Shown piece after piece: positions 1 to 64,000 of a stretch of 64,000 nucleotides of DNA. The stretch lies in contig JAKRSH010000014.1 in assembly GCA_022402465.1 (NCBI GenBank), forward strand, positions 172,929-236,928. The letters are read 5' to 3'. The notes under the pieces are model-generated. The model did not search any database. It saw only the letters and a program-made list of their open reading frames with translations, and was not told where the DNA came from. The stretch's first letter is position 1, and the number at the start of each line of letters is the position of its first letter. The DNA is from Leptospiraceae bacterium. Its GTDB lineage: Bacteria > Spirochaetota > Leptospiria > Leptospirales > Leptospiraceae. The position numbers and the translations under genes are program-made.

Positions 1-2
1 GA

Positions 3-842
3 AGTCAAAATGAAGATTGGAACCTATCAGGACTGGATTTAGATGTGGGTATTGAACCATCTTTTCGAAAAAGCGCTGAAAACAAGAACCAATTAGGTGA
101 TACGTCAAAAATGCCTTCAACTCAGAATGACAGTTTTATGGAAGAAGAGTTTAACCAAGAGCCCTCCTTGAATCGAACTCAACATTTGAATGCAGATTCA
201 GAAGCTGATTTGAATATCAATTCAGAATCTAGTAAAATTCAAAGCTCACCAGAATTAGCTAAAAACTTAGAAAAAGAAGCTAAACGAAAATCTCTCAACG
301 AAATTACACGAATTGAAGAAATGATGAAAGAACTCGAAGTTGTAAAGAATAGAATTAATTCTGTTTTGATCAATATAAAGTCATCCCGAATCTTCGAAAT
401 AACAGGTGATCCATCTGAGAATCAAAATATAATCGGAAACCTAACGCGCGATTTTGATGTAGAAGCATTTCAAAATCTAGACAAGCTTTCTAATTATTTG
501 AAAGAACTTATTTCCTATCCTAGAGCTATCAATTACTATACTGCTAAATTCGAACGCAGTAGAAAGGATGACTTAAGAGAAGCCAGATCTGAGAAAGAGA
601 AGCTTGATTTAGTGATTCGTTGGGAGATGCAAGAAGGATTTACACTTTGCCTAGATAAATTAAAGGTACTAATTCTGAGTTTATTGAATGTTTTGAATAT
701 GAAATCCGATACTCATATTAAGCAGTTGCAATATCCAAATCAATTGATGTTTACGGATGCTAAAAATGCTGCAATCTACTGTTCACAAGATGTTGAGAGA
801 CTGATTCGTGAATTAGAAGATTGGAAATATAAAACGACATAA
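3..842 (+). CDS. Hypothetical protein, 5' end outside window
   Basis: The reading frame is open from the first bases of the window, so the gene starts upstream and only its 3' part is visible. A GTG at position 45 is in frame but has no ribosome binding site and is probably internal. The visible first third is acidic and low in complexity, rich in Ser, Asn, Gln and Glu, and looks disordered. The rest is mostly charged helix with coiled-coil character and no signal peptide or membrane segment. I recognise no domain. It ends 9 nt before the next gene, so the two are probably co-transcribed with the thiolase-like and hemerythrin genes that follow. Confidence 0.75.
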   Translation, partial: SQNEDWNLSGLDLDVGIEPSFRKSAENKNQLGDTSKMPSTQNDSFMEEEFNQEPSLNRTQHLNADSEADLNINSESSKIQSSPELAKNLEKEAKRKSLNEITRIEEMMKELEVVKNRINSVLINIKSSRIFEITGDPSENQNIIGNLTRDFDVEAFQNLDKLSNYLKELISYPRAINYYTAKFERSRKDDLREARSEKEKLDLVIRWEMQEGFTLCLDKLKVLILSLLNVLNMKSDTHIKQLQYPNQLMFTDAKNAAIYCSQDVERLIRELEDWKYKTT

Positions 843-851
843 AGGCTAATT

Positions 852-1634
852 ATGAGTTTGAATATACAAGAAGTAAATGAAATCCTAGACAAACTAAGGA
901 CTGAATACAAAAACTTTTCTAAAGAAAATCCAAAAGCATTTGATCTAGCTGGATTCGAGAAGCGTTATTTACAAACCTTACAAATGAAAGGAAATGTAAT
1001 TCGCTTCTTAAATGATGAGGTTAGTTTTCTTGAACAACTTAAAGCAAAACACAAAGAACTTATAGCAAAGAAAGAAGCGGGAAAGGGAGCTACCATAAAC
1101 AAAATTATGGATGAGGCAATCTCGAAGTTAGAAAAATATCCTAAGATAGATTTCCATCCTATAGCTAAACCAGAGATTAGATATTTTTATGGAGCACTTA
1201 AAGATTTTGGAGAGATGGAATTGCAAGCCTTGATTCATATTTTTAGAGGGACTCCCGAATATAGTATGTTTAATGACTTGATACATACCATTGAAAGAAT
1301 AGCAATTTCTAGAGGGAATATGTCTTCTGCTCGCATAATTGAACACACCAAAGCATTGTTAGATGCCAATGGAAATCAAATGCAAATGGAAAAAGATACA
1401 CAGGACGTTCTTAAATCTACATCCTTAGCCTTAAAAAAAATTGCAGATCATTGCAAAGAATGTATTATAAAGAAAAGAATCAGCCCTGAACTTCCTATGC
1501 GTATTGATGAAAAAACTTATCCAAAGACAGTAGAGTTAAATAAGTTAACTCATAAGACTGCACTGGAAAGTATAATTCAAAAAATTGAAATCATACTAGA
1601 AGATTTCCGTATGACAGCAATAGTTGGAAATTGA
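852..1634 (+). CDS. Hypothetical helical cytoplasmic protein
   Basis: A 260-residue protein with no signal peptide or membrane helix and a high content of predicted amphipathic helix. Its first 80 residues are Lys/Glu-rich and coiled-coil-like, and a single Cys-x-x-Cys pair occurs near residue 202 (HCKEC). The start is an ATG nine bases after the preceding stop, and the stop is three bases before the next ATG, so it is the middle gene of a tight run. I do not recognise the family. Its neighbours, another helical unknown and a non-catalytic thiolase fold, suggest a small functional module, but nothing in the sequence names its role. Confidence 0.8.
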   Translation: MSLNIQEVNEILDKLRTEYKNFSKENPKAFDLAGFEKRYLQTLQMKGNVIRFLNDEVSFLEQLKAKHKELIAKKEAGKGATINKIMDEAISKLEKYPKIDFHPIAKPEIRYFYGALKDFGEMELQALIHIFRGTPEYSMFNDLIHTIERIAISRGNMSSARIIEHTKALLDANGNQMQMEKDTQDVLKSTSLALKKIADHCKECIIKKRISPELPMRIDEKTYPKTVELNKLTHKTALESIIQKIEIILEDFRMTAIVGN

Positions 1635-1637
1635 TTT

Positions 1638-3179
1638 ATGAATCCATACATTCTTGGCATCTGCGATACTATAGAAAATGATATCGCTAATTACCAAGAG
1701 CTAAGCAATGTTGAGAAATATTTTGCACTCCTTACCAAATCAGTTGATGGATTGTGTGATTTCTTAGGAACGAATCGGGCTCTACTAAGTCAGCACCTAA
1801 CAGATTATGTAGGTATAGATGCAAATTCTCTAGCAAGAGAAGGATATGGTCAAATAGTCAAAGATGCTAATGAATTAGGTTTCACTGGCATACAATCGCA
1901 TATAGTAGATTTAGGAGGAGCTTCTGTTGCAGGAGCCATAGGAGAAGCACATAGAATTGCTATGAGCAATCCTTATGCAGTAGTATTAATTGCTGGTGCT
2001 GATGTTCCTAAATCAGCTTTCAAACAAGTCTCAGATTTGAAACGCTTAACAAAAACTGTTGCCCATCCTGAATACGAGATTCCTTATGGAGCGACCTTGA
2101 TTGGAATGTATGCTCTAATGGCAAATCTTCAGATGGAATCAAATGATATATCGATTGAAGATTATATTTCTATCACTAAAAAATTCAGATCTTATGCTAT
2201 AGATAATCCTAGGGCATTTTATTATAATAAGGAAGTCTCAGACAAACAACTAACAAAGCCCCTTGCGAATCCATATTCTACACCAATGATAGCAATTGTT
2301 ACAGATCATGGTTTTGCAACTTTAGTTGTTGGTGCAAAGGCTTATGATTCTTTTGTTAAAGAAACAGGGGTTAGAAGTGATCTTACAAAACTTGCAATTC
2401 TTGGGTCAGGACATTCTATCCACTCTGAATATTTTACCCTTAAAGGTAAATTAGAAAGCCCATCTGGACTTGCCGCTGAGCGTGCATTTAGTTCTGCTAA
2501 TTTAAAAAGATCTCAGGTTGAATATGCTTGGATCTATGATTGCTTTATTGGAATGATTATTTCCCAGGCTTCACAGTATTTCGGAGAGAATCCAAAAAAA
2601 GTAGCTGAATCTTTAAAAAATGGAAATATTCCAATTGGAGATAAAGAAATTCCAATTAATATGGGAGCTGGAATTTTAAATTACCAAGCAGCGATGTCAA
2701 TGTCTGGAGCATGCGGTCTTGTGGACATACTAAGTCAGTACAACTTGTCCAAATTTCGAATCAATCATTGTCTTGAGAGATTTCCACAAGTTAGCCTTTT
2801 GGGTGGGAATGGAGGAATTGATTCTATCAATACTGTTGTGTTATTTGGAACAAATACATCTCACAATGCCGAAGTTCAAAAGCCCACAGTTCATAGAAAA
2901 TTATCCCTCAACCCTATACATGAAATTTATAATGATTCTAGTATAAATTCTTTGGATGCTATTTTGTTTTCAAACACACTCATTCAATTCAATCCTGGAG
3001 CGGATATGAAAACACCTTATGTCCTTGCCCTAGCTAAATTGGAAAATGAAAGTTTTATTATGGTAAATCTATTTGATAAAATGAACAATGTATTAAGATC
3101 CACAACTGGTCTAATCAATGGAAAGACTAGAATCCAACTTGTTCGACAAGATGGTATTTGGAATGGAATTGTAAGCTAA
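1638..3179 (+). CDS. Thiolase-fold protein lacking catalytic residues
   Basis: The 513-residue protein has the layout of the thiolase superfamily, closest to the SCP2/acetyl-CoA acetyltransferase branch. The N-terminal nucleophile region reads DLGGASVAGAIGEAHRIA and is followed by a strand typical of thiolases (VVLIAGAD). The nucleophilic Cys is absent here (Gly/Ala). The C-terminal GHPxGASG region is replaced by NYQAAMSMSGACG, so the His is lost, and the last CxGG motif reads GGNGGIDS without Cys. It therefore keeps the fold but probably not Claisen chemistry. It may bind acyl-CoA or act as a partner subunit. The start lies 3 nt after the previous stop and the hemerythrin gene follows after 11 nt, indicating an operon. 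Confidence 0.7.
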   Translation: MNPYILGICDTIENDIANYQELSNVEKYFALLTKSVDGLCDFLGTNRALLSQHLTDYVGIDANSLAREGYGQIVKDANELGFTGIQSHIVDLGGASVAGAIGEAHRIAMSNPYAVVLIAGADVPKSAFKQVSDLKRLTKTVAHPEYEIPYGATLIGMYALMANLQMESNDISIEDYISITKKFRSYAIDNPRAFYYNKEVSDKQLTKPLANPYSTPMIAIVTDHGFATLVVGAKAYDSFVKETGVRSDLTKLAILGSGHSIHSEYFTLKGKLESPSGLAAERAFSSANLKRSQVEYAWIYDCFIGMIISQASQYFGENPKKVAESLKNGNIPIGDKEIPINMGAGILNYQAAMSMSGACGLVDILSQYNLSKFRINHCLERFPQVSLLGGNGGIDSINTVVLFGTNTSHNAEVQKPTVHRKLSLNPIHEIYNDSSINSLDAILFSNTLIQFNPGADMKTPYVLALAKLENESFIMVNLFDKMNNVLRSTTGLINGKTRIQLVRQDGIWNGIVS

Positions 3180-3190
3180 GGGAGTTGGTT

Positions 3191-3625
3191 ATGTCAATAG
3201 AATGGAATGATAAATACAAAACAAATATAATAGAAGTTGATACTCAACACAAAAGATTATTTGCTTTAATGAAAGAGCTTGAGACTCTTTATAATGCACA
3301 TAAAGGTTCTCTGGTTGAAAATCATAATACCATCCAAAAAGCAATTAGTGATCTTGAACAATATACAATCAGTCATTTTTTGATTGAAGAAAGAATCATG
3401 GAAGAAAACAACTACCCTGACTTAGAGAATCATAAACTTCAACATGATAAATTTACGGACAAGATTCTTGAGTTCAAGGAAATTTTGAAAGCAAAGAATA
3501 ATTTACAAGAATCAGAATTAGAAGAAAATCTAGATCATATTTTGAAATTCTTAGGAACATGGTTAACAAATCATATTATGATAAAGGATATGGATTATAA
3601 ACCTTTCATTAAACATGTATTATAG
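3191..3625 (+). CDS. Bacteriohemerythrin
   Basis: A 144-residue single-domain hemerythrin, a cytoplasmic four-helix bundle that binds O2 (or NO) at a di-iron site. All expected ligands are visible: H20, H62 with E66 (HFLIEE), H81 and H85 (HKLQH), and H128 with D133 (HIMIKD). The frame is open back to 3158, but the ATG at 3191 has a GGAG-containing leader and begins with the typical MSIEWNDKY family start, so it was chosen. The gene follows the thiolase-like gene closely. Its 3' end overlaps the convergent histidine kinase gene by 6 nt. Possible roles are oxygen storage or sensing; the sequence does not decide between them. Confidence 0.92.
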   Translation: MSIEWNDKYKTNIIEVDTQHKRLFALMKELETLYNAHKGSLVENHNTIQKAISDLEQYTISHFLIEERIMEENNYPDLENHKLQHDKFTDKILEFKEILKAKNNLQESELEENLDHILKFLGTWLTNHIMIKDMDYKPFIKHVL

Positions 3626-5620
3626 ATTTTTCGATGGAATAGTAAATGTAATTTTAGTTCCCGAACCTTTCGTTGAGTTAATTTGAATCATACCATGAAA
3701 AGATGTTATGATATCATGAACTAAAGGCAAACCTAAGCCTGTTCCAGGTTCTCCAAAAGTTCCTAAGGTTGTGGTTCGAATTTCTTTTTCAAAAATATTT
3801 GGAAGCAAACTAGGTTCAATTCCCATCCCATAATCTTGAATAGAAAATTCAACTCCATCTATTAGTTTTGTAGATTCAATACTAATTCTACCTTCCTTAT
3901 TTGAAAATTTGACAGAATTAGTTAAAAGATTTATAAAAACTTCGTTCAAAAGATTCTTATCTGCCTCTATAACTAAATCCTTATCAATTGTATTTTCTAT
4001 TTTAATTTTCTTCTCTTGAATTTGTGACCAAAGTTTATTAATCACTTTTTCAACTTCAGAAAAAGCAGAATAAGGTACAAGTTCTAACTCAAATTCACCT
4101 GATTGCAATCGGTTGATATCTAATAATGTCCCAATTAAATTTAAAGAATTTCTAGAACTCATTTCAGCTCTTTGAATGAATAATAATTTCTCATCATTCG
4201 ACATTTCATTTATTTCACTTTTCAAAATACTTAATATTCCAATAACAGAGGCAATTGGTGATTTAAGATCATGAGAGACTAAAGAAATAAATTTATCTTT
4301 TAGCTTATTCGCATTTTCAGCCAAGACTTTGGCATTTTCTAATTCAATTGTTCTTTCTTTAACTTTCAAATCTAAGGATTTCTGCAATTCTTCTAACCTA
4401 AAATATGCCATAGAAAATCGTCTAGACAGCATTATAGTTTGAGAAAAAAGAAAAATCAATAAACCCCAATTAGCATAATAACCCGTTCTAATTAGTAACA
4501 TTTGATTCAATATATCATTGATAGCGATGATAAAAAGAAAAATTGAGCCATTAAAAAATATTATACTTCCCTCTCTCTTATGAATTAAGGCTCGAATTAA
4601 AATATAAATACAATAAATTATACCAACTACCATCAATAATTGATAAATTGCAATTACCTTCATGTAGAAATTGGAGTAAGTTAGAAGAACGATAAGTGCA
4701 AATATAACACCTGCAATAGTAATTATCTTTAGTGGAATCTTATGAACTTCATCTGGGAAGATTGATTGGAGAAAATAAACAAAGAACGGTAAGGATATTA
4801 CAAAAGTTAATAAATCTAATTTATGAATATAAACCCAATACTCATCGGGTAAAACTTCATAGAGAAAAACTGATCCTGTGAAAAAAGTTCTAAAACTAAC
4901 ATCCAAACAAAAAATAGAAAACATTAAAGCTGATTTATCACTTTTGCGCATAAGATAAATAATCAAATGATAAAGGCCCATCATGAATGTAGCTCCAAAA
5001 ACCAACCAACCAATTGCATTTTCATTTTTCTTGCTTTCATTGAAATATTGGATATCGGATAGATTAATGGATTTTCTTAATCCGCCAGTTGGATGATAGA
5101 AATTAGATATTTGAATACATAACTCAATTTCATCCCCAAACGAATTTTCTAAAATAAGGCTTGGATGCTTATAGGATGGAACCATTTCGGTTCGAGATTT
5201 GCCAATTCTTCCATTTTCTTTAACCAATACGCCATTGATGTAGAATTTAAATGCAGTAGAAGTATCATTAAATTGGAAAATAAGATTCTTTGAATCTTGG
5301 GGAAGTAAAACTTTTAATGTATACGTTCCTATTCCCTGCCCGGATTGAACCTTACCATGATGATTGTGATTGTTCCATTTGCTTGGAACTTTTATGATAC
5401 TGGGATTATTTAGAACGGATTTGTAATCTAGAAATTCAGGACTGAATAACCATTCCCCATCAAGATTGACTGTTTGGATTTTTTTGGTATTCCAAGTTCT
5501 TAAATCTAGAATTCCTTTCTCCGCCTTGGCATAGAATTTTAACTCAGTTGGAATGTTACATTTTAAATTAAGAAGTAATGGTAATAGAAGAATGAATGTA
5601 TGAGCTATATATTTTTTCAT
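3620..5620 (-). CDS. 7TMR-DISM sensor histidine kinase, lipoprotein-type
   Basis: A membrane histidine kinase of about 666 residues. It starts with a lipoprotein-like signal peptide (MKKYIAH, lipobox LNLKC). A jelly-roll DISMED2-type periplasmic domain follows, then a seven-helix DISM membrane block at about residues 200-390, a short coiled coil, HisKA with phospho-acceptor His (LVSHDLKSP) and a HATPase domain with N box (NEVFINLLTNSVKFS), G1 (DYGMGI) and G2 (GTGLGLP). All catalytic motifs look intact. An ATG 18 nt further upstream (5638) is also possible; 5620 was chosen because it gives a clean signal peptide. No response regulator gene is adjacent. Carbohydrate-like ligands are usual for this periplasmic fold; the actual ligand is unknown. 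Confidence 0.9.
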   Translation of the reverse strand: MKKYIAHTFILLLPLLLNLKCNIPTELKFYAKAEKGILDLRTWNTKKIQTVNLDGEWLFSPEFLDYKSVLNNPSIIKVPSKWNNHNHHGKVQSGQGIGTYTLKVLLPQDSKNLIFQFNDTSTAFKFYINGVLVKENGRIGKSRTEMVPSYKHPSLILENSFGDEIELCIQISNFYHPTGGLRKSINLSDIQYFNESKKNENAIGWLVFGATFMMGLYHLIIYLMRKSDKSALMFSIFCLDVSFRTFFTGSVFLYEVLPDEYWVYIHKLDLLTFVISLPFFVYFLQSIFPDEVHKIPLKIITIAGVIFALIVLLTYSNFYMKVIAIYQLLMVVGIIYCIYILIRALIHKREGSIIFFNGSIFLFIIAINDILNQMLLIRTGYYANWGLLIFLFSQTIMLSRRFSMAYFRLEELQKSLDLKVKERTIELENAKVLAENANKLKDKFISLVSHDLKSPIASVIGILSILKSEINEMSNDEKLLFIQRAEMSSRNSLNLIGTLLDINRLQSGEFELELVPYSAFSEVEKVINKLWSQIQEKKIKIENTIDKDLVIEADKNLLNEVFINLLTNSVKFSNKEGRISIESTKLIDGVEFSIQDYGMGIEPSLLPNIFEKEIRTTTLGTFGEPGTGLGLPLVHDIITSFHGMIQINSTKGSGTKITFTIPSKNL

Positions 5621-5683
5621 TTTTATAAACCCATACATTTCCGTTTTTATTTTAAAACTTAGAATAAAGTCTAAAAATAATTT

Positions 5684-6754
5684 CTATATTAATAGAAGTA
5701 TCAGAACTAATAAAATCATTATTGCAGCGCCTGCGATCACCAAGAGCCCCATATTATTTGCTGGTGCGTTACTTTTATCGATCTTCTTCTTAACAATCTT
5801 CTTAGGAGTAGCTATTCTAACTGGTCTTTCTTCAATTGCATGAAGAACGGTATTTGCTGGTCCTTCTGCAAGTATATGATATTCATTTTTACCATTGACG
5901 ATAGTAATAAATTTACCAACTATAGGTAGCAAATTTCCATCTTTGTCAACTACATCTAGAGCCTTCGCTGTCGCTTTTTCTTCCGAGCTTGAATAGGGAA
6001 GTTTGAATAAAATCTCTTGCCCTTCTACTAAATCATCGAATTCGACTCCTGAAACGGGGGAAAGGATCGATTCACAAGTTAATTCACGAGAATAACCTTT
6101 AACAGTTGCATCTATGAGTTTCTCAAAAGGCAATAATTCACGTTCATCCTCTTTGAGTGCAGCTTCTTCCTCTTCATTAAGAGGAGGAGTTATAGGAGAA
6201 ACTATACCTTGCATAGGATTTTTATATCTAAATTTAACTGAGGATATTCTTTCAACTTCTGCTGTAAGCTTTACACGATTCACTTTCACATGTTTGATAA
6301 AACTTTGTTGCAAAAGATTAATAGTATTCGTAGCGTCTCGCTTCTCCCAAGCAGGAATTGAAACTTCAATAACAGATGTTACAATAGATTTATAAACTGC
6401 TCTACCTACCATATCTGATACACTGTTATCAACTCCTCCTGCATTGACCACCGCAACAAAATCACGAGATAGTTGTTGGTAATCTTCAAAGGTATGAATC
6501 TTTCGAAGTAAGGGAGAATTTCCTATTAAAGAGTAAACTTCAAGGATTCTTTTCTTGTACATTGATATGAGGACCATTAGCATACCTGCTCTATTCTCAA
6601 CATCAACTTTAATTTTTAATAAAAAAGCATCTTGAATTCGACCATTGATAAGTTCTTTAGCTTGATCTTCATTATTTACAGACTCTAGGGCAATATTTAT
6701 TTGTTCAGCTTGTACTTTTAATTGATCTTTAGGTTGGTTCTGTTGATCAGTCAT
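5684..6754 (-). CDS. Hypothetical protein with C-terminal membrane anchor
   Basis: A 356-residue protein with no signal peptide and one strongly hydrophobic helix at the extreme C-terminus (about residues 334-356, ending LVLILLLI). It is preceded by a Lys-rich stretch, so it is probably tail-anchored with the body in the cytoplasm. A Glu-rich linker lies near residue 195. The middle section could contain a PilZ-like beta barrel (residues about 225-300), but I cannot confirm that. The ATG overlaps the stop codon of the upstream GHKL-like gene as TAATG, so translation is coupled and the two products probably work together. Family not recognised. Confidence 0.8.
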   Translation of the reverse strand: MTDQQNQPKDQLKVQAEQINIALESVNNEDQAKELINGRIQDAFLLKIKVDVENRAGMLMVLISMYKKRILEVYSLIGNSPLLRKIHTFEDYQQLSRDFVAVVNAGGVDNSVSDMVGRAVYKSIVTSVIEVSIPAWEKRDATNTINLLQQSFIKHVKVNRVKLTAEVERISSVKFRYKNPMQGIVSPITPPLNEEEEAALKEDERELLPFEKLIDATVKGYSRELTCESILSPVSGVEFDDLVEGQEILFKLPYSSSEEKATAKALDVVDKDGNLLPIVGKFITIVNGKNEYHILAEGPANTVLHAIEERPVRIATPKKIVKKKIDKSNAPANNMGLLVIAGAAIMILLVLILLLI

Positions 6755-7509
6755 TAAGATAATACTTCCTTTATTTGCTTTAAGGTTAGAGAGTCAGAAA
6801 TAACTTGTTGACCATTGTAAATCATTGGTAAAACAGAGTTTGGTTTCAGAGGAATCTCTACTTTTGCTATAGTTATATTTGCGAGATCAGATGAAATAAC
6901 TATAAAATTCTTTCTATCAAATCCACTTTGAGACAATAGAATTTCCACCATAGTTATACCCATACCAGCACCTTCAGTGTTGTCACCGTGAGCCATGAAA
7001 AATTCAAATAGATTATCAAATTTCTTAGCATGTTCGAATTTTTCTCGAACTCTATCTTCTTCTACAGGTATTAGAGAAAAATTATTCATAACAAGCAATG
7101 CGACACTGTCTTCAGAATGAATAAAGGTAATTTTTATGAAATAATTATTTTCCTTCATTTTACTTCGGTATGCTGGAAACTTTCTTTCGTTTAGATAGCT
7201 TTTGAATCTTTCCATTCCCTTGCGATAATCATGCTCTTCTTTGATATTCAAACCCATTTCTTCAAAGATCATGCGCTTAATAGCTGCTTTTGTGGAATTG
7301 GCTATGAGCTCTTTGGCTGCTGTATAAAATAATTCCATGAGATCTTGCCTTCCATAATTAGTAAGGGTTTTCTCTAAAATATATTTCAACTTAGCTTCAC
7401 CGAAATTGCCTAAAACATAAGTAATTAAAGAAAGCTTAGTGCCTTCTTTAATAGCACGATCAATCAGATCGCGTTCTGTTTTAGGAATTTCTAAGTCAAC
7501 TATCGACAA
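6754..7509 (-). CDS. GHKL/HATPase-like protein without kinase H-box
   Basis: The 251-residue protein carries signs of a GHKL ATP-binding fold. An N-box-like helix (KELIANSTKAAIKRM, about residues 66-80) and a G2-like glycine loop (EGAGMGITMV, about residues 183-192) lie on either side of a beta-rich middle. No HisKA dimerisation helix, receiver or membrane segment is seen, so it is not a complete sensor kinase. It resembles the stand-alone ATP-binding proteins used as anti-sigma or partner kinases. It starts 2 nt after the thrC stop and its own stop overlaps the next start (TAATG), so it belongs to the thrC operon. Function is inferred only from the fold. Confidence 0.7.
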   Translation of the reverse strand: MSIVDLEIPKTERDLIDRAIKEGTKLSLITYVLGNFGEAKLKYILEKTLTNYGRQDLMELFYTAAKELIANSTKAAIKRMIFEEMGLNIKEEHDYRKGMERFKSYLNERKFPAYRSKMKENNYFIKITFIHSEDSVALLVMNNFSLIPVEEDRVREKFEHAKKFDNLFEFFMAHGDNTEGAGMGITMVEILLSQSGFDRKNFIVISSDLANITIAKVEIPLKPNSVLPMIYNGQQVISDSLTLKQIKEVLS

Positions 7510-7511
7510 GT

Positions 7512-8852
7512 TTATATCCTTGATTCTAAAACTTTCATAACCTTTTCAATATTGGCTTCGCATTCGACAATACGGTTGATTAGACGAGAATCTGTGTTCG
7601 GAATCTCACCCTTATGGTATTGAACCTTAAATTCTGTAAATTTTAATCCATGAGCAGTTGAAATTACAACAACTTTATCATTCTTTTGGATATTTCCTGA
7701 TTCGATTAGTTTGAAAGTAGCTGCTAATGCAACTCCCGTGTGAGGGCAATTGTACAAACCATAACGATCTGCTCTATGAGCGGCGTCCGAAAGTTCTTCT
7801 TCAGTAGCGATTTCCACAACTCCTTGGAATTTTTGTAAAATTTTTACTGCTTTTTTAACTGAAACAGGATCCCCAATTTGAATCGCTGATGCTAAAGTTT
7901 TCTTTGCTGTGATGGGAGAGAATTCTTTATAGCCTGATTTAAAAGATGCATACAGTGGGCTTGCATTCGCTGCCTGAGCTAGACATATTCTAGGGAGTTT
8001 ATCAATCAATCCAAGATCCTTCATCATTTCAAACCCTTTGCCAAGAGCAGAAACATTTCCCAAATTCCCACCTGGAATCACAACCCAATCAGGAACCTGC
8101 CAAGCCAGTTGTTGGACTATCTCTATAGAAATTGTTTTCTGGCCTTCAATCCGAAGTGAATTCATAGAATTAGCAAGGTAGATATTTTTTCTTTGGGTAA
8201 CTTGCTTCACAATATTCATACAACCATCAAAATCTGTTTCAAGTGCTAGTACAAGTGCTCCATTCGAGACGGGTTGAATCAATTGTGCAGCTGAGACCTT
8301 ATTGGCTGGTAGAAAAATGATAGAAGGAATCCCAGCTTTTGCCGCATAGGATGCTAGAGCCGCAGAAGTATCGCCCGTTGAGGCACATGCCACCGCTTGG
8401 ATGTCTTGGCCCTCTGCTCTCATTTGGTTCACCTGGGAAACCAAAACTGTCATACCTAAATCCTTAAAGCTACCTGTGTGGGAAATTCCACACTGCTTGA
8501 CAAAGAGTCCAGAGAGACCAAGTTCTTTTGCAAGACGACCAGTATCGTATAAATGAGAATTCCCTTCCCCCGAACTTACTATATTTTCATCCGCAATATT
8601 GGGCAGGACCCATTCTTTCTTGGACCAGACTCCAGAATTGTTTGGCTTATGAATAGAACCTAGCCTGGAATCAAACTTTTCTCTCCATTGCTTTCCTGAA
8701 AGTTTAGAAAGTTCCTCGATATCATGCGAAACTTCTAAAAGCTCACCATCATCCTTGCAAGTATAGATGATTTCATTTAAAGGATACTTGCGACCACAAC
8801 CTTCTTTGATACATTGGAATTCAGCGTTAAATTTTGGTGTTGATAAAGACAT
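7512..8852 (-). CDS. thrC: Threonine synthase
   Basis: PLP-dependent threonine synthase (O-phosphohomoserine to threonine, last step of threonine biosynthesis), 446 residues. The N-terminus has a small Cys cluster (C14, C19, C32), as in the threonine synthases that open with a zinc-ribbon-like segment. The PLP lysine is K130 in SHTGSFKDLGM. Glycine-rich phosphate-binding and substrate regions follow (CASTGDTSAA, PGGNLGN). The frame extends to a GTG at 8891, but the ATG at 8852 starts right before the Cys-rich domain and leaves 47 nt to the divergent lepB start. It heads a minus-strand run with the GHKL-like and tail-anchored genes. Confidence 0.95.
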   Translation of the reverse strand: MSLSTPKFNAEFQCIKEGCGRKYPLNEIIYTCKDDGELLEVSHDIEELSKLSGKQWREKFDSRLGSIHKPNNSGVWSKKEWVLPNIADENIVSSGEGNSHLYDTGRLAKELGLSGLFVKQCGISHTGSFKDLGMTVLVSQVNQMRAEGQDIQAVACASTGDTSAALASYAAKAGIPSIIFLPANKVSAAQLIQPVSNGALVLALETDFDGCMNIVKQVTQRKNIYLANSMNSLRIEGQKTISIEIVQQLAWQVPDWVVIPGGNLGNVSALGKGFEMMKDLGLIDKLPRICLAQAANASPLYASFKSGYKEFSPITAKKTLASAIQIGDPVSVKKAVKILQKFQGVVEIATEEELSDAAHRADRYGLYNCPHTGVALAATFKLIESGNIQKNDKVVVISTAHGLKFTEFKVQYHKGEIPNTDSRLINRIVECEANIEKVMKVLESRI

Positions 8853-8899
8853 GCAGATTCTAATGTTTTTATATTGTAGAAGAAATTCCACGATTTTTT

Positions 8900-9505
8900 A
8901 TGGGGAAGCGAGAGAACATAGAGAAATTGAACCAAAAACCCTATTCTAAACTACTAAGACGATTTCGGTATTTTCTGTTTTTAGCTTTGGTTGCTATTCT
9001 CATAAGAACCTTTATCTTTCAAATCTATGTAGTTAGTGGTAATTCCATGGCACCAACCCTACGAAATGGAGACATAGTTTTTGTAAGTAAGCTTGGATTT
9101 CCTGTTTTTGGAGAATTTTTCCCTTTTGATTTTATCTATGGAAATCCATCTCTCAATCGACTTGATATTGTTATCTTCGAAGACCAGAATTCTGAAACAA
9201 GCATCAAAAGATTGGTTGGTGAACCTTCTGAATACTATGAAATCAATTATGGTAAGGTAATGATAGAATCAAATGTCTTGCAAGAAGAATATCTACCTGA
9301 CGGTTCATTGACCTCTGAACCTTCCAATAGTATGTTCTACCAATTTCCCAATAGTCCATTTTTAGAAATGCAAAAAGCAGGTAGAATACCAGATAACTAT
9401 TATTTGTTGCTAGGTGATAATAGAGAATACAGTACCGACTCAAGAAGTTTTGGCTTGGTTCCTTTAGAAAAAATGCGTGGCAAGGTTTTCTATACATTCC
9501 AATGA
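8900..9505 (+). CDS. lepB: Signal peptidase I
   Basis: Type I signal peptidase, 201 residues, cleaves secretory signal peptides at the outer face of the inner membrane. One N-terminal membrane helix lies at about residues 22-42. The Ser/Lys dyad is S49 (SGNSMAPTL) and K103 (SIKRLVG), and the conserved box GDNREYSTDSR lies near residue 172. The stop overlaps the start of the penicillin-binding protein gene (ATGA). The short shared leader with divergent thrC must contain promoters for both directions. Length is on the short side but all boxes are present. Confidence 0.95.
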   Translation: MGKRENIEKLNQKPYSKLLRRFRYFLFLALVAILIRTFIFQIYVVSGNSMAPTLRNGDIVFVSKLGFPVFGEFFPFDFIYGNPSLNRLDIVIFEDQNSETSIKRLVGEPSEYYEINYGKVMIESNVLQEEYLPDGSLTSEPSNSMFYQFPNSPFLEMQKAGRIPDNYYLLLGDNREYSTDSRSFGLVPLEKMRGKVFYTFQ

Positions 9506-11316
9506 TGCAACTTCAGAAAACTAGACTGACGTATTTTGTAGGCTTTATATTTATTCTCTTTAATATACTTCTTGTTCGTGTAGTTTATTTAGTTTTCTTC
9601 AATGATAAAATCAAGAATTACCAAATCAATAAAAATGTTAAACGAGGAATGATTCTTGACAAGAGAGGCATTGAGCTCGCGGTTTCTATAGAATCTGCAA
9701 CCATAGGCATCAATCCAGCAAATGTATATGATCCATATTTTACAGCTCAATATCTTTCAGAACCTTTAAATATTCCTCAAGATAAATTAGAATCAACAAT
9801 TAAGGAAAAATCGAATTACTTTTTACTTAAAAGAGAAATAGATAAAGATATAGGAAATAAAATTGCTAACCTAGCCTTACCTGGTGTTCGCATCGAAAAA
9901 GAATTCAAAAGAATCTACCCTCAGGGCAAACTTGGTGCAAATTTAATTGGCTTTACTGGTCTTGATGATGATAAGGCATTGGCTGGACTTGAAAATGAAT
10001 ACAATTTAGAATTGATGTCACCACCTAATAGCTCCTCTGAACGTGGCAATGATATCCATCTCTCTATTGATAGTTTAATACAATACAACCTTGAAAAAGC
10101 ATTAGGGAAGGTTTATAGATCCACTGAATCTACAAAAGCGATAGGAATCTTTATGGATATTGATTCTGGTGATATCCTAGCTATGGCTAGCTACCCAAAT
10201 TTTGATCCCAATCAATACAATAACTATCCTTCTAATAACCATACCAACTGGGCGATACGACATGTGTATGAACCAGGAAGTACAATGAAAATTTTTATAG
10301 CTTTAATGCTTGCCAACGAAGGTGTGCTAGGTGATAAAGAACGATTCTATTGTCCTGGTTATCTAGAATTCGGCAATTCCTTGATTCGTTGTACGGATAA
10401 ACATGGTTCTGTAAATTTAGAAGAAATTTTACAATATTCATGCAATGTGGGAATCATTAAGGCTTCGCAAAAGGTCTCAGATAAAATATTCCATTCCTAT
10501 TTAGAAAAATTTCATTTTGGTAAAAGAACAGGTTTTCTTAGCAACGAGAACAAGGGCTATCTACCCCCTTTAAATAAATGGAAGCAATCTACTCCTTACT
10601 TTTTATCTATAGGCCAAGGACTTTCTGTAACACCCATACAACTTGTAGCATCTGCTGCAAGTGTAGTGAACGGTGGAAGATTTATCAATCCTAGACCCGT
10701 AACAAAAATTACCAACTCTTATGGCGAACTAGTTCACCAATTTAGTGTTAAATCTACAGATATCGGAATCAAGAAGTCATCTCGTGATTCCATCCTTAAA
10801 GCAATGACTAAGGTTGTTAAATCAGGAACAGGAAAGAATGCTTACTTAGCAGACATTAGTATCGCTGGCAAAACTGGAACTGGTCAAAAGGCAACTCCTG
10901 GAAAAGGATACCAAGATGGACTTTGGTCAGCATCTTTTCTTGGCTTTTTTCCAGCTGAAAATCCAAAGATAGTAGGTTTAATTCTTTTTGATGAACCAGC
11001 GGGCAATGTGTATTCTGGAGGAGGTCTTGCGGCACCAGTGTTTCGAGAAGTTGTAGAAGGAATTCTTCCCTTACTAGACCGCAATGAACCTCTTTTAAGT
11101 TATAAATTAAAACACATTCAACCTAAAAAGTTTCTAGTCAATCCAAACCTTGCTCCTAATTTAATAGGACTAAGCTTGATAGAAGCTATTGCTGCCTTGA
11201 ATGATGCAAAGATTCGATTCACCGTCTCTGGAAATGGATTTGTCCTAGATCAAACTCCTAAGCCTGGGGAACCAATCAATGATAAATCGGTCATTCGCCT
11301 AACTCTTGAAAAATGA
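9502..11316 (+). CDS. ftsI: Class B penicillin-binding protein with PASTA domain
   Basis: Peptidoglycan D,D-transpeptidase of 604 residues. One N-terminal membrane anchor (about residues 10-33) is followed by a dimerisation domain and a transpeptidase domain with motifs S260-TMK, S313-CN and KTG (AGKTGTGQ, near residue 456). A single C-terminal PASTA domain (about 545-604, starting PNLIGLSLIEAIAAL) probably senses nascent peptidoglycan or muropeptides. The architecture matches the FtsI/SpoVD branch used in septal synthesis, hence the symbol, although the gene is not within a dcw cluster here. Start and stop both overlap neighbours as ATGA, so lepB, this gene and the DUF115 gene form one coupled unit. 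Confidence 0.9.
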   Translation: MMQLQKTRLTYFVGFIFILFNILLVRVVYLVFFNDKIKNYQINKNVKRGMILDKRGIELAVSIESATIGINPANVYDPYFTAQYLSEPLNIPQDKLESTIKEKSNYFLLKREIDKDIGNKIANLALPGVRIEKEFKRIYPQGKLGANLIGFTGLDDDKALAGLENEYNLELMSPPNSSSERGNDIHLSIDSLIQYNLEKALGKVYRSTESTKAIGIFMDIDSGDILAMASYPNFDPNQYNNYPSNNHTNWAIRHVYEPGSTMKIFIALMLANEGVLGDKERFYCPGYLEFGNSLIRCTDKHGSVNLEEILQYSCNVGIIKASQKVSDKIFHSYLEKFHFGKRTGFLSNENKGYLPPLNKWKQSTPYFLSIGQGLSVTPIQLVASAASVVNGGRFINPRPVTKITNSYGELVHQFSVKSTDIGIKKSSRDSILKAMTKVVKSGTGKNAYLADISIAGKTGTGQKATPGKGYQDGLWSASFLGFFPAENPKIVGLILFDEPAGNVYSGGGLAAPVFREVVEGILPLLDRNEPLLSYKLKHIQPKKFLVNPNLAPNLIGLSLIEAIAALNDAKIRFTVSGNGFVLDQTPKPGEPINDKSVIRLTLEK

Positions 11317-13238
11317 ATTCTATCTATCAGAAAAATTTTCAATCCTTAAATGACAAAACACGAAATATTTTATCTAAGATCCAAGATACTGAGATGTTGG
11401 ATTTCGTATTAGAAGAATCTAAGACTAAAATTCCTATTCTTAGAATTGAAAATCACTACCTTCATAGCAAGCATGATCCCATTAAAGAAGCATATCGATT
11501 TGCAACCGAACTTCCTTATGATGGAAAAGAAAGAATTTATTTATACATCGGTGCGGGTCTAGGTTATATCATTCAAGAGTCACTTGCTAAAGAGAACCTA
11601 AGTCATTGTTGGATAGAATCCGATCCAAGGATTCTCAAATTGGCTTTAAGTCTTTATGATTATTCATCTTATCTTATAAATCAAAAATTACAAATTCTAA
11701 TTCTTCCTATCTCAGAAGATGATTTATATGAAGCCTTTAAAGGTAAGTCCACAGTTCCAGTAACACTAGTGCCACATAGAGCAAGCTTCCAATGGAAGGA
11801 AAAAGAATACCTTTCGATTAAATTTATCTGCGAAAAGTTTTTTCATAAGAAAGATGTAAACTTGGCAACCTTAGTTCGATTTGAGAAAATCTGGACTAAA
11901 AATATGATCTTGAATCTACCAAGTCTCATAAATCTGCAACCTGTCTCAAGATTATTTGGAATTGCGAAAGATTGCAATATACTTGTAGTTTGTGCTGGCC
12001 CTTCTTTAACAGAAAGTATACCTGATATTATAAAGTATAGAGATCAATTTATACTTATTGCGGTTGATACAGCACTTGCAATTTTAGATGCCTCAGGAAT
12101 CGAACCTGATTTAATTTATTCTGTAGATCCTCAATCATTAAACAGCTATTATCTGGAAGGATACAATGGAAAAGGCAAATTAATTTTCGATCCAACTTCA
12201 ACTTACTTAAGTCTACGATTGAATATTGGTCCCAAGGAAGGATTCTTTTCCTCATCCCCTTTTCCTTTCATTAAAATCCTAGATGAAGTTTCTCAAGAAG
12301 AAATTGGTGAGATTCCTTATGGTGGTTCTGTCTCTACCAATGCAATAGCTCTTGCTAAACTTATGGATGCAGATAAAATTTATATAACAGGACAAGATCT
12401 TGCTTTTTCCCATAAACTCGCACATGCCAAAGGTGCGATCTTGGAAGAAAGATTAAATCATCTTGAATCCAGAAAATTCAGAAGAGAAAAGCACAATCAA
12501 TTTCAATTGAGTGCTTTACCAAAATTATGGGAAAAGAGTTTAGATGGTGGCAAGATTCACACAAATGAAAAATTAGTAATCTTCCGAAATTGGTTCCAAG
12601 AAAATGCAAAAGAAGTAATCAATCTAACTTATTCGGGATTAAGCATAGACGGATTGCGTACTTCCCACTTTCAAGATGAATTTGAGGATTCTCAAAGAAC
12701 CATTTTAGAAGAAGATTCTAAGAAAGAAATTATTGCCAAGCAATCAAGCAAACTCAAAGAAAGAAAAGATCTCGTAAGGAATGCACGAGATCGAATTCAA
12801 TCCCTCTGCATAGAGAAGAAAGCTTGGCTTCAACCAAAAGCCTTACGAAAGAGTTTAGCAGAATTGCATATTCAGCTGAAAGAATTTTTGCCTGAAGTTG
12901 AAAAGGGAGTCAAGCTAAGTTCATTGATATATAAAAATATAGAGTCAGGATCCGAAAATGCAGAATACCTTTCCAAGAAAATCCAAGAAATGAATCATGT
13001 TGATGAAGCTGTTTCTACTCGAAAAAATTTAAATCAAATACTTTCTACTAGTTTACAAAGAGTAATTTTCTCAGTTACGGAAGGTTATGAATCCAACCTC
13101 AGCGTCCAAGAAAGAGAAAATGAAAGGCTAGGAATCGCAAAAAAATCCATACTACTCTATGAAGGATTGAGAAATTCCATCCAAAATTTCAAATTCCATA
13201 TCTCAAGAGTCATACTGCAATTATCAGATGAATCATAA
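11313..13238 (+). CDS. DUF115/Maf-type protein (MptE-like)
   Basis: A 641-residue cytoplasmic protein whose middle part (about residues 220-400) carries the DUF115 / 6-hydroxymethylpterin pyrophosphokinase MptE-like signature. This consists of a nucleotide-binding loop (LVVCAGPSLTESIP), then VDTALAIL, PDLIYSVDPQ and a later ITGQDLAF motif. In spirochaetes and epsilonproteobacteria such proteins are grouped with motility-associated glycosyltransferase-like factors that modify flagellin with nonulosonic acids. That role is family knowledge and not shown here. The C-terminal 200 residues are helical and Lys/Glu-rich. Coupled by ATGA overlap to the upstream PBP gene. Confidence 0.82.
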   Translation: MNSIYQKNFQSLNDKTRNILSKIQDTEMLDFVLEESKTKIPILRIENHYLHSKHDPIKEAYRFATELPYDGKERIYLYIGAGLGYIIQESLAKENLSHCWIESDPRILKLALSLYDYSSYLINQKLQILILPISEDDLYEAFKGKSTVPVTLVPHRASFQWKEKEYLSIKFICEKFFHKKDVNLATLVRFEKIWTKNMILNLPSLINLQPVSRLFGIAKDCNILVVCAGPSLTESIPDIIKYRDQFILIAVDTALAILDASGIEPDLIYSVDPQSLNSYYLEGYNGKGKLIFDPTSTYLSLRLNIGPKEGFFSSSPFPFIKILDEVSQEEIGEIPYGGSVSTNAIALAKLMDADKIYITGQDLAFSHKLAHAKGAILEERLNHLESRKFRREKHNQFQLSALPKLWEKSLDGGKIHTNEKLVIFRNWFQENAKEVINLTYSGLSIDGLRTSHFQDEFEDSQRTILEEDSKKEIIAKQSSKLKERKDLVRNARDRIQSLCIEKKAWLQPKALRKSLAELHIQLKEFLPEVEKGVKLSSLIYKNIESGSENAEYLSKKIQEMNHVDEAVSTRKNLNQILSTSLQRVIFSVTEGYESNLSVQERENERLGIAKKSILLYEGLRNSIQNFKFHISRVILQLSDES

Positions 13239-13292
13239 TTTTTTGTTTTTCTTTGCAATTATAATTTTGAAGAAACAACCGATAGATCTAGT

Positions 13293-13796
13293 ATGATGCT
13301 TTCAAAAAATAAAAAATACTATCCTTGGGTTATTCTTATTTCTTGCTTTCATGTCATATCTTGCGCTAGCAAAACACAGATACCGATTGAAGAACCACCT
13401 AAGAAATCAATCACAGCACAATTGAGCAATCAGACTCGTGATTCTATTCTACTTTCTGATAGAGTAGTATATTATGAACTTCCTGAAACTTCCATAACAC
13501 AAAATCCAGAAGACTATTTAACCTTCTCTCAACCCGTAAAAAATTTAACTTATATTGATAGGTTTAAGACCTTGGTTACCTCCAAAGAACAAACCTATTT
13601 AGAAAAACCACCTAAAAACTGTTTACCGACTTATAATTCGGCACTAGTTTTTAATCTGAAGGAAAAGAAAAATATTATTTTATTCTCAATAAACTGTGCT
13701 GTTTTGTTTCTCTACAATGATAAACTGTTTGTAGACATCTCAGAAAATCTAAATCAATTGGAAGACAACTTCCGAATGATTCGATCTGGAAGATAA
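13293..13796 (+). CDS. Putative lipoprotein, unknown function
   Basis: A 167-residue protein with a lipoprotein signal peptide: basic start, hydrophobic core and lipobox VISC followed by ASKTQ. The mature part is hydrophilic with two further Cys residues about 30 residues apart (NCLPTY and INCAVL), possibly a disulfide. No known domain recognised. It lies 54 nt after the DUF115 gene on the same strand and may be a separate or weakly linked unit. Surface or periplasmic location is inferred from the signal only. Confidence 0.75.
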   Translation: MMLSKNKKYYPWVILISCFHVISCASKTQIPIEEPPKKSITAQLSNQTRDSILLSDRVVYYELPETSITQNPEDYLTFSQPVKNLTYIDRFKTLVTSKEQTYLEKPPKNCLPTYNSALVFNLKEKKNIILFSINCAVLFLYNDKLFVDISENLNQLEDNFRMIRSGR

Positions 13797-13840
13797 TTCA
13801 AGAAAAATATACTATGCTAATTTAAAAAAAGTCTGGTTTT

Positions 13841-13870
13841 GATGGAATTGTTTTATTTACCAATTCCATC
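13841..13870. terminator. Inverted repeat between convergent genes
   Basis: Perfect 10-bp arms GATGGAATTG and CAATTCCATC with a 10-base AT-rich loop, placed exactly between the lipoprotein gene and the convergent gene that ends at 13870. On the minus strand the stem is followed after ten bases by a run of T (13823-13829 on the plus strand are A), so it may act as an imperfect intrinsic terminator for the minus-strand gene. The missing immediate T tract keeps confidence moderate. Confidence 0.45.
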
Positions 13871-14850
13871 TATTGACTTGGTAGATAAGAAAAATACACG
13901 TCTGTACTAAATGGAATCTCTTTAGAAAAATAGACATTAACTTCTACTGGAAAGCTTTTTAATGCTGGAATTTTATAATTTTCCTTATCAGATGCTAGAT
14001 ATTTTCTTTCTAATCCAATTATCAGTCCATCTTTGTTCCGCATAACAATTATAATCTGCGGAAAGCCAATAATAGAATTTGTTTTATTGATGAAATTTGT
14101 TTTGTAAGTCATAGTATAATTTGATTTTGTCCAGCGTCCTGTTCCAAATGAAACTTGAACATCTTGGATATTATCATTATAAAAAGGCTCACTGTCTGCA
14201 TAGAAAAACAACTCTCCTTTTCCATCCCATCCTTTTACATAAATTTCAAAAGGTACTTTTTCACCTGGCAAAGTGAACGCATTATAAGAACTTCCTTCAT
14301 AGTATTTCGTAGAATCCTTTTCTAAAGTAACCGAAACTCTGATTGGACCGAGAGTTTTAGAAGTAACATTTTCAACGATGCCAAAAATCTTGACATCATT
14401 TCCTGAATTAAGAATTGAAAACTCATTTATGTTTCCTATCGTTTCACTAGATGTTTCTACCTCATCGGTGGAGCCCGTATTTGCATTTGGTTCAGTCTCA
14501 TCTGTTTCAGAGCTAGAGGATGAGTTCAAAGCAACTTCTATTTCTTCCATAATGCTATTGAAGAGATTTTTCTTCTCTTCTAGCCATAAACCAAAACTTT
14601 CCGTAATGTTTTGGTTGGTATCTTCGGTTGAAGAAATATTTGCACTAGGATTGGTCTCAGATGTGGTATCATAATCTGAAAAATTGAAATAAGCATAGAT
14701 TGCGCCTGCTATTACAAAGAGGAATAGGAAATTTTTTAGAGCACCGCCAATATTTCCAGCTGTGCTTCCTCCATGTTCAAAAGTTTTCTGATCAGGAAAA
14801 TACTTTCCTTCATGATCGTTATGTTTATATGGCTCTCTAAAATCTGTCAT
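13870..14850 (-). CDS. Membrane-anchored protein with FxLYD-like domains
   Basis: A 326-residue protein with a short cytoplasmic N-terminus, one membrane helix (about residues 35-60, FLFLFVIAGAIYAYF) and an exported remainder. A low-complexity Ser/Thr/Glu/Asn linker occupies about residues 65-145. Two beta-sandwich repeats of the FxLYD type follow, recognisable by the pattern I-x-G-x-V-x-N-x-T (KIFGIVENVTS) and the paired strands RVSVTLEKD and IIIVMRNKDG. Such domains are usually extracytoplasmic and of unknown binding role. The inverted repeat just after the stop probably ends its transcript. Confidence 0.75.
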   Translation of the reverse strand: MTDFREPYKHNDHEGKYFPDQKTFEHGGSTAGNIGGALKNFLFLFVIAGAIYAYFNFSDYDTTSETNPSANISSTEDTNQNITESFGLWLEEKKNLFNSIMEEIEVALNSSSSSETDETEPNANTGSTDEVETSSETIGNINEFSILNSGNDVKIFGIVENVTSKTLGPIRVSVTLEKDSTKYYEGSSYNAFTLPGEKVPFEIYVKGWDGKGELFFYADSEPFYNDNIQDVQVSFGTGRWTKSNYTMTYKTNFINKTNSIIGFPQIIIVMRNKDGLIIGLERKYLASDKENYKIPALKSFPVEVNVYFSKEIPFSTDVYFSYLPSQ

Positions 14851-15036
14851 AGTGTACCCGACCTACCGTCTTATACTTTCTATTGATACAAAATCTTTTG
14901 TCAATTATTAAATTCTTTCATTCTACCAGACTCAAGGATATTTTGCAAAATATAGCAATTTATTCGAAATTTGGTTTATTCAAATTATTTCTGTTAGGTG
15001 CTAATTTTATTAGCGAATTTGGAGAATGTTTATAAA

Positions 15037-16482
15037 ATGAAAAATTGGTTCCGTCTGGTGTATTTCCTTTCCTTAATGGTGAGCATTCCTATTTTTTCTC
15101 AAAATCAGGTTCGATTTATTTCTGAAAATGATGGCTATGGAAGCTTTTCCGATCGCTACTATACCAATGGTGGAAGATTAGAATTTCATACAATCGCAAC
15201 GGAATCAAATTTAACTCGTTATCTTCTTTCAGGTTACAACGACCTATATGTAGGTTCTAATGATAATACCAAACATTGGATGGGGCTTTCAATAGGACAA
15301 GAATTCTATACACCTACCAATATAACTAAGGCAGATATTTCCTATGGAGATAGACCGTATTCAAGTAGAGCCTACTTTGGTAATTCATTAACCTCATGGA
15401 CAGACAATAGTTCTGTAACAACAGAATTAGAATTCGGTATGATTGGTCCTTCTGTAGGGGGTAAGACAGCTCAGAAAAAATTTCATAACTACATAGGCTC
15501 TCCTATCCCAGAAGGCTGGGACAGCCAAATCCCCAACGCTGGAACATTTGCTTTAAAAACAGATGTTAGGACATTTTATCATCCATACTTCGGAACGCAT
15601 TACAATGTAAATCTTGGCTCAGCAAACACGGACGCTTCTTTTGGTTTCATCTTTCGATTAGGAAAGGTTGGAAGAACCCCAGGTCCTGGATTCTCCGCTT
15701 TACAACCTGGGCCTCCTATTCTGAAAGAAGAGAGCAATGGTTTTTGGTATTTTTATCTGAATCCAGGTGGAACCTTCCAAGCCTACAATGCAACCTTAGA
15801 GGGAAACATTGGTGATAAGAGAAGATTTAGTTCGACACAAAGTGGTTCACTTTTTTCTTCTAATTCTAACTTATACCAGCTCGATAATGATCCCAATACC
15901 TTTTTAGGAAATATTGTTCTTGAAAATCTTAGTAAAGATAATGGCAATAATACATTAGAACGATTTGCACTCTTTAATTTATTTTTAGTGCAAGGCTCTA
16001 ACAATCCAAATGACTTAGCAATAAATTATTTATTATTTAATAATATATTTAATTCAGCAGAACAGATTGAATCAGGTCTTCGAATCTTTTTAATTCAAAA
16101 TCTCCTAGAAGACTGGAATACTTTAGGTGACCAACAAAGAATCATAGCTCTCTATTCCTTGTTTAGACCGGAAGCAACTAAGTTAAATCCTGTGGCCAAA
16201 TATCTTTCTTATGAATTGCTATCCTCTTATATTTTAGATCCTAACCAAAGAATTCTTTTCTTGGAACTTCTTAGACAAAACTTTGCAGAAACAGAAGGTA
16301 GAACATATGTGGCAGGTGTCAAACGTGCAGTTGGATTTATTCGAGCTGGTTTTGTTTTGGTGACGGATGGAGGAACCTTATTTTCATTGAATTATAGTTA
16401 TTCTACCATTGATTTTCAATCAGCTAAAGGTCTGCCTCAACAGCACCAATGGTTGGGATTTCAACTTGGTAAGGTCTTTTAA
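15037..16482 (+). CDS. LpxR-family lipid A deacylase with insertion
   Basis: Outer-membrane protein of the LpxR/DUF2219 family, whose characterised members remove the 3'-acyloxyacyl group of lipid A. After a signal peptide the mature start contains the family motif with the catalytic-type Asn-Asp pair (SENDGYGSFSDRYYTNGG, N31 and D32), followed by repeated beta strands (MGLSIGQEFYTPTN, DRPYSSRAYFG). The protein is 481 residues, clearly longer than the roughly 300-320 of typical LpxR. The excess is a helical block of about 150 residues near 265-415, inserted before the last strands. An in-frame GTG at 14998 exists, but the ATG at 15037 has a GGAG leader and yields the signal peptide. Confidence 0.85.
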   Translation: MKNWFRLVYFLSLMVSIPIFSQNQVRFISENDGYGSFSDRYYTNGGRLEFHTIATESNLTRYLLSGYNDLYVGSNDNTKHWMGLSIGQEFYTPTNITKADISYGDRPYSSRAYFGNSLTSWTDNSSVTTELEFGMIGPSVGGKTAQKKFHNYIGSPIPEGWDSQIPNAGTFALKTDVRTFYHPYFGTHYNVNLGSANTDASFGFIFRLGKVGRTPGPGFSALQPGPPILKEESNGFWYFYLNPGGTFQAYNATLEGNIGDKRRFSSTQSGSLFSSNSNLYQLDNDPNTFLGNIVLENLSKDNGNNTLERFALFNLFLVQGSNNPNDLAINYLLFNNIFNSAEQIESGLRIFLIQNLLEDWNTLGDQQRIIALYSLFRPEATKLNPVAKYLSYELLSSYILDPNQRILFLELLRQNFAETEGRTYVAGVKRAVGFIRAGFVLVTDGGTLFSLNYSYSTIDFQSAKGLPQQHQWLGFQLGKVF

Positions 16483-16512
16483 TATAACAAAAGGTAGATT
16501 GGTTAATCATTC

Positions 16513-17877
16513 ATGCAATTAAAATTTCCAAAAAATTTTCTATGGGGAACAGCAACTTCCGCCTATCAAATCGAAGGTGCACCAAGTGAAGATGGTAAGG
16601 GTCTTTCCATTTGGGATGAATTTGTTTCGCGAAAAGGTAAGATTAAAAATAAAGATCATGGAAATATAGCCTGCGATCATTACCACAAATATACAGAAGA
16701 CTTCCAGCTAATGAAAAAGCTGAATTATAAAAATTATAGATTTTCTATATCATGGCCTAGAATTGTCCCGAATGGAAAGGGTGCAATCAATCATACTGGA
16801 TTAGATTATTATGATAGACTTGTAGATACATTATTGAAAAACAAAATCAATCCCTTAGCTACTCTCTACCACTGGGATCTACCTTATGAACTTCAAAAAG
16901 AAGGAGGGTGGATGAATCGAAATACCGCAGAGTATTTTGCCCAATATTCAGAGCTTGTTGTAAAGAGACTCAAAGATAGAGTAAGCAATTGGATTACTAT
17001 CAATGAGCCTTGGATTATTTATGTTACTGGCTACATGCTTGGAATTCATCCACCTGGCAAAATTCAACCTTATAGCTCACTTCCTGTTGTACATAATTTA
17101 TTGCTTGCTCATGGTCTAGCTTTACAAAGAATCCGAAAAGTAGCTCCAAAAGTAAAAGTAGGCATCACAAACGCTCTATCTCCAGTTCAGTATTATAAAT
17201 GGAATGCAGGAAGACGAACTGTCGCCAGAGCAAATGCTATTCAAAACACAATGTGGATGGATCCAATTTATCATGGAAGATATCCAAGTGAAATAGAAGA
17301 TGAAATTTTTTCACAAAACAAAGGAAATATTCGACCTGAAGATTTTCGAGTGATTAGCCAAGCAACAGATTTTCTTGGTGTGAACCATTACACAAGAACC
17401 TTAGTGCGAATGGCACCAGTGCCACTCTTTCGTTATCTTCCTGTTAGGCCAAAGTACAAAGATGTTGGATTCACAAGTATGGGTTGGGAGATCTACCCCC
17501 AAGGAATTAAAGATCTCTTAGATTGGATACGAACGAAATACAATAATCCACCTGTTCTGATTACAGAAAATGGAGTGGCTTTTCATGAAAAGGCGGATGA
17601 GTCAGGTTTCATCAAAGACAATAATAGAGTTAAATTTTTGCAAAATTACTTAACTGAAATCCACCATGCAATCCAAGAGGGCTCAGATGTCAGAGGATAT
17701 TTTGTTTGGTCATTCATGGATAATTTTGAATGGCAGGCAGGTTATGAAAAATCCTTTGGATTAGTTTATGTTGATCGCAAGAGTAAAAATTTAACTCGAA
17801 CACCCAAATCCTCTGCTTATTGGTACTCGGATGTGTGCAAGAACAATGGATTTAATCTTCATGATTTTGGAAATTGA
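16513..17877 (+). CDS. Family 1 glycoside hydrolase (beta-glucosidase type)
   Basis: A 454-residue GH1 enzyme, cytoplasmic because no signal peptide is present. It opens with the family start FPKNFLWGTATSAYQIEG. The acid/base Glu is E165 (TINEPW) and the nucleophile is E352 (LITENGV); the late SFMDNFEW motif of the aglycone site is present. Retaining hydrolysis of beta-linked glucosides or galactosides is expected; substrate choice cannot be read. It is transcribed from the same strand as the LpxR-like and TerC genes but with separate leaders. A gene symbol such as bgl is not assigned because the substrate is unknown. Confidence 0.92.
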   Translation: MQLKFPKNFLWGTATSAYQIEGAPSEDGKGLSIWDEFVSRKGKIKNKDHGNIACDHYHKYTEDFQLMKKLNYKNYRFSISWPRIVPNGKGAINHTGLDYYDRLVDTLLKNKINPLATLYHWDLPYELQKEGGWMNRNTAEYFAQYSELVVKRLKDRVSNWITINEPWIIYVTGYMLGIHPPGKIQPYSSLPVVHNLLLAHGLALQRIRKVAPKVKVGITNALSPVQYYKWNAGRRTVARANAIQNTMWMDPIYHGRYPSEIEDEIFSQNKGNIRPEDFRVISQATDFLGVNHYTRTLVRMAPVPLFRYLPVRPKYKDVGFTSMGWEIYPQGIKDLLDWIRTKYNNPPVLITENGVAFHEKADESGFIKDNNRVKFLQNYLTEIHHAIQEGSDVRGYFVWSFMDNFEWQAGYEKSFGLVYVDRKSKNLTRTPKSSAYWYSDVCKNNGFNLHDFGN

Positions 17878-17949
17878 CTTGATTCTTGCTTAGCTTGTTC
17901 TTTAAATCAATCTAAAGAAAACACTAGATCTTACCAGGAGGATTTTAAT

Positions 17950-18657
17950 TTGGAAATTTGGTTGCTGCCTTCATCTTATATGGCCTTGGCTACACTTACA
18001 CTATTGGAAATAGTTTTAGGTATTGATAATATAATTTTTATATCGATTCTCTCATCCAAACTCGCAAAAGAAAAACAAGTAAAGGCGAGGAGAATTGGAC
18101 TTCTTCTTGCTATGGGCACTCGGATTCTTTTACTTTTTTCTCTGTCTTGGGTGATGTCTTTAACACAAACTCTTTTCACATTTTTAACTAAAGATATATC
18201 AGGCAGAGATCTCATTCTTTTGATTGGTGGATTATTTCTTATTGGTAAGGCAACATTCGAAATTCATGAAAAAATGGAAGGCCACCACTCCGAAACCAAA
18301 GAATCTAAAAAGAGACCAAGCTTTGTTTCGGTACTCATTCAAATTGCGATACTGGACATTGTGTTCTCTCTGGACTCAGTAATTACAGCTGTAGGTATGG
18401 CAGATCATATTAGTATTATGGTCATTGCAGTTGTTGTTTCTGTAGCGGTAATGTTGGTCTTTGCTGAATCTATTTCGAAGTTTGTAGATACTCATCCAAC
18501 TATCAAAATCTTAGCTCTCAGCTTTCTGATATTAATTGGATTTTCTTTAGTAGGAGAAGGATGGGAATTGCATATACCTAAAGGCTATATTTACTTTGCT
18601 ATGGCATTCTCTTTATTGGTTGAAATGATAAATATTAAAGTAAGAGATAAAGCCTAA
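17950..18657 (+). CDS. TerC-family integral membrane protein
   Basis: A 235-residue membrane protein with about seven helices and the two TerC repeats carrying acidic membrane residues: LEIVLGIDNIIFIS near the start and LDIVFSLDSVITAVGM in the middle. TerC proteins are linked to tellurite resistance and, in characterised bacteria, to manganese export or metalation of secreted proteins. The start is a TTG at 17950 with a strong AGGAGG eight bases upstream, and no better ATG exists. It is followed by an intrinsic terminator. The neighbouring metal GTPase and Tpx-like genes make a metal-homeostasis setting plausible, but they are separate transcripts. Confidence 0.9.
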   Translation: MEIWLLPSSYMALATLTLLEIVLGIDNIIFISILSSKLAKEKQVKARRIGLLLAMGTRILLLFSLSWVMSLTQTLFTFLTKDISGRDLILLIGGLFLIGKATFEIHEKMEGHHSETKESKKRPSFVSVLIQIAILDIVFSLDSVITAVGMADHISIMVIAVVVSVAVMLVFAESISKFVDTHPTIKILALSFLILIGFSLVGEGWELHIPKGYIYFAMAFSLLVEMINIKVRDKA

Positions 18658-18675
18658 TCTCTTGATTAACACTTC

Positions 18676-18716
18676 TTGCTTCTTCTATACTTTAGAAGAA
18701 GCAATTTGTTTTAAAT
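18676..18716 (+). terminator. Intrinsic terminator of the terC-like gene
   Basis: Perfect 11-bp stem TTGCTTCTTCT / AGAAGAAGCAA with a 7-base loop, followed by TTTGTTTTAAATTTTT on the plus strand. The hairpin includes the last codons and stop of the convergent Tpx-like gene, so that coding end doubles as terminator sequence. Confidence 0.8.
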
Positions 18717-19254
18717 TTTTCTCTACCTTATTCAGAAATAATTTAATATTAGGAACTCCGTATTGCTGCCTAGGAATATAAGAAGCTATAAACTTACCAT
18801 CTAACAAAGCAAAGAGCCCGTGGGCTATACGATTTTCATTTTCCACACCAACACCAAAACTAGATTTAAATCTTTCCTTTTCGTCCTTACTTAATCCACA
18901 AAGAGTAAAGCCTGGAGAACTTAAGAAAGGATGAAGTATATCAACCTCTTTCCAGCCTGATTTTGGATCAGATGCTATGTGAAAGATTTTACTTTTTGGA
19001 AATTTTTTCTTAGATTCTACTTCTAAATCTAATACTTGTTGGGAACAGGCAAAAGATTTGATATTGGGCAAGGTTGATACAAAAACCAAACCTTGGGACA
19101 ATTGAGTAGTCCCTAAGGCTTCTTTTGTTTTTCGGGCAGGTTTTGCAGTGATGTTAGTAGCAAGAATCTGACCGTATTTTGGTTGGGAGCCCTCAAGAAA
19201 AATGGAACAATCTCCCAGAAAAACTTTTCTCTTTGTGTTTGGCACTGTTTTCAC
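18685..19254 (-). CDS. Tpx-like thiol peroxidase (atypical 2-Cys)
   Basis: The 189-residue protein follows the layout of bacterial thiol peroxidase Tpx, a thioredoxin-fold peroxiredoxin. The peroxidatic region FVSTLPNIKSFAC (C70) matches the Tpx PSIDTxVC segment with Ser at the Thr position. C119 in PGFTLCGLS fits the resolving Cys of the FCG motif. The end (LDGKFIASYIPRQQYGVPNIK) matches the Tpx VDEITxEPDY region. Identity to classical Tpx is low, so no symbol is given. It would reduce peroxides using thioredoxin. It is divergent from the COG0523 GTPase gene across a large palindrome, which suggests joint control by one metal- or redox-responsive repressor. Confidence 0.7.
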   Translation of the reverse strand: MKTVPNTKRKVFLGDCSIFLEGSQPKYGQILATNITAKPARKTKEALGTTQLSQGLVFVSTLPNIKSFACSQQVLDLEVESKKKFPKSKIFHIASDPKSGWKEVDILHPFLSSPGFTLCGLSKDEKERFKSSFGVGVENENRIAHGLFALLDGKFIASYIPRQQYGVPNIKLFLNKVEKNLKQIASSKV

Positions 19255-19281
19255 CTTTTGGACATTATTTTTTTTAATTCC

Positions 19282-19308
19282 AATATATGCAACTATGTTG
19301 CATATATT
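19282..19308. promoter_or_regulatory. Palindromic operator candidate
   Basis: Perfect inverted repeat with 12-bp arms AATATATGCAAC and GTTGCATATATT around a 3-base centre (TAT), located 28 nt from the Tpx-like start and 56 nt from the COG0523 start. Position and symmetry fit an operator for both divergent genes. COG0523 genes are commonly under Zur control, and Fur-family proteins bind AT-rich dyads of this size. The assignment to Zur, PerR or another regulator is inference. Confidence 0.65.
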
Positions 19309-19363
19309 TATAGGACTTTTTTAATTGTCTAAAAGATATTTTTTTTTCATCAGAGGTAGCATC

Positions 19364-20578
19364 ATGACTAAAAACAAATTACCCGTAACAGTACTCAGCG
19401 GTTTCCTTGGCGCTGGAAAAACCACCTTATTAAATCACATCCTACACAATCGAGAAGGAAAGAAAGTCGCTGTCATTGTTAATGATATGAGTGAGGTAAA
19501 CATTGATGCTTCTTTGGTAAAAAATGGTGGTGCAACTCTTTCTCGCACAGAAGAAAAACTAGTAGAAATGTCTAACGGTTGTATCTGCTGCACACTTAGA
19601 GAAGACCTCTTGATTGAAATCAAAAATTTAGCCAAAGAAGGAAAGTTTGATTATTTACTAATTGAGTCCACTGGTGTATCTGAGCCTCTTCCTGTAGCAG
19701 AAACATTTACTTTTGAAGATGAAAATGGAGAGAGCCTCTCTCAGTTTGCAAAACTAGATACTATGGTCACTGTAGTTGACGCCTTGAATTTCTTGAATGA
19801 CTTTCAATCAATTGATAACTTGAAAGATAGGAAACTGGAAGCAGGTGAAGAAGATGAAAGAACAATAGTTGATTTGTTAGTGGATCAAGTTGAATTTGCT
19901 GATACCATCCTCATTAATAAGATTGATTTAATTTCTGAAGCTGATAAGAAAAAGCTAACTGGAATAATCAAAAGCTTAAATCCTGAAGCAGAATTAATCT
20001 TCACAAACAAGAGTGTTGTGGAACTAGATAAAGTATTGAATACAGGTAAATTCGATTTTGCAAAGGCATCCCAATCCTCAGGTTGGCTTAAAGAACTAAG
20101 AGGAGAGCATACTCCAGAAACGGAAGAATATGGAATCTCAAGCTTTGTTTACTCCGCTAGAAGACCTTTTCATCCAGAAAGATTTTACAATTGGTTGCTC
20201 TTAGAAAAAACTTGGATGATACGTTCCAAAGGATTTTTCTGGATAGCTTCTGCCTTTGATCATGCCTTTATGCTTTCCCAAGCAGGACAATTGTGCAATT
20301 TCGATGCAGCCGGCAACTGGTGGGCAGCCGTTCCAAAAGATCAGTGGTTGCAAGATGAAGATACTCTTGAATCTATAGAAGAGTCATGGGAAGAACCATT
20401 TGGAGATAGAAGACAAGAATTGGTTATCATTGGAAGAAAGATGAACCAAGATAAAATTTGTAAATCTTTGGATGATTGTCTATTAACTGATTCCGAAATG
20501 AAAATGGGTGAAGATGAATGGAGACAATGGGAAGATCCATTTTACAAGCAAATCGAAATGGTAGAGATGTCCGCTTGA
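19364..20578 (+). CDS. COG0523 (CobW-family) metal GTPase
   Basis: A 404-residue G3E-family GTPase. Walker A is [11 protein letters not shown] at the N-terminus. The diagnostic metal-binding motif CxCC is present ([11 protein letters not shown]), and NKID supplies the guanine-specificity motif. The C-terminal CobW_C domain (about residues 255-400) is complete. Such proteins insert or allocate metals, often zinc under limitation. The frame extends to a TTG at 19325, but the ATG at 19364 follows AGAGGTAG and starts directly before the P-loop. A 27-bp palindrome in the shared promoter region with the Tpx-like gene suggests metal-dependent repression. Confidence 0.92.
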
Positions 20579-20609
20579 CAAAAGAGCTTGTAATCTATAA
20601 AATCTAATT

Positions 20610-21047
20610 ATGGTTACAACTAAAGTTACAGCTATAATTTCATTACCTGTAGCATCCGTATTCAATCATATTGTCAACTTTGAGAATATGGTAGAATACA
20701 ATTCATCAGTCCAGACTTCCACTTTAGTTAAGGAAGGAACAAGTAAGTTTCCTTCCTTTAAGATTAAAGTAGATATGGGTATCAAAAAAATCGAAGGTAT
20801 CTATGCCATCCAAGAAATTATCCCAAATCAAAAGATAGTTGCTTCTTGCGAAACTTCTGATTTAAGTTTTGAGGATACTTATCTTTTTCGAGAAGAAAAC
20901 AATAAAACATATTTTGAGATTACAGATAGAACAAAGTTAAAAGGCTTACTTGCCTTAAGTGAAATTCTTCTTGGACCCATTATGAAAATGCAAATGAATT
21001 CCAATCTAGATTCCTTGGTTAAAATTTTGGAAAGCTCCAATTCTTAA
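20610..21047 (+). CDS. SRPBCC-family protein
   Basis: A 145-residue protein with the START/Bet v1-like (SRPBCC, polyketide cyclase-like) pattern: a first strand with TKVTAIISLPVASVFNHIVNFENMVEY, a beta-sheet middle and a long C-terminal helix (LGPIMKMQMNSNLDSLVKILE). The fold makes a hydrophobic ligand cavity; the ligand is unknown. It starts 31 nt after the COG0523 stop on the same strand and could be read through from it. Confidence 0.78.
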   Translation: MVTTKVTAIISLPVASVFNHIVNFENMVEYNSSVQTSTLVKEGTSKFPSFKIKVDMGIKKIEGIYAIQEIIPNQKIVASCETSDLSFEDTYLFREENNKTYFEITDRTKLKGLLALSEILLGPIMKMQMNSNLDSLVKILESSNS

Positions 21048-21083
21048 GATTGACAAATCACAAGAGTTCCTTAAAATTTTATC

Positions 21084-21359
21084 ATGAACAAGAAAGAGAA
21101 ATTCCTTGGATTATTACTAATCACTATCCTAGCACTTACCACATCAATTTCTTCCCAAGATCTTAGCCAAGAAAACCCGAATCCAAATCTTTCTCAGGAT
21201 AAATTCTACTGTGTATCTATACCAACTGTAGTAAATGGGCAAGAATACGATAAAACTTTAAAATGTGAAACCAATGATGCCATCTGCTATGTGATGGAAG
21301 GCTTTGCAATGAGTTGCGTTCAGAAAATTAAAAATCCAATAGAATCAAAACAAAAGTAA
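21084..21359 (+). CDS. Small exported protein, unknown function
   Basis: A 91-residue protein with a clear signal peptide (NKKEKFLGLLLITILALTTSISS, likely cleavage before QDLSQ). The mature part of about 67 residues contains four Cys (FYC, LKC, AIC, MSC), suggesting two disulfides in the periplasm or outside the cell. I do not recognise the family. It follows the SRPBCC gene by 36 nt. Confidence 0.7.
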   Translation: MNKKEKFLGLLLITILALTTSISSQDLSQENPNPNLSQDKFYCVSIPTVVNGQEYDKTLKCETNDAICYVMEGFAMSCVQKIKNPIESKQK

Positions 21360-21371
21360 AATACTATACGC

Positions 21372-22940
21372 TTAAGTTTCTATTTCTTGTTCATGTCTTT
21401 CGATTTTTTCATTTAATCCCTCAATCAAATTTGAGAGTTTCTCAGAGGATTCGGATACCACTTGAATGGTTTGTATCAATTCATCGTTAAAAACTTTGAT
21501 AGAATCAGCAGAATCCGAAATAATTTTAGTTTGGTTTCTTGAGTTGTTGGTTGCATCTGCAATTTCTAAAGAAAGTAAGGCAACAGAGTTAGAATCATTT
21601 TCTAATTCATCGTTTGCTGCTGCTTGCTTTTCAGTTTGGTTCTTTAAATAAATCAATAATTCTCGAATAGAATTTATTCCATCTGCTACTTTAGAATAAT
21701 CTTCTATTGCATAATCAATTTGCTTGCTTCCAGATAGTACATCTTCATTGTTTTTATTGATAAGATGGTCTATTCCTTTTACACTGCTGCTAGTTCTCTC
21801 CGCTAGTTTAGCGATTTCATCTGATACAACAGAAAATCCTCTACCCGCCTCCCCTGCACGAGCAGCTTCTATAGCTGCATTCAGAGCAAGCATATTTACC
21901 TTACCAGAAATATCATTGATGATTTTCAAAATCTTGCTCATCTCTGAGGAACTCTCTCGAATAGAGTCCATACTTTCTTTCATAACTAAGATATTATTTT
22001 CAGCATTTTTATAGCGAATGATCATTTCTTCTATTTTACTAAGTAAGCCTGAAGTCTCAGAAGAAACATTTCTCATAGTTGAAGATAGAAAGCTTGCTTT
22101 TTCTTTGGAAGTATGCAATCGAGCTTCTTGCTTTTTAGCTCGTTCGGATATGGAGTCCAGTCTCTCTTCCAAAGAATCTAGAGATGTTACGACTTCATTT
22201 ACTGAAGTAGACTGAGATTTAGATTTATTGTTTAGCTGTTTCATTTGGTCTATCAGCATATTGGAAACTTCTAAAACATTTTTCGAATTATCTTTGAGGT
22301 TCTTCTTTATATAATCATTTAAATCTAAATAATTGGATACTTCTGTCTGAATTATCTTATAATTCTTTCGGAAGATTCGAATAGTTAATACTCCAACTGA
22401 ATAGGTCATAATAATTCCAAGCAAACTATCAAAGTAGTTTAATCTAAAAAGTTCTTTCTGAGTAGTTTCTAAAGTTGGAGAAACAGTAATGAATAAAAAA
22501 GTTGTTAATCCAACAAAGGCAGTTGTAATGATTGTTAGAACAGTGACCCCAGAAAAAAGTGTACAAAGCACTAAGGCTGAGAATCCAAAAAAAACATAAG
22601 TTGATAGAGCTTGAACTGGGGCTATAAAAATTTTACTAATCATTCCACCCATAACACCCATCATGATAATAAAGATGAAAATGGTGCTGGCTATCTTATA
22701 ACGATTTGTCTTTAAATAGTAAACTGAGATCAATACTCCTATGAAGGATGGAATGATTATAATCAAAGTATTCAATCCTAATTTGGGCACAACAAGGAAT
22801 ATCAAAGAGTTACCAACGATCATTACCATTCCAAAAATAAATTGAATAATAAACAGATACTTTGCCCTTGCCTTGCTTAGATAATCTAAACTTTCGTAAG
22901 GTTGTAAAATATTCCGGCTAATCTTGGAGTATAGGCTCAT
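21372..22940 (-). CDS. Methyl-accepting chemotaxis protein, no periplasmic domain
   Basis: A 522-residue chemoreceptor. The first 200 residues form about six closely spaced membrane helices with almost no external loop, so stimulus input is probably membrane- or cytoplasm-derived. The rest is the long signalling coiled coil with the highly conserved hairpin tip ([20 protein letters not shown]) and downstream [13 protein letters not shown]. No HAMP domain is evident between membrane block and coiled coil. It stands alone without che genes nearby. Confidence 0.9.
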
Positions 22941-22974
22941 GGGAAATTACATGATCCAAAAATGAAATTTATAA

Positions 22975-23643
22975 TCAAGTAAAAGTTTCAGCTTGATTTT
23001 CAAATATCCAAACAGAACTAAGAGGGTTTTCTAAGAGTTTGAAGTTAAACAGCTCTTCGACTTTAGTAAACGTGTTTTTATGAAAAAAACTTGTATGAGT
23101 TTCGTCCTTCGCATAATGCCAACTCGCAAAATCTATTGTTTCATCCCAAGTGTAAGTCATTACCGATAGTATGCTTTCAGGTTTTAAAAGATTTTTTACC
23201 TTTTGTATATCATGGAATGGCTCTCTAAAATGCTCCCAAACTTCCGTTGAATAAATAAAATCATACTTTTGAAATTGTAAATTCTTTTGATAGATTGGAT
23301 CGTAATCATCAACTTGATAATCAAATTCACTTAAAATTTTAGATAAAGTAGGATTTGGTCCTGAGCCATAATCCAAACCGCGAACTTCTTTTTGATTTTT
23401 TAACTTTTGAAGATAAGGTAAACTTGGATCTATGCATTTTTTTAGAAAAGAAACATATCCAGGGTTCAAAATTGTATTTTCATGAAAATCATAGCGAACC
23501 TTTTGTTCGCTTAAATCTAGGTGAAATTTTGCATCCATAAAGATCAAATAGCAATGATTGCATTTATAATAATCTCTTTCTCTTAAATTAGAAATATATA
23601 ATTCTATGTCCCCAGAATTACAAAGAGGACAAAATTTTTGCAT
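22975..23643 (-). CDS. Zinc-ribbon class I SAM methyltransferase
   Basis: A 222-residue protein with an N-terminal four-Cys ribbon (C5-x2-C8 and C28-x2-C31) and a Rossmann methyltransferase domain. Motif I reads LDYGSGPNPTLS (near residues 90-101), and STEVWEHFREP matches motif IV of the Methyltransf_23 type. Substrate unknown; similar proteins modify sugars or small molecules. Its ATG overlaps the stop of the upstream lipoprotein gene (TAATG), so the two are translationally coupled. Confidence 0.82.
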   Translation of the reverse strand: MQKFCPLCNSGDIELYISNLRERDYYKCNHCYLIFMDAKFHLDLSEQKVRYDFHENTILNPGYVSFLKKCIDPSLPYLQKLKNQKEVRGLDYGSGPNPTLSKILSEFDYQVDDYDPIYQKNLQFQKYDFIYSTEVWEHFREPFHDIQKVKNLLKPESILSVMTYTWDETIDFASWHYAKDETHTSFFHKNTFTKVEELFNFKLLENPLSSVWIFENQAETFT

Positions 23644-24455
23644 TATTGTATGGGAGTTAAATTTGAATCAAAAAATTTGATTGTACCGATTTGCAATTGA
23701 TGGATAAATGATTCATCCACTAAGCCATCTTTGATTGAGATCTTCAATGGAACTAATCTCCCATTCAAATTCGTATAATCCTCATAATGTAAGACACCTT
23801 TGTAAGAATCAAAAACTTCTCTGTACGTAAATTGTACAAATTCTATAGAACCAGAATCATTTCGTATCAAAAATTTGTATTGATCGAATTCTTTACTAGG
23901 ATTCAAAGAGCCGTTTGTTGCAAAAATTTCAGAATAGTTTCTATCGCCTATACCCATCTCTCCCATAAAATAAATTTTATCAAATTTATGAGCGATAAAA
24001 GGAAGCAAAATATAAAGACGAAGAGACTCTAAATACAACTTTAATTCAGATTCTTTACTGTAAACCTTTCCTAATTCTTTATCAATAGTATAGCCCTCAC
24101 CGTTTTCAATACCCAAAATTTTACCTCGAGATTTACCATCGGTAAATTCTACTTTGATATTTGTTGAATTCAATGAGATCGTAGCCTTCATAGCTTGAAC
24201 AGGCTCAGGGACGGGAGTAAAAAATCTTACGAAAGAAGAATTCCAATAGTCAATAAGAAATATCTCCAAGGTATCAACATTCTTCCATTTCTCAGGACTA
24301 AGAGCTGGATCCAATGGCTCATTTAACATTGAATTACCTTTATCTATTAAACTACTAGGTATTTCGCCATCTTCAAATTTCCCGTTTCTAAGATCTGCCA
24401 TTTGACAGGAAATAAATATTCCAAGTATTAGAAATAGTATTCTCTTAAAAGTCAT
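23643..24455 (-). CDS. Putative lipoprotein, unknown function
   Basis: A 270-residue protein with a lipoprotein signal peptide (FKRILFLILGIFISCQMADL, lipobox FISC). The mature part is rich in beta strands with repeated turn motifs (DGKSRGKILGIENGEGY), like a periplasmic lipid- or hydrophobe-binding sheet of the LolA/outer-membrane sorting type, but no signature is certain. Coupled by TAATG overlap to the downstream methyltransferase gene. Confidence 0.72.
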   Translation of the reverse strand: MTFKRILFLILGIFISCQMADLRNGKFEDGEIPSSLIDKGNSMLNEPLDPALSPEKWKNVDTLEIFLIDYWNSSFVRFFTPVPEPVQAMKATISLNSTNIKVEFTDGKSRGKILGIENGEGYTIDKELGKVYSKESELKLYLESLRLYILLPFIAHKFDKIYFMGEMGIGDRNYSEIFATNGSLNPSKEFDQYKFLIRNDSGSIEFVQFTYREVFDSYKGVLHYEDYTNLNGRLVPLKISIKDGLVDESFIHQLQIGTIKFFDSNLTPIQ

Positions 24456-24620
24456 ACTATTTAGCTAATAATTATCTGAAACCAAAGTCAAGATGTTTTT
24501 GAAGAAGGATAAAAGAGATATAAAATGTCTAATCGCATTCTTTTTTAGTCTATTTAGAAAGATATAAAGTCAATAATTTAAATGAATGATTGTTTTTCTA
24601 TTTGTTGAAATATTATTTTA

Positions 24621-24655
24621 AAAATAAAAAAAGCCCACCGATGAAGGCAGGCTTT
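24621..24655 (-). terminator. Intrinsic terminator of the phasin-like gene
   Basis: On the minus strand, 25 nt after the stop of the phasin-like gene, AAAGCC and GGCTTT form a stem with a weakly paired middle and are followed by TTTTTATTTT. It fits an intrinsic terminator. The rest of the roughly 220-nt gap to 24456 contains nothing else I can assign. Confidence 0.75.
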
Positions 24656-24679
24656 GATTATTTACAAAAGAAATTTAGA

Positions 24680-25057
24680 TTAAGCGTTAGCTTTTGGTGT
24701 TGCAGATTTTTTAATTGATTCAGCAACTTCATTGATTTTTGCTTTTACTTCTTCAATTTTACCTTCTGGCATTTTGCTTTTGATTTCTTCAGTGATCTTG
24801 TTGTAGTTTTCAACAATTTTTGATCTTGTTTCATCATAATTCTTACCAGCAACGCTAGTGAATTCTTTAATATCACCGATAACTTTATCTACTGATTCTC
24901 TCAGTTTGATAGCAGCTTCAGAATTGTCTTGTGAACCTTTTGCAATCAATTCATTGTAAGTCTTTTCAAGATCTACAGTTGCTTTGCTAAGACCATCTTT
25001 TCCAGATTGAAACAATCCGATTCCAGCGTTGAGGATATCAATTACTAATTTTTCCAT
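24680..25057 (-). CDS. Phasin-like protein
   Basis: A 125-residue, all-helical, Lys/Glu-rich protein that resembles phasins and PhaF/PhaI-type granule-associated proteins (start [22 protein letters not shown], then a long amphipathic coiled coil, C-terminal Ala/Lys-rich tail [10 protein letters not shown]). Phasins coat polyhydroxyalkanoate granules, but no PHA synthase lies in the window, so function remains uncertain. The frame is open up to 25120; the ATG at 25057 has a GGAGA eleven bases upstream and was chosen. An intrinsic terminator follows. Confidence 0.8.
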
Positions 25058-25197
25058 TTTTGGGTTTCTCCAATATTTCGAATTTTGTGCAATGCACAAT
25101 CCAAATGTTGCACCGCACAAAATATTGTCAAGGGAAAAAACAAAAAAAGATTCGTTTTTAAATAAAAATTAATCTGACATAATATTTAAGATTATCT

Positions 25198-26850
25198 TTA
25201 TCTGAGCACATTACCACCATTAGATTCTGGTAGAGATTCAACATGTAATGTTTGGGTAGGAAATGCAAATTCTATTTCTAATTCTTCAGCTAATTTTATA
25301 ATCTTGAGATAAAGAGCTTGTTTTGTAGTTAATTCTACTGACCAATCAGGAACTTTAAGAAACACATAAACTAATATTTCTAAGTTAAAGTCACCAAACT
25401 TATTAAATACGACATGATAGTTTTCTTTTCGAGTATTGGGTTCATTTTGAATAATCGCCTTGATACCCTCAATAAAGGACTCTATCTTCGAAGTTGGAGT
25501 TCCATAAGTTATTCCAAGGTTCGCAACGACCCTTCGAAATTTTCTTTGTCCCATATTATCGATAGGTGAGACTGCCATATCCATATTTGGAATTGAGATT
25601 ACCGAATCATAAAATGTTCGAATTCGAGTTGATCTAAGTCCTATTTCTTCTACAGTTCCTTCATTTGAGCCAATCTTTATCCAATCACCTAACTTAAATG
25701 GACGATCAACTAAGATCATAATAGAACCAAATAAATTAGCAGCAGTATCTTTAGCAGCTAGCGCAAAAGCCAATCCTCCAATACCTAGACCAGCTAACAA
25801 TGACATTACATTGATTCCCATATTCTGAATCGTAATCAAAACACCAAAAAGAATTATGATACTTTTTATGGTTCTAGTAATAAGATTCGCAATTTGTTTA
25901 TCCATTCCATTATTTCCATTCTCTGGTTCCTTTTCTATTAAGTATTCTGAAAAGACATTTGCTAAACCATATAAGAACCAAATAATGAAGAAGCTAAGTA
26001 AAATTTGTATAGTAAATGTTAAAATAGAAAGAATGGTACCTTCCAATTTAAGTATTCCAAGTGAAAAATACCAAAAACCTGTCGAAACGATATAGCCACT
26101 AGGAGAGGAAATTGCTTCTATAATTTTATTGTCCCAATCTGTTTGTGATTTTGCGGCTAAATGTAAAATAATAGTTAGAATTCCTTTTGAGATCAATCGA
26201 AAAATTAATCCTATAAAGACAGATGTTGCAATTCCCATCCACTGCCATAAGGCTATTCCAAAATATATCTTCTTTGTCCATTTAGGGACAAGCTTTTCTA
26301 AAAAAGGTTGTTGGTAAAGTGCACCTTGACCAGAATCTTCTAAGTATGTTAGGTGCTTAACCTTATCGTAAAATTCTTTTGATCGATACACTGTATCTTT
26401 AGAAAATAAATACTCACCTGCCCTTTCCCCTTTTTCTACTTTGATGATTGTTATTTCAGTATCTTTGAGTCTCCATCTTTGAAGAGGCTCAGAACCTTTT
26501 GAATTATCTGGAATATATTCATAATCAATTAGAATAACGCGGTCTATTGTTTCCTTAAGAAAGATGGCAGCTTCTTCCCCTTTTTCCGATTGAAGCAAAA
26601 ATGGTATATCATCTAAATTTAAAGTTCTTATTGCAATATCCAAAAACTCATTAGCTTTATCTATATCTGAATTTAACTTAGATTGACGATAGTTATTCAT
26701 ATTCGTCATAAAAGTCCTCATTGTATCTTGAGGATGATCCGTTTTGACACCAACTAAAGGTTTATCATCAAGCTGAACACTTTCTTGAGAGAAAGTAGTA
26801 GAATATGTAAATAAACTTAATAATAGGAGTATCTTTTGTAAAAAATTCAT
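25198..26850 (-). CDS. MscS-family mechanosensitive channel
   Basis: A 550-residue channel protein. A signal peptide is followed by a periplasmic domain of about 170 residues, several membrane helices (about residues 195-370) and the MscS pore helix with its Gly/Ala pattern (GLGIGGLAFALAAKDTAANLFGS). The beta domain continues with DRPFKLGDWIKIGSNEGTVEEIGLRSTRIRT. It should open under membrane tension to release solutes. The gene is monocistronic; the neighbours are oriented differently or separated by about 140 nt. Confidence 0.92.
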   Translation of the reverse strand: MNFLQKILLLLSLFTYSTTFSQESVQLDDKPLVGVKTDHPQDTMRTFMTNMNNYRQSKLNSDIDKANEFLDIAIRTLNLDDIPFLLQSEKGEEAAIFLKETIDRVILIDYEYIPDNSKGSEPLQRWRLKDTEITIIKVEKGERAGEYLFSKDTVYRSKEFYDKVKHLTYLEDSGQGALYQQPFLEKLVPKWTKKIYFGIALWQWMGIATSVFIGLIFRLISKGILTIILHLAAKSQTDWDNKIIEAISSPSGYIVSTGFWYFSLGILKLEGTILSILTFTIQILLSFFIIWFLYGLANVFSEYLIEKEPENGNNGMDKQIANLITRTIKSIIILFGVLITIQNMGINVMSLLAGLGIGGLAFALAAKDTAANLFGSIMILVDRPFKLGDWIKIGSNEGTVEEIGLRSTRIRTFYDSVISIPNMDMAVSPIDNMGQRKFRRVVANLGITYGTPTSKIESFIEGIKAIIQNEPNTRKENYHVVFNKFGDFNLEILVYVFLKVPDWSVELTTKQALYLKIIKLAEELEIEFAFPTQTLHVESLPESNGGNVLR

Positions 26851-26993
26851 ACCATATTTTTTGGGAATAGGAATATATAGGCAAGGGTTTTTTTTGAAAA
26901 ATTTTTCCTTATGAATTTTGATAAAATTTAGGCTAGATTCATTCTATACAGCAAATAATTTGGTGAAGAAAATTATAAAATTATAGGTATTGA

Positions 26994-28511
26994 ATGGACT
27001 TAGATGCATTAGACAATAATCCAAAATGGATAAACTTTAGATATTATGGTTCTATGATATATTTTCCTGTAGCATTGATACTGTATATTTTCTATCCTCA
27101 ATTAGCTTCCTTGTTCATGGCTGGAGCTATTGTTAGTGTATTTTTCATTGTATCTCGAAGATTAAAAGCTTCCACTTTTATTGATAACATCTTGAATCAA
27201 GAGATAGGATATTCAAAAGAAAGATTATTTTATTTCGAAACTTTTCCAGATTATCAATTTATTGATATTTATAACTTTTTGATAAATTATTTAAAGCAAA
27301 ATAATAATTTCACTAAGAAACCTATCTCGAACAATGAATCTTTAAATGATATAATTAACCATCGCTTTCACTCTGAATTGAATCGGAATCCTCACGAGTC
27401 AGAAAATATTCCATGGAAGATTGATGTAGATGAAGAAGTTTATAGACACATCGACAATTTGTGGATACTAAAAGCAAATTACAAAGATAAAGAAAATATA
27501 AATCATTTCACAAAAGTGATTCGTCTTCGGTATGATAAATACAATGACTCTACATATTTAGAAGTATGTACCATGGACCCAGACTTTTTTGATAATTTCA
27601 TTAAAGAATTAAAAATTGCAATTATAAAAAATAGTATTTACAAAGGCAAAGTAATTTCAATAACAAGTAATGTCGTAGAAGGCATTGACTATGGTGAGAA
27701 AAATACTAAAGTTGGAATTCAATTTCAAAAAATCAATAAAATTGATGAGGAAAATATAGTTCTTTCTGACAAAATTAAAAAGATTCTTGAATTTAATATT
27801 TTTGAATATTTTGAACACAGAGAATTGCTAACAGAAAGATTGTCAACAATGAATAGAGGTTTATTATTTTATGGACCTCCTGGAACAGGAAAATCATTTA
27901 CCTGTCAATATTTATTTGGAAGGTTGAATCAAATAACTATAATTGTAGCAAGTGGACAAAGTCTATCTCAAATCAATACCATTTGTTCAATCGGAAGGAC
28001 ACTACAACCTTCTATTGTGTTATTAGAAGATGTTGATCTTGTTTTTTCATCAAGAGAAATCAATCCTTATAGCTCGTCTTTGGGTGATTTAATGAATCAA
28101 TTAGATGGATACACCAAAAAAGAACATATGCTGTTTATACTAACAACTAATCATATTTCAAGAGTTGAAAAGGCAATAAAAGACAGACCTGGACGCATAA
28201 GCCAATGTGTTTTCTTTGATCTTCCGAATCTAGAATTAAGAGAAAAATATTTGAAAAATGAAATCAAAAATAATGCAATTCCCGATTTAAATATAACAGA
28301 AGTTGCTAAGAAAATCGATGGAGCTTCCCAGGCTTTTATATCTGAACTTGTGAAACTCGCTATGCAATTTAATCTTCAATCTCTATCTTATGAATCTAAT
28401 TCAAAGATTTTTCTGAATGAACAAGATTTTGATGCTGCACTAGAATTAATGTTAAGAGATAACAATGAATATTCAAAATCTATATTGGGAATCAACCAAA
28501 GTATTTTATAA
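26994..28511 (+). CDS. Membrane-anchored AAA ATPase, BCS1-like
   Basis: A 505-residue protein. Two close membrane helices lie at about residues 18-55, followed by a middle domain of about 200 residues without recognised signature and one AAA domain. Walker A is GPPGTGKS (294-301), Walker B is IVLLEDVD (341-348), sensor 1 is ILTTNH, and the arginine-finger segment is RPGRISQCVFF. The layout of membrane helices, a middle domain and an AAA domain preceded by LLTERLSTMNRGLLFYG is like BCS1-type translocases. Bacterial relatives are poorly characterised. It stands alone, has AT-rich codons and could be a stress or defence ATPase; that is speculation. Confidence 0.82.
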   Translation: MDLDALDNNPKWINFRYYGSMIYFPVALILYIFYPQLASLFMAGAIVSVFFIVSRRLKASTFIDNILNQEIGYSKERLFYFETFPDYQFIDIYNFLINYLKQNNNFTKKPISNNESLNDIINHRFHSELNRNPHESENIPWKIDVDEEVYRHIDNLWILKANYKDKENINHFTKVIRLRYDKYNDSTYLEVCTMDPDFFDNFIKELKIAIIKNSIYKGKVISITSNVVEGIDYGEKNTKVGIQFQKINKIDEENIVLSDKIKKILEFNIFEYFEHRELLTERLSTMNRGLLFYGPPGTGKSFTCQYLFGRLNQITIIVASGQSLSQINTICSIGRTLQPSIVLLEDVDLVFSSREINPYSSSLGDLMNQLDGYTKKEHMLFILTTNHISRVEKAIKDRPGRISQCVFFDLPNLELREKYLKNEIKNNAIPDLNITEVAKKIDGASQAFISELVKLAMQFNLQSLSYESNSKIFLNEQDFDAALELMLRDNNEYSKSILGINQSIL

Positions 28512-28568
28512 TTTATATATCAAAATTTATAATATTGTGCCAATTATTAAAAGGAAAACTAGAACACT

Positions 28569-28997
28569 ATGTCAATAAAATATCTACACACAATGATCCG
28601 AGTCTTTGATCTAGACGCATCTTTAAATTTTTTTGAGAAAGGTTTAGGATTACAAGTAAGTCGAAAGAAAGATAACCCTGAAGGTAAATTCACATTAATA
28701 TTTCTATCTACCGGTGAACCAGATGCTCCTGAAATCGAATTAACATATAATTGGAACCAAGAAGAAGCATATTCCGTTGGAAGAAATTTTGGACATTTGG
28801 CATATCTTGTTGATGACATTTATGAAACCTGTGAACGCTTACAAAAGATGGGAATAGTTATTAATCGACCACCAAGAGACGGACATATGGCTTTTGTAAG
28901 ATCTCCTGATTTAATTTCTATCGAGCTCTTACAAAAAGGTGCAGCCCTTCCTCCAAAGGAACCTTGGCTATCAGCTAAAAATATTGGTGTATGGTAA
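28569..28997 (+). CDS. Glyoxalase/VOC-family protein (lactoylglutathione lyase-like)
   Basis: A 142-residue protein with two VOC beta-alpha-beta modules. Metal ligands of glyoxalase I are at the expected places: H7 (YLHTMIRV), E57 (IELTYNW), H76 ([10 protein letters not shown]) and E119 (ISIELLQ). [14 protein letters not shown] and RDGHMAF match the lactoylglutathione lyase pattern, so it probably converts the methylglyoxal hemithioacetal. It is close to gloA, but other VOC enzymes share this pattern, so no symbol is assigned. Nine nucleotides separate it from the HI0933-type flavoprotein gene on the same strand. Confidence 0.88.
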
Positions 28998-29005
28998 TTC
29001 AATAA

Positions 29006-30253
29006 ATGAAACGAGTAGCAATTATTGGAGGAGGAGCTAGCGGTTGTTTTGCTGGAATTCAAATCCAAGAAATTTCAAATAACTCATTTGACATTTCGAT
29101 CTATGAAAAAAGCAAAGAGCCTCTCTCTAAACTTAGAATATCTGGAGGTGGAAGGTGTAATGTCACTCATAACCTACATGATCCAGAACTTTTAAGTTTG
29201 AAATATCCACGTGGACAGAAAGAACTTCGTTGGGCATTTGAATCTTTTCAACCAAATGATACAATAGAGTGGTTTCGACGTAAAGATGTAATTCTAAAGG
29301 TTGAATCAGATGGAAGAATGTTTCCGATTACAGATTCATCTGAAACTATCATTGATTGCTTTATGAAAGAAATTGACAAAAGAAAAATCAATCTCTATCT
29401 TCAAAAGGGAATCCAATCTATTTTTCAAGTAGAACATGCAGACTCATCTGTATTTAAACTGACTTTCGAAGATGGAACTGATGAAGTTTTTGATATTGTA
29501 ATACTTGCTAGTGGGTCCAATCGAAGATCTTGGAAATGGATGGAGGCACTCGGCCATAAAATTATAGATCCTGTTCCTTCCTTATTCACATTAGGAATTG
29601 AGATTTCCAGTATAACATCACTTTCTGGTCTCTCCATGCCGAATGCTAGTATACGAATTTCACCTAAAGGTAAAAAGCAGACAGCCCCCTTGCTAATTAC
29701 TCACTGGGGTTTCAGTGGCCCCGCTGCTCTTCGACTTTCAGCTTGGGAAGCAAGAAGCCTTTTTGAAATGAATTACAAGGCTGATCTCGAAATAAATTGG
29801 TTAGGTGAAATAAATTCACAAAATTTAGAAGAAACTTTTTATCAATACAAAGAAGATTTTGGAAGTACCAAAATTTCAAATAAAAAGATTCCCGATTTCC
29901 CAACTAGACTTTGGGAATGGTTTCTTTCAGAATCTCAAATCGACAAAGATAAAAAATGGATAGATCTTTCTAAAAATGAAATTCGCACTCTTGCAAATTG
30001 TATATGCCATTGCAAATTTAAAATGAATTCGAAAGGAGTCTTCAAAGAAGAATTCGTGACAGCAGGTGGAATATCCAGAAAAGATATTAATTTTAAAACA
30101 ATGCAAAGCAAAATAATACCAAATCTATACTTTACTGGTGAAGTGATAGATGTAGATGGGATCACTGGTGGATTTAATTTTCAAAATGCTTGGACCACGG
30201 CTACTTTGGCTGCTAGAGATATAACAGATAAACTAAAAATCACCTCGCAGTAA
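29006..30253 (+). CDS. HI0933/BaiN-type NAD(P)/FAD oxidoreductase
   Basis: A 415-residue flavoprotein with an N-terminal FAD-binding GxGxxG loop (VAIIGGGASGCFAG), a second conserved box RISGGGRCNVTH typical of the HI0933/YhiN family, the middle ASGSNRRSWKWMEALGH segment and the C-terminal FAD motif (LYFTGEVIDVDGITGGFNFQ). Substrate is unknown for most members. Its 3' end overlaps the convergent alkD gene by 14 nt. Probably transcribed with the glyoxalase gene upstream. Confidence 0.9.
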   Translation: MKRVAIIGGGASGCFAGIQIQEISNNSFDISIYEKSKEPLSKLRISGGGRCNVTHNLHDPELLSLKYPRGQKELRWAFESFQPNDTIEWFRRKDVILKVESDGRMFPITDSSETIIDCFMKEIDKRKINLYLQKGIQSIFQVEHADSSVFKLTFEDGTDEVFDIVILASGSNRRSWKWMEALGHKIIDPVPSLFTLGIEISSITSLSGLSMPNASIRISPKGKKQTAPLLITHWGFSGPAALRLSAWEARSLFEMNYKADLEINWLGEINSQNLEETFYQYKEDFGSTKISNKKIPDFPTRLWEWFLSESQIDKDKKWIDLSKNEIRTLANCICHCKFKMNSKGVFKEEFVTAGGISRKDINFKTMQSKIIPNLYFTGEVIDVDGITGGFNFQNAWTTATLAARDITDKLKITSQ

Positions 30254-30989
30254 GAATCTGTTTTCTTTTTATCTCTGGAACTTTTTCAATCGCATAACGT
30301 AACATAGTTCTTGGCATTTTTAATTTGTATTTTTCTATCCATGCAAGTGCTCTTCGAGAATCCTTCTTATAAATCTCACGAAGCATCCAACCACATGCCT
30401 TGTGCATAAGATCTTCTTTATCATCCAATAAAAGTTCTGATAAAGAAAATGTGTCCTCAAAATCATTGTTCTGGATAAAATAAAAAGTTGAAATAACGGC
30501 TATTCTTCTCTCCCAAAGGATCTCGGATTTGGCCCAGAGATAAAGAATACTTCTATCTTTATCAAAGAGATGCCTACCTATTATTTTATATGCAGAAGCA
30601 TCAACTAAATCCCAATTATTGATTTTAGAAAAATTTGCTACATAAGAATCATAAACTTCTTTTCTTATTGTTACAATTTGTTCGAGATTTTGAAAACTAG
30701 GATCTTTGTGAGGATAGCTGTATCTATGTTCGAGAAGAAAGAGGGCTATCAATCTTTTCTCATGCCAGTCTGATTGTAAAAGATAAATTATATCTTTTAC
30801 TGATAAGTTTGTATATTTTTTTGAAAGAGATCGTTGAACGGGTACGGAAATTCCTAAAAATCGATCCCCTTCTGCATATTCGCCCTTTGCCGTTTTGAAA
30901 TATCTAGCTGCTAACTTAGCTTGTTCTGAGTTTTTATACGAATTTATCTCAAGTTCTAGTTCTTGAAGTGAAAATAATTTATCTTTCAT
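30240..30989 (-). CDS. alkD: DNA alkylation repair enzyme AlkD
   Basis: A 249-residue HEAT-like repeat glycosylase of the AlkD family, which removes bulky or cationic alkylated purines without base flipping. The catalytic region NNWDLVDASAYKIIG contains the Trp and Asp used by characterised AlkD, and WERRIAVISTFYFI plus HKACGWMLREIYKKD match later repeats. Monocistronic. The 3' end overlaps the convergent flavoprotein gene. Confidence 0.9.
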   Translation of the reverse strand: MKDKLFSLQELELEINSYKNSEQAKLAARYFKTAKGEYAEGDRFLGISVPVQRSLSKKYTNLSVKDIIYLLQSDWHEKRLIALFLLEHRYSYPHKDPSFQNLEQIVTIRKEVYDSYVANFSKINNWDLVDASAYKIIGRHLFDKDRSILYLWAKSEILWERRIAVISTFYFIQNNDFEDTFSLSELLLDDKEDLMHKACGWMLREIYKKDSRRALAWIEKYKLKMPRTMLRYAIEKVPEIKRKQILTAR

Positions 30990-31097
30990 AAGGCTCCTAA
31001 AATCAGTTTACTTGAATCAAAATTAGTAAATAAAAAATCAATACTTTAGTATACTTTTTCTTTATGCAATTTCCTGAAAGTGAAAACTAGTAAATGT

Positions 31098-31775
31098 ATG
31101 AGTGAAATCAGAATCTTCCAAAATCAAAAATTTTCTATTCTGCAAATAGCAATTCTTAGAGCCTACTGCGAACTCACGATTCAGGAAAAGACAAAGCTTC
31201 CCAATCCATCAATAGAAACAAATCCAGAATCAAGTAGACCTGAATATGGACTTAGAGAGATAGCACAAATATTAATACATTACTTTTGGCCTATTTTTCA
31301 AGGACCTTTTATCTCTCAAAGTGAAGCAGAAACAGAACAAAATATTAAATTAAAATTCAGAAAACAACTAACTAATATTATATCTACTTATGATGGAAAT
31401 TGGGAAGAATCGTATTCACGTTTTAAGAATGAATTGAATCTCACTCTTCACAATCGATTGATTGATCAAAAGAAAGGACTTCAGATTAAATCTTGTCTTC
31501 ATTCTATAGAACAAGCAATTTTAAAAGGTCCAGTATCTTCCTTCCACAAAAGCATAGAACAAAATTTTATAACATTCCTTCCTAAAACAAAAACTTTACA
31601 CCTAATTGGAGAGTATAAAGATATTATATTACATGAGTCGAATGACTTTTTATTAGCTTTAAAAAATCACTGGCTCGAATTGACTTTGAAATGGAATCCT
31701 AATATTATCAATTCAATAGATGAATTAAAAGAAAAAATCTATTGGGATTCCTTTAAAAGTGAAATTAATATTTGA
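31098..31775 (+). CDS. Hypothetical protein
   Basis: A protein of about 225 residues, cytoplasmic, without recognised domain. The N-terminus has a helical stretch (FSILQIAILRAYCELTIQEK) and then PEYGLREIAQILIHYFWPIFQGPF, resembling the amino-terminal helical domains sometimes fused to nucleases, but no catalytic motif follows. An in-frame GTG lies at 31080, and neither start has a strong Shine-Dalgarno. Its 3' end overlaps the convergent hydrolase gene by 37 nt. Function unknown. Confidence 0.6.
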   Translation: MSEIRIFQNQKFSILQIAILRAYCELTIQEKTKLPNPSIETNPESSRPEYGLREIAQILIHYFWPIFQGPFISQSEAETEQNIKLKFRKQLTNIISTYDGNWEESYSRFKNELNLTLHNRLIDQKKGLQIKSCLHSIEQAILKGPVSSFHKSIEQNFITFLPKTKTLHLIGEYKDIILHESNDFLLALKNHWLELTLKWNPNIINSIDELKEKIYWDSFKSEINI

Positions 31776-32737
31776 TGAAAAGCATCTGGTGCCTCTAATT
31801 GAGGTATATGACCAACAGAATTCATTATATCCAAACTGGATCCTTGAAATTCTTTCTGAAGAAACTCTGCTCTACTTAATGGAGTAACAGTATCTTCTTC
31901 TCCCCAAATAAAATGGACTGGCATCAATAATTTATTTTTATTTGAGACAAAATCTTTTGATAATTGATTATCCGACTTAGATATAAAAATTCCCAACCAA
32001 TCACCTAAATAATTGGTGGTTCCTTCTATTCTCATAGGAGATTGAATGATCTCAACTTTGTCTTGTGTGATACAATTTGAATCATATACAAATAAAGAAA
32101 ATAGCTTCTTCGTTAAATGCGGATTTGTTATTGTAGCTTCCAATATACGATTTCGAAACCATTTTGCTTCAAAGAAAGAATTTAGTAAGGTAGATTCCGA
32201 TTCCTGAGACTCAATAGGTTTCTCTATGGAAACAGCAACATCTACTAAATTCAAAGATAAGATACGGTCAGGAATCATTAAAGCAGTGTGAAGGGTTGCT
32301 CCACCACCAAAAGAATGACCTACCAGGTGAACTTTTTTAATTCCTAAATTTTGTAATAAATCAATTAAGCGATTTGCTTGATTCATTGTCTTAAGTTGAC
32401 TAGGATCAGGTCTTTGAGAAAATCCAAAGGGAGGAAGATCTACAGCTACCGCATAATAACCATTTTGTGATAGTGCAACCATAGTCTCTCTCCAAAGCTC
32501 ACTCCAAGAACCCATACCATGAATCATGAGCACTGCAGGATTTTTTGGATCTCCCATTTCTTGAACAAAGATCTGAAGATCACCTGCTTTAATATATCTT
32601 CCTGAAGCCGGTGCAATAGAATCAGCAATCTTCGTTTCTCGTAAAGAAGCTGCAATTGAATAGCAAGCAATAGTGCTTAGAAGAAGGAATAATGAAATTA
32701 GTTTTATTAGAACAATTATTTTAAGAAATTTTTTCAT
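31739..32737 (-). CDS. Exported alpha/beta hydrolase (lipoprotein-like)
   Basis: A 332-residue alpha/beta hydrolase with an N-terminal hydrophobic segment ending STIAC, which could be a lipobox or a membrane anchor, so it acts outside the cytoplasm. Nucleophile elbow GHSFGG (S142), acid in WGEEDTVTPL and base in SVGHIPQLEAP form a complete triad; the oxyanion region is IHGMGSWSELW. It is the last gene of a three-gene minus-strand operon after the membrane protein and the oxidase-methyltransferase fusion. Substrate unknown; an ester or lipid is likely from the fold. Confidence 0.85.
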   Translation of the reverse strand: MKKFLKIIVLIKLISLFLLLSTIACYSIAASLRETKIADSIAPASGRYIKAGDLQIFVQEMGDPKNPAVLMIHGMGSWSELWRETMVALSQNGYYAVAVDLPPFGFSQRPDPSQLKTMNQANRLIDLLQNLGIKKVHLVGHSFGGGATLHTALMIPDRILSLNLVDVAVSIEKPIESQESESTLLNSFFEAKWFRNRILEATITNPHLTKKLFSLFVYDSNCITQDKVEIIQSPMRIEGTTNYLGDWLGIFISKSDNQLSKDFVSNKNKLLMPVHFIWGEEDTVTPLSRAEFLQKEFQGSSLDIMNSVGHIPQLEAPDAFHQILISLLKESQ

Positions 32738-32770
32738 AGTTTAACACTCCTTTATCGTATCGTATAGATA

Positions 32771-33853
32771 TTAAAAATCATAGATATGCTCAACAATTAT
32801 CTCATTTTCACGTATTTGATTTAATGTCTCTCGCAAATTTTCGACCTGAGTTACAAGTGCGACTCGTTTCTCACCAGGTCGAGTAAGAATATCCTGAGTA
32901 AAAATTGTTTTGGCTTTCTGAAATGTAGGAGTAGTTTGATCTTTCTTAATTAATACCGTAAGTAAAGTTGCTGAAGAATTCCCTGCAATTTCTTTGATGT
33001 TTACATCTTGAAATTGTAACATCGAATTAATAGTTGGATTAAAGTCCGCATAACGTGGAATTAGATAAACATAATGATTCCAATCCTTTTCTTGAAGCAA
33101 GGATACTTTATCATTCACATCTATAGCTTGGTCAAGGACAATTGCTGTACCCAGAATAGGATCTTCATAGGCAGCCTTGGTTGCTTTTTTTATCAACCAA
33201 CCATACCCAGCCTTGACAGCAAGATCCGTTGTCAGGAAATATCTTCTTTCCCATTTTCTAAGAATATCATCCCCAAAAAGAGGGGTATCTAACCATAACT
33301 TTTGCAATGCAGAAGCAAAATTAAATTCATACCAAGGAATCTGTCTGATAAAATCAACATACTCTTGGGTAATTATTGCATTGAGTTTATCTTCTTCTGT
33401 CATCTTCAAGGAAGGATCAGTGTCTGTTATTCGTCCTATCATTGTTTCGTAAACTTCTTTGGCACCATACTCTACAGTGGTACTCACTGCAAGTACGAGA
33501 ATCATTACATGGTAGCCTGTATTAAATTCATAATTTTCTAATATTTGATCAGAAACAATGGCATAAGATTTCCATAACTGCTCAACATGTCCCCAGAACG
33601 GAAAAGTGGTCGAAGTTCTATTCTTAAAGTATTCCGCTTCTTCAGCTGGACTATGAACCAAAAACCATTCTGGAAAAGTAAGAAACGTTTGGTCACCAGG
33701 ACGAATATGTTCTTTAGGTGTAAAAATTTCAGAACTATTCTTCATCCACTCATTTGGTGTCTTATCAATGTAATGAGTTGATGTCTCTTTATTAATCCAA
33801 ATAATAAAACTTAAAGAAAAAGATATTAAACAAGCAAATATTAGTCGAATCAT
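32771..33853 (-). CDS. Hypothetical exported protein of oxidase operon
   Basis: A 360-residue protein with an N-terminal signal or anchor helix (IRLIFACLISFSLSFIIWI) and a mostly soluble body; a second hydrophobic stretch at about residues 115-130 may be a buried helix. It contains an aromatic-acidic motif FPEWFLVHSPAEEAEYF and WGHVEQLWKSY. I do not recognise the family. The start overlaps the stop of the upstream fusion gene by 4 nt (ATGA), implying a common function with that oxidase, perhaps as its membrane-side partner. Confidence 0.75.
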   Translation of the reverse strand: MIRLIFACLISFSLSFIIWINKETSTHYIDKTPNEWMKNSSEIFTPKEHIRPGDQTFLTFPEWFLVHSPAEEAEYFKNRTSTTFPFWGHVEQLWKSYAIVSDQILENYEFNTGYHVMILVLAVSTTVEYGAKEVYETMIGRITDTDPSLKMTEEDKLNAIITQEYVDFIRQIPWYEFNFASALQKLWLDTPLFGDDILRKWERRYFLTTDLAVKAGYGWLIKKATKAAYEDPILGTAIVLDQAIDVNDKVSLLQEKDWNHYVYLIPRYADFNPTINSMLQFQDVNIKEIAGNSSATLLTVLIKKDQTTPTFQKAKTIFTQDILTRPGEKRVALVTQVENLRETLNQIRENEIIVEHIYDF

Positions 33854-36456
33854 TTTGCCACCTTAGTAAAAATCATTAATACATTGTCGGATGGATCATC
33901 TTTTTGTAGCAATCGTTTGTTGCCAGCAATTAAATTGTGCTTAGATAAGATATCAACCCATTCATCGATAGATCGGAACTTTTTAAACTCGGCTTTCTCA
34001 TACTCCCAAGTTTCTCTTAAACCTGCATTAAATACAGTGTGTATCAAAGATACAAATCGAAACATTTCAGGATCTTTTACATCATGATCTCGTAGTATAA
34101 ATCTTCCACCGACTTTAAGTACCTTAGTTATAGATTCGATGAAAAGATCTAACCTATCTAAAGTTATGTGATGCAAGCCAATTAAACAAGTGACTAAATC
34201 TAAACTTTCTGCAGGTATCTCTTTACTTAAAGGTGCATAATCATTGAGTGGAAAGAATTTTCCTATTTTGGCGATGCCCCCTCTTTCCATAATGTCTGCT
34301 GGACTATTGCTAGGTTGCAAGTTATTCACTAAAAAGATTTTACCAGAAACTTTAGTATGCTTCCTTAACTCGCTAATGTATCTTCCCGTTGAGCCTATCT
34401 CCAAATATCCATCTATCTTAGTTTTTGATTCAAGAAGCTCGAGTATCTGTGCTGTCAGTTCTTTCTTTTGCTTAAACAAAGCTGGAAGAGAATAAGTTAG
34501 ATCTGCGTGGAAAGGTTTCACACTGGAGACCCTCATTAAGATTTGCTTATAAATTTCTTCATCCGTCTGAAATTCTTTGGTAATATCATAAATCAATTGG
34601 AAGAAACGATCCTCTGGGTATAGGTGAAATATTACCTGCAAAAATCTATAAAGCCCATCACTCCACTTCACATCTGCAAACACTTTATGAAAATCTGAAT
34701 TTGGTAAACTCTCTTGTGATTTATCTTTATAGTATGTGTCCCAGATGACATTTCGAAATTTAAAATTCGGATCTAGTCTTTTCTTTAGATCAAAAAGCTT
34801 ATTATAATTTGGATAGGCTCTTTGAAAAATATCTTGGTCAGCGTGCGTTTGGTACGGTAAATAATAGGAACCTCCACAATCAATAGCTGCATTCATGAGT
34901 TCCCTAGTCCAGACAGCAACCATTAGCTTATCACTTTCATTGACCTTTTGTTTGTAATACAAAACAAAAGCAAAAGATTCTTTGCGAGCCCAAGATAGAT
35001 AAGTTTCCGTATCAGCACTAGCATGTCTTACGGAAATATTTACCATATTGACTTTATGGCGAATTAAAATATCCTTAAGTCTTTCTGTGTATTGATCAAA
35101 ATTTTCGTAAGGTATAAAATATTCTTGTAGGACATAAGTTGATTTTTCTCTTGCGGCTGGCTCCAATTCTAAAACATCATAGCCTGCTTCATAATTTCTC
35201 CAATGAACTTTCTTTGCGAGAAATAGCAATGGATCAACGATGTACTCTCTCCTCCATTTGCCCCAAGGAGATTCTGTAAAATCCCAAAAGAAATATCTAT
35301 GAAAGGGATAAGAGGATTGCAAAGGCATAAATCTAGATTTAACGGTTGGTTTATCTAAAGTAAATTCCCAATTAACGGCTCTAATATTTTTATATTTAGG
35401 TGGATATATATCTGCATTATGAAATATAACTTTTTTATCTTCTCTAACTGTATATTTAAAAAATTGGAAATAATTTTCCCTTTTCATTTTCTTACTTACT
35501 TGCTTTACTTTAATATTATCATCTAAAGTAAATTCTACTGTCGCTATAATTCCAATTGAATTATAACCTCCAATTGCAGCGCAAAATATTTCATAATTTT
35601 GTTTTCTATCTGCTGTAACCAAACTTCCATCAGCCAAAATCACTTCTATACTTCGGACAGAAAGTACGACTGGCCCAAGACCCATATATCTGCCATGGCA
35701 ATTTACAGAAAGAGCTCCACCGACTGTAAAATTCGCATAAGTCTGCATAATCTTAACGGAAAGATTGTCCTTGTCAATATGGTGTTGGATGTCACACCAA
35801 CGAATTCCTGCTTGGACTTTAATTGTTTTATTTGAAGGTTGGTAATCCAAAACTTGGTTGAGTCCACGCATATCAATGTGAGAAGATCCTGCACTTGCAG
35901 TTTGTCCACCCATACTAAATCTTCCACCACCAACTGAAATCGAACCTTGCGTATTCTTTACAAATTGTAGAAGTTCATCGATTGATTTAGGTCTAAAAAC
36001 AGATCCTACGATTATAGGATTCAGTCTTGTAACATCATTGATAATAACTTCTCCCGATTTAAGATGAGGAATCGTAGTGCCATTATCATTCTTATAATAA
36101 TCAATATCCGAGCCAGGAGCAGAACCAAATGAATTCGGCTCTTTATCTCCTTTCTTTATTGCTAAAAGATAGAAGACATACAATGGACCCAAAATTGGGA
36201 GAAGTATATACAAAAGATTGTAACCTGAACGATTTGTATCATGAAATCTTTTCGCTGAAACAGCACAAATGCCCCAAAGCATAAGAGGATATACAATCCA
36301 CGTAGCTGTTAAGCCAATGAAGTAATTTAAACTTTGGAAAAAAACATAAAAATTAGACCACATAAAAAGGGAAGCAAGCCAATATGTAGCTCGATTGATA
36401 CGACCCTTGTAGTTTAATAGTAAATAAGTAACTGGTAGAATTTGTTGGAATTTCAA
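33850..36456 (-). CDS. DUF805 - FAD oxidase - methyltransferase fusion
   Basis: A three-part protein of about 868 residues. Part 1 (about 10-110) is a DUF805 membrane domain (NYKGRINRATYW, then SAKRFHDTNRSGY). Part 2 (about 140-620) is an FAD_binding_4/ALO-type oxidoreductase: VGGGRFSMGGQ followed by NFTVGGALSVNCHGRYMGLG. The usual covalent-flavin His in the first loop is not visible, so FAD is probably non-covalent as in DprE1-like enzymes. Part 3 (about 670-868) is a class I methyltransferase (GYLEIGSTGRYISEL, LDLVTCLIGLHHIT, GGRFILRDHD). The frame reaches an ATG at 36516, but the TTG at 36456 has GGGAGA six bases upstream and starts just before DUF805. Overlaps the next gene by 4 nt. Confidence 0.82.
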   Translation of the reverse strand: MKFQQILPVTYLLLNYKGRINRATYWLASLFMWSNFYVFFQSLNYFIGLTATWIVYPLMLWGICAVSAKRFHDTNRSGYNLLYILLPILGPLYVFYLLAIKKGDKEPNSFGSAPGSDIDYYKNDNGTTIPHLKSGEVIINDVTRLNPIIVGSVFRPKSIDELLQFVKNTQGSISVGGGRFSMGGQTASAGSSHIDMRGLNQVLDYQPSNKTIKVQAGIRWCDIQHHIDKDNLSVKIMQTYANFTVGGALSVNCHGRYMGLGPVVLSVRSIEVILADGSLVTADRKQNYEIFCAAIGGYNSIGIIATVEFTLDDNIKVKQVSKKMKRENYFQFFKYTVREDKKVIFHNADIYPPKYKNIRAVNWEFTLDKPTVKSRFMPLQSSYPFHRYFFWDFTESPWGKWRREYIVDPLLFLAKKVHWRNYEAGYDVLELEPAAREKSTYVLQEYFIPYENFDQYTERLKDILIRHKVNMVNISVRHASADTETYLSWARKESFAFVLYYKQKVNESDKLMVAVWTRELMNAAIDCGGSYYLPYQTHADQDIFQRAYPNYNKLFDLKKRLDPNFKFRNVIWDTYYKDKSQESLPNSDFHKVFADVKWSDGLYRFLQVIFHLYPEDRFFQLIYDITKEFQTDEEIYKQILMRVSSVKPFHADLTYSLPALFKQKKELTAQILELLESKTKIDGYLEIGSTGRYISELRKHTKVSGKIFLVNNLQPSNSPADIMERGGIAKIGKFFPLNDYAPLSKEIPAESLDLVTCLIGLHHITLDRLDLFIESITKVLKVGGRFILRDHDVKDPEMFRFVSLIHTVFNAGLRETWEYEKAEFKKFRSIDEWVDILSKHNLIAGNKRLLQKDDPSDNVLMIFTKVAK

Positions 36457-36613
36457 ATGCTTCTCCCTAAAAACGCAAATTCTAACTCTTATTGCTTCAT
36501 TTAAATTTACAATCAAAAATTTATTTTCAATTTAAAGACTGGGATAGAGACTTCTTTATTTAATTTAACAAAATATATCCTGGAAATACAAACTGAACCT
36601 TTAGAATTGACTT

Positions 36614-37318
36614 ATGGAAATACCTTCATTGCCTAATTTTAATGCGCCTCCTAGATGGGGAATTTTTCGTGAACTTTCTGGACTTCTTGAACTGCCCAAA
36701 AATGTCTTTGGTTGGGGAAAGCCACTCGTTGATGGGAAATCAAATCCCATTTTATTAGTGCCTGGATACAAAGCTGGTAACTTTTCGATGGAGGTAATTA
36801 AAAAATTTTTAATTCATAACAATTTCAATGCAATCAATTGGAGTCAAGATTACAATAATGGTCACGTAGAGGTCATGTTAGAAAAGTTGAAATCAGATAT
36901 TCTTCTTTACCAAGATAAATTCAATTCTAAAATTCATTTACTTGGCTGGAGTTTAGGTGGTTACCTATCCAGAGAAGCTGCGCGAGATTTGCCAGATTCT
37001 GTTCAATCAGTAATAACACTAGCAACTCCTATTCATGGAGGACCTAAGTATACAATTGCAGCTAAAGAATACATTAAAAATGGGTTTGATATAGACCAGA
37101 TAGAAGCTACTGTAACAGAACGAAACTTAAATCCCATTCCAGTTCCCATAACATCTATTTATACGAAAAATGATTCTATCATTGATTGGAAGTCATCTAT
37201 TGATCCACATCTTAGCGAAGAGGATCATTTTGAAGTTAGCACAACACATCTAGGTGTTATATGGAGTCCAGATGTTTTTCATATTGTTGCTAATAGGCTA
37301 AAGAAAAATCTGATTTAA
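36614..37318 (+). CDS. Lipase-like alpha/beta hydrolase
   Basis: A 234-residue serine hydrolase without signal peptide. Oxyanion region LLVPGYKAGN, nucleophile elbow GWSLGG (S113), Asp in YTKNDSIIDW and His in STTHLGVIW give a plausible triad. The first 45 residues (PRWGIFRELSGLLELPK) match the esterase/lipase class found next to membrane-lipid genes. Divergent from the fusion operon across about 160 nt. Substrate unknown. Confidence 0.82.
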   Translation: MEIPSLPNFNAPPRWGIFRELSGLLELPKNVFGWGKPLVDGKSNPILLVPGYKAGNFSMEVIKKFLIHNNFNAINWSQDYNNGHVEVMLEKLKSDILLYQDKFNSKIHLLGWSLGGYLSREAARDLPDSVQSVITLATPIHGGPKYTIAAKEYIKNGFDIDQIEATVTERNLNPIPVPITSIYTKNDSIIDWKSSIDPHLSEEDHFEVSTTHLGVIWSPDVFHIVANRLKKNLI

Positions 37319-37409
37319 TTTTTAAATTAGCATAATCTTTAAATCGAATATTTAAATCTTGATAAATTTCGATAGCAATTTTCTCTATAAATTTGGAGTA
37401 GGGATTAAA

Positions 37410-38744
37410 TTGAGTAAAAGATTTTATTGGATCCATATCATTTACCTTTTTTGGGGATGCATCCCTTTTAGGGAGACAAGTCTAGATTCAAATAGTTTGC
37501 TATCCAATCTAGTGTTTTTGTATAGATTGCAAAATGTTAGTACGATTCGCTTTGATCCTCCCAGTGGATTTTATACGACATTCCAACAAGTTAAGATATC
37601 TTCATCTTTACAAAATGTAAACATTCATTATACCATTGATGGTTCGGATCCAACGATAGATTCTCCTATTTATTCATCTGAGATTTCTATTTGGAATCTA
37701 GCGGGAAGAAATCTTCGTGCTGTGGAATTTCGGGATGGTTTAATATTAGGTAGAATTACTGACAGCGGAATTTATAAGTATAGCTTACTAAAATCAGGTG
37801 CTGGTCCACTTACAAGCTATACACTTTCAGATAAAGAAGATGGATTTCTACAAAAAGGTATTGCGCAAAACTATACAGGACTCATCCAACATCCTCAATT
37901 TACTAATGATGTCACAACAAAAGATAATTCAACAGGATTGATTTGGAGAGGCTGCTACCAAGGATTAAATACAACAGATTGTTCTGGAGGTGGTACGGTT
38001 TTAATGAATTGGCAAGATACTTTTACTGGAATCAATAGTTGTAATTCCTTGAACTCTTTGAATGGAGGACAAGGATATGCTGGTATTAAAGATTGGAGAC
38101 TTCCTACTTTAGAAGAACTTGCTTCCCTAGTTAATTATGGAAAAGAAACTAATCCACGAATCAATGACACTATCTTTCCAGCAACACCTGGAGGTAATTC
38201 ATGGACCAGAACAGAACAAAGTACAAACCTAACCTCTACCTTTGCAGTTGATTTTTCAACAGGTGGATATCCAATACCTGTAAAAACTACCCTTGCAGCC
38301 GTACGATGTGTATCAGGATCTATTCAAAATTTTCGAGGTTACCAATTCAAAGACAATTCAAATGGTACTGTAGAAGGACTTAGGTCTGGTTCTTTATGGC
38401 AAAAGTGCAATGCGGGTCAAGATCCTTTGAATTGCTCAGGTACTCCCTTAACTTATACATGGACACAAGCTTTAGATTATTGTGATAATTTAATTCTTGG
38501 TGAACGATCAAATTGGCGCTTACCGAATCGAAATGAGCTTTTTTCCTTAATTGATTATAGGCTTGCTACAAATCCAATGATTGATGTTGTAAATTTTCCA
38601 AATAGTTTTAATGATAAATTTTGGACAGCTACAACTTCCGCATTGGATAATACAAGAGCTGCCACTGCAAGTTTTGGAACGGGAGCTTTTATTGTGGATT
38701 TAAAAACAACACTTAACAGAGTACGTTGTGTAACTGATCTTTAG
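37410..38744 (+). CDS. DUF1566-repeat lipoprotein with chitobiase-like domain
   Basis: About 444 residues. A TTG at 37410 with GGAG upstream gives a short lipoprotein signal (SKRFYWIHIIYLFWGC); the frame is open to an ATG-like start at 37359 that would hide the signal. After it comes a CHB_HEX-like fold (FDPPSGFYTTFQQVKIS, VNIHYTIDGSDPT), then two DUF1566 repeats, each with DWRLPT or NWRLPNRNE and a final VRCV. These domains are common in surface lipoproteins of saprophytic Leptospira and are thought to bind carbohydrates or surfaces; no activity is known. Confidence 0.85.
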   Translation: MSKRFYWIHIIYLFWGCIPFRETSLDSNSLLSNLVFLYRLQNVSTIRFDPPSGFYTTFQQVKISSSLQNVNIHYTIDGSDPTIDSPIYSSEISIWNLAGRNLRAVEFRDGLILGRITDSGIYKYSLLKSGAGPLTSYTLSDKEDGFLQKGIAQNYTGLIQHPQFTNDVTTKDNSTGLIWRGCYQGLNTTDCSGGGTVLMNWQDTFTGINSCNSLNSLNGGQGYAGIKDWRLPTLEELASLVNYGKETNPRINDTIFPATPGGNSWTRTEQSTNLTSTFAVDFSTGGYPIPVKTTLAAVRCVSGSIQNFRGYQFKDNSNGTVEGLRSGSLWQKCNAGQDPLNCSGTPLTYTWTQALDYCDNLILGERSNWRLPNRNELFSLIDYRLATNPMIDVVNFPNSFNDKFWTATTSALDNTRAATASFGTGAFIVDLKTTLNRVRCVTDL

Positions 38745-38868
38745 GTTTTGAATTGAGTAATACTTAAAGTATTTATAAACTAATCATTAATTTTAAACGA
38801 GTTATTAATTCTAAATGAATTTTTGATTCTGTTTTAAATTCTGCTTCTATTATTCAATTGCGCCATTT

Positions 38869-40131
38869 CTATTGACGCATTCTTTCTTTTAAATACAATT
38901 TGTACGCCTCATCACCTGGATAAGGAATTTGTGCGACTCCTGAGGCACAAGCAGCTTTTGCAACTGCTGAGGAAACATGAAAGAGTAGTCTAGGATCAAA
39001 AGGCTTTGGAATAATATAATCAGGGCCAAATTCTAAATTTGTTAGTCCATACAATTTTGCTATGTCCATAGGAACAGGAAGCTTAGCTAATTCAGCAAGA
39101 GCATGGGCTGCGGCTAATTTCATTTCAAGATTGACTCGCTTGGAACGAATATCCAAGGCGCCACGAAAGATAAAGGGAAAGCCTAAAACATTATTTACTT
39201 GGTTAGGATGGTCAGATCGTCCGGTTGCAAGTATGGTATCTTTTCTTGCTGCCTTAGCTAAATCGTAGCGAATTTCAGGATCTGGATTCGAGAGTGCGAA
39301 TACTATGGGATTTTCTGCCATTGATTGAATCATTTCTTGGTCAACGACATCATTTACAGATACACCGATAAATACATCTGCATCCTTCATCATTTCCCGA
39401 AGAGAATTTTCTTTAACATCCCGAACAAACCGTTTCTTAGAATCATTGACATCTGTTCTAGATTTATTCAGCATTCCCTTGGAATCTAACATAAATATGT
39501 TGTTAAATTGAACACCTATCTCACATATCATATCTGCAATTGCAACCGCAGCAGCTCCAGCTCCATTGATCACAACCTTCAAATCCGAAGGTTTTTTATC
39601 GGTTAAACCGAGAGCATTTAACAAGGCAGCGGTTGTTATAATAGCTGTTCCATGTTGGTCATCATGAAAAACTGGAATGTCCATGGATTCATCCAAAGTC
39701 TTTTCAATATAGAAACACTCTGGAGCACGAATATCTTCTAGATTGATCCCACCAAAAGTCGGTTCCAAAAGCTGAACCGTTTTAATAAGTTCATCAGGAT
39801 CTGTTGTCTTGAGTTCAATATCAAAGACATCTATTCCAGCAAATTTCTTAAATAAGACAGCCTTACCTTCCATTACAGGCTTACCCGCTTCAGGACCTAT
39901 ATTTCCTAAGCCAAGCACTGCAGTTCCATTGGTAACAATTCCAACCAGATTTCCACGATTGGTGTATTCATAGACCTTATCAATATCTTCAGCAATTTCT
40001 AAACAAGGGAAGGCAACACCTGGTGAGTAGGCAAGAGTTAGGTCATTGGAATCTATAGTTCTTTTTGTAGGAATAACTTCTGTTTTTCCTTTTGGAAATA
40101 ATGAATGATAGTCAAGTGCTTTTTGTTTCAT
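38869..40131 (-). CDS. Malic enzyme (malate dehydrogenase, decarboxylating)
   Basis: A 420-residue malic enzyme, converting malate to pyruvate and CO2 with NAD(P). The N-terminal malic domain shows [17 protein letters not shown] and [20 protein letters not shown], the catalytic Lys region is [14 protein letters not shown], the metal site is FHDDQHGTA, and the Rossmann NAD domain ([16 protein letters not shown]) ends with [10 protein letters not shown]. It lacks the C-terminal phosphotransacetylase domain of MaeB-type enzymes. Coenzyme choice is not decided. Last gene of a minus-strand run starting near 44.6 kb, 6 nt after the peptidase gene. Confidence 0.94.
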
Positions 40132-40137
40132 AAAAAT

Positions 40138-41130
40138 TTACTGGGTCCATTGGTTTAACTTAGTCAGGGAAAGTAGTGCAAAATCTCTAAGGAATTCTCT
40201 ATACCCTGTTATAGTTTCAATTTTATTTTCCTTACCTGGATTAAAGATTCCTCTTTTTCGAAAGAGTTTCTCAGGGTTTTGTTTCAAATCAGACCAAGTA
40301 CCAACTTCTAAGGTGATAGGTAGAAATCTTGCAGTCCAATTCTTAGTAGTATTGATAATTTGATCTACATAATGATCATAGAATCTATCCCATAAATCAC
40401 CATGGGTAGTATAAGTCTCAGATTGAGCACCATACTTAAAGCGATCATGTCCTTTAACAGTACGTAGATAGTAAGCCATTTTTTCATAAATTGGAGTATC
40501 AAAGCAGGGATTCTTTGATTTAGCAAATGGCCACCAAACATGATCTATAGTCCCAAAACCTGAATGTAAATCAATAACAGGAATGATTGAATGATTGACA
40601 TCATAAAAATATTTATGAACAAAACGATACAAGGCTCTGGATTCTGGTTCCATTCCATTCCCACGATAGTAGGGAAGCTTTGGTGAAATTCTATGTCCAC
40701 CAAAGAATGGTAAGGGATCTTCAGCATCCACTCCAGAGTTTCTCATTAAATCAACTCCTGCTGGATTGGACCTTGATTTCAAGGCAACTCCACCAGGATT
40801 TAGAATTGGCAAAGCTACAATTCCTAGTTTCCCTTTCTTGATTTCTGGTAGAAAACCTTCACTGTTCTTATCTAAAATATATTCTAAGAAATCTAAGAGA
40901 ATTCGTATGCCTACAGTTTCGAGACCATGAACACCAGCAACGAATCCCACAGGATTGCTTTTGATCGCTTTTTCAGTGCCTATCTCTAAGGAATGAATAG
41001 GAAAGCGAAATCCATCACTTGTCTTTCTGCTGAATCCAAATTGATTGATGCGAGTATATTTTCCACCTAACTTGAGAATGTTGAGAATTCTTCTCTCATA
41101 TCGGTTGAGTCGACGCAGTCCTCGAAGCAT
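40138..41130 (-). CDS. M14-family zinc carboxypeptidase-like protein
   Basis: A 330-residue metallopeptidase of the M14/AspA superfamily, no signal peptide. Zinc ligands H68 and E71 (GVHGLETVG) and the His in VIDLHSGFG, and the catalytic Glu in TLEVGTW, are visible, as is an RSNPAGVDLMRN box corresponding to the substrate-binding Asn-Arg. It may trim peptidoglycan peptides or deacylate amino acids; the family does not decide. Six nt separate it from the downstream malic enzyme gene and six from the upstream lipoprotein gene, so it is inside an operon. Confidence 0.88.
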   Translation of the reverse strand: MLRGLRRLNRYERRILNILKLGGKYTRINQFGFSRKTSDGFRFPIHSLEIGTEKAIKSNPVGFVAGVHGLETVGIRILLDFLEYILDKNSEGFLPEIKKGKLGIVALPILNPGGVALKSRSNPAGVDLMRNSGVDAEDPLPFFGGHRISPKLPYYRGNGMEPESRALYRFVHKYFYDVNHSIIPVIDLHSGFGTIDHVWWPFAKSKNPCFDTPIYEKMAYYLRTVKGHDRFKYGAQSETYTTHGDLWDRFYDHYVDQIINTTKNWTARFLPITLEVGTWSDLKQNPEKLFRKRGIFNPGKENKIETITGYREFLRDFALLSLTKLNQWTQ

Positions 41131-41136
41131 TTTCTC

Positions 41137-41553
41137 TTAATTGCTTCCCTTTTGGATGGCTTCCATTTGATTGCAAGAGTCTACTTTTGCGAGAGCATTC
41201 TTCATTATTGCTTCGCAGTCTAAAGAAAGTATTTCATTAAAACAAGATCGCGTAACAGACTTTATAGATTCTACATCCCTTCCAATGAGTTGGTATACAT
41301 TGGAATTTCTATGGTATTCTTGGCATTTTGCTTCTTGGAATCTACCTTCAATAAGCTTGGAATGAATTTCATTTTCTTGTTTCCAGACTGGAGATGCTTG
41401 GATGCATTCAGAGATTTTCTTGCAAATTCCACTAGCCATCTTCAATGACTCTTCTCGCCAAACTGGATCGTTTACAGATTTCTTCTTGGGCGAACATACA
41501 TTGGTACTAAGGAAGATACTTAATAATGAGACAATAGTTAAGCCACGAGACAT
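41137..41553 (-). CDS. Small cysteine-rich lipoprotein
   Basis: A 138-residue protein with signal peptide and lipobox (SIFLSTNVCSPKKK). The mature part is helical with several Cys spaced as two pairs (GICKKISEC, AKC, RSC, LDC, DSC), suggesting disulfide-linked helices. This pattern is common among small spirochaetal lipoproteins of unknown role. Its position between a MotB-like and an M14 gene in one operon suggests a cell-envelope function. Confidence 0.75.
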   Translation of the reverse strand: MSRGLTIVSLLSIFLSTNVCSPKKKSVNDPVWREESLKMASGICKKISECIQASPVWKQENEIHSKLIEGRFQEAKCQEYHRNSNVYQLIGRDVESIKSVTRSCFNEILSLDCEAIMKNALAKVDSCNQMEAIQKGSN

Positions 41554-41605
41554 TCTATGACCAGATTCGGATTTCTATTGGAATCGTCTTTCAAAAAAAC
41601 GCTGC

Positions 41606-42319
41606 CTACTTCTTCTTGCGTATGAGTAACTCAATTCTTTCTTGTTTGGCACGTTGTTCGGGTGAATCCGTGGGTGAATTGGGAAGAGCAGTAAATTTGG
41701 TGTGTGCGAGAATTGCAATTTTCTCACGAGGAATTTTATATTTGGATTCAAGCAGTTCCGCAAGACGTGCTGTTCGCCTTGCACTATCCTCCCAATTGGT
41801 TCTTGTTCCATTTTGGATAGCAGGTATTTCAAGTCGGACTAAGATCTCTATATCCATAGCTTCAGAAATTTTTGCTATCGACTTATATGTTTCATCTTGG
41901 GTTTCATCTACTATCCACTCTTCATCCTCTGGGATGGCTGCATAGAGAATGATCTTCAGTTCTTCTGTCTCGGCTAATCCAAGCTGAACCTTGGCTGCCT
42001 CCTTCCATTTCTTAAGAGAGTAACCGAGGTTCTCCCAAAGTCGAAAGACTTGGGATTTAGGCTTAAAAAGATCTTCTTCTAGAACACCAGCACCTCCATC
42101 TAAGATGGTGACTCCACCTGTGCTAAATCCAAAACCACTACGAATTGCATTTGAGACAGACTCTAACTTTTGTTTATCGACATTAGAAATTGAATAAAGA
42201 ATGATAAATAAGCCTAGAAGCAGAGTAATCATATCTGAATATGTAAGAAGCCATCGTTCCTGATTATCATGGGATTCGATTCTTCTCTTGAATCGTTTCT
42301 GTCTTCTAAAATGCCTCAT
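41606..42319 (-). CDS. MotB-like protein (membrane helix plus OmpA-like domain)
   Basis: A 237-residue protein with a short basic cytoplasmic N-terminus, one membrane helix carrying the proton-channel-type Asp (LLTYSDMITLLLGLFIILYS), and a C-terminal OmpA/MotB-like domain (WEDSARRTARLAELLES and AKQERIELLI). No MotA gene accompanies it; it sits between lipoprotein genes. It could be a MotB paralogue or a non-flagellar energiser subunit bound to peptidoglycan. The TD peptidoglycan motif is only partly conserved. Its ATG overlaps the preceding lipoprotein stop by 4 nt. Confidence 0.85.
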   Translation of the reverse strand: MRHFRRQKRFKRRIESHDNQERWLLTYSDMITLLLGLFIILYSISNVDKQKLESVSNAIRSGFGFSTGGVTILDGGAGVLEEDLFKPKSQVFRLWENLGYSLKKWKEAAKVQLGLAETEELKIILYAAIPEDEEWIVDETQDETYKSIAKISEAMDIEILVRLEIPAIQNGTRTNWEDSARRTARLAELLESKYKIPREKIAILAHTKFTALPNSPTDSPEQRAKQERIELLIRKKK

Positions 42320-43485
42320 GGGATTAGCAACTTATAGGCTGGATAACCTTGTTGGTCCATCTCATATGGAACAACTGAGTATGAATTAGGTATGGTTTCT
42401 GTATTGCGGTTCCATTTGTAGGATACTCGAAATAATGCTTCTATGGGTACAGAAGTTTGCGATTCACTAGAAATAGCCTTAGCGTCGGAAGATTGCCTAT
42501 CCTTCTCATCTAACTCTAGTTCAAACTCTATCGCATAACGTACATTTGCACCCCAACCTTCTTTGGTTGCTTCAACTAAGGGATAAATCGCTGGAATAGG
42601 ATTGCCTTTAGTAATTGAGAAAATAGAATCTGATTTTTGGTAGGCTCTTAGTCCAGTTTCAGAAATTGCTTTTACTCTTTTGGCACCAGGAAAGGAAAAA
42701 GTAAGATAGGTTACAGAAGTATAGCCACCTCTATTCTTAAACTCAAGACGAACTCGATTCCCTTCCCTCTTACCTGAGATAAGAGATGGAATTGGTTGGG
42801 AATTCAAATTCAAAATCATTTCGTAACCGTTGAATACAAATTCTAAAGTAGAGCTTCTATCTTTGGGAAAGACTTGTATGCTCTTGTCTTCTTTCTTATA
42901 ATTAAAATCAACCCGCTTGGAAGATTTAACCTTGGGATGGTCTTTAAAAATATTTAAACCATCTAATACCTTCTTGCCATCTCTATAAGCCATAGGTACA
43001 GAAAATAAGCCTAAAGGTGGTTCCTCACTCATGAGTTCAAAGAAAAGAGAATTAAAATTATCGCCTGCAAGTTCAACAGCCAAGAGATTCTTAACTATAT
43101 AACCGTCATTGGAATTGGAATCTTTAGAAGGAATCCATTTATTCTGTGTTTGGTCATAGTCAATTGGCCCAACATTTAAAAGGGAAAAACTCTTCTTCCA
43201 AATACAAATCCAACCTTTTTCGGGTTCATTTTTAAAAACAGAAAGGATTTCTTCTGAGCCGTTTCGAATCAGATACACTACCTCAAAGTCTGGCATAGCA
43301 TCCAAATTGATTTTACGAGAATAAACAACCTCTGGAGATTTACGAACTTGCCCTTCTAACACTGCATCGATGGCAATAGAATTACTAGGTCTGTCCTTAG
43401 GGCTACAAGATTGTAGAGCTAAGATCAATGGTACAATTGCCAGAATGTTTAAAGAAGGTTGTTTGAAAAATTTTCGAAATTCCAT
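42316..43485 (-). CDS. Putative lipoprotein coupled to MotB-like gene
   Basis: About 389 residues with a signal peptide of lipoprotein type (lipobox LALQSCSPK). The ATG at 43485 was taken over an ATG at 43515 because it starts nearer the signal core. The mature protein is beta-rich with blocks such as FEVVYLIRNGSEEILSVF and GYTSVTYLTFSFPG, suggestive of a VCBS/integrin-like beta sheet, unproven. The C-terminal 120 residues end in VSYKWNR. The 4-nt overlap with the MotB-like gene argues for a joint envelope role. Confidence 0.75.
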   Translation of the reverse strand: MEFRKFFKQPSLNILAIVPLILALQSCSPKDRPSNSIAIDAVLEGQVRKSPEVVYSRKINLDAMPDFEVVYLIRNGSEEILSVFKNEPEKGWICIWKKSFSLLNVGPIDYDQTQNKWIPSKDSNSNDGYIVKNLLAVELAGDNFNSLFFELMSEEPPLGLFSVPMAYRDGKKVLDGLNIFKDHPKVKSSKRVDFNYKKEDKSIQVFPKDRSSTLEFVFNGYEMILNLNSQPIPSLISGKREGNRVRLEFKNRGGYTSVTYLTFSFPGAKRVKAISETGLRAYQKSDSIFSITKGNPIPAIYPLVEATKEGWGANVRYAIEFELELDEKDRQSSDAKAISSESQTSVPIEALFRVSYKWNRNTETIPNSYSVVPYEMDQQGYPAYKLLIP

Positions 43486-43543
43486 GCAGATCCGGTTTAA
43501 CAATTGTAATTTCATTAGGAAACAGTCTTAGGCAATGATGAAA

Positions 43544-44275
43544 TTAAGAGGCTAATTTCCAGAGTGCCTCATTCTTCCCTTTTTCCATTAGAGCATTCAT
43601 TGCTTCATGAGTTCTTGCTGATAAGGCCTTCATTCCATCGGCTAAATTCATTCCCAAGAATTCTTCATGATTGATTGCTTCGCCAAACATAACTCTGACT
43701 TTCTTATAAACAACTCTCTTCTTTATCTCACACACTTCCTTAGGCATACCCATAAACGCGCGTAAGATGGTGGGTAGTGGATAGTCAGAAATGGTTTCCT
43801 CAATAGGAACGATTGCACTTGGCATCACATCTACTTTGTTTCGTAAGGAGAAGGCAGCAAATCCATCATGGAAGGGGACCATAGGTGATGAGAAATCGTT
43901 CTTAACCATGTAATCATGACCTTCAGGGAAAATTCCAAGAACATCTCCCTTCTTAAATACCTGTTGGACCTTCTTGATACTTGCCATGGAAATATTCCCA
44001 TCAATCGCCATAGGAATACAACCAGTCTTCTCAACTAGATCTTTAAACAAAGGAATTCGCATTGTATAATCAGCTGCTATCCATGAAATGTATCTTGGAA
44101 AAATTGCACCAATCACAAAAGGATCCATATCAGATCTATGGTTGCAGGTAAGAATTAATTTGCCAGAAGGTTGGATATGATGAAAACCTAACACATCTGT
44201 TTGAACAGCCATATGAAAAAATGGTGTAACAAATTTCTTAATTCGACCTACAGTCTTTTTCGCTGAGTCATCCAT
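43544..44275 (-). CDS. 1-acyl-glycerol-3-phosphate acyltransferase-like (PlsC)
   Basis: A 243-residue acyltransferase. Block I is NHRSDMDPF (H46, D51: the HxxxxD catalytic pair) and block III is FPEGHD, with IPLFKDLVEKTGCIPM between. It should transfer an acyl group to lysophosphatidate or a related acceptor at the inner membrane. The protein has little membrane-spanning sequence and is probably peripherally attached. Only 3 nt separate it from the upstream small gene. Confidence 0.9.
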   Translation of the reverse strand: MDDSAKKTVGRIKKFVTPFFHMAVQTDVLGFHHIQPSGKLILTCNHRSDMDPFVIGAIFPRYISWIAADYTMRIPLFKDLVEKTGCIPMAIDGNISMASIKKVQQVFKKGDVLGIFPEGHDYMVKNDFSSPMVPFHDGFAAFSLRNKVDVMPSAIVPIEETISDYPLPTILRAFMGMPKEVCEIKKRVVYKKVRVMFGEAINHEEFLGMNLADGMKALSARTHEAMNALMEKGKNEALWKLAS

Positions 44276-44278
44276 TCT

Positions 44279-44584
44279 TTATTCGTCCCCTAAAATCTTA
44301 TTCCACCATTTTTGGTTTTTCTCTTTAGAAGAAGTAGAATCTCCTGATTTGGGAGTGGATGAGTCAGCAGATTGAGACTTAGAAGAATAGGATTGTTGTT
44401 CAAATTGCTCCATTTTCCTTCTAGCTGCTTGGGAGGATTGGGGAATTGCTTTACGGATTTCTTCTATTTCTCTCTGAGCGCTCGCACTTGATTTTATAAA
44501 AGTTCTTATTTCATCCCATTGGTCATCAATATCATTGCCATATCGTACAAAATTCATTAAATCGATTCGATCGTAATTCGCCAT
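44279..44584 (-). CDS. Small hypothetical protein
   Basis: A 101-residue hydrophilic protein. The first 55 residues are helical with many charges, and the remainder is a Ser/Lys/Gln-rich low-complexity tail. No signal or membrane segment. It is the first gene of the operon that continues with PlsC. Function unknown. Confidence 0.65.
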   Translation of the reverse strand: MANYDRIDLMNFVRYGNDIDDQWDEIRTFIKSSASAQREIEEIRKAIPQSSQAARRKMEQFEQQSYSSKSQSADSSTPKSGDSTSSKEKNQKWWNKILGDE

Positions 44585-44737
44585 AACTATTCCTATATCT
44601 CCATCAAAACCTTGCTACAAAGAGAATAGGGAATCAACTTAATTTTTATTTTCAGAAAGAAATTCTATTCAGATCCATTGAAGAATGAGGGGTATAATTT
44701 CCGAAATTTAAAATAAAAAAAGAATTAAGGAAGATAG

Positions 44738-44908
44738 ATGGAAATCAGACATAACTCAGAAAATAAGGAAGCAGAGCCGAATCCAAAAAAGGATACAGCT
44801 CATGGAAAACTCATTCCTTTTCCTAAAAAGCTCCCAGTAAGTTCTTCAAAAATTAAGGTGCTCTTTCAATCTGTCTTTCAGGGAGAAAATAAATCCGAAC
44901 TCTTATGA
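44738..44908 (+). CDS. Small ORF, 56 residues, overlapping next gene
   Basis: An ATG at 44738 preceded by AAGGAAG opens a 56-codon frame that ends with TGA overlapping the ATG of the lipoprotein gene at 44905 (ATGA). A good ribosome binding site and the coupled end both argue for a real gene. The product is basic and Lys/Pro-rich (KLIPFPKKLPVSSSK) with a short hydrophobic end and no recognised domain. It may serve mainly as a coupled leader gene for the lipoprotein. Confidence 0.6.
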   Translation: MEIRHNSENKEAEPNPKKDTAHGKLIPFPKKLPVSSSKIKVLFQSVFQGENKSELL

Positions 44909-45396
44909 AATTCAATTCTAGCTTTCACAAAACCATCATCCTTGCACTATGCATTATTTCTCTGCAATACTGTTCAACCTTCGGTTTGGTATCCTCCGAA
45001 GAACGCAAGTTTTCACAGGAATCGGAAAACAAATCCTACACTGCAAAAAGATCCTTTCTCAAAGCAAAACAATGGTTTACTTATAGACTTGAGGGTACAA
45101 AAAGCAAAATCATTCTGGATAGTCCCAGTGAAGGAAAACTGGAAGGAATAGGTTTCTTAAAATGCCGAGTGCCCTATGGAGTGGAAGAGGTTGATGTTGA
45201 GTTTCATGAATTCAAATATAAGTTTCAATTGAATGAACCCAAGGTTACTTTTTCAGTTGAAGATATCTATTCCTATTCTCTAGATCCTAATGATATAGTT
45301 ATCAGCTACGGTCCACGCAACAAAAGAGAAGCAGTAGCTACGATCCGTTTGTGCTTTGAGCCACTTGCAGAAGATTTGTTTACTTATATCCAATAA
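44905..45396 (+). CDS. Putative lipoprotein, DUF4468-like
   Basis: A 163-residue lipoprotein with lipobox LQYC. The mature part (residues about 45-163) has alternating strands and one helix, in the manner of DUF4468/TBP-like fold proteins (FLKAKQWFTYRL, FKYKFQLNEPKVTF). It resembles in plan the lipoprotein at 58893. Translation is coupled to the 56-codon gene in front. Function unknown. Confidence 0.75.
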   Translation: MKFNSSFHKTIILALCIISLQYCSTFGLVSSEERKFSQESENKSYTAKRSFLKAKQWFTYRLEGTKSKIILDSPSEGKLEGIGFLKCRVPYGVEEVDVEFHEFKYKFQLNEPKVTFSVEDIYSYSLDPNDIVISYGPRNKREAVATIRLCFEPLAEDLFTYIQ

Positions 45397-45416
45397 AATT
45401 ATGAATAAGAAATGAA

Positions 45417-46832
45417 TTAAGAAGACTGTTCTTTCCGTAATTTTCTTTGGTTCTTTTTCTCTAACAACAATTGAATCCTCTTGTGGTTCTCTGAATTAAG
45501 AGGCATCCATAAGAATACAATTGCACCTATGATAAAAAAGAATCCAACTACTGGTCCAAAGACTACAGCCAAACGCCATCCAACCTCTGCAGTCTGTTCT
45601 GAACTTCCCTGCACTAAGCCAATGATATCTAAAATGAATCCTGAGACAGCAAGTCCTATGGCTTGGGCAAATTTGGTTCCCATTTTCCAGAAACCAAAAT
45701 ACAAACCTTCCTTGCTTTCACCAGTCATAAGCTCATCATAATCAACAATATCAGCAACCAGTGAATCCAATAGAAAAATGGAACCAGCACAAATCCCACC
45801 TACTATAGCAGTGATTAAAGGATAGTAAGAATTTCCATATGGATACAAGGGATAGGCAATCATAGTAATCAATCCAAGCATCAATATTCCAAAAAAAGCG
45901 GGTCTTTTCTTCCCATAACGATTGGATAGTAAAACCCAAATTGGAATGGAAACTATAATTACCACAAAGAATGGAAATAAAATCTTGAGAACTACATCAG
46001 ACTCTTTTAAACCCAATCGAAATTTATAATAAAAAAGTGCAATTGATGTGTTAAAAGTTCGCCCGAAGGTAGCAATGATAAAGGCAAGAATCAAGGGGAA
46101 GAAAACTTTATTGCGAAACACTTGAGAGAAATTCTTTAAGAAAACTGACAAACTAATATTTGTTTGCTGCTTAGAATGGATTTTTTGCGGAATGATTTTG
46201 GAACCTGTCACGAAAAAAGTAGCAAGCCCCGAAAAGCAGACCATTCCACCTATGGCCCAAGCAGAAATAGATCTTGCATATTTTATATTTTCTTTATTGG
46301 ATTCATCACCCAAAGATTGCAGTATGATAGCAGGAAGAATCATACCGAATAATATCCCAATATTTGAGAAGAACAATCTCCAACCAAATATTTCCGTTCG
46401 ATCTGAACTCTCATTGGAAAGTTCTCCACCTAGTGCTAGGTGGGGAACAGAAAGAATAGTCATAGCCGTATTAACAATAACATAAACAACTAATAGATAA
46501 GTAAAAAGTAAATATTGCTCTTGGATATTAGGAGCTGTGAACAAAAAGCCTATCGAAAGACCAAGAAATATAGAGCCTGCAAAAATATAAGGTCTACGAC
46601 TCCCCCATCGACTTCTTGTGCGATCTGAAATCAATCCCATCAAAGGATCCGAGACAGCATCCCAAATTACGGAGATTGCTAAAGCCAAACCAGCCAGGCT
46701 AGAATTCAGTCCCAAGACTTGGGTGAAATGCTCGAGTAGATAGAGCTGTGTAATAATTTGGGTAGCAGTAATTCCCATTTCCGCAAAACCAAATCCGGCT
46801 TTAATCTTTCTAGGTAATTTAGAATTGGACAT
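45417..46832 (-). CDS. MFS transporter of GPH (sugar:cation symporter) type
   Basis: A 471-residue membrane protein with about 12 helices. The N-terminal half shows the glycoside-pentoside-hexuronide (MelB-like) signature: WDAVSDPLMGLISDRTRSRWGSR, including the Asp pair used in cation coupling. It probably moves a sugar or related solute with Na+ or H+. Substrate cannot be read. No sugar genes lie beside it. Confidence 0.9.
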   Translation of the reverse strand: MSNSKLPRKIKAGFGFAEMGITATQIITQLYLLEHFTQVLGLNSSLAGLALAISVIWDAVSDPLMGLISDRTRSRWGSRRPYIFAGSIFLGLSIGFLFTAPNIQEQYLLFTYLLVVYVIVNTAMTILSVPHLALGGELSNESSDRTEIFGWRLFFSNIGILFGMILPAIILQSLGDESNKENIKYARSISAWAIGGMVCFSGLATFFVTGSKIIPQKIHSKQQTNISLSVFLKNFSQVFRNKVFFPLILAFIIATFGRTFNTSIALFYYKFRLGLKESDVVLKILFPFFVVIIVSIPIWVLLSNRYGKKRPAFFGILMLGLITMIAYPLYPYGNSYYPLITAIVGGICAGSIFLLDSLVADIVDYDELMTGESKEGLYFGFWKMGTKFAQAIGLAVSGFILDIIGLVQGSSEQTAEVGWRLAVVFGPVVGFFFIIGAIVFLWMPLNSENHKRIQLLLEKKNQRKLRKEQSS

Positions 46833-47008
46833 ATATTTTATAAGATTAGCAAGAATCGATTTTGATTCTTATAACATAGAGTATTTAGCGTAATGTTTTG
46901 TATATACTTATCTTTTCAATAAATGCATAGTTACAAATTTAAATTATTCTGCCTTGAAGGAAAATTAGTATGGTTCTTTTTTATACAATTTAGTTATTGT
47001 TTATCTAT

Positions 47009-48256
47009 ATGAGCAATCAGCTAAAAGTTTTATTTTTTGATTGGATGTCAGAGAATGGTGCAAAATATGATAAGCCAGAAGACTATATCTATTATTTTAT
47101 CCAGTTCCTTAATTCAAACGGATTGCAAATCAATAGAGTCTCTTTGGGTGGGGCTGCCTTACATCCTGAAATTGAAGCCTTCGGTTTCACATTTACAGAT
47201 GAAATCCTTGGAGAGTCAACAGTCCCTTTTACAGATCCCCTTATGGTAAGTAGTATTTACGTGAATTATCCCAAAGGGAATGTTTTAAAAATGAGGTTTA
47301 GAGCAGGAATTCGTATGGGAGAAGGATTCAAGAATAGCCCCATCCCGGTCCTTTGGGAAAAAAAAGAACCAATCCATATTCCAATTCATAAAACAGAATC
47401 AAACGAGTATCCCATCATAGAAGATCTCAGAAAAAAGGGAGCTACCGAATACTACGCACAACCCTTGTTACTCAATCAAGGTGTGATGTCATATATTAGT
47501 TTATCTTCCAATCTAAAATCTGGATTCAATGAAGAAACAATTTCAACTCTAAAACAAATTCTAGAGATATTTGCAATTGGATGGTTACGCTTTCGCCAAA
47601 ATGAAATGATCAGTTCTTTGCTATCTCTGTATTTGGGTCCCATGACAGGTCCACAAGTTCTCGCAGGAAAAATACGCAGAGGTGATGTAGAGACAAAAGA
47701 AGCAGTTATATGGTTCTCAGATATTCGAGATTATACATCCATCTCAAGTAATTATCCTACGGAAGACGTAATTCAGTGGCTGAATGACTACTACCAAGAA
47801 CAAATTTCCAACATACACAAATTTGGTGGTGAAGTATTAAAAATCATGGGCGATGGTATGCTTGCGATCTTTCCAACTGATGAAAGTCGAAATATTAAAA
47901 CTATGGCTAGAAGAGCAGTGATTGCATATTTACAATCTAAGGAATTCTTAAAGAATCAAAATCTTATCCGTAAGAAAGAATCGAAACCAATTCTTGCACA
48001 TGGGATCGCCCTCCATCACGGAAAAGTTCAATACGGCAACATTGGATCACAAGATCGTTTAGATTTCACTATCATTGGTAGCGATGTGAATTTGACATCT
48101 AGAATCTCTTCGCACTGCGGAAAATACGAAAGAGATCTATTGCTATCAGCTTCTTTTGCAAAGCTCGTGAAGAATCATACAATCTTAATTGAAGAAAATG
48201 TTAACTTTAAAGGTCTTACAAAACCAGAAAATATTTATAGTCTTTCATCAAGATAG
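47009..48256 (+). CDS. Soluble class III adenylate/guanylate cyclase
   Basis: About 415 residues without membrane helix. The N-terminal 190 residues form a sensor-like domain, and residues about 215-415 are the catalytic domain. Both metal Asps (WFSDIRDYTS and IMGDGMLAIF) and the transition-state Asn/Arg (TIIGSDVNLTSRI) are present, so it should work as a homodimer, in contrast to the pair at 49950-53644. A TTG at 46997 is in frame; the ATG at 47009 was preferred. Makes cAMP or cGMP. Confidence 0.9.
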   Translation: MSNQLKVLFFDWMSENGAKYDKPEDYIYYFIQFLNSNGLQINRVSLGGAALHPEIEAFGFTFTDEILGESTVPFTDPLMVSSIYVNYPKGNVLKMRFRAGIRMGEGFKNSPIPVLWEKKEPIHIPIHKTESNEYPIIEDLRKKGATEYYAQPLLLNQGVMSYISLSSNLKSGFNEETISTLKQILEIFAIGWLRFRQNEMISSLLSLYLGPMTGPQVLAGKIRRGDVETKEAVIWFSDIRDYTSISSNYPTEDVIQWLNDYYQEQISNIHKFGGEVLKIMGDGMLAIFPTDESRNIKTMARRAVIAYLQSKEFLKNQNLIRKKESKPILAHGIALHHGKVQYGNIGSQDRLDFTIIGSDVNLTSRISSHCGKYERDLLLSASFAKLVKNHTILIEENVNFKGLTKPENIYSLSSR

Positions 48257-48298
48257 ATTAAAGAAGATATCTATTAACATCGATATTCTTTTCTAAAA

Positions 48299-49135
48299 TT
48301 AAAATGATTTAATTTCACCGAAGGCAAATCTATCTGTCTTCATTAAGATATCTTGGAGGTTTGCACCTTTTCCTTTCAATGGATCTATCGCTTTAATCAG
48401 TTTTGCTCGCATCTCATACAACTCATCACGATTGTATTTCTTTGAACCTTTAACAAAATCGATTTGATTTAGTTGAATTTGTGTATCTTGCTTAGGGTTA
48501 AAAGCTCCATTTAGTTCTGAACATTGGTTGCAGACTCCTTCTTTTCGTATCAAGGCACATCGATCATCAAAGATTTGAACCATCGTTTTCCTTGCGTCTT
48601 GCAGAAGATGTTTTGTTATATCAATTGATTTTTCCAAGATCAATGATATATCTTTAACTGAGAAATCATATACATCCTTTAATATCAAAGCTATCTGTCT
48701 TTCGATTGGAAGAGTTTTGGACATGCAAGTAAAACAATGATTGATGTGATCTCGTATTTCAAAGGCTTCTTCTTCCGATTCATGTCGTACTTTTTGAATT
48801 TTATCCCAAACACTTGGATCACTCATTGCCAGAGCTTTGCCTTGGGATTTTATATCTACCGTCCAACGTTTCCGTTGTCTCAACAAATCATATGCTAGGT
48901 TTGTAGCGATTGAAAATACCCAAGTCTTAATGGAAGATTTATTCTGGAAAGATTTAAGATTGGAATATGCTTTGAGATAGCTTTCTTGACTTATATCTTC
49001 CGCTTCATCAAAATCTGTCAGCAATCGATACAAATACGATTTTAATTGGTCATGAAATCCTAAAAATATCTTTTGGAAAGCATTTGCATCACCGCCGATT
49101 GCGAGATCCAATAATTCTTGGTAAGTTGAATCCAT
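48299..49135 (-). CDS. ECF-type sigma factor with Cys-rich C-terminal part
   Basis: About 278 residues. Region 2 is clear (YLYRLLTDFDEAEDISQESYLKAY, TWVFSIATNLAYDLLR), and region 4 covers ALILKDVYDFSVKDISLILEKS with DITKHLLQDAR. Unusual Cys pairs HCFTC and RCALIRKEGVCNQCSELNG lie in the linker and right after region 4, likely binding zinc or acting as redox switch. A C-terminal extension of about 70 residues follows. The ATG at 49135 with AGGGGAT upstream was preferred over 49168. No anti-sigma gene is seen; the divergent lipoprotein at 49285 may be a target. Confidence 0.88.
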   Translation of the reverse strand: MDSTYQELLDLAIGGDANAFQKIFLGFHDQLKSYLYRLLTDFDEAEDISQESYLKAYSNLKSFQNKSSIKTWVFSIATNLAYDLLRQRKRWTVDIKSQGKALAMSDPSVWDKIQKVRHESEEEAFEIRDHINHCFTCMSKTLPIERQIALILKDVYDFSVKDISLILEKSIDITKHLLQDARKTMVQIFDDRCALIRKEGVCNQCSELNGAFNPKQDTQIQLNQIDFVKGSKKYNRDELYEMRAKLIKAIDPLKGKGANLQDILMKTDRFAFGEIKSF

Positions 49136-49260
49136 AATTTTATCCCCTTTTTTGTAAAATTTTCTCAAGCAATTATTTTGCTATTAATTTCAGACGATGG
49201 AGCCGTTGAATACGAGCGAAAATCAATCTCGCCCATTTTATGATCCTCATTCGTCGCAAA

Positions 49261-49278
49261 CCTAAACGAATTTAGGAG
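49261..49278 (+). promoter_or_regulatory. Hairpin overlapping the ribosome binding site
   Basis: CCTAAA - CGAA - TTTAGG forms a 6-bp hairpin with a tetraloop whose 3' arm includes the first bases of the AGGAGAA Shine-Dalgarno in front of the ATG at 49285. Translation could be dampened when the hairpin forms. The stem is short and could be coincidental. Confidence 0.4.
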
Positions 49279-49284
49279 AATTTT

Positions 49285-49929
49285 ATGAAACCAATAACAA
49301 CAATTGCTACCAATAATTGTAAAACCAAAAGAACCTTAGCCAATGTAGTGCTTATTCTTATGCTTATCCTTGGGATAGTAGCCTGCCAATCCAACCAAAA
49401 CTCTCAGTTAGAAATCAACCAACTCAAAGCATTGAATGGAACTTATGTAGATCCAGTTCCCTATGAATATGGACAAGGTGTTTATGGAAAGAGAGAGTTT
49501 ACTTTTAAGAACGGAAGCTGGACTTTGGATTTTGTATTGGCATTAGATCCCAAATTGGATAACAAAGTCTTTCGATTTAGAACATTGGGTTCTTATGAAA
49601 TCTTAAGACCTTCTGAGAATCAACCTCAGTCTTATGAAGCAAATTTCAAAGAAGACAAGAAATTTGTTACTTTGCTGACCCAAGATAAGGGACTCGCGCA
49701 AGCATTTGGACTCTCAAATTGCGGATTGCAACCGACAGTTGAAAAAGATATTTCAATATCAGGATGTTCTGTTTGGAAATCAGTCAAGGATTGTCCCATC
49801 GACCATGATCTCGTGAAACTTGATAAAGATGGCAAACTCTATTTTGGAATTAGACCCAAGGATAATAATATGTGCCAAGAAGAATTTAGACCCACATCTC
49901 TAACACCAGCAACGATTAGAATGAAATAA
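49285..49929 (+). CDS. Putative lipoprotein divergent from ECF sigma gene
   Basis: A 214-residue protein with a signal region (VVLILMLILGIVAC, lipobox GIVAC) and a beta-rich mature part (GTYVDPVPYEYGQGVYGKREF, GSWTLDFVLALDP). Four later Cys residues (SNCGL, SGCS, KDC, NMC) may form two disulfides. It resembles APCDD1-like lipoproteins in its first half, not certain. The 149-nt space to the sigma gene is a candidate for control by that sigma. Confidence 0.72.
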   Translation: MKPITTIATNNCKTKRTLANVVLILMLILGIVACQSNQNSQLEINQLKALNGTYVDPVPYEYGQGVYGKREFTFKNGSWTLDFVLALDPKLDNKVFRFRTLGSYEILRPSENQPQSYEANFKEDKKFVTLLTQDKGLAQAFGLSNCGLQPTVEKDISISGCSVWKSVKDCPIDHDLVKLDKDGKLYFGIRPKDNNMCQEEFRPTSLTPATIRMK

Positions 49930-49949
49930 AGATTAATAAATAGAAGCTT

Positions 49950-52091
49950 TTAATCTTCAAAGGAGCTTGAAGTTTCCCAATCAGGTGGTGCACCGTATTT
50001 AAGATATTTCTGTGATCTTTCATAATACAATCTTGCCGCCTCATCTTGGTCGATTTGGGAAATCATTGTTTCGAAAAGATTAGAAGATTCTTGAAAATCT
50101 CCTAATAGAAAATAATAAACTGCACGTTCAAAGATTTCTTTGTATTCAATCTTTAAATTAGATGTCTCATCTAAACCTTCTAAAAGAATTTCGGCAATTC
50201 CAATCGGCTCTGCTCCTTTAAATAATCTTACAGAATCTACAATTCGATACGGAAATCGATCAAAACTATCTGATGCATAAAGAGCATCAACAGATACTAG
50301 AATCTTAGCTCCGTATTTTTTTGTTAGACCTTCTATCACTGAGGCAAGATAAATAGACTCTGATACAGCAGATGTCTGCATTCTTTCCTCTTCTCCCAAA
50401 ATTCCTAAAAGTGTCTCACCGTGATGAATACCAATTCCTATAGAAATGGCTTGGTTTCCTTTTTTAATACGATAGAAATTGTAATCATTTACCACACGGT
50501 GCATTTCAATTGCAGTATCTATAGCCTTGTTTGTTCCTTCTGTAAATAGAGCAATCACTGCATCTCCAATGAATTTTTCAATATGTCCATTGTTTTGAGT
50601 TATTACAGGAACAACTCTTTTAAGATATGCATTCAGAAAACGAAAGTTATCTTGGGGACTAAATTGTTCTGAAAAACTTGTGAAACCTCTAATATCAGAT
50701 GAGAGTATTGATAAATTCTTTGAAGAAAAATCACCACACTTCAATTTGAGAATATTAGAATCATTTATTAATTTAATATACTCTCTGGAAACAAATTTCG
50801 AATAATTCCGATTTAGTTGCTCAAGATCTTGAGAAATTTTTTGGTATTCTTCACTTAGTTCAAGGGCATGATTAAATGTTTCTGAATTTCTCTTCGATAA
50901 AATAATAGACTGAATCACAAAAAATAAAAATAAACCTATTGGTAGTTTTAAATCATCTTCTATGATTCTTGAGCCAGCTAATAAGTCATGAACTGCAAAA
51001 AGCATAAGTATAACAGTTCCAACTAATAATAATTTAGATTGATTTCTGCGATAATGATTGATTTTTAAAATTGCATAAGTACTTAAAAATATTGCTAAGC
51101 CAACAATTGCATTATTTAAGTATAGAATTGAGGTAAAAAAATCAGGAGGCGTTAAAAGTGTAATGATAGCTGATAATAAGCTAGCATAAAAGACTAGTTT
51201 TGATCCAAGTCTTTGCACATCATTTGGATACATTTTTCGTAAATATTCAAGAAATACAGGAGCAAGTATAGGCGTAGTTGCATAGTCCAACTTAACTAAT
51301 AATTCCCAAGAAATATTTGGAATAAAGTAAGTAATATAGAAATTATCTAGAATAAAAATTCTTAAAGCGTTTATAAAACAAAATATAGAAAAATACAAAT
51401 AACTTTGAATTTGATCTCGAATAAAAAATAAAATAAGATGAAAGAAACCCATTGTTAAAATTGATCCCATCACAAGGAGTTCAAAGGCAGCATACAAGAT
51501 CGAATAATCATAAATTATTTCCTCACTACCAAACTCTATTGGATAACGAAATCCTCCTCTAGCGTGATGAAAATTACTTACTGTTAGTAAAATTTCTGCA
51601 TGAGAGTCTTTAGGCTTGAATGAAACATAATTTACTTTATATTGCGGTGTCGATAATGCTTTTGTCTCTCCTACAACTCCTGCTGAGGCGAATTTTATTC
51701 GATTGATATAAAAATTATAAGCTGTGCTTTGATTTTTGATTTTGAAAAAATATTTTTGATCTTTTTTTAAATTGTTAATTCGTAATCTATAGCTTGCATA
51801 TCCGTTTGATTTATTCTCACTTGGATTTATTTTATTCCAACTTGATGGAACATGAGTAATCAAAGGATTTTTATTTTTAGAATCCAAATCTTGCCAATCA
51901 TTGTGAATATTCCAATAAATTTCCCACTCACCATCCAATAAAATAACTTGATCATTTGTGAGTTCAGGAAGATTTAATATTCCATCCTTTATCTGAATTT
52001 CTTTATAAGATCTACAATTATTTGAAAAAATAAAAATACAAAAACAAAATAAGCTAATAAAGAAACTTCGCAATTTCACTTGGATTCCCAT
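49950..52091 (-). CDS. 7TMR-DISM membrane cyclase, metal-site subunit
   Basis: A 713-residue protein: lipoprotein-like signal (FSNNC), DISMED2 periplasmic domain (about 35-185), seven helices (about 200-400), a coiled coil, a class III cyclase domain (about 455-640) and a short TPR-like tail. Metal Asps D466 (SSDIRGF) and D510 (FIGDAV) are intact. The transition-state residues are lost: the canonical VNxAxR is IYLASV, with Tyr581 for Asn and Val585 for Arg. Alone it should lack one half of the active site. The ATG at 52091 has AAGGAA upstream and overlaps the end of the partner gene by 16 nt; a GTG at 52079 would give a 4-nt overlap. Confidence 0.88.
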   Translation of the reverse strand: MGIQVKLRSFFISLFCFCIFIFSNNCRSYKEIQIKDGILNLPELTNDQVILLDGEWEIYWNIHNDWQDLDSKNKNPLITHVPSSWNKINPSENKSNGYASYRLRINNLKKDQKYFFKIKNQSTAYNFYINRIKFASAGVVGETKALSTPQYKVNYVSFKPKDSHAEILLTVSNFHHARGGFRYPIEFGSEEIIYDYSILYAAFELLVMGSILTMGFFHLILFFIRDQIQSYLYFSIFCFINALRIFILDNFYITYFIPNISWELLVKLDYATTPILAPVFLEYLRKMYPNDVQRLGSKLVFYASLLSAIITLLTPPDFFTSILYLNNAIVGLAIFLSTYAILKINHYRRNQSKLLLVGTVILMLFAVHDLLAGSRIIEDDLKLPIGLFLFFVIQSIILSKRNSETFNHALELSEEYQKISQDLEQLNRNYSKFVSREYIKLINDSNILKLKCGDFSSKNLSILSSDIRGFTSFSEQFSPQDNFRFLNAYLKRVVPVITQNNGHIEKFIGDAVIALFTEGTNKAIDTAIEMHRVVNDYNFYRIKKGNQAISIGIGIHHGETLLGILGEEERMQTSAVSESIYLASVIEGLTKKYGAKILVSVDALYASDSFDRFPYRIVDSVRLFKGAEPIGIAEILLEGLDETSNLKIEYKEIFERAVYYFLLGDFQESSNLFETMISQIDQDEAARLYYERSQKYLKYGAPPDWETSSSFED

Positions 52092-53644
52092 TGGTGTATT
52101 CCTTTGAAATCATCGCCAGATCCAGTTTCGAGAAAATATTTTGCTCTTTCAAAATACATTTGAGCTGCCTTATCTCCAGAATTGATCTTCAATACTTTTT
52201 TAAAATGTTCCATGGCTAATGCAAAATCTGCTTTTATGTAACTTAAAATTCCTTCTTCAAAATCAAATTTAGTTTCAATTTTCAAATCTGTTAGGAGATC
52301 TATTCTAGGAATTAAAATTTCACCTATTGAGATATGAATGGTTTTGCCTTTAACTCTCACCATATCTAACATTCTATAATTTATTTCATGAATAGAATTG
52401 CATTTGTATAAGGATGGAAGGCTTATGAGTATACGAGCTCCGTATTTTTCCGTTAAACCTTGAATTCTACTAGCTAAATTAACTGTATCTGATATAACCG
52501 TAAGTTCTTGTCGAGACTCATCTCCTATAATACCTATACGAGTGCTACCATAGTGCATACCACAACCGCATTCTATAGGAAGATAGCCTGTTTTCTTTCT
52601 ATGAATATTGTATATCTCAATTTCCCACTGCAATTGAATTGCTGCTTTAACTGCATCATCTGGGGATTCCGGAAATAAAGATAGAATCGTATTATCAATG
52701 AATTTATCTATTATTCCATTGTTATTTTGAATCGAAGGAGAAACTCGAGAAATATATGAGTTTATAAATTTATAAATATTCTCTGATGGAATTCCTCTTA
52801 CAATTTTCCAAAAATCTTGGATCTGTGTAAATTGTATGGTCAGCTCTTTCTCAGTATTTTCACCCAGATGTAATTCTTCATGAAAATTCGAATTTAAAAT
52901 ATTTAAGAATTTCTTAGGAACAAACTTTTCATAAGTTCTATTGAAGAGTTCAGCTAAATTATTTGAATTCTTTATTTCATCCGATAGAATTTCTGTGCGT
53001 ATAAAAGATTGATTCATTCTTCTGGCTAAAATATAAGACTGAATACCAAAAAATAAAAAAATAGAAAATTGAATTAAAAATGTTTCGTAACCAAGAATCT
53101 TCCACTCAAAAGAATTCTTTAAAGCTGAAATGAGTAGAATCAATAATCCAAAAGTAAATAATTTATAATCTTCTAATTTTTTAAAATAAACTTGAAAACC
53201 AAGAAATACAAAATACGAACTGAAAATTATCGTGATGCCTAAGTTTATGTATGAATTAAATGAAGGAAGATAATAGAAGAAAAATAAATGAAAACAAACA
53301 AAAATCATAAAAAGATAATTTAAACTTTGAATTAACTTCTTAGAAATTAAGTTTTGATACAAAGAATGGATTAATCGCAGAAGTATGTAGATAGAAAAAA
53401 TACTTAAAAGAATATCTAAAGCATTTAAATAATTTAATCTTAATAAATCAATCTTGAAGGGTAGAATCGGAAGACTGACATTCAACAATCTTAATGCAAT
53501 AACAAAACTAAATAAACTAAAATAAAAAGATTGCTTTTCTGTTTTTTGGTAGAAATACAAAATAAAAAAATACAATCCAAGGATGAATAGCGATCCAAAT
53601 AATATTAAATTTAATGCAAAAGTTGGGAATATTTCTTCATTCAT
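52076..53644 (-). CDS. 7TM membrane cyclase, transition-state-site subunit
   Basis: A 522-residue paralogue of the downstream cyclase, without signal peptide or periplasmic sensor. It has seven helices (about 10-205), a coiled coil, a class III cyclase domain (about 265-450) and the same TPR-like tail. Both metal Asps are replaced: Q274 (FTQIQDF) and N318 (FIDNTI). The base- and transition-state residues are kept: K314, T382 and N389 with R393 (ISDTVNLASRI). It therefore supplies what the downstream protein lacks. Its stop lies inside the start region of that gene, so the two are translated together. A role as C2-like half of a heterodimer is inferred. Confidence 0.88.
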   Translation of the reverse strand: MNEEIFPTFALNLILFGSLFILGLYFFILYFYQKTEKQSFYFSLFSFVIALRLLNVSLPILPFKIDLLRLNYLNALDILLSIFSIYILLRLIHSLYQNLISKKLIQSLNYLFMIFVCFHLFFFYYLPSFNSYINLGITIIFSSYFVFLGFQVYFKKLEDYKLFTFGLLILLISALKNSFEWKILGYETFLIQFSIFLFFGIQSYILARRMNQSFIRTEILSDEIKNSNNLAELFNRTYEKFVPKKFLNILNSNFHEELHLGENTEKELTIQFTQIQDFWKIVRGIPSENIYKFINSYISRVSPSIQNNNGIIDKFIDNTILSLFPESPDDAVKAAIQLQWEIEIYNIHRKKTGYLPIECGCGMHYGSTRIGIIGDESRQELTVISDTVNLASRIQGLTEKYGARILISLPSLYKCNSIHEINYRMLDMVRVKGKTIHISIGEILIPRIDLLTDLKIETKFDFEEGILSYIKADFALAMEHFKKVLKINSGDKAAQMYFERAKYFLETGSGDDFKGIHQWESK

Positions 53645-53723
53645 TGTAGATTTTTTATCTTTCTGCCATATTTAAAAATAGAGAGATTATATTATAATAT
53701 TAAAGAACTAATTTAGAATTAAA

Positions 53724-54635
53724 TTATTTATAAATTGTGTTCAACCAATTAATGCACACTTTTGCTAGATCTTCCCCGCAATCTTCTTGGAGAAAATGTC
53801 CACCACCTTTTATAGTCGTATGAGGTTGTCCTTTGGCACCAGGAATTTTTCTCCGAAAAAATAAATCTGCTCGATTCATAATTGGATCTTGATCACTAAA
53901 TGCAGTCAAGAAAGGTATATTCCAATTAGAATATACTTCCCATGCCTTTTTATTTGCTTCTGATGCTGGATCATTCGGACTATCCGGAACTAAGGCAGGA
54001 AAAATTCTTGCCGCTTCCTTATAAGATTCATCTGGAAATGGTGCGTCATAGGCTTTGATAGTTTCAGGTGAGATCTCTTTATAACAACCGTTTTTGATAA
54101 TTTTTCCAATAGGCAGACGTTTAACATTTTGAGAAAAACTTCTCCATTCATAGAAAGCATCAGGTAATTTATTATCTCCCGTTGGTAAGAAGGTGTTTGC
54201 TGTGGTAATGGAATGAAAGAGATTTTGATTTTCTGCAGCCATTCTGAGACCGAGTAAACCTCCCCAATCTTGGCAGATCAAATTGATCCCAGTTAATTGC
54301 AATTCTTGGACAAAATGAACCAACCATTCAATATGAATTGCGTAATTAAAAACCTCTCGGTTTAAGGGTTTGTCACTTTTCCCAAAACCTATTAAATCTG
54401 GAGCAATAGAACGATATCCTGCTTCTGTAAATAATGGAATCATTTTTCTGTAAAGATATGACCAGGATGGTTCACCATGTAACATTAAAATAATTTTATC
54501 TGAGGCTCTATTCTCATCTATATAATGCATTCTAAGATTCCCAGGATTTACTTGAAGATAATTGTCCTTGAAATTGTATCCAGGTAAGTTAGCAAATCTT
54601 TCTTCAGGTGTTCTTTTAAATTCTATTTGTTCCAT
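53724..54635 (-). CDS. Haloalkane dehalogenase-like alpha/beta hydrolase
   Basis: A 303-residue alpha/beta hydrolase with an Asp nucleophile: D123 in CQDWGG, whose W124 serves as halide-binding Trp in haloalkane dehalogenases. HGEPSWSYLYR forms the oxyanion region, FSDQDPI carries the acid and KGGGHFLQED the base His. The pattern fits the HLD-I branch; epoxide hydrolases share the fold but need cap-domain Tyr residues that I cannot place. No signal peptide. Monocistronic, about 80 nt from the cyclase operon. Confidence 0.85.
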   Translation of the reverse strand: MEQIEFKRTPEERFANLPGYNFKDNYLQVNPGNLRMHYIDENRASDKIILMLHGEPSWSYLYRKMIPLFTEAGYRSIAPDLIGFGKSDKPLNREVFNYAIHIEWLVHFVQELQLTGINLICQDWGGLLGLRMAAENQNLFHSITTANTFLPTGDNKLPDAFYEWRSFSQNVKRLPIGKIIKNGCYKEISPETIKAYDAPFPDESYKEAARIFPALVPDSPNDPASEANKKAWEVYSNWNIPFLTAFSDQDPIMNRADLFFRRKIPGAKGQPHTTIKGGGHFLQEDCGEDLAKVCINWLNTIYK

Positions 54636-54791
54636 TTGTACCCAAGTTTAACTTTTAGAATTTTAAGTTCAACCAAAAACTATTTTAGATCCATTCGATC
54701 TTAATTTGGAAGGTTTCTAAATTTCTATTCAGATTTTATATATTTAAGCGAAAAATAGATGTCTAAAACATAAACTTCACAGAATTATAAT

Positions 54792-57700
54792 TTGCTTACA
54801 TTTATATCTATACGAAACCCAATATTTGCTTGGATGATGATGATCTCCCTTATTTTCCTAGGAGGATTTTCACTATCGAGAATGAACATTTCCCAAATGC
54901 CGGATGTAGATTTCCCTTTTGTGAATGTGATTGTAAATCTCGATGGAGCAACAGCAAAGGTGATGGAAACCGATGTGGTCGATATCATTGAAGAAGTAAT
55001 ACTCACAGTCGAAGGTGTGAAGGAAATTAAATCCTACTCCAAAGATTACTCTGCAAATATTTCTGTTGAATTGGAATTGAATCGAGATGTAGATGTCGCT
55101 CTCCAAGAAATCCAAACTAAGATTGCGCAAGTTCAGAATAAACTTCCTGTTGATTTAGATCCTCCCATTTTGATGAAATCGAATCCAGAAGATAACCCTA
55201 TCGTTTGGGTTGCTCTAACTTCCGATATACGTTCCAAGAAGGATATGGTTCTTTATGTCAAAGATGTTCTAAAGGATAAATACCAAAAGATTCCAGGTGT
55301 TGGTGAAATTTATCTGGGTGGATATGTAGATCGAACTGTGAATGTATATCTCGATCCTAAGAAACTTTCTCAAAGAGAAATAACTGTTGATGATATTACC
55401 AATACACTTTTAGAACAAAATATTGAAATTCCAGGCGGACGAGTTGAGAACCGCTTAGAAGAGTATGGACTCCGTTCTATTGGCGAAGTTCCAACAGTTG
55501 ATAAATTCCAAGATATCTATTTGAACTCGAGAAGTGGTGTTCCCGTTTATAGTCTTATTAAGTTAGGCGATATTTCCACAATAGAGGATGGCTTAGATGA
55601 TATTCGTAGAATATCTCGTTTTAATGGTTCTCCTTCGATTGGACTAGGAATCAAAAAATTAAAAGGTTACAATGCTGTAGAAATAGCTGACAAGATTAAA
55701 CAAGTAACAATAGAACTTCAAGATTCTCTTCCAGAAGGATATAACTTACAGGTTGCTTCCGATAATACGATTTTCATCCGCGAGTCTATTGGTGAGTTAC
55801 AATTTACGATGCTTCTCTCAGCAATATTGACTGGATTAGTGACTCGATTATTTTTGGGTTCTTGGAAATCAACTTGGAATATTCTTCTCGCAATTCCAAC
55901 TTCAATACTTGGAACTTTTTTCTTTTTGGATATCTTTGGCTTCACTCTAAATACCTTCACCTTACTTGGTTTAACTCTAGCAACAGGAATTGTAGTAGAT
56001 GATGCTATTATGGTATTGGAAAATATTGTTCGCCACCATGAAATGGGTAAATCTTGGAAGGAAGCAGCCTGGAAAGGAACTAAGGAAGTTCAATTTGCAG
56101 CATTGTCTGCCACACTTGCTATCGTTGCCATCTTTCTCCCAGTCGCTTTTATCTCAGGAATTATTGGAAGGTATTTCTTAGAATTTGCAATCACAGTTTC
56201 AGTAGCAGTCTTGCTTTCTCTTTTCGAATCCCTAACCTTTACTCCCATGCGAGCTGCACAATTTAAAAAGTCCGAAGAAAAACTCTCTCGCTTCGATTCC
56301 ATGATGGAAAGAATAATGAACAATATACAAAATAAGTACAAATTGTCCTTAGAATGGTCTCTCTTTCATCCAAAATCTATCATTATTGGTTCCCTAATTT
56401 TATTTATTTTGTCATTGCTGTTTATTATTCCTCTCAAAAAAGAATTTGTCCCAGCGCAAGACACAGGTAGATTCTTGGTTCGCATGAAAGCTCCTGTTGG
56501 TTATTCAATCATTAGAACCGACCAAGAAGTGAGACCAATAGAAGAGTTCATTACTAACAGGAAAGAAATTTTTTCCTATTTCATAGCAGTAGGCGGTGTG
56601 GGTGGTGGAGATGTAAATACGGCAATGATTTATGCTACATTGCAGGATAAAGAGAATCGACCAATCAATCCTAAAACAAATCAGCCAATTACACAAAAGG
56701 AATTTTTTGAAATTTTGCGAGCTGAACTTCCAAAAGTTGCTCCAAGTCTGAAAGTCTCTATCCAAGATTTTTCACTGGGTGGTTTCAGTGCCGGAAGAGG
56801 ATATCCAGTCGAATTGCAAGTAACAGGATCCGATTGGGATACATTATCAGATTCGGCTGAGAAATTGAAAGATCGCTTAGAACAAAGTGGCTATCTAACT
56901 GATGTTGATTCAGACTACAATAAGGGACAGCCAGAACTACGTTTGGTACCTGACAGAAGGTCAGCAGCATTAATGGGTGTCAGTATAGCGAATATAGGAA
57001 ACACTGTAGGAACTTTAATGGGAGGTCGTCGCGCTGGTAAGTTTACGGAAAATGGAAGAACTTATGACGTAAAAGTACGAATTGCACGTAAAGAAGGTGA
57101 AGATCCAAAATCTCTCTATGAAACAAGTGTTAGAAACACTCACGGCGAAATTGTACAATTAAATCGATTATTAAAATTTGAAGAAACCGAATCTCAGAAA
57201 AATATTTCACGTGTTGATAGATCAAGAGCAATTACTATATTCGGAAATCCAAAAGATCCATATTCACAACAGGAAGCAATATTACATTCTCTAGAAATAG
57301 CAAAAGAAGTTCTTCCTAAGACTTACTCCGCTAAGATAACAGGAGCAGCCAAGGCATCTTCAGAATCAATGAATAGCCTAATAGCTGTCTTAGCAGTTGG
57401 AATTTTAATTTCTTATATGATACTTGCATCCCAATTCAATCATCTTCGTCATCCAATTTATATTTTGCTTTCTCTACCTTTTAGTTTTTCAGGGGCTTTG
57501 CTTTGTTTGTATATTTTCAATCAAAGTATCAATGTGTACAGCTTTATCGGATTGATACTTCTTCTTGGCTTAGTCAAAAAGAATTCCATCATACTAGTGG
57601 AATTTATAAACCAAGTAAAAGAAAAAACTTTCAAAAATATCAACAAGATTAAATCTACAAACAAACAATCTTTATCACCATCTAATCAAAAGAAACTGAT

Positions 57701-57938
57701 CCAAGATTGCATCATTGAAGCAAGTCCACTTAGAATTCGTCCTATCCTTATGACAAGTTTAAGTTCTATTGCCGCAGCAATACCTCCCGCACTTGCCATA
57801 GGACCTGGACAGGAGACTCGAATACCTATGGCACTTACGATTCTTGGTGGTATGATTCTCTCTACTTTAGTTACTCTTTATCTCGTTCCAGTAGTTTATG
57901 GTTGGGTGGAAGGGTTTTTTGCGGACAAAAATAGGTAA
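54792..57938 (+). CDS. RND efflux permease (HAE1/AcrB type)
   Basis: A 1048-residue proton-driven exporter with 12 helices and two large periplasmic loops. The helix 4 proton relay is LATGIVVDDAIMVLENIV (two Asps) and the helix 10 Lys lies in GLVKKNSIILVEF. The loop after that helix is longer than usual by about 25 residues (region KTFKNINKIKSTNKQSLS). The start is a TTG at 54792 because an in-frame stop at 54771 leaves no ATG upstream; no good Shine-Dalgarno is visible. No membrane-fusion protein or outer-membrane channel gene is adjacent, so it must recruit partners encoded elsewhere. Confidence 0.92.
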   Translation: MLTFISIRNPIFAWMMMISLIFLGGFSLSRMNISQMPDVDFPFVNVIVNLDGATAKVMETDVVDIIEEVILTVEGVKEIKSYSKDYSANISVELELNRDVDVALQEIQTKIAQVQNKLPVDLDPPILMKSNPEDNPIVWVALTSDIRSKKDMVLYVKDVLKDKYQKIPGVGEIYLGGYVDRTVNVYLDPKKLSQREITVDDITNTLLEQNIEIPGGRVENRLEEYGLRSIGEVPTVDKFQDIYLNSRSGVPVYSLIKLGDISTIEDGLDDIRRISRFNGSPSIGLGIKKLKGYNAVEIADKIKQVTIELQDSLPEGYNLQVASDNTIFIRESIGELQFTMLLSAILTGLVTRLFLGSWKSTWNILLAIPTSILGTFFFLDIFGFTLNTFTLLGLTLATGIVVDDAIMVLENIVRHHEMGKSWKEAAWKGTKEVQFAALSATLAIVAIFLPVAFISGIIGRYFLEFAITVSVAVLLSLFESLTFTPMRAAQFKKSEEKLSRFDSMMERIMNNIQNKYKLSLEWSLFHPKSIIIGSLILFILSLLFIIPLKKEFVPAQDTGRFLVRMKAPVGYSIIRTDQEVRPIEEFITNRKEIFSYFIAVGGVGGGDVNTAMIYATLQDKENRPINPKTNQPITQKEFFEILRAELPKVAPSLKVSIQDFSLGGFSAGRGYPVELQVTGSDWDTLSDSAEKLKDRLEQSGYLTDVDSDYNKGQPELRLVPDRRSAALMGVSIANIGNTVGTLMGGRRAGKFTENGRTYDVKVRIARKEGEDPKSLYETSVRNTHGEIVQLNRLLKFEETESQKNISRVDRSRAITIFGNPKDPYSQQEAILHSLEIAKEVLPKTYSAKITGAAKASSESMNSLIAVLAVGILISYMILASQFNHLRHPIYILLSLPFSFSGALLCLYIFNQSINVYSFIGLILLLGLVKKNSIILVEFINQVKEKTFKNINKIKSTNKQSLSPSNQKKLIQDCIIEASPLRIRPILMTSLSSIAAAIPPALAIGPGQETRIPMALTILGGMILSTLVTLYLVPVVYGWVEGFFADKNR

Positions 57939-57949
57939 TATATTATTTT

Positions 57950-58033
57950 GGGCGCCTTTACCGGCTCTCCCTCGACGAGGGCGCCCCAGCACCATTTAGC
58001 GATGCAAAGCTGATCGTTAGAAATGGTGCTGGG
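57950..58033. repeat. GC-rich hairpin element, copy 1
   Basis: Two adjoining inverted repeats of strikingly high GC in an AT-rich genome. First, GGGCGCC (57950-57956) pairs with GGCGCCC (57980-57986). Then CCCAGCACCATTT (57985-57997) pairs perfectly with AAATGGTGCTGGG (58021-58033) around a 23-base loop that is itself partly self-complementary. The second hairpin recurs at 61513-61557 with the same arm and loop length. No T tract follows, so it is not an ordinary terminator. The intergenic stretch 57939-58332 contains this element, the composite repeat after it and no gene. Confidence 0.85.
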
Positions 58034-58048
58034 TCCGGGGCGCGGAGT

Positions 58049-58148
58049 AAGTCCACCTTACCATCTTTTGTCGGAAGTTGGACATCCCTGTCCAAAGTTC
58101 CGACGTGACCCTTCTTGAATCACTGCAAAAGATGGCAATGGTGAACTT
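58049..58148. repeat. Composite nested inverted repeat
   Basis: An outer, imperfect pair AAGTCCACCTTACCATCTTTT (58049-58069) and its near-complement at 58127-58148 encloses a strong inner hairpin GTCGGAAGTTGGACA / TGTCCAAAGTTCCGAC (58070-58084 and 58089-58104) with a 4-base loop. Together they would fold as a long arm with a side hairpin, like a MITE or structured RNA. It directly follows the GC-rich element copy 1. No coding potential seen. Confidence 0.7.
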
Positions 58149-58332
58149 CTAAGTTTTCATTAGTTCAAAATAGAAGATTAGTTTCATCTTTCTTCAGGCT
58201 AAAGGCTAAAGCCTAAAGTCAAGATGATAGGCATCTGAACATTACCTCTTAATACAAATAATATTTAACTTAACTTTTGTTATTTTATTTAACTTCTTGT
58301 GTGCCAAATTCATCGAAAAATTTCTATCAATT

Positions 58333-58737
58333 CTATATGTATAAAGCCTCAAAACTGGTCTTCGAAGCAGTTTTTTCTAATTTCTCTCTATCGTTTTTCG
58401 ACTCAATAGATACAATCTCTCGGTAATGCGACCAGGATATTCGAGGATTGAAACTCTGCTTTTTATAAACCAAATAGAACTGCCTCATATAACGGAGGTT
58501 CCTAGCAGAAAATCCACTTCCCAGCTTGCTATTCAAATCTTGAGATAAAGTCTGTAAAATCTTCTCACCATACTTCGCTCGGAATTTGGAGTCTTGTTCT
58601 ACTTCTACAATTCGCTCGCCTATCTTCCAATTGGAAGCAAGAACCGACTGGTTCCAGTTTGCATCACCCTCTGCTAAGGCAGATTCATGGATTCGGGAGA
58701 TTTCTTCAACTAAGGATTCGTAGGTGAAAGCTGACAT
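58333..58737 (-). pseudogene. Truncated DUF1016 (YhcG-type) protein
   Basis: A 134-residue product matching only the N-terminal helical DUF1016_N domain (NWKIGERIVEVEQ, LSQDLNSKLGSGFSARNLRYMRQFY, WSHYREIVSI). Full family members run to about 340 residues and carry a C-terminal PD-(D/E)xK nuclease domain, which is missing; the protein ends abruptly with SFEALYI. No further family sequence is seen up to the composite repeat. It is probably a remnant of a DNA-processing or defence gene, though a short functional form cannot be excluded. No clear Shine-Dalgarno. Confidence 0.7.
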
Positions 58738-58892
58738 GTGTTATAAATTTTAATTTCTTTTGAATTGATCAATAAAAAAAGCTCTTAAAACTTAATATTA
58801 ATTTATATTCTTTTAAAAATTTACACCAAGAAGAACTGAAATTTGTCCCGAGCATCTGTTATACTTATAATCAGATACAGGAGAAAATAAGT

Positions 58893-59390
58893 ATGAATAA
58901 ACGAAAAATTAGCATTGTAATTTTGAGTATATTGTTGTTCGGGAATTGCCTGAGTGTTTTGCCAAGAGAACAAAGAAGAACCGAAGCCGTTTTTACTACC
59001 CAACTCACTAAGAAAGAAATCTATGAACGAGCGCTAATTTACCTTGCAAAATCTTTAGTGAATGCAAATATGAGCATCCAAATCCGTGATCCAGAAAACG
59101 GAAGAATCGTTTCTCATGGGAATTTGAAATACCAATCAGTTTTTCAATGTCTTTATGGTTGTGATTTAGAATTCAATGTAGATCTAACAGCAAAAGATGG
59201 AAAGTATAGAATCATATTAGATGATATTCTAATGTATGGAAACAACCAATACGGCCAAAGAACTGGTATCATAAAACCATATTCAGAAAAGGAGCTAGCC
59301 TCAATTAAAGAAGAGTTTCTAATTCCTTTACAGAAAGAATTAGTCGATTCCATCGAAGGAAGGTTCATGGCTCCCCAAGAGGATTTTTAG
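58893..59390 (+). CDS. Putative lipoprotein, DUF4468-like
   Basis: A 165-residue protein with a lipoprotein signal (VILSILLFGNCLSV). The mature part has the pattern TKKEIYERALIYLAKSLVNANMSIQI, then DPENGRIVSHGNLKYQ, a beta sheet and a C-terminal helix, in line with the DUF4468 (TBP-like fold) family of periplasmic proteins of unknown role. A conserved Cys pair lies at FQCLYGCD. AGGAG stands 11 bases before the ATG. Not obviously linked to the toxin-antitoxin genes that follow. Confidence 0.78.
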   Translation: MNKRKISIVILSILLFGNCLSVLPREQRRTEAVFTTQLTKKEIYERALIYLAKSLVNANMSIQIRDPENGRIVSHGNLKYQSVFQCLYGCDLEFNVDLTAKDGKYRIILDDILMYGNNQYGQRTGIIKPYSEKELASIKEEFLIPLQKELVDSIEGRFMAPQEDF

Positions 59391-59444
59391 GGGGATCTAG
59401 GAACATATTTGGATTCTGACTTAAGATTGGAATAATTTTAAAAG

Positions 59445-59478
59445 CTATACCATGTAATATATATATTACATGGTATAG
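59445..59478. promoter_or_regulatory. 34-bp palindrome, upstream operator candidate
   Basis: Perfect dyad of two 17-bp arms (CTATACCATGTAATATA and its complement). The central 20 bp (ATGTAATATATATATTACAT) are identical to the centre of the palindrome at 59555-59586. It lies 112 nt before the AbiEi-like start. Two inverted repeats bound by the antitoxin are known for characterised AbiE systems, so this is probably an autoregulatory site. Confidence 0.75.
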
Positions 59479-59554
59479 GCATAACTTAAGGATAAATTTC
59501 TCTCAAATCTCTTAATAATCCATAAAATTTTAATATTTAGCTTTACAAGTTATA

Positions 59555-59586
59555 TGTTTTATGTAATATATATATTACATAAAACA
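59555..59586. promoter_or_regulatory. 32-bp palindrome, start-proximal operator candidate
   Basis: Perfect dyad of two 16-bp arms (TGTTTTATGTAATATA and its complement), sharing the 20-bp core of the upstream palindrome; the two centres are 109 bp apart. It ends 3 nt before the ATG at 59590, so it covers the promoter -10 region or the leader of the AbiEi-like gene. Its TATA-like core could itself be the -10, which would make the transcript leaderless. Confidence 0.78.
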
Positions 59587-59589
59587 CCA

Positions 59590-60480
59590 ATGTCAACTCT
59601 TTCCAATTCTTCGATTAAACGGCTAATTGACTTCTTTCGAAAAGAAGGAGATAAAATAATATCTTACAAAGAATTAGATTTATTAATTAGTGATAATAGA
59701 GAAAAACTTAAAATCAGAAATAACCTTTCATTCAAAAGTTTGGTCAAGCAATTAGTAGATAAAAACATACTAAATATCGCAGAATTTAACTTCCCATCAA
59801 GAAAAGAAAGAAGATATTCATTTAAAGATCATAACATATACACATGGACTCAATCTCTTTACAACAAGGCTTATTTCTCCCACTATTCAGCATTATTTTT
59901 AAATCAATTAACAGAACAAATTCCGAAGACAGTATATATCAACCGAGAACAAAACAATGAATCGTTTTCAACTCAAGAATTAACTCAAGATGCTATAAAT
60001 CGGGCATTCGCAAACCGCCAACGAAATTCAAATACTCGGGCTGAAATCAATGGTTATGAAGTTGTCTTAATTAATGGAAAAAAAACAAATAATCTAGGTA
60101 CAACTCAACAATATTATGAAAATAGTTTAATTACATTTACAGACAAGGAAAGAACTCTGATTGATATCATTGTTAGACCAGATTATTCAGGAGGAATTCA
60201 CGAAATCATAAAAGCATTTCAGATAGCCAGTCAAGATATTTCTATCAATAAATTAAATTCTTATTATAAAAATTTAAAATACATCTATCCTTACCATCAG
60301 GCTTTAGGGTTTTTACTTGAGATGACAGGTAAATTCTCTAAGGATAAATTACAAATATTCAAAGAACATGGCTTAAGATTTGATTTTTACCTGGGGTATA
60401 AATTGAAAGAACCTTCTTATAATGCTAAGTGGAAATTATTCTTTCCGAAAGAGGTTGAACCATATCTAGTACAAAGTTAA
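59590..60480 (+). CDS. AbiEi-family antitoxin/transcriptional regulator
   Basis: A 296-residue protein of the AbiEi type IV antitoxin class: N-terminal winged-helix region (STLSNSSIKRLIDFFRKEGDKI, KSLVKQLVDKNIL), then YFSHYSALFLNQLTEQIP and FTDKERTLIDIIVRPDYSGG, both typical of AbiEi. The frame extends to 59554, but those codons are the palindromic operator, so the ATG at 59590 was chosen. It should counteract the AbiEii toxin and repress its own promoter. Unusually the toxin gene is convergent and overlaps its 3' end by 56 nt, not downstream in one operon. Confidence 0.85.
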   Translation: MSTLSNSSIKRLIDFFRKEGDKIISYKELDLLISDNREKLKIRNNLSFKSLVKQLVDKNILNIAEFNFPSRKERRYSFKDHNIYTWTQSLYNKAYFSHYSALFLNQLTEQIPKTVYINREQNNESFSTQELTQDAINRAFANRQRNSNTRAEINGYEVVLINGKKTNNLGTTQQYYENSLITFTDKERTLIDIIVRPDYSGGIHEIIKAFQIASQDISINKLNSYYKNLKYIYPYHQALGFLLEMTGKFSKDKLQIFKEHGLRFDFYLGYKLKEPSYNAKWKLFFPKEVEPYLVQS

Positions 60481-61306
60481 AATAAAAATTAAACTCTTGT
60501 AATTCTGATTTTCTATTAATTGAATCTTTTAAGCTGGTATAATCGGATTCATGAAAATCTCTGTCAATTGAAAGCTCTAATAGGTACGATAATGGTACTT
60601 CTTTTATTATAAATACTTGTTTTAAAATTTCAAAACTCTCATCATTAAACTCAAAATTGAATTTCGATTTCAATTTATAAATATCATAGAAATCTCTTGG
60701 TCTAGGTCTGCGAGTATGAGAATCAATAATCTTGGAATACTTAGCATTTTGTTGGCATATTGCTCTTAATTTTTCAATAATGATTAAATGAATTGGATAG
60801 ACGTACACTGTTAAGCCATCCAATTCTTTTTTCTCTTTTATATCTATGTATTCAAATTTACTTATATCTACTGTCAATTTTGTACTATGATTAGGTTTAA
60901 TTTTTTCAGAATTCCTGCGTATTTCATCATAATTCATTGCTTTTTGAAGTTTTTCTAAACTAATAACTTTAAATTCTATAAAATACCCACCCCAAAAGTA
61001 TTTTGAATTTGGTTTAACTCGGTTGGGTTTAGGAACTAAAGAAAAATCGAAAATTGTATAACCTAACGATTTGAATTCTTGCTTAATATTTCTTTCTAAA
61101 GTTACTTTTAATTTTTCCAACTCTTCTGCAGTAAAATCTTTAGAAATAGAAATATCTATATCAAATGATGATCTGTCTCCTTCCAAATAGAAAAATTCAA
61201 TGGCATTTCCACCTTTTAGGACAAAAATTTCCATTAAATCATCGTCCGTGAAAAGACCTTTGATTACGGCTCTTTTGAAAGAATCAATAGTATTTATCTC
61301 ATTCAC
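60425..61306 (-). CDS. AbiEii/AbiGii-family nucleotidyltransferase toxin
   Basis: A 293-residue nucleotidyltransferase-like toxin. Motif I is LKGGNAIEFFYLEGDRSSFDIDISI with GGN at 32-34, R45, S46, D49 and D51. Motifs III/IV appear as EKLRAICQQ and RRPRPRDFYDIY. Characterised AbiEii toxins transfer nucleotides to tRNA or similar acceptors and halt growth, serving in phage defence. The ATG at 61306 has AGGTGA upstream and its own promoter region. The last 56 nt overlap the AbiEi-like gene on the other strand, so the two messages are antisense to each other at their 3' ends. Confidence 0.88.
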   Translation of the reverse strand: MNEINTIDSFKRAVIKGLFTDDDLMEIFVLKGGNAIEFFYLEGDRSSFDIDISISKDFTAEELEKLKVTLERNIKQEFKSLGYTIFDFSLVPKPNRVKPNSKYFWGGYFIEFKVISLEKLQKAMNYDEIRRNSEKIKPNHSTKLTVDISKFEYIDIKEKKELDGLTVYVYPIHLIIIEKLRAICQQNAKYSKIIDSHTRRPRPRDFYDIYKLKSKFNFEFNDESFEILKQVFIIKEVPLSYLLELSIDRDFHESDYTSLKDSINRKSELQEFNFYFNFVLDMVQPLSERIIST

Positions 61307-61509
61307 CTAACACATTTGACGATTTTTAATTACAATTTATCCAAAAAAAAGTAGCAATCTTAAGTGGAAAAAGACCTGCCAATTTGTGCTTATATTCAGA
61401 GGCATAGCAGGTTTGCTTCTTATATTCTTAATCGATGCACTCATTCGACAACTAAAAAAATAAAGTATATCGCCTTAGGATTTCACAGTTTAACTTATAT
61501 CTGGGCGAT

Positions 61510-61557
61510 CCCCAGCACCATTTTTAACGCTCGGCTACGCCTTGCTAAATGGTGCTG
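61510..61557. repeat. GC-rich hairpin element, copy 2
   Basis: CAGCACCATTT (61513-61523) and AAATGGTGCTG (61547-61557) around a 23-base loop, with the same leading CCCC as copy 1 and similar flanks (GGGCG before, GTCGGGC after). Read on the opposite strand, the loop agrees with that of copy 1 at 16 of 23 positions by my count, so the two are diverged members of one family with inverted loops. The stretch 61307-61632 holds this element and the following hairpin; the ORF through it is not credible. Confidence 0.82.
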
Positions 61558-61574
61558 CGTCGGGCTTTACGCTT

Positions 61575-61628
61575 CAATCTGCTTCGCAGGATTTCCGCTG
61601 CAATCCCTATCGCGGTAGAAGCAGATTG
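61575..61628. repeat. Second hairpin next to copy 2
   Basis: Perfect 11-bp arms CAATCTGCTTC and GAAGCAGATTG enclose a 32-base GC-rich loop containing smaller self-complementary pieces. It directly follows copy 2 and ends 4 nt before the stop of the minus-strand gene at 61633. No T tract, so probably part of the mobile or repeated element and not a terminator in the strict sense. Confidence 0.75.
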
Positions 61629-61632
61629 GAAT

Positions 61633-62175
61633 TTATCCCAGCCTCCCCCTTAGTGACTTTGCTTTTAAGGCACAATATTTGTTGAATCTAGAGTCTGAAA
61701 CAAAATCGTTGAATACTTCTCGATACACAAAAGTTTTTATTAATATCAAATAAAATTCAAAATCTGTTGCGAGGGGATAATTACTATTTGCATGCCCAAT
61801 AATTCCATTAATCTTCGCGCTTTGCTCTAGTTTGCCTTTACTTTTTAAAATCTCAAGTAAGATATCTTTCTCATTCTCTGATTTTGAAATTAGATTATAG
61901 AAGTCTTTTTTTAATATTTCCGAATTAAAATCCATATCCTGAAAAAGGATTACATTCCTTCCTCCTGAAGATTTTACAATAGTTTGATTATGATTTATTA
62001 AGATATTTCGAAGGAAAGATAGAGATGATTTATCAATTAGTTTATGTATTCTAAGATTCTCAGCTAAAGATATGATCTTGTCACCTGATTCACATAAAGC
62101 AATAGCACTATTAAATGGAAGATGGTTTTGAATTTTAATTATGATAGCTTGATCTGAAACATTTGCTTTTCTCAA
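61633..62175 (-). CDS. Hypothetical protein of the toxin cluster
   Basis: A product of about 180 residues, helical, with no recognised domain (contains GRNVILFQDMDFNSEILKKDF and KGKLEQSAKINGIIGHANSNYPL). The only available start is a TTG at 62175; the frame is open 11 more codons upstream (reading NYDLLNAFHI) to a stop but has no ATG there. This could mean an unusual start codon or a 5' defect. It follows the presumed antitoxin gene by 43 nt on the same strand. Role unknown. Confidence 0.55.
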   Translation of the reverse strand: MRKANVSDQAIIIKIQNHLPFNSAIALCESGDKIISLAENLRIHKLIDKSSLSFLRNILINHNQTIVKSSGGRNVILFQDMDFNSEILKKDFYNLISKSENEKDILLEILKSKGKLEQSAKINGIIGHANSNYPLATDFEFYLILIKTFVYREVFNDFVSDSRFNKYCALKAKSLRGRLG

Positions 62176-62218
62176 AATATGGAAAGCATTTAATAAATCA
62201 TAATTTTAGAAGTTGGAA

Positions 62219-62569
62219 TTAAACCAGGCGGCTTGTTGATTGCAACCATTGAATTAAAATTTCCGCATCCTTTGAACCTTCGGAAGTTCTCGCTGCCATC
62301 CTTAGATTACTTTTAGATACAATTTCTTTCAATTCATCTGAGAGTGACACTTTATGTTTTCTAGCATGTATAATATAAGAGAGAACTTCAGGTTTCTCTA
62401 CCCAAAGAGCATATTCTTCATTTTTCATCCCCAAGAATTCCGCAAGACTTAAATTACTATCCGAATCATGCCATATATCTATGAAGTCATCGATTTCATC
62501 TAAGAAACTTTCACCGGCTAAACAAAGATCGATAAAAGTTTTAGATTGTGGCATTGAGTTATTTAACAT
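62219..62569 (-). CDS. Probable antitoxin partner of E3-type RNase
   Basis: A 116-residue acidic protein (FLDEIDDFIDIWHDSDSN, then SLAEFLGMKNEEYALWVEKPEVLSYIIHARK, the last reading like a helix-turn-helix with linker). Its start overlaps the end of the RNase gene by 11 nt. Acidic charge, size and gene coupling fit the role of neutralising the basic nuclease domain. It does not resemble the colicin E3 immunity protein, so the antitoxin would be of another kind. Assignment by context. Confidence 0.65.
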   Translation of the reverse strand: MLNNSMPQSKTFIDLCLAGESFLDEIDDFIDIWHDSDSNLSLAEFLGMKNEEYALWVEKPEVLSYIIHARKHKVSLSDELKEIVSKSNLRMAARTSEGSKDAEILIQWLQSTSRLV

Positions 62570-62792
62570 CGATTCGTCTCCCTTTTATTGGCTCTTTGAT
62601 AAGGACACCGTTGGCATCTTGAACACCTAGATGTCTGCCTCTTTTGTTGTAAACCTCTACCTCACCATGAAGTGAGTCCCACTGGTAAAACCGTGTTCCT
62701 ACTTCATTAGACCAGGTTTTTCGGCCACTAAAAACACCTATTTGTTTCAGATTTCTCAAAAAACAATCATCAGGTATTTCCTTTCCGCCCAT
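62559..62792 (-). CDS. Stand-alone colicin E3-type 16S rRNase domain
   Basis: A 77-residue protein that is essentially just the cytotoxic domain of colicin E3. The active-site block RFYQWDSLHGEVEVY carries D39, H42 and E46, matching the Asp, His and Glu of colicin E3, followed by RHLGVQD and a basic end (IKGRRIDVK) with Arg. No translocation or receptor domain and no signal peptide exist, so it would act inside the cell as a translation toxin cutting 16S rRNA. It overlaps the next gene by 11 nt. Cleavage itself is inferred from family knowledge. Confidence 0.82.
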   Translation of the reverse strand: MGGKEIPDDCFLRNLKQIGVFSGRKTWSNEVGTRFYQWDSLHGEVEVYNKRGRHLGVQDANGVLIKEPIKGRRIDVK

Positions 62793-63158
62793 TATAACCT
62801 AAGTGATATAATTTTATAAAAAATCATCTCTAAACAAGCTTTTTTTAATAAAATCTTCTAAAAAAAGCTCTCTCATTTTAAACATGAACCATTGCAAAAA
62901 TTCTCGAAATTATAAAAAAGACAAACAGCGGAACAAAAATATACCAACACTGCAAATTTCCCAAACCATATGGTTTATACTTGATATAACAACGCATACA
63001 ACAAAATAGAATACAAGTTTTTCAACGCTTTATGTTGTGTAAAGATTTTCAATATAATTTAACATAGGAAAGAAAGAAATTAGGATTAATAACCCAGGCA
63101 ATAAAATTTTTAAAGAAGGAATTCAATCCTTCATAGATTTCTTTAGGATTTATACTAC
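62793..63158. other. Gene-free stretch upstream of the RNase gene
   Basis: 366 nt of AT-rich sequence without a credible gene; a 41-codon ATG frame at 62884 looks random. It contains a perfect 14-bp palindrome AAACCATATGGTTT at 62963-62976, roughly 170 nt ahead of the RNase start, possibly an operator. GAAGGA/TCCTTC at 63115-63132 forms a small hairpin shortly after the stop of the DUF4062-like gene, with an AT-rich stretch after it on the minus strand, perhaps a weak terminator. Confidence 0.5.
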
Positions 63159-63938
63159 TCACACTATGTTCTCTTTCAATATCTCATAACTTTTATTAGT
63201 CAAACTATAAAGATTTTCTGATATCTGTTCTAGCAGACCTGTTTCAACTAACTCTTGAATTCTCGATTTCATTTTCGCAAACTCTACACGATTAGAAAAT
63301 TGATCGAATCTATTTTTATCTCCAATAGAAATAGTATCACCTTGAGAAGTCTTAAAATATTGAATTTGTCCATTATTTCTGTTAATCTGATCAAGAGTAA
63401 TTAAATAATCTAGCACTTCAGCTGGATTATTTTCTTTTTTTAACTCAAAATACTTATCTCCAATAGTTTCCAGTTTATTTATCCATAAATCAATTTGATC
63501 TCGAAGTTTATCTCTAAAGTCATCTTGAGATAGATAAGTCTTGTAATACCCTAAATATTTTCTCTTAAAATCTTCCACTTGATTAAGATCACTTGAGCCC
63601 GATAGGCTTCTTGGAACATCTTCATCGGAAAAGAAAACCATAGTTTGCTTACCTAGCTTTATAGATTCCTCGATTTCCTCCAAAGTTCCTGATGGGTATT
63701 TTCCAGTATCAGAACCAAATCTATTTTTAAATATAGCAATCAAAGCATCTGAGTTAAAAAGAATGTCCTCATTGATAAAATCTTGAGCTCTTTGGCCAGC
63801 TTGTGCTAACGTATTTCGAGTCCAATGCATTGGATTTATCAGAATTTTTCTATTTAATCCATGAAGACTATTCCAATGTGTGATTGTTCTTTCTGCACTA
63901 TTTAATAAGTCACTGGTGTCAGATGGTCCACTAATCAT
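63159..63938 (-). CDS. DUF4062-like protein
   Basis: A 259-residue protein. The first 120 residues read like the nucleotide-binding-type domain seen in DUF4062/TIR-like proteins: MISGPSDTSDLL at the start, then AQAGQRAQDFINEDILFNSDA, LIAIFKNRFGSDTGKYPSGT, EEIEESIKLGKQTMVFFS. The C-terminal third contains a short winged-helix-like end (SRIQELVETGLLEQISENLYSL). Such domains occur in defence and signalling proteins, with uncertain activity. The ATG at 63938 leaves a very short N-terminal strand; the frame is open only five more codons. It overlaps the partial upstream gene. Confidence 0.65.
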   Translation of the reverse strand: MISGPSDTSDLLNSAERTITHWNSLHGLNRKILINPMHWTRNTLAQAGQRAQDFINEDILFNSDALIAIFKNRFGSDTGKYPSGTLEEIEESIKLGKQTMVFFSDEDVPRSLSGSSDLNQVEDFKRKYLGYYKTYLSQDDFRDKLRDQIDLWINKLETIGDKYFELKKENNPAEVLDYLITLDQINRNNGQIQYFKTSQGDTISIGDKNRFDQFSNRVEFAKMKSRIQELVETGLLEQISENLYSLTNKSYEILKENIV

Positions 63939-64000
63939 TACTTGAGGAAGTATCTAAATAATTGTGTAAGTCTTCTTCGACAATAAGATAAGGAGAACAA
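63931..64000 (-). CDS. 3' end of an upstream gene, partial
   Basis: On the minus strand a frame enters from the window edge and ends at TAG (63931-63933) with a protein-like, acidic tail (PYLIVEEDLHNYLDTSSSND). It overlaps the start of the DUF4062-like gene by 8 nt. A second open frame ending in TAATG exists in the same 60 nt but has a less protein-like composition. Only the last 22 codons are visible; no function can be given. Confidence 0.4.
   Translation of the reverse strand, partial: CSPYLIVEEDLHNYLDTSSSND

What the first reader, a model, noticed from the sequence alone, without database searches (positions are those of the whole stretch)
49950..53644. Complementary half-sites in two coupled membrane cyclases: a likely obligate heterodimer
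Class III cyclases build each active site from two monomers: one gives two metal Asps, the other gives Asn and Arg for the transition state. In the 713-residue protein D466 and D510 are intact but Asn and Arg have become Y581 and V585. In the 522-residue protein the Asps are Q274 and N318, while T382, N389 and R393 are kept. Neither homodimer should work, but a heterodimer would have exactly one complete site, as in mammalian C1/C2. The genes overlap by 16 nt, which favours equal synthesis. Only one partner has a periplasmic DISM sensor. I know of no described bacterial membrane receptor cyclase split this way between two 7TM proteins.
Basis: partly seen in the sequence, partly recalled or inferred. 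Interest (0 to 1): 0.92.

Follow-up and report, generated by a model that had tools for sequence, protein, structure and literature searches.

The report
Spirochaete split-site heterodimeric adenylate cyclases
Two overlapping genes in a Leptospira-like bacterium each encode a membrane cyclase in which a different half of the active-site residues has been replaced, so the two proteins are predicted to make a signal molecule, likely cAMP, only as a pair, an arrangement known from animals and fungi that appears to have arisen repeatedly in spirochaetes and is found there twice as one continuous gene.

Summary
Both proteins are 7TMR-DISM receptors with class III cyclase domains. The 713-aa protein keeps both metal Asps (D466, D510) but has Y581/V585 for Asn/Arg. 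The 522-aa protein has Q274/N318 for the Asps but keeps K314, T382, N389, R393 and K434. The split holds in every orthologue cluster examined, the window's included: 19 of 19 "N-type" lack the second Asp and keep the other half; 26 of 26 "D-type" keep both Asps and lack Asn and Arg.

I fetched 30 more complementary pairs from spirochaetes; two are single ORFs (7TM-cyclase-7TM-cyclase, 1314 and 1272 aa), the layout of mammalian membrane adenylyl cyclases. A single common split is rejected (AU p = 1.8e-5 and 6e-4); at least two, probably three or more, origins are inferred. [quoted passage not shown]

The sensor-less partner is local: in 16 of 19 clusters the N-type protein is 704-721 aa, long enough for its own sensor. 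Heterodimerisation and activity are predicted, not measured.

The parts
52076..53644 (-). N-type subunit, 522 aa: 7TM + class III cyclase domain that keeps the Asn/Arg half and lacks the metal Asps; upstream gene
49950..52091 (-). D-type subunit, 713 aa: N-terminal beta-rich domain + 7TM + class III cyclase domain that keeps the metal Asps and lacks Asn/Arg; downstream gene
52076..52091 (-). 16-nt overlap of the two genes (translational coupling inferred)
53021..53614 (-). 7TMR-DISM_7TM of the N-type subunit (residues 11-208)
   Evidence: 38.3 bits, cut-off 29; seven long helices in the model
52316..52852 (-). cyclase domain of the N-type subunit (about residues 265-443)
   Evidence: class III fold
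52823..52825 (-). Q274 at the first metal-Asp position
52691..52693 (-). N318 at the second metal-Asp position
52466..52501 (-). T382, N389 and R393: retained base- and transition-state-side residues
52343..52345 (-). K434 of VKGK, triphosphate-positioning Lys, kept in 19 of 19 N-type clusters
51522..52019 (-). N-terminal beta-rich putative periplasmic sensor of the D-type subunit (about residues 25-190)
   Evidence: model; no Pfam name
50889..51488 (-). 7TMR-DISM_7TM of the D-type subunit (residues 202-401)
   Evidence: 79 bits
50172..50720 (-). cyclase domain of the D-type subunit (about residues 458-640)
   Evidence: class III fold
50694..50696 (-). D466, first metal Asp, kept (26 of 26 clusters)
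50562..50564 (-). D510, second metal Asp, kept (26 of 26 clusters)
50349..50351 (-). Y581 at the Asn position (Asn lost in 26 of 26 clusters)
50337..50339 (-). V585 at the Arg position (Arg lost in 26 of 26 clusters)

Best explanation
The two overlapping genes encode homologous 7TM receptor cyclases in which complementary halves of the active-site residues are replaced, and they are predicted to work only as a heterodimer with a single composite ATP-cyclising site. The 713-aa D-type chain would give the two metal Asps; the 522-aa N-type chain would give the adenine-binding Lys/Thr, the ribose-orienting Asn, the transition-state Arg and the triphosphate Lys, so the likely product is cAMP. Either homodimer would lack one half in both of its sites. 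The second interface pocket of the heterodimer lacks both halves and could be inert or allosteric (speculative), like the forskolin pocket of mammalian enzymes (recalled). Shown by sequence: the residues, the overlap, the conserved split, its recurrence in other spirochaetes, the two single-ORF forms. Inferred: tandem duplication of a complete 7TMR-DISM cyclase, complementary decay, then fixation because the copies depend on each other, at least twice and probably three or more times. Untested: dimerisation, activity, product, ligand.
For: Residue assignment by sequence and models; both domains keep the class III fold, with matches to CyaC bound to Rp-ATPalphaS (1wc1) among the best. Split kept in 19 of 19 and 26 of 26 clusters; retained positions invariant, lost ones drift (Asn to G/Y/H/M; Arg to S/I/V/T/H; second Asp to S/N). 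The active site takes Asps from one chain and Asn, Arg, Lys from the other (PMC2576301, passages). Leptospira N and D clades are sisters (SH-aLRT 99) among complete cyclases in three trees. Thirty other pairs of neighbouring genes or fused halves are complementary; none of the 36 pairs examined lost the same half in both copies with the other half intact. AU rejects one origin. Triphosphate Lys: Lys/Arg in 29 of 30 N-type, 5 of 30 D-type. The D-type profile finds C1 regions (recalled ranges) of AC5/8/9 and sGC alpha (1.7e-7) above sGC beta-1 (0.0056); the N-type profile's only mammalian match up to E 0.01 is the stretch of AC10 aligned to its Asn/Arg part.
Against: No biochemical data; a complex could not be modelled. 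Orphans: N-type L242 and D-type L259 have no adjacent partner. Five pairs (L305-L309) have lost both halves in both genes, so some such pairs are not enzymes. L141 (a MAG labelled Fibrobacter) pairs a complete cyclase with one lacking Asn and the adenine Lys but not Arg. Some losses are partial: the D half of fused L225 keeps Arg, three more D-types (L296, L298, L301) have Lys for Arg; the N-type of L304 also lacks the adenine and triphosphate residues. The beta-4 Arg is kept in nearly all of both types and does not discriminate; 21 of 26 Leptospira D-types keep a Lys at the triphosphate position. Homodimeric receptors (ANP receptor) also match the D-type profile, so the profile bias is weak evidence. 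Adjacency in the Leptospira orthologues is not seen directly; only shared contig lengths are.
Confidence: 0.85

Rival explanations
1. The pair is not an enzyme: both chains are pseudo-cyclases that signal by protein contact, or regulate another cyclase of the cell.
For: Five pairs (L305-L309) have lost both halves in both genes yet are kept side by side; in the tree (two of the five used) their genes fall in the D and N lineages of a split pair.
Against: In the window's orthologues the retained halves are invariant (19 of 19; 26 of 26) while the lost halves drift, as expected if one composite site is still selected. The dead pairs used in the tree form a separate clade beside L304.
Confidence: 0.08
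2. Each chain pairs with other complete cyclases of the cell (30 further cyclase domains), so the partnership is promiscuous rather than obligate.
For: 32 cyclase domains in the genome; two half-site genes elsewhere lack a neighbour (L242, L259).
Against: Overlapping genes; six of the 18 other N-type clusters share the length of their longest contig with a D-type cluster (only the longest contig is listed, so the rest is uninformative); fused forms. Complete partners would not force reciprocal loss.
Confidence: 0.05
3. The split arose once in an ancestral spirochaete; lineage-wise sister relations of N and D copies come from gene conversion or long-branch effects, not repeated origin.
For: Same gene order (N first) in 29 of 30 other pairs; long branches leave L106, L246 and L263 unplaced, and in the first tree the N and D copies of the lineage with fused members are not sisters; the second treponeme-type lineage is sister only at 84 and unresolved.
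Against: AU rejects all N (p = 1.8e-5) or all D (p = 6e-4) rows as one clade (quick tree, three lineages, longest branches left out); different residues and Asps are lost in each lineage. It concerns history only, not mechanism.
Confidence: 0.15

Closest known systems
Mammalian membrane adenylyl cyclases (AC1-AC9; TM1-C1-TM2-C2 pseudoheterodimers)
   Same: One composite active site with metal Asps from one domain and Asn/Arg/Lys from the other (chain roles in PMC2576301, passages; C1/C2 assignment recalled). The fused ORFs L225 and L226 have the same layout.
   Different: 7TMR-DISM membrane parts with N-terminal sensor domains instead of 6TM; in 29 of 30 other pairs and the window the Asn/Arg half comes first, the reverse of C1-C2 (recalled); separate origin inferred from the nesting of both copies among 7TMR-DISM cyclases. 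In the window two genes, not one.
Soluble guanylyl cyclase alpha/beta
   Same: Heterodimer of homologous chains (PMC2576301, passages); the D-type profile matches alpha better than beta-1.
   Different: Soluble NO receptor using GTP. The bacterial chains are membrane receptors with the Lys/Thr pair of adenylate cyclases.
NeoR/RGC heterodimeric rhodopsin-guanylyl cyclases of Rhizoclosmatium globosum
   Same: Membrane receptor cyclases in which RGC1 and RGC2 work only upon heterodimerisation with RGC3 (PMC7655827, abstract start in the listing).
   Different: Fungal, rhodopsin sensor, cGMP; half-sites of the partners not compared here.
Bacterial homodimeric class III cyclases (Rv1625c/Cya, CyaC, CyaB)
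   Same: Same catalytic fold and positions.
   Different: Described as homodimers with two equal sites (PMC9552081, PMC9433096, passages); either chain here as a homodimer would lack one half in both sites.
Complete 7TMR-DISM adenylate cyclases of spirochaetes
   Same: Same architecture; nearest rows to the Leptospira pair in the trees.
   Different: Complete sites (39 of 46 cyclase domains without a neighbouring cyclase in the loci).

Membership tests
Class III nucleotidyl cyclases (PF00211) | Cyclase homology domain | tested here: met
   Both proteins above the Pfam cut-off; class III fold in both models.
Class III nucleotidyl cyclases (PF00211) | Complete set of metal Asps, Asn and Arg in one chain (homodimeric type) | tested here: not met
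   713 aa: Y581/V585; 522 aa: Q274/N318.
7TMR-DISM receptors | PF07695 seven-helix membrane domain | tested here: met
   79 and 38.3 bits against a cut-off of 29; seven long helices in both models.
7TMR-DISM receptors | Extracellular DISM domain before the 7TM | tested here: inconclusive
   713 aa: beta-rich domain in the model, no Pfam match; 522 aa: absent.
Heterodimeric cyclases with one composite site (mammalian AC / sGC kind) | Complementary half-sites on two homologous chains | tested here: met
   45 of 45 clusters, the window's two included, and 30 further pairs.
Heterodimeric cyclases with one composite site (mammalian AC / sGC kind) | Chains bind each other and only the heterodimer is active | not testable with these tools
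Mammalian-type pseudoheterodimer (TM-C-TM-C in one chain) | Both halves in one polypeptide | tested here: not met
   Two genes in the window. Met in relatives L225 (1314 aa) and L226 (1272 aa).
Mammalian-type pseudoheterodimer (TM-C-TM-C in one chain) | Common descent with the metazoan enzymes | not tested
   No mammalian rows in the trees; the nesting of the Leptospira N and D copies among complete 7TMR-DISM cyclases speaks for separate origin.
Adenylate (not guanylate) cyclase | Lys and Asp/Thr at the base-recognising positions of the Asn/Arg chain (residue roles recalled) | tested here: met
   K314 and T382 in 19 of 19 N-type clusters; product not measured.

The most novel reading that the evidence does not exclude
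Bacteria invented the mammalian-type adenylyl cyclase on their own, repeatedly: in spirochaetes a 7TM receptor cyclase was duplicated in tandem, its two copies lost opposite halves of the active site and became an obligate two-input receptor enzyme, in at least three lineages, and in two genomes the pair was then fused into one chain, as in the ancestry of the animal enzymes. The useless second pocket would be free to become a regulatory site.
Probability: 0.65. Interest if true: 0.93.

Novelty: new variant of a known kind. Interest (0 to 1): 0.88.

Why it matters
Bacterial class III cyclases are described as homodimers, and a fused dimeric form as unknown in bacteria (PMC9552081, passages). 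The same paper asks what a duplicated, fused cyclase gains. Spirochaetes would offer replicate natural experiments: complete single cyclases, two-gene split pairs, fused pairs and decayed pairs within one protein family. It would also mean that a number of spirochaete genes annotated as adenylate cyclases encode subunits that are inactive alone.

Tried and rejected
Misassigned positions: rejected by alignments and models. A degenerate gene of one strain: rejected, since 45 of 45 clusters agree and the sensor-less 522-aa form recurs at 73% identity (P0002). Tandem arrangement alone causing decay: neighbouring cyclases with all four residues exist in cyanobacterial loci L111 and L113 (their sensors not examined). 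Fusions as frame errors: in the 240-270 nt around each junction both other frames of L225 and L226 are interrupted by stops; L225 lies in a one-contig genome, L226 in one of about 120 contigs, so L226 is less certain; L225 has an in-frame Met at the start of its second half, so a separate second product is possible. Random loss: pairs lacking the same half were not seen, but independent origins are few, so I give no p-value. The first genome-contig scan found nothing. Genomes of the Leptospira species named did not turn up, so adjacency and co-loss across that genus could not be counted. Rfam: no match in 44000-58000; promoter-like sites at chance level (21 against a mean of 24.4). One search's script paired a partial cyclase at the edge of L231 with the N-type gene; corrected by hand: 36 pairs = 29 N-then-D, 1 D-then-N, 5 dead, 1 complete-then-D; 46 single domains; the edge fragment left out (119 domains in 82 loci). 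The 36 are not a random sample: places came from the hits, partly because two hits lay side by side, and searches scored only the best two and four candidates of a genome. In L313 and L316 the D-type ORF is short (496, 473 aa) and 574-637 nt downstream; not examined further. Papers: searches (all hits listed; 20 of 68, 15 of 312, 15 of 37, 15 of 193 listed); no listed title, abstract start or passage read describes such a pair in bacteria. PMC2447327 (actinobacterial survey) is counted with 'heterodimer' three times in the listing, but only its abstract and references could be read, so it is unchecked. Subscription papers and preprints are not held.
Full report
WHAT IS THERE. Two genes on the minus strand overlap by 16 nt: 53644-52076 (522 aa) and 52091-49950 (713 aa). 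Each has a 7TMR-DISM membrane domain and a Guanylate_cyc domain above Pfam cut-offs. The 713-aa chain keeps D466 and D510 but has Y581 and V585 at the Asn and Arg positions; the 522-aa chain has Q274 and N318 at the Asp positions and keeps K314, T382, N389, R393 and K434. AF2 models (pLDDT 85.0 and 84.3) put these residues on the expected elements, and both domains match class III cyclases in the PDB.

THE SPLIT IS CONSERVED. I took the best 19 clusters as orthologues of the 522-aa chain (N-type), and the best nine plus 17 new ones as orthologues of the 713-aa chain (D-type), cutting at the drop in score; the window's own proteins are among them, and every organism named in these rows is a Leptospira. 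N-type: second Asp lost in 19 of 19 (S 14, N 5), first Asp lost in 5 of 19; adenine Lys, Thr, Asn, Arg and triphosphate Lys kept in 19 of 19. D-type: both Asps in 26 of 26; Asn lost in 26 of 26 (G 20, Y 3, H 2, M 1); Arg lost in 26 of 26 (S 18, I 3, V 2, T 2, H 1). Of 19 less related cyclases taken as an outgroup, 18 keep Asp, Asp, Asn and Arg; P0131 does not. Retained halves are frozen while lost halves drift. The window's genome has 32 cyclase domains; of the other 30, 28 have all four residues and two (L028, L335, read by eye) have only Arg replaced by Lys.

CO-OCCURRENCE. Six of the 18 other N-type clusters have the same longest-contig length as a D-type cluster (548297; 4028707, Leptospira sp. 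GIMC2001; 12019; 21756; 2416981, L. brenneri; 270657, L. idonii). I read that as one contig each; in the 12-kb case it means near adjacency, but I did not see the DNA. Over the seven matched pairs, the window's included, N and D identities run in step (r = 0.95, 21 comparisons), as shared descent also predicts. The N-type protein is 704-721 aa in 16 of 19 clusters and 511-522 aa in three, so the sensor-less form looks like a local loss; elsewhere both chains are long enough to carry a sensor.

THE SAME THING ELSEWHERE. A scan of fetched loci turned up L106, a Spirochaetaceae MAG with two overlapping 7TMR-DISM cyclases: the first has lost the first Asp, the second Asn and Arg. Searches of 392 genomes of the window's phylum (137 with a match at E 1e-40) and of 145 genomes of one of its families (48 with a match at E 1e-30), followed by region fetches, gave, with L106 and L141, 36 co-directional neighbouring or fused pairs (L231 corrected by hand): 29 N-type then D-type, one in the reverse order (L304), five with both halves lost in both genes (L305-L309), and one complete cyclase followed by one lacking Asn and the adenine Lys (L141, a MAG labelled Fibrobacter). 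None has the same half lost in both with the other intact. Of 46 cyclase domains without a neighbour, 39 are complete; the other seven are L239 and L240 (dead), L242 (N-type), L259 (D-type), and L297, L322 and L325 near contig ends. The sample was chosen from hits, partly for lying side by side, so these are not frequencies. L263 is the weakest pair: its D-type has no Pfam cyclase match and its N-type no Pfam 7TM match.

FUSED PAIRS. L225 (1314 aa, one-contig genome) and L226 (1272 aa) are single ORFs with two 7TMR-DISM and two cyclase domains. In L225 the first domain lacks both Asps and the second has Asp for Asn (Arg kept); in L226 the first lacks both Asps and the second has Asp and Thr for Asn and Arg. 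L225's nearest relative in the tree, L228, is two overlapping genes, and the two junctions differ, which suggests two fusions or one fusion and a reversal.

A TEST NOT BUILT INTO THE CLASSES. In a class III site the chain that gives Asn and Arg also gives a Lys from the beta7-beta8 loop, while the Asp chain gives an Arg from beta-4 (PMC2576301, passages). Over the 30 other complementary pairs the Lys position is Lys/Arg in 29 of 30 N-type and 5 of 30 D-type domains (8 D-type domains have no residue aligned there); the beta-4 Arg is kept in 29 of 30 and 28 of 30, so it does not discriminate. In the Leptospira clusters the Lys is kept in 19 of 19 N-type but also in 21 of 26 D-type. By profile, the D-type alignment finds C1 regions (recalled ranges) of AC5, AC8 and AC9 and sGC alpha above sGC beta-1, but also homodimeric receptor cyclases; the N-type alignment's only mammalian match up to E 0.01 is AC10, over the stretch aligned to its Asn/Arg part.

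HISTORY. Leptospira N and D copies are sister clades (SH-aLRT 99) among complete cyclases in all three trees. In the 47-row tree without the longest branches, the lineage with fused members also has N and D as sisters (99), and a second lineage of the same family does so weakly (84); holding all N or all D rows together is rejected (AU p = 1.8e-5; 6e-4). In the 69-row tree the fused lineage's N and D clades together are one side of a branch (100), while the second lineage's are close but unresolved. In the first, 75-row tree neither of these two is resolved as sisters; long branches (L263, L246 and others) were in it. L106, L246 and L263 are not counted. So more than one origin is well supported; three or more is my reading. 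All trees are quick ones. In one search the two dead pairs included have their first gene in the D lineage and their second in the N lineage beside L304, so they appear to descend from a split pair that lost its remaining halves in both chains.

MECHANISM. A receptor homodimer has two equal sites. Loss of the metal half in one copy and of the Asn/Arg half in the other leaves one working site only in the mixed dimer; overlapping genes would favour equal supply and early pairing. The pair would then read its periplasmic sensors (two in most species, one in the window's) through two 7TM bundles and signalling helices into one ATP-cyclising site. Dimerisation, activity, product and ligand are inferred.

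KNOWN OR NEW. [quoted passage not shown] a 2025 paper describes bacterial class III ACs as typically monomers that must dimerise (PMC12505454, passages). Paper searches (four of them only in part listed) showed no report of split pairs in bacteria; PMC2447327 could be read only in abstract and references. Heterodimeric cyclases are known in animals and fungi, so this is a new variant of a known kind, with repeated separate origin as its most surprising claim.

Noticed in passing
L305-L309 (G293, G449, G282, G383, G457): Side-by-side 7TMR-DISM-type cyclase pairs in which both genes have lost both halves of the site; in the tree (two of five used) they group with the reversed split pair L304, so they look like a receptor pair that dropped catalysis in both chains.
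   Followed up: partly
L304 969-4894 (G438): The only split pair in the fetched set with the D-type gene first; its N-type gene also lacks the adenine Lys/Thr and the triphosphate Lys.
   Followed up: partly
L225 2444-6385; L226 2528-6343: Single ORFs 7TM-cyclase-7TM-cyclase; a signal-peptide-like stretch at the start of the second half has become an internal hydrophobic segment.
   Followed up: yes
L239 1752-5234; L240 1778-5260: 1161-aa ORFs with a cyclase-like C-terminus lacking the catalytic residues; in L239 the 7TMR-DISM domain lies at 664-861 and the rest has no Pfam match.
   Followed up: no
L313 1252-5221; L316 1714-5722: Split pairs in which the D-type ORF is short (496 and 473 aa) and starts several hundred nt after the N-type gene; not examined.
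   Followed up: no
window 49950-52091, residue 26: An invariant Cys near the N-terminus of the D-type chain (C26 in 9 of 9 rows of A2) and of the S-clade-like N-type chain (C18 in 14 of 14 rows of A3) resembles a lipobox, so the sensors may be lipid-anchored.
   Followed up: no
L231 (G180:C1:173500-181000): G180's contig of 2,843,201 bases equals, from memory, the length of the Treponema denticola ATCC 35405 genome; part of a further cyclase lies just upstream of its split pair.
   Followed up: no
window 3620-5638 (-): A second 7TMR-DISM receptor in the window, with a histidine kinase output.
   Followed up: no
window 46997-48256 (+): A 419-aa class III cyclase with a complete site (D, K, D, T, N, R) near the split pair, on the other strand.
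   Followed up: partly
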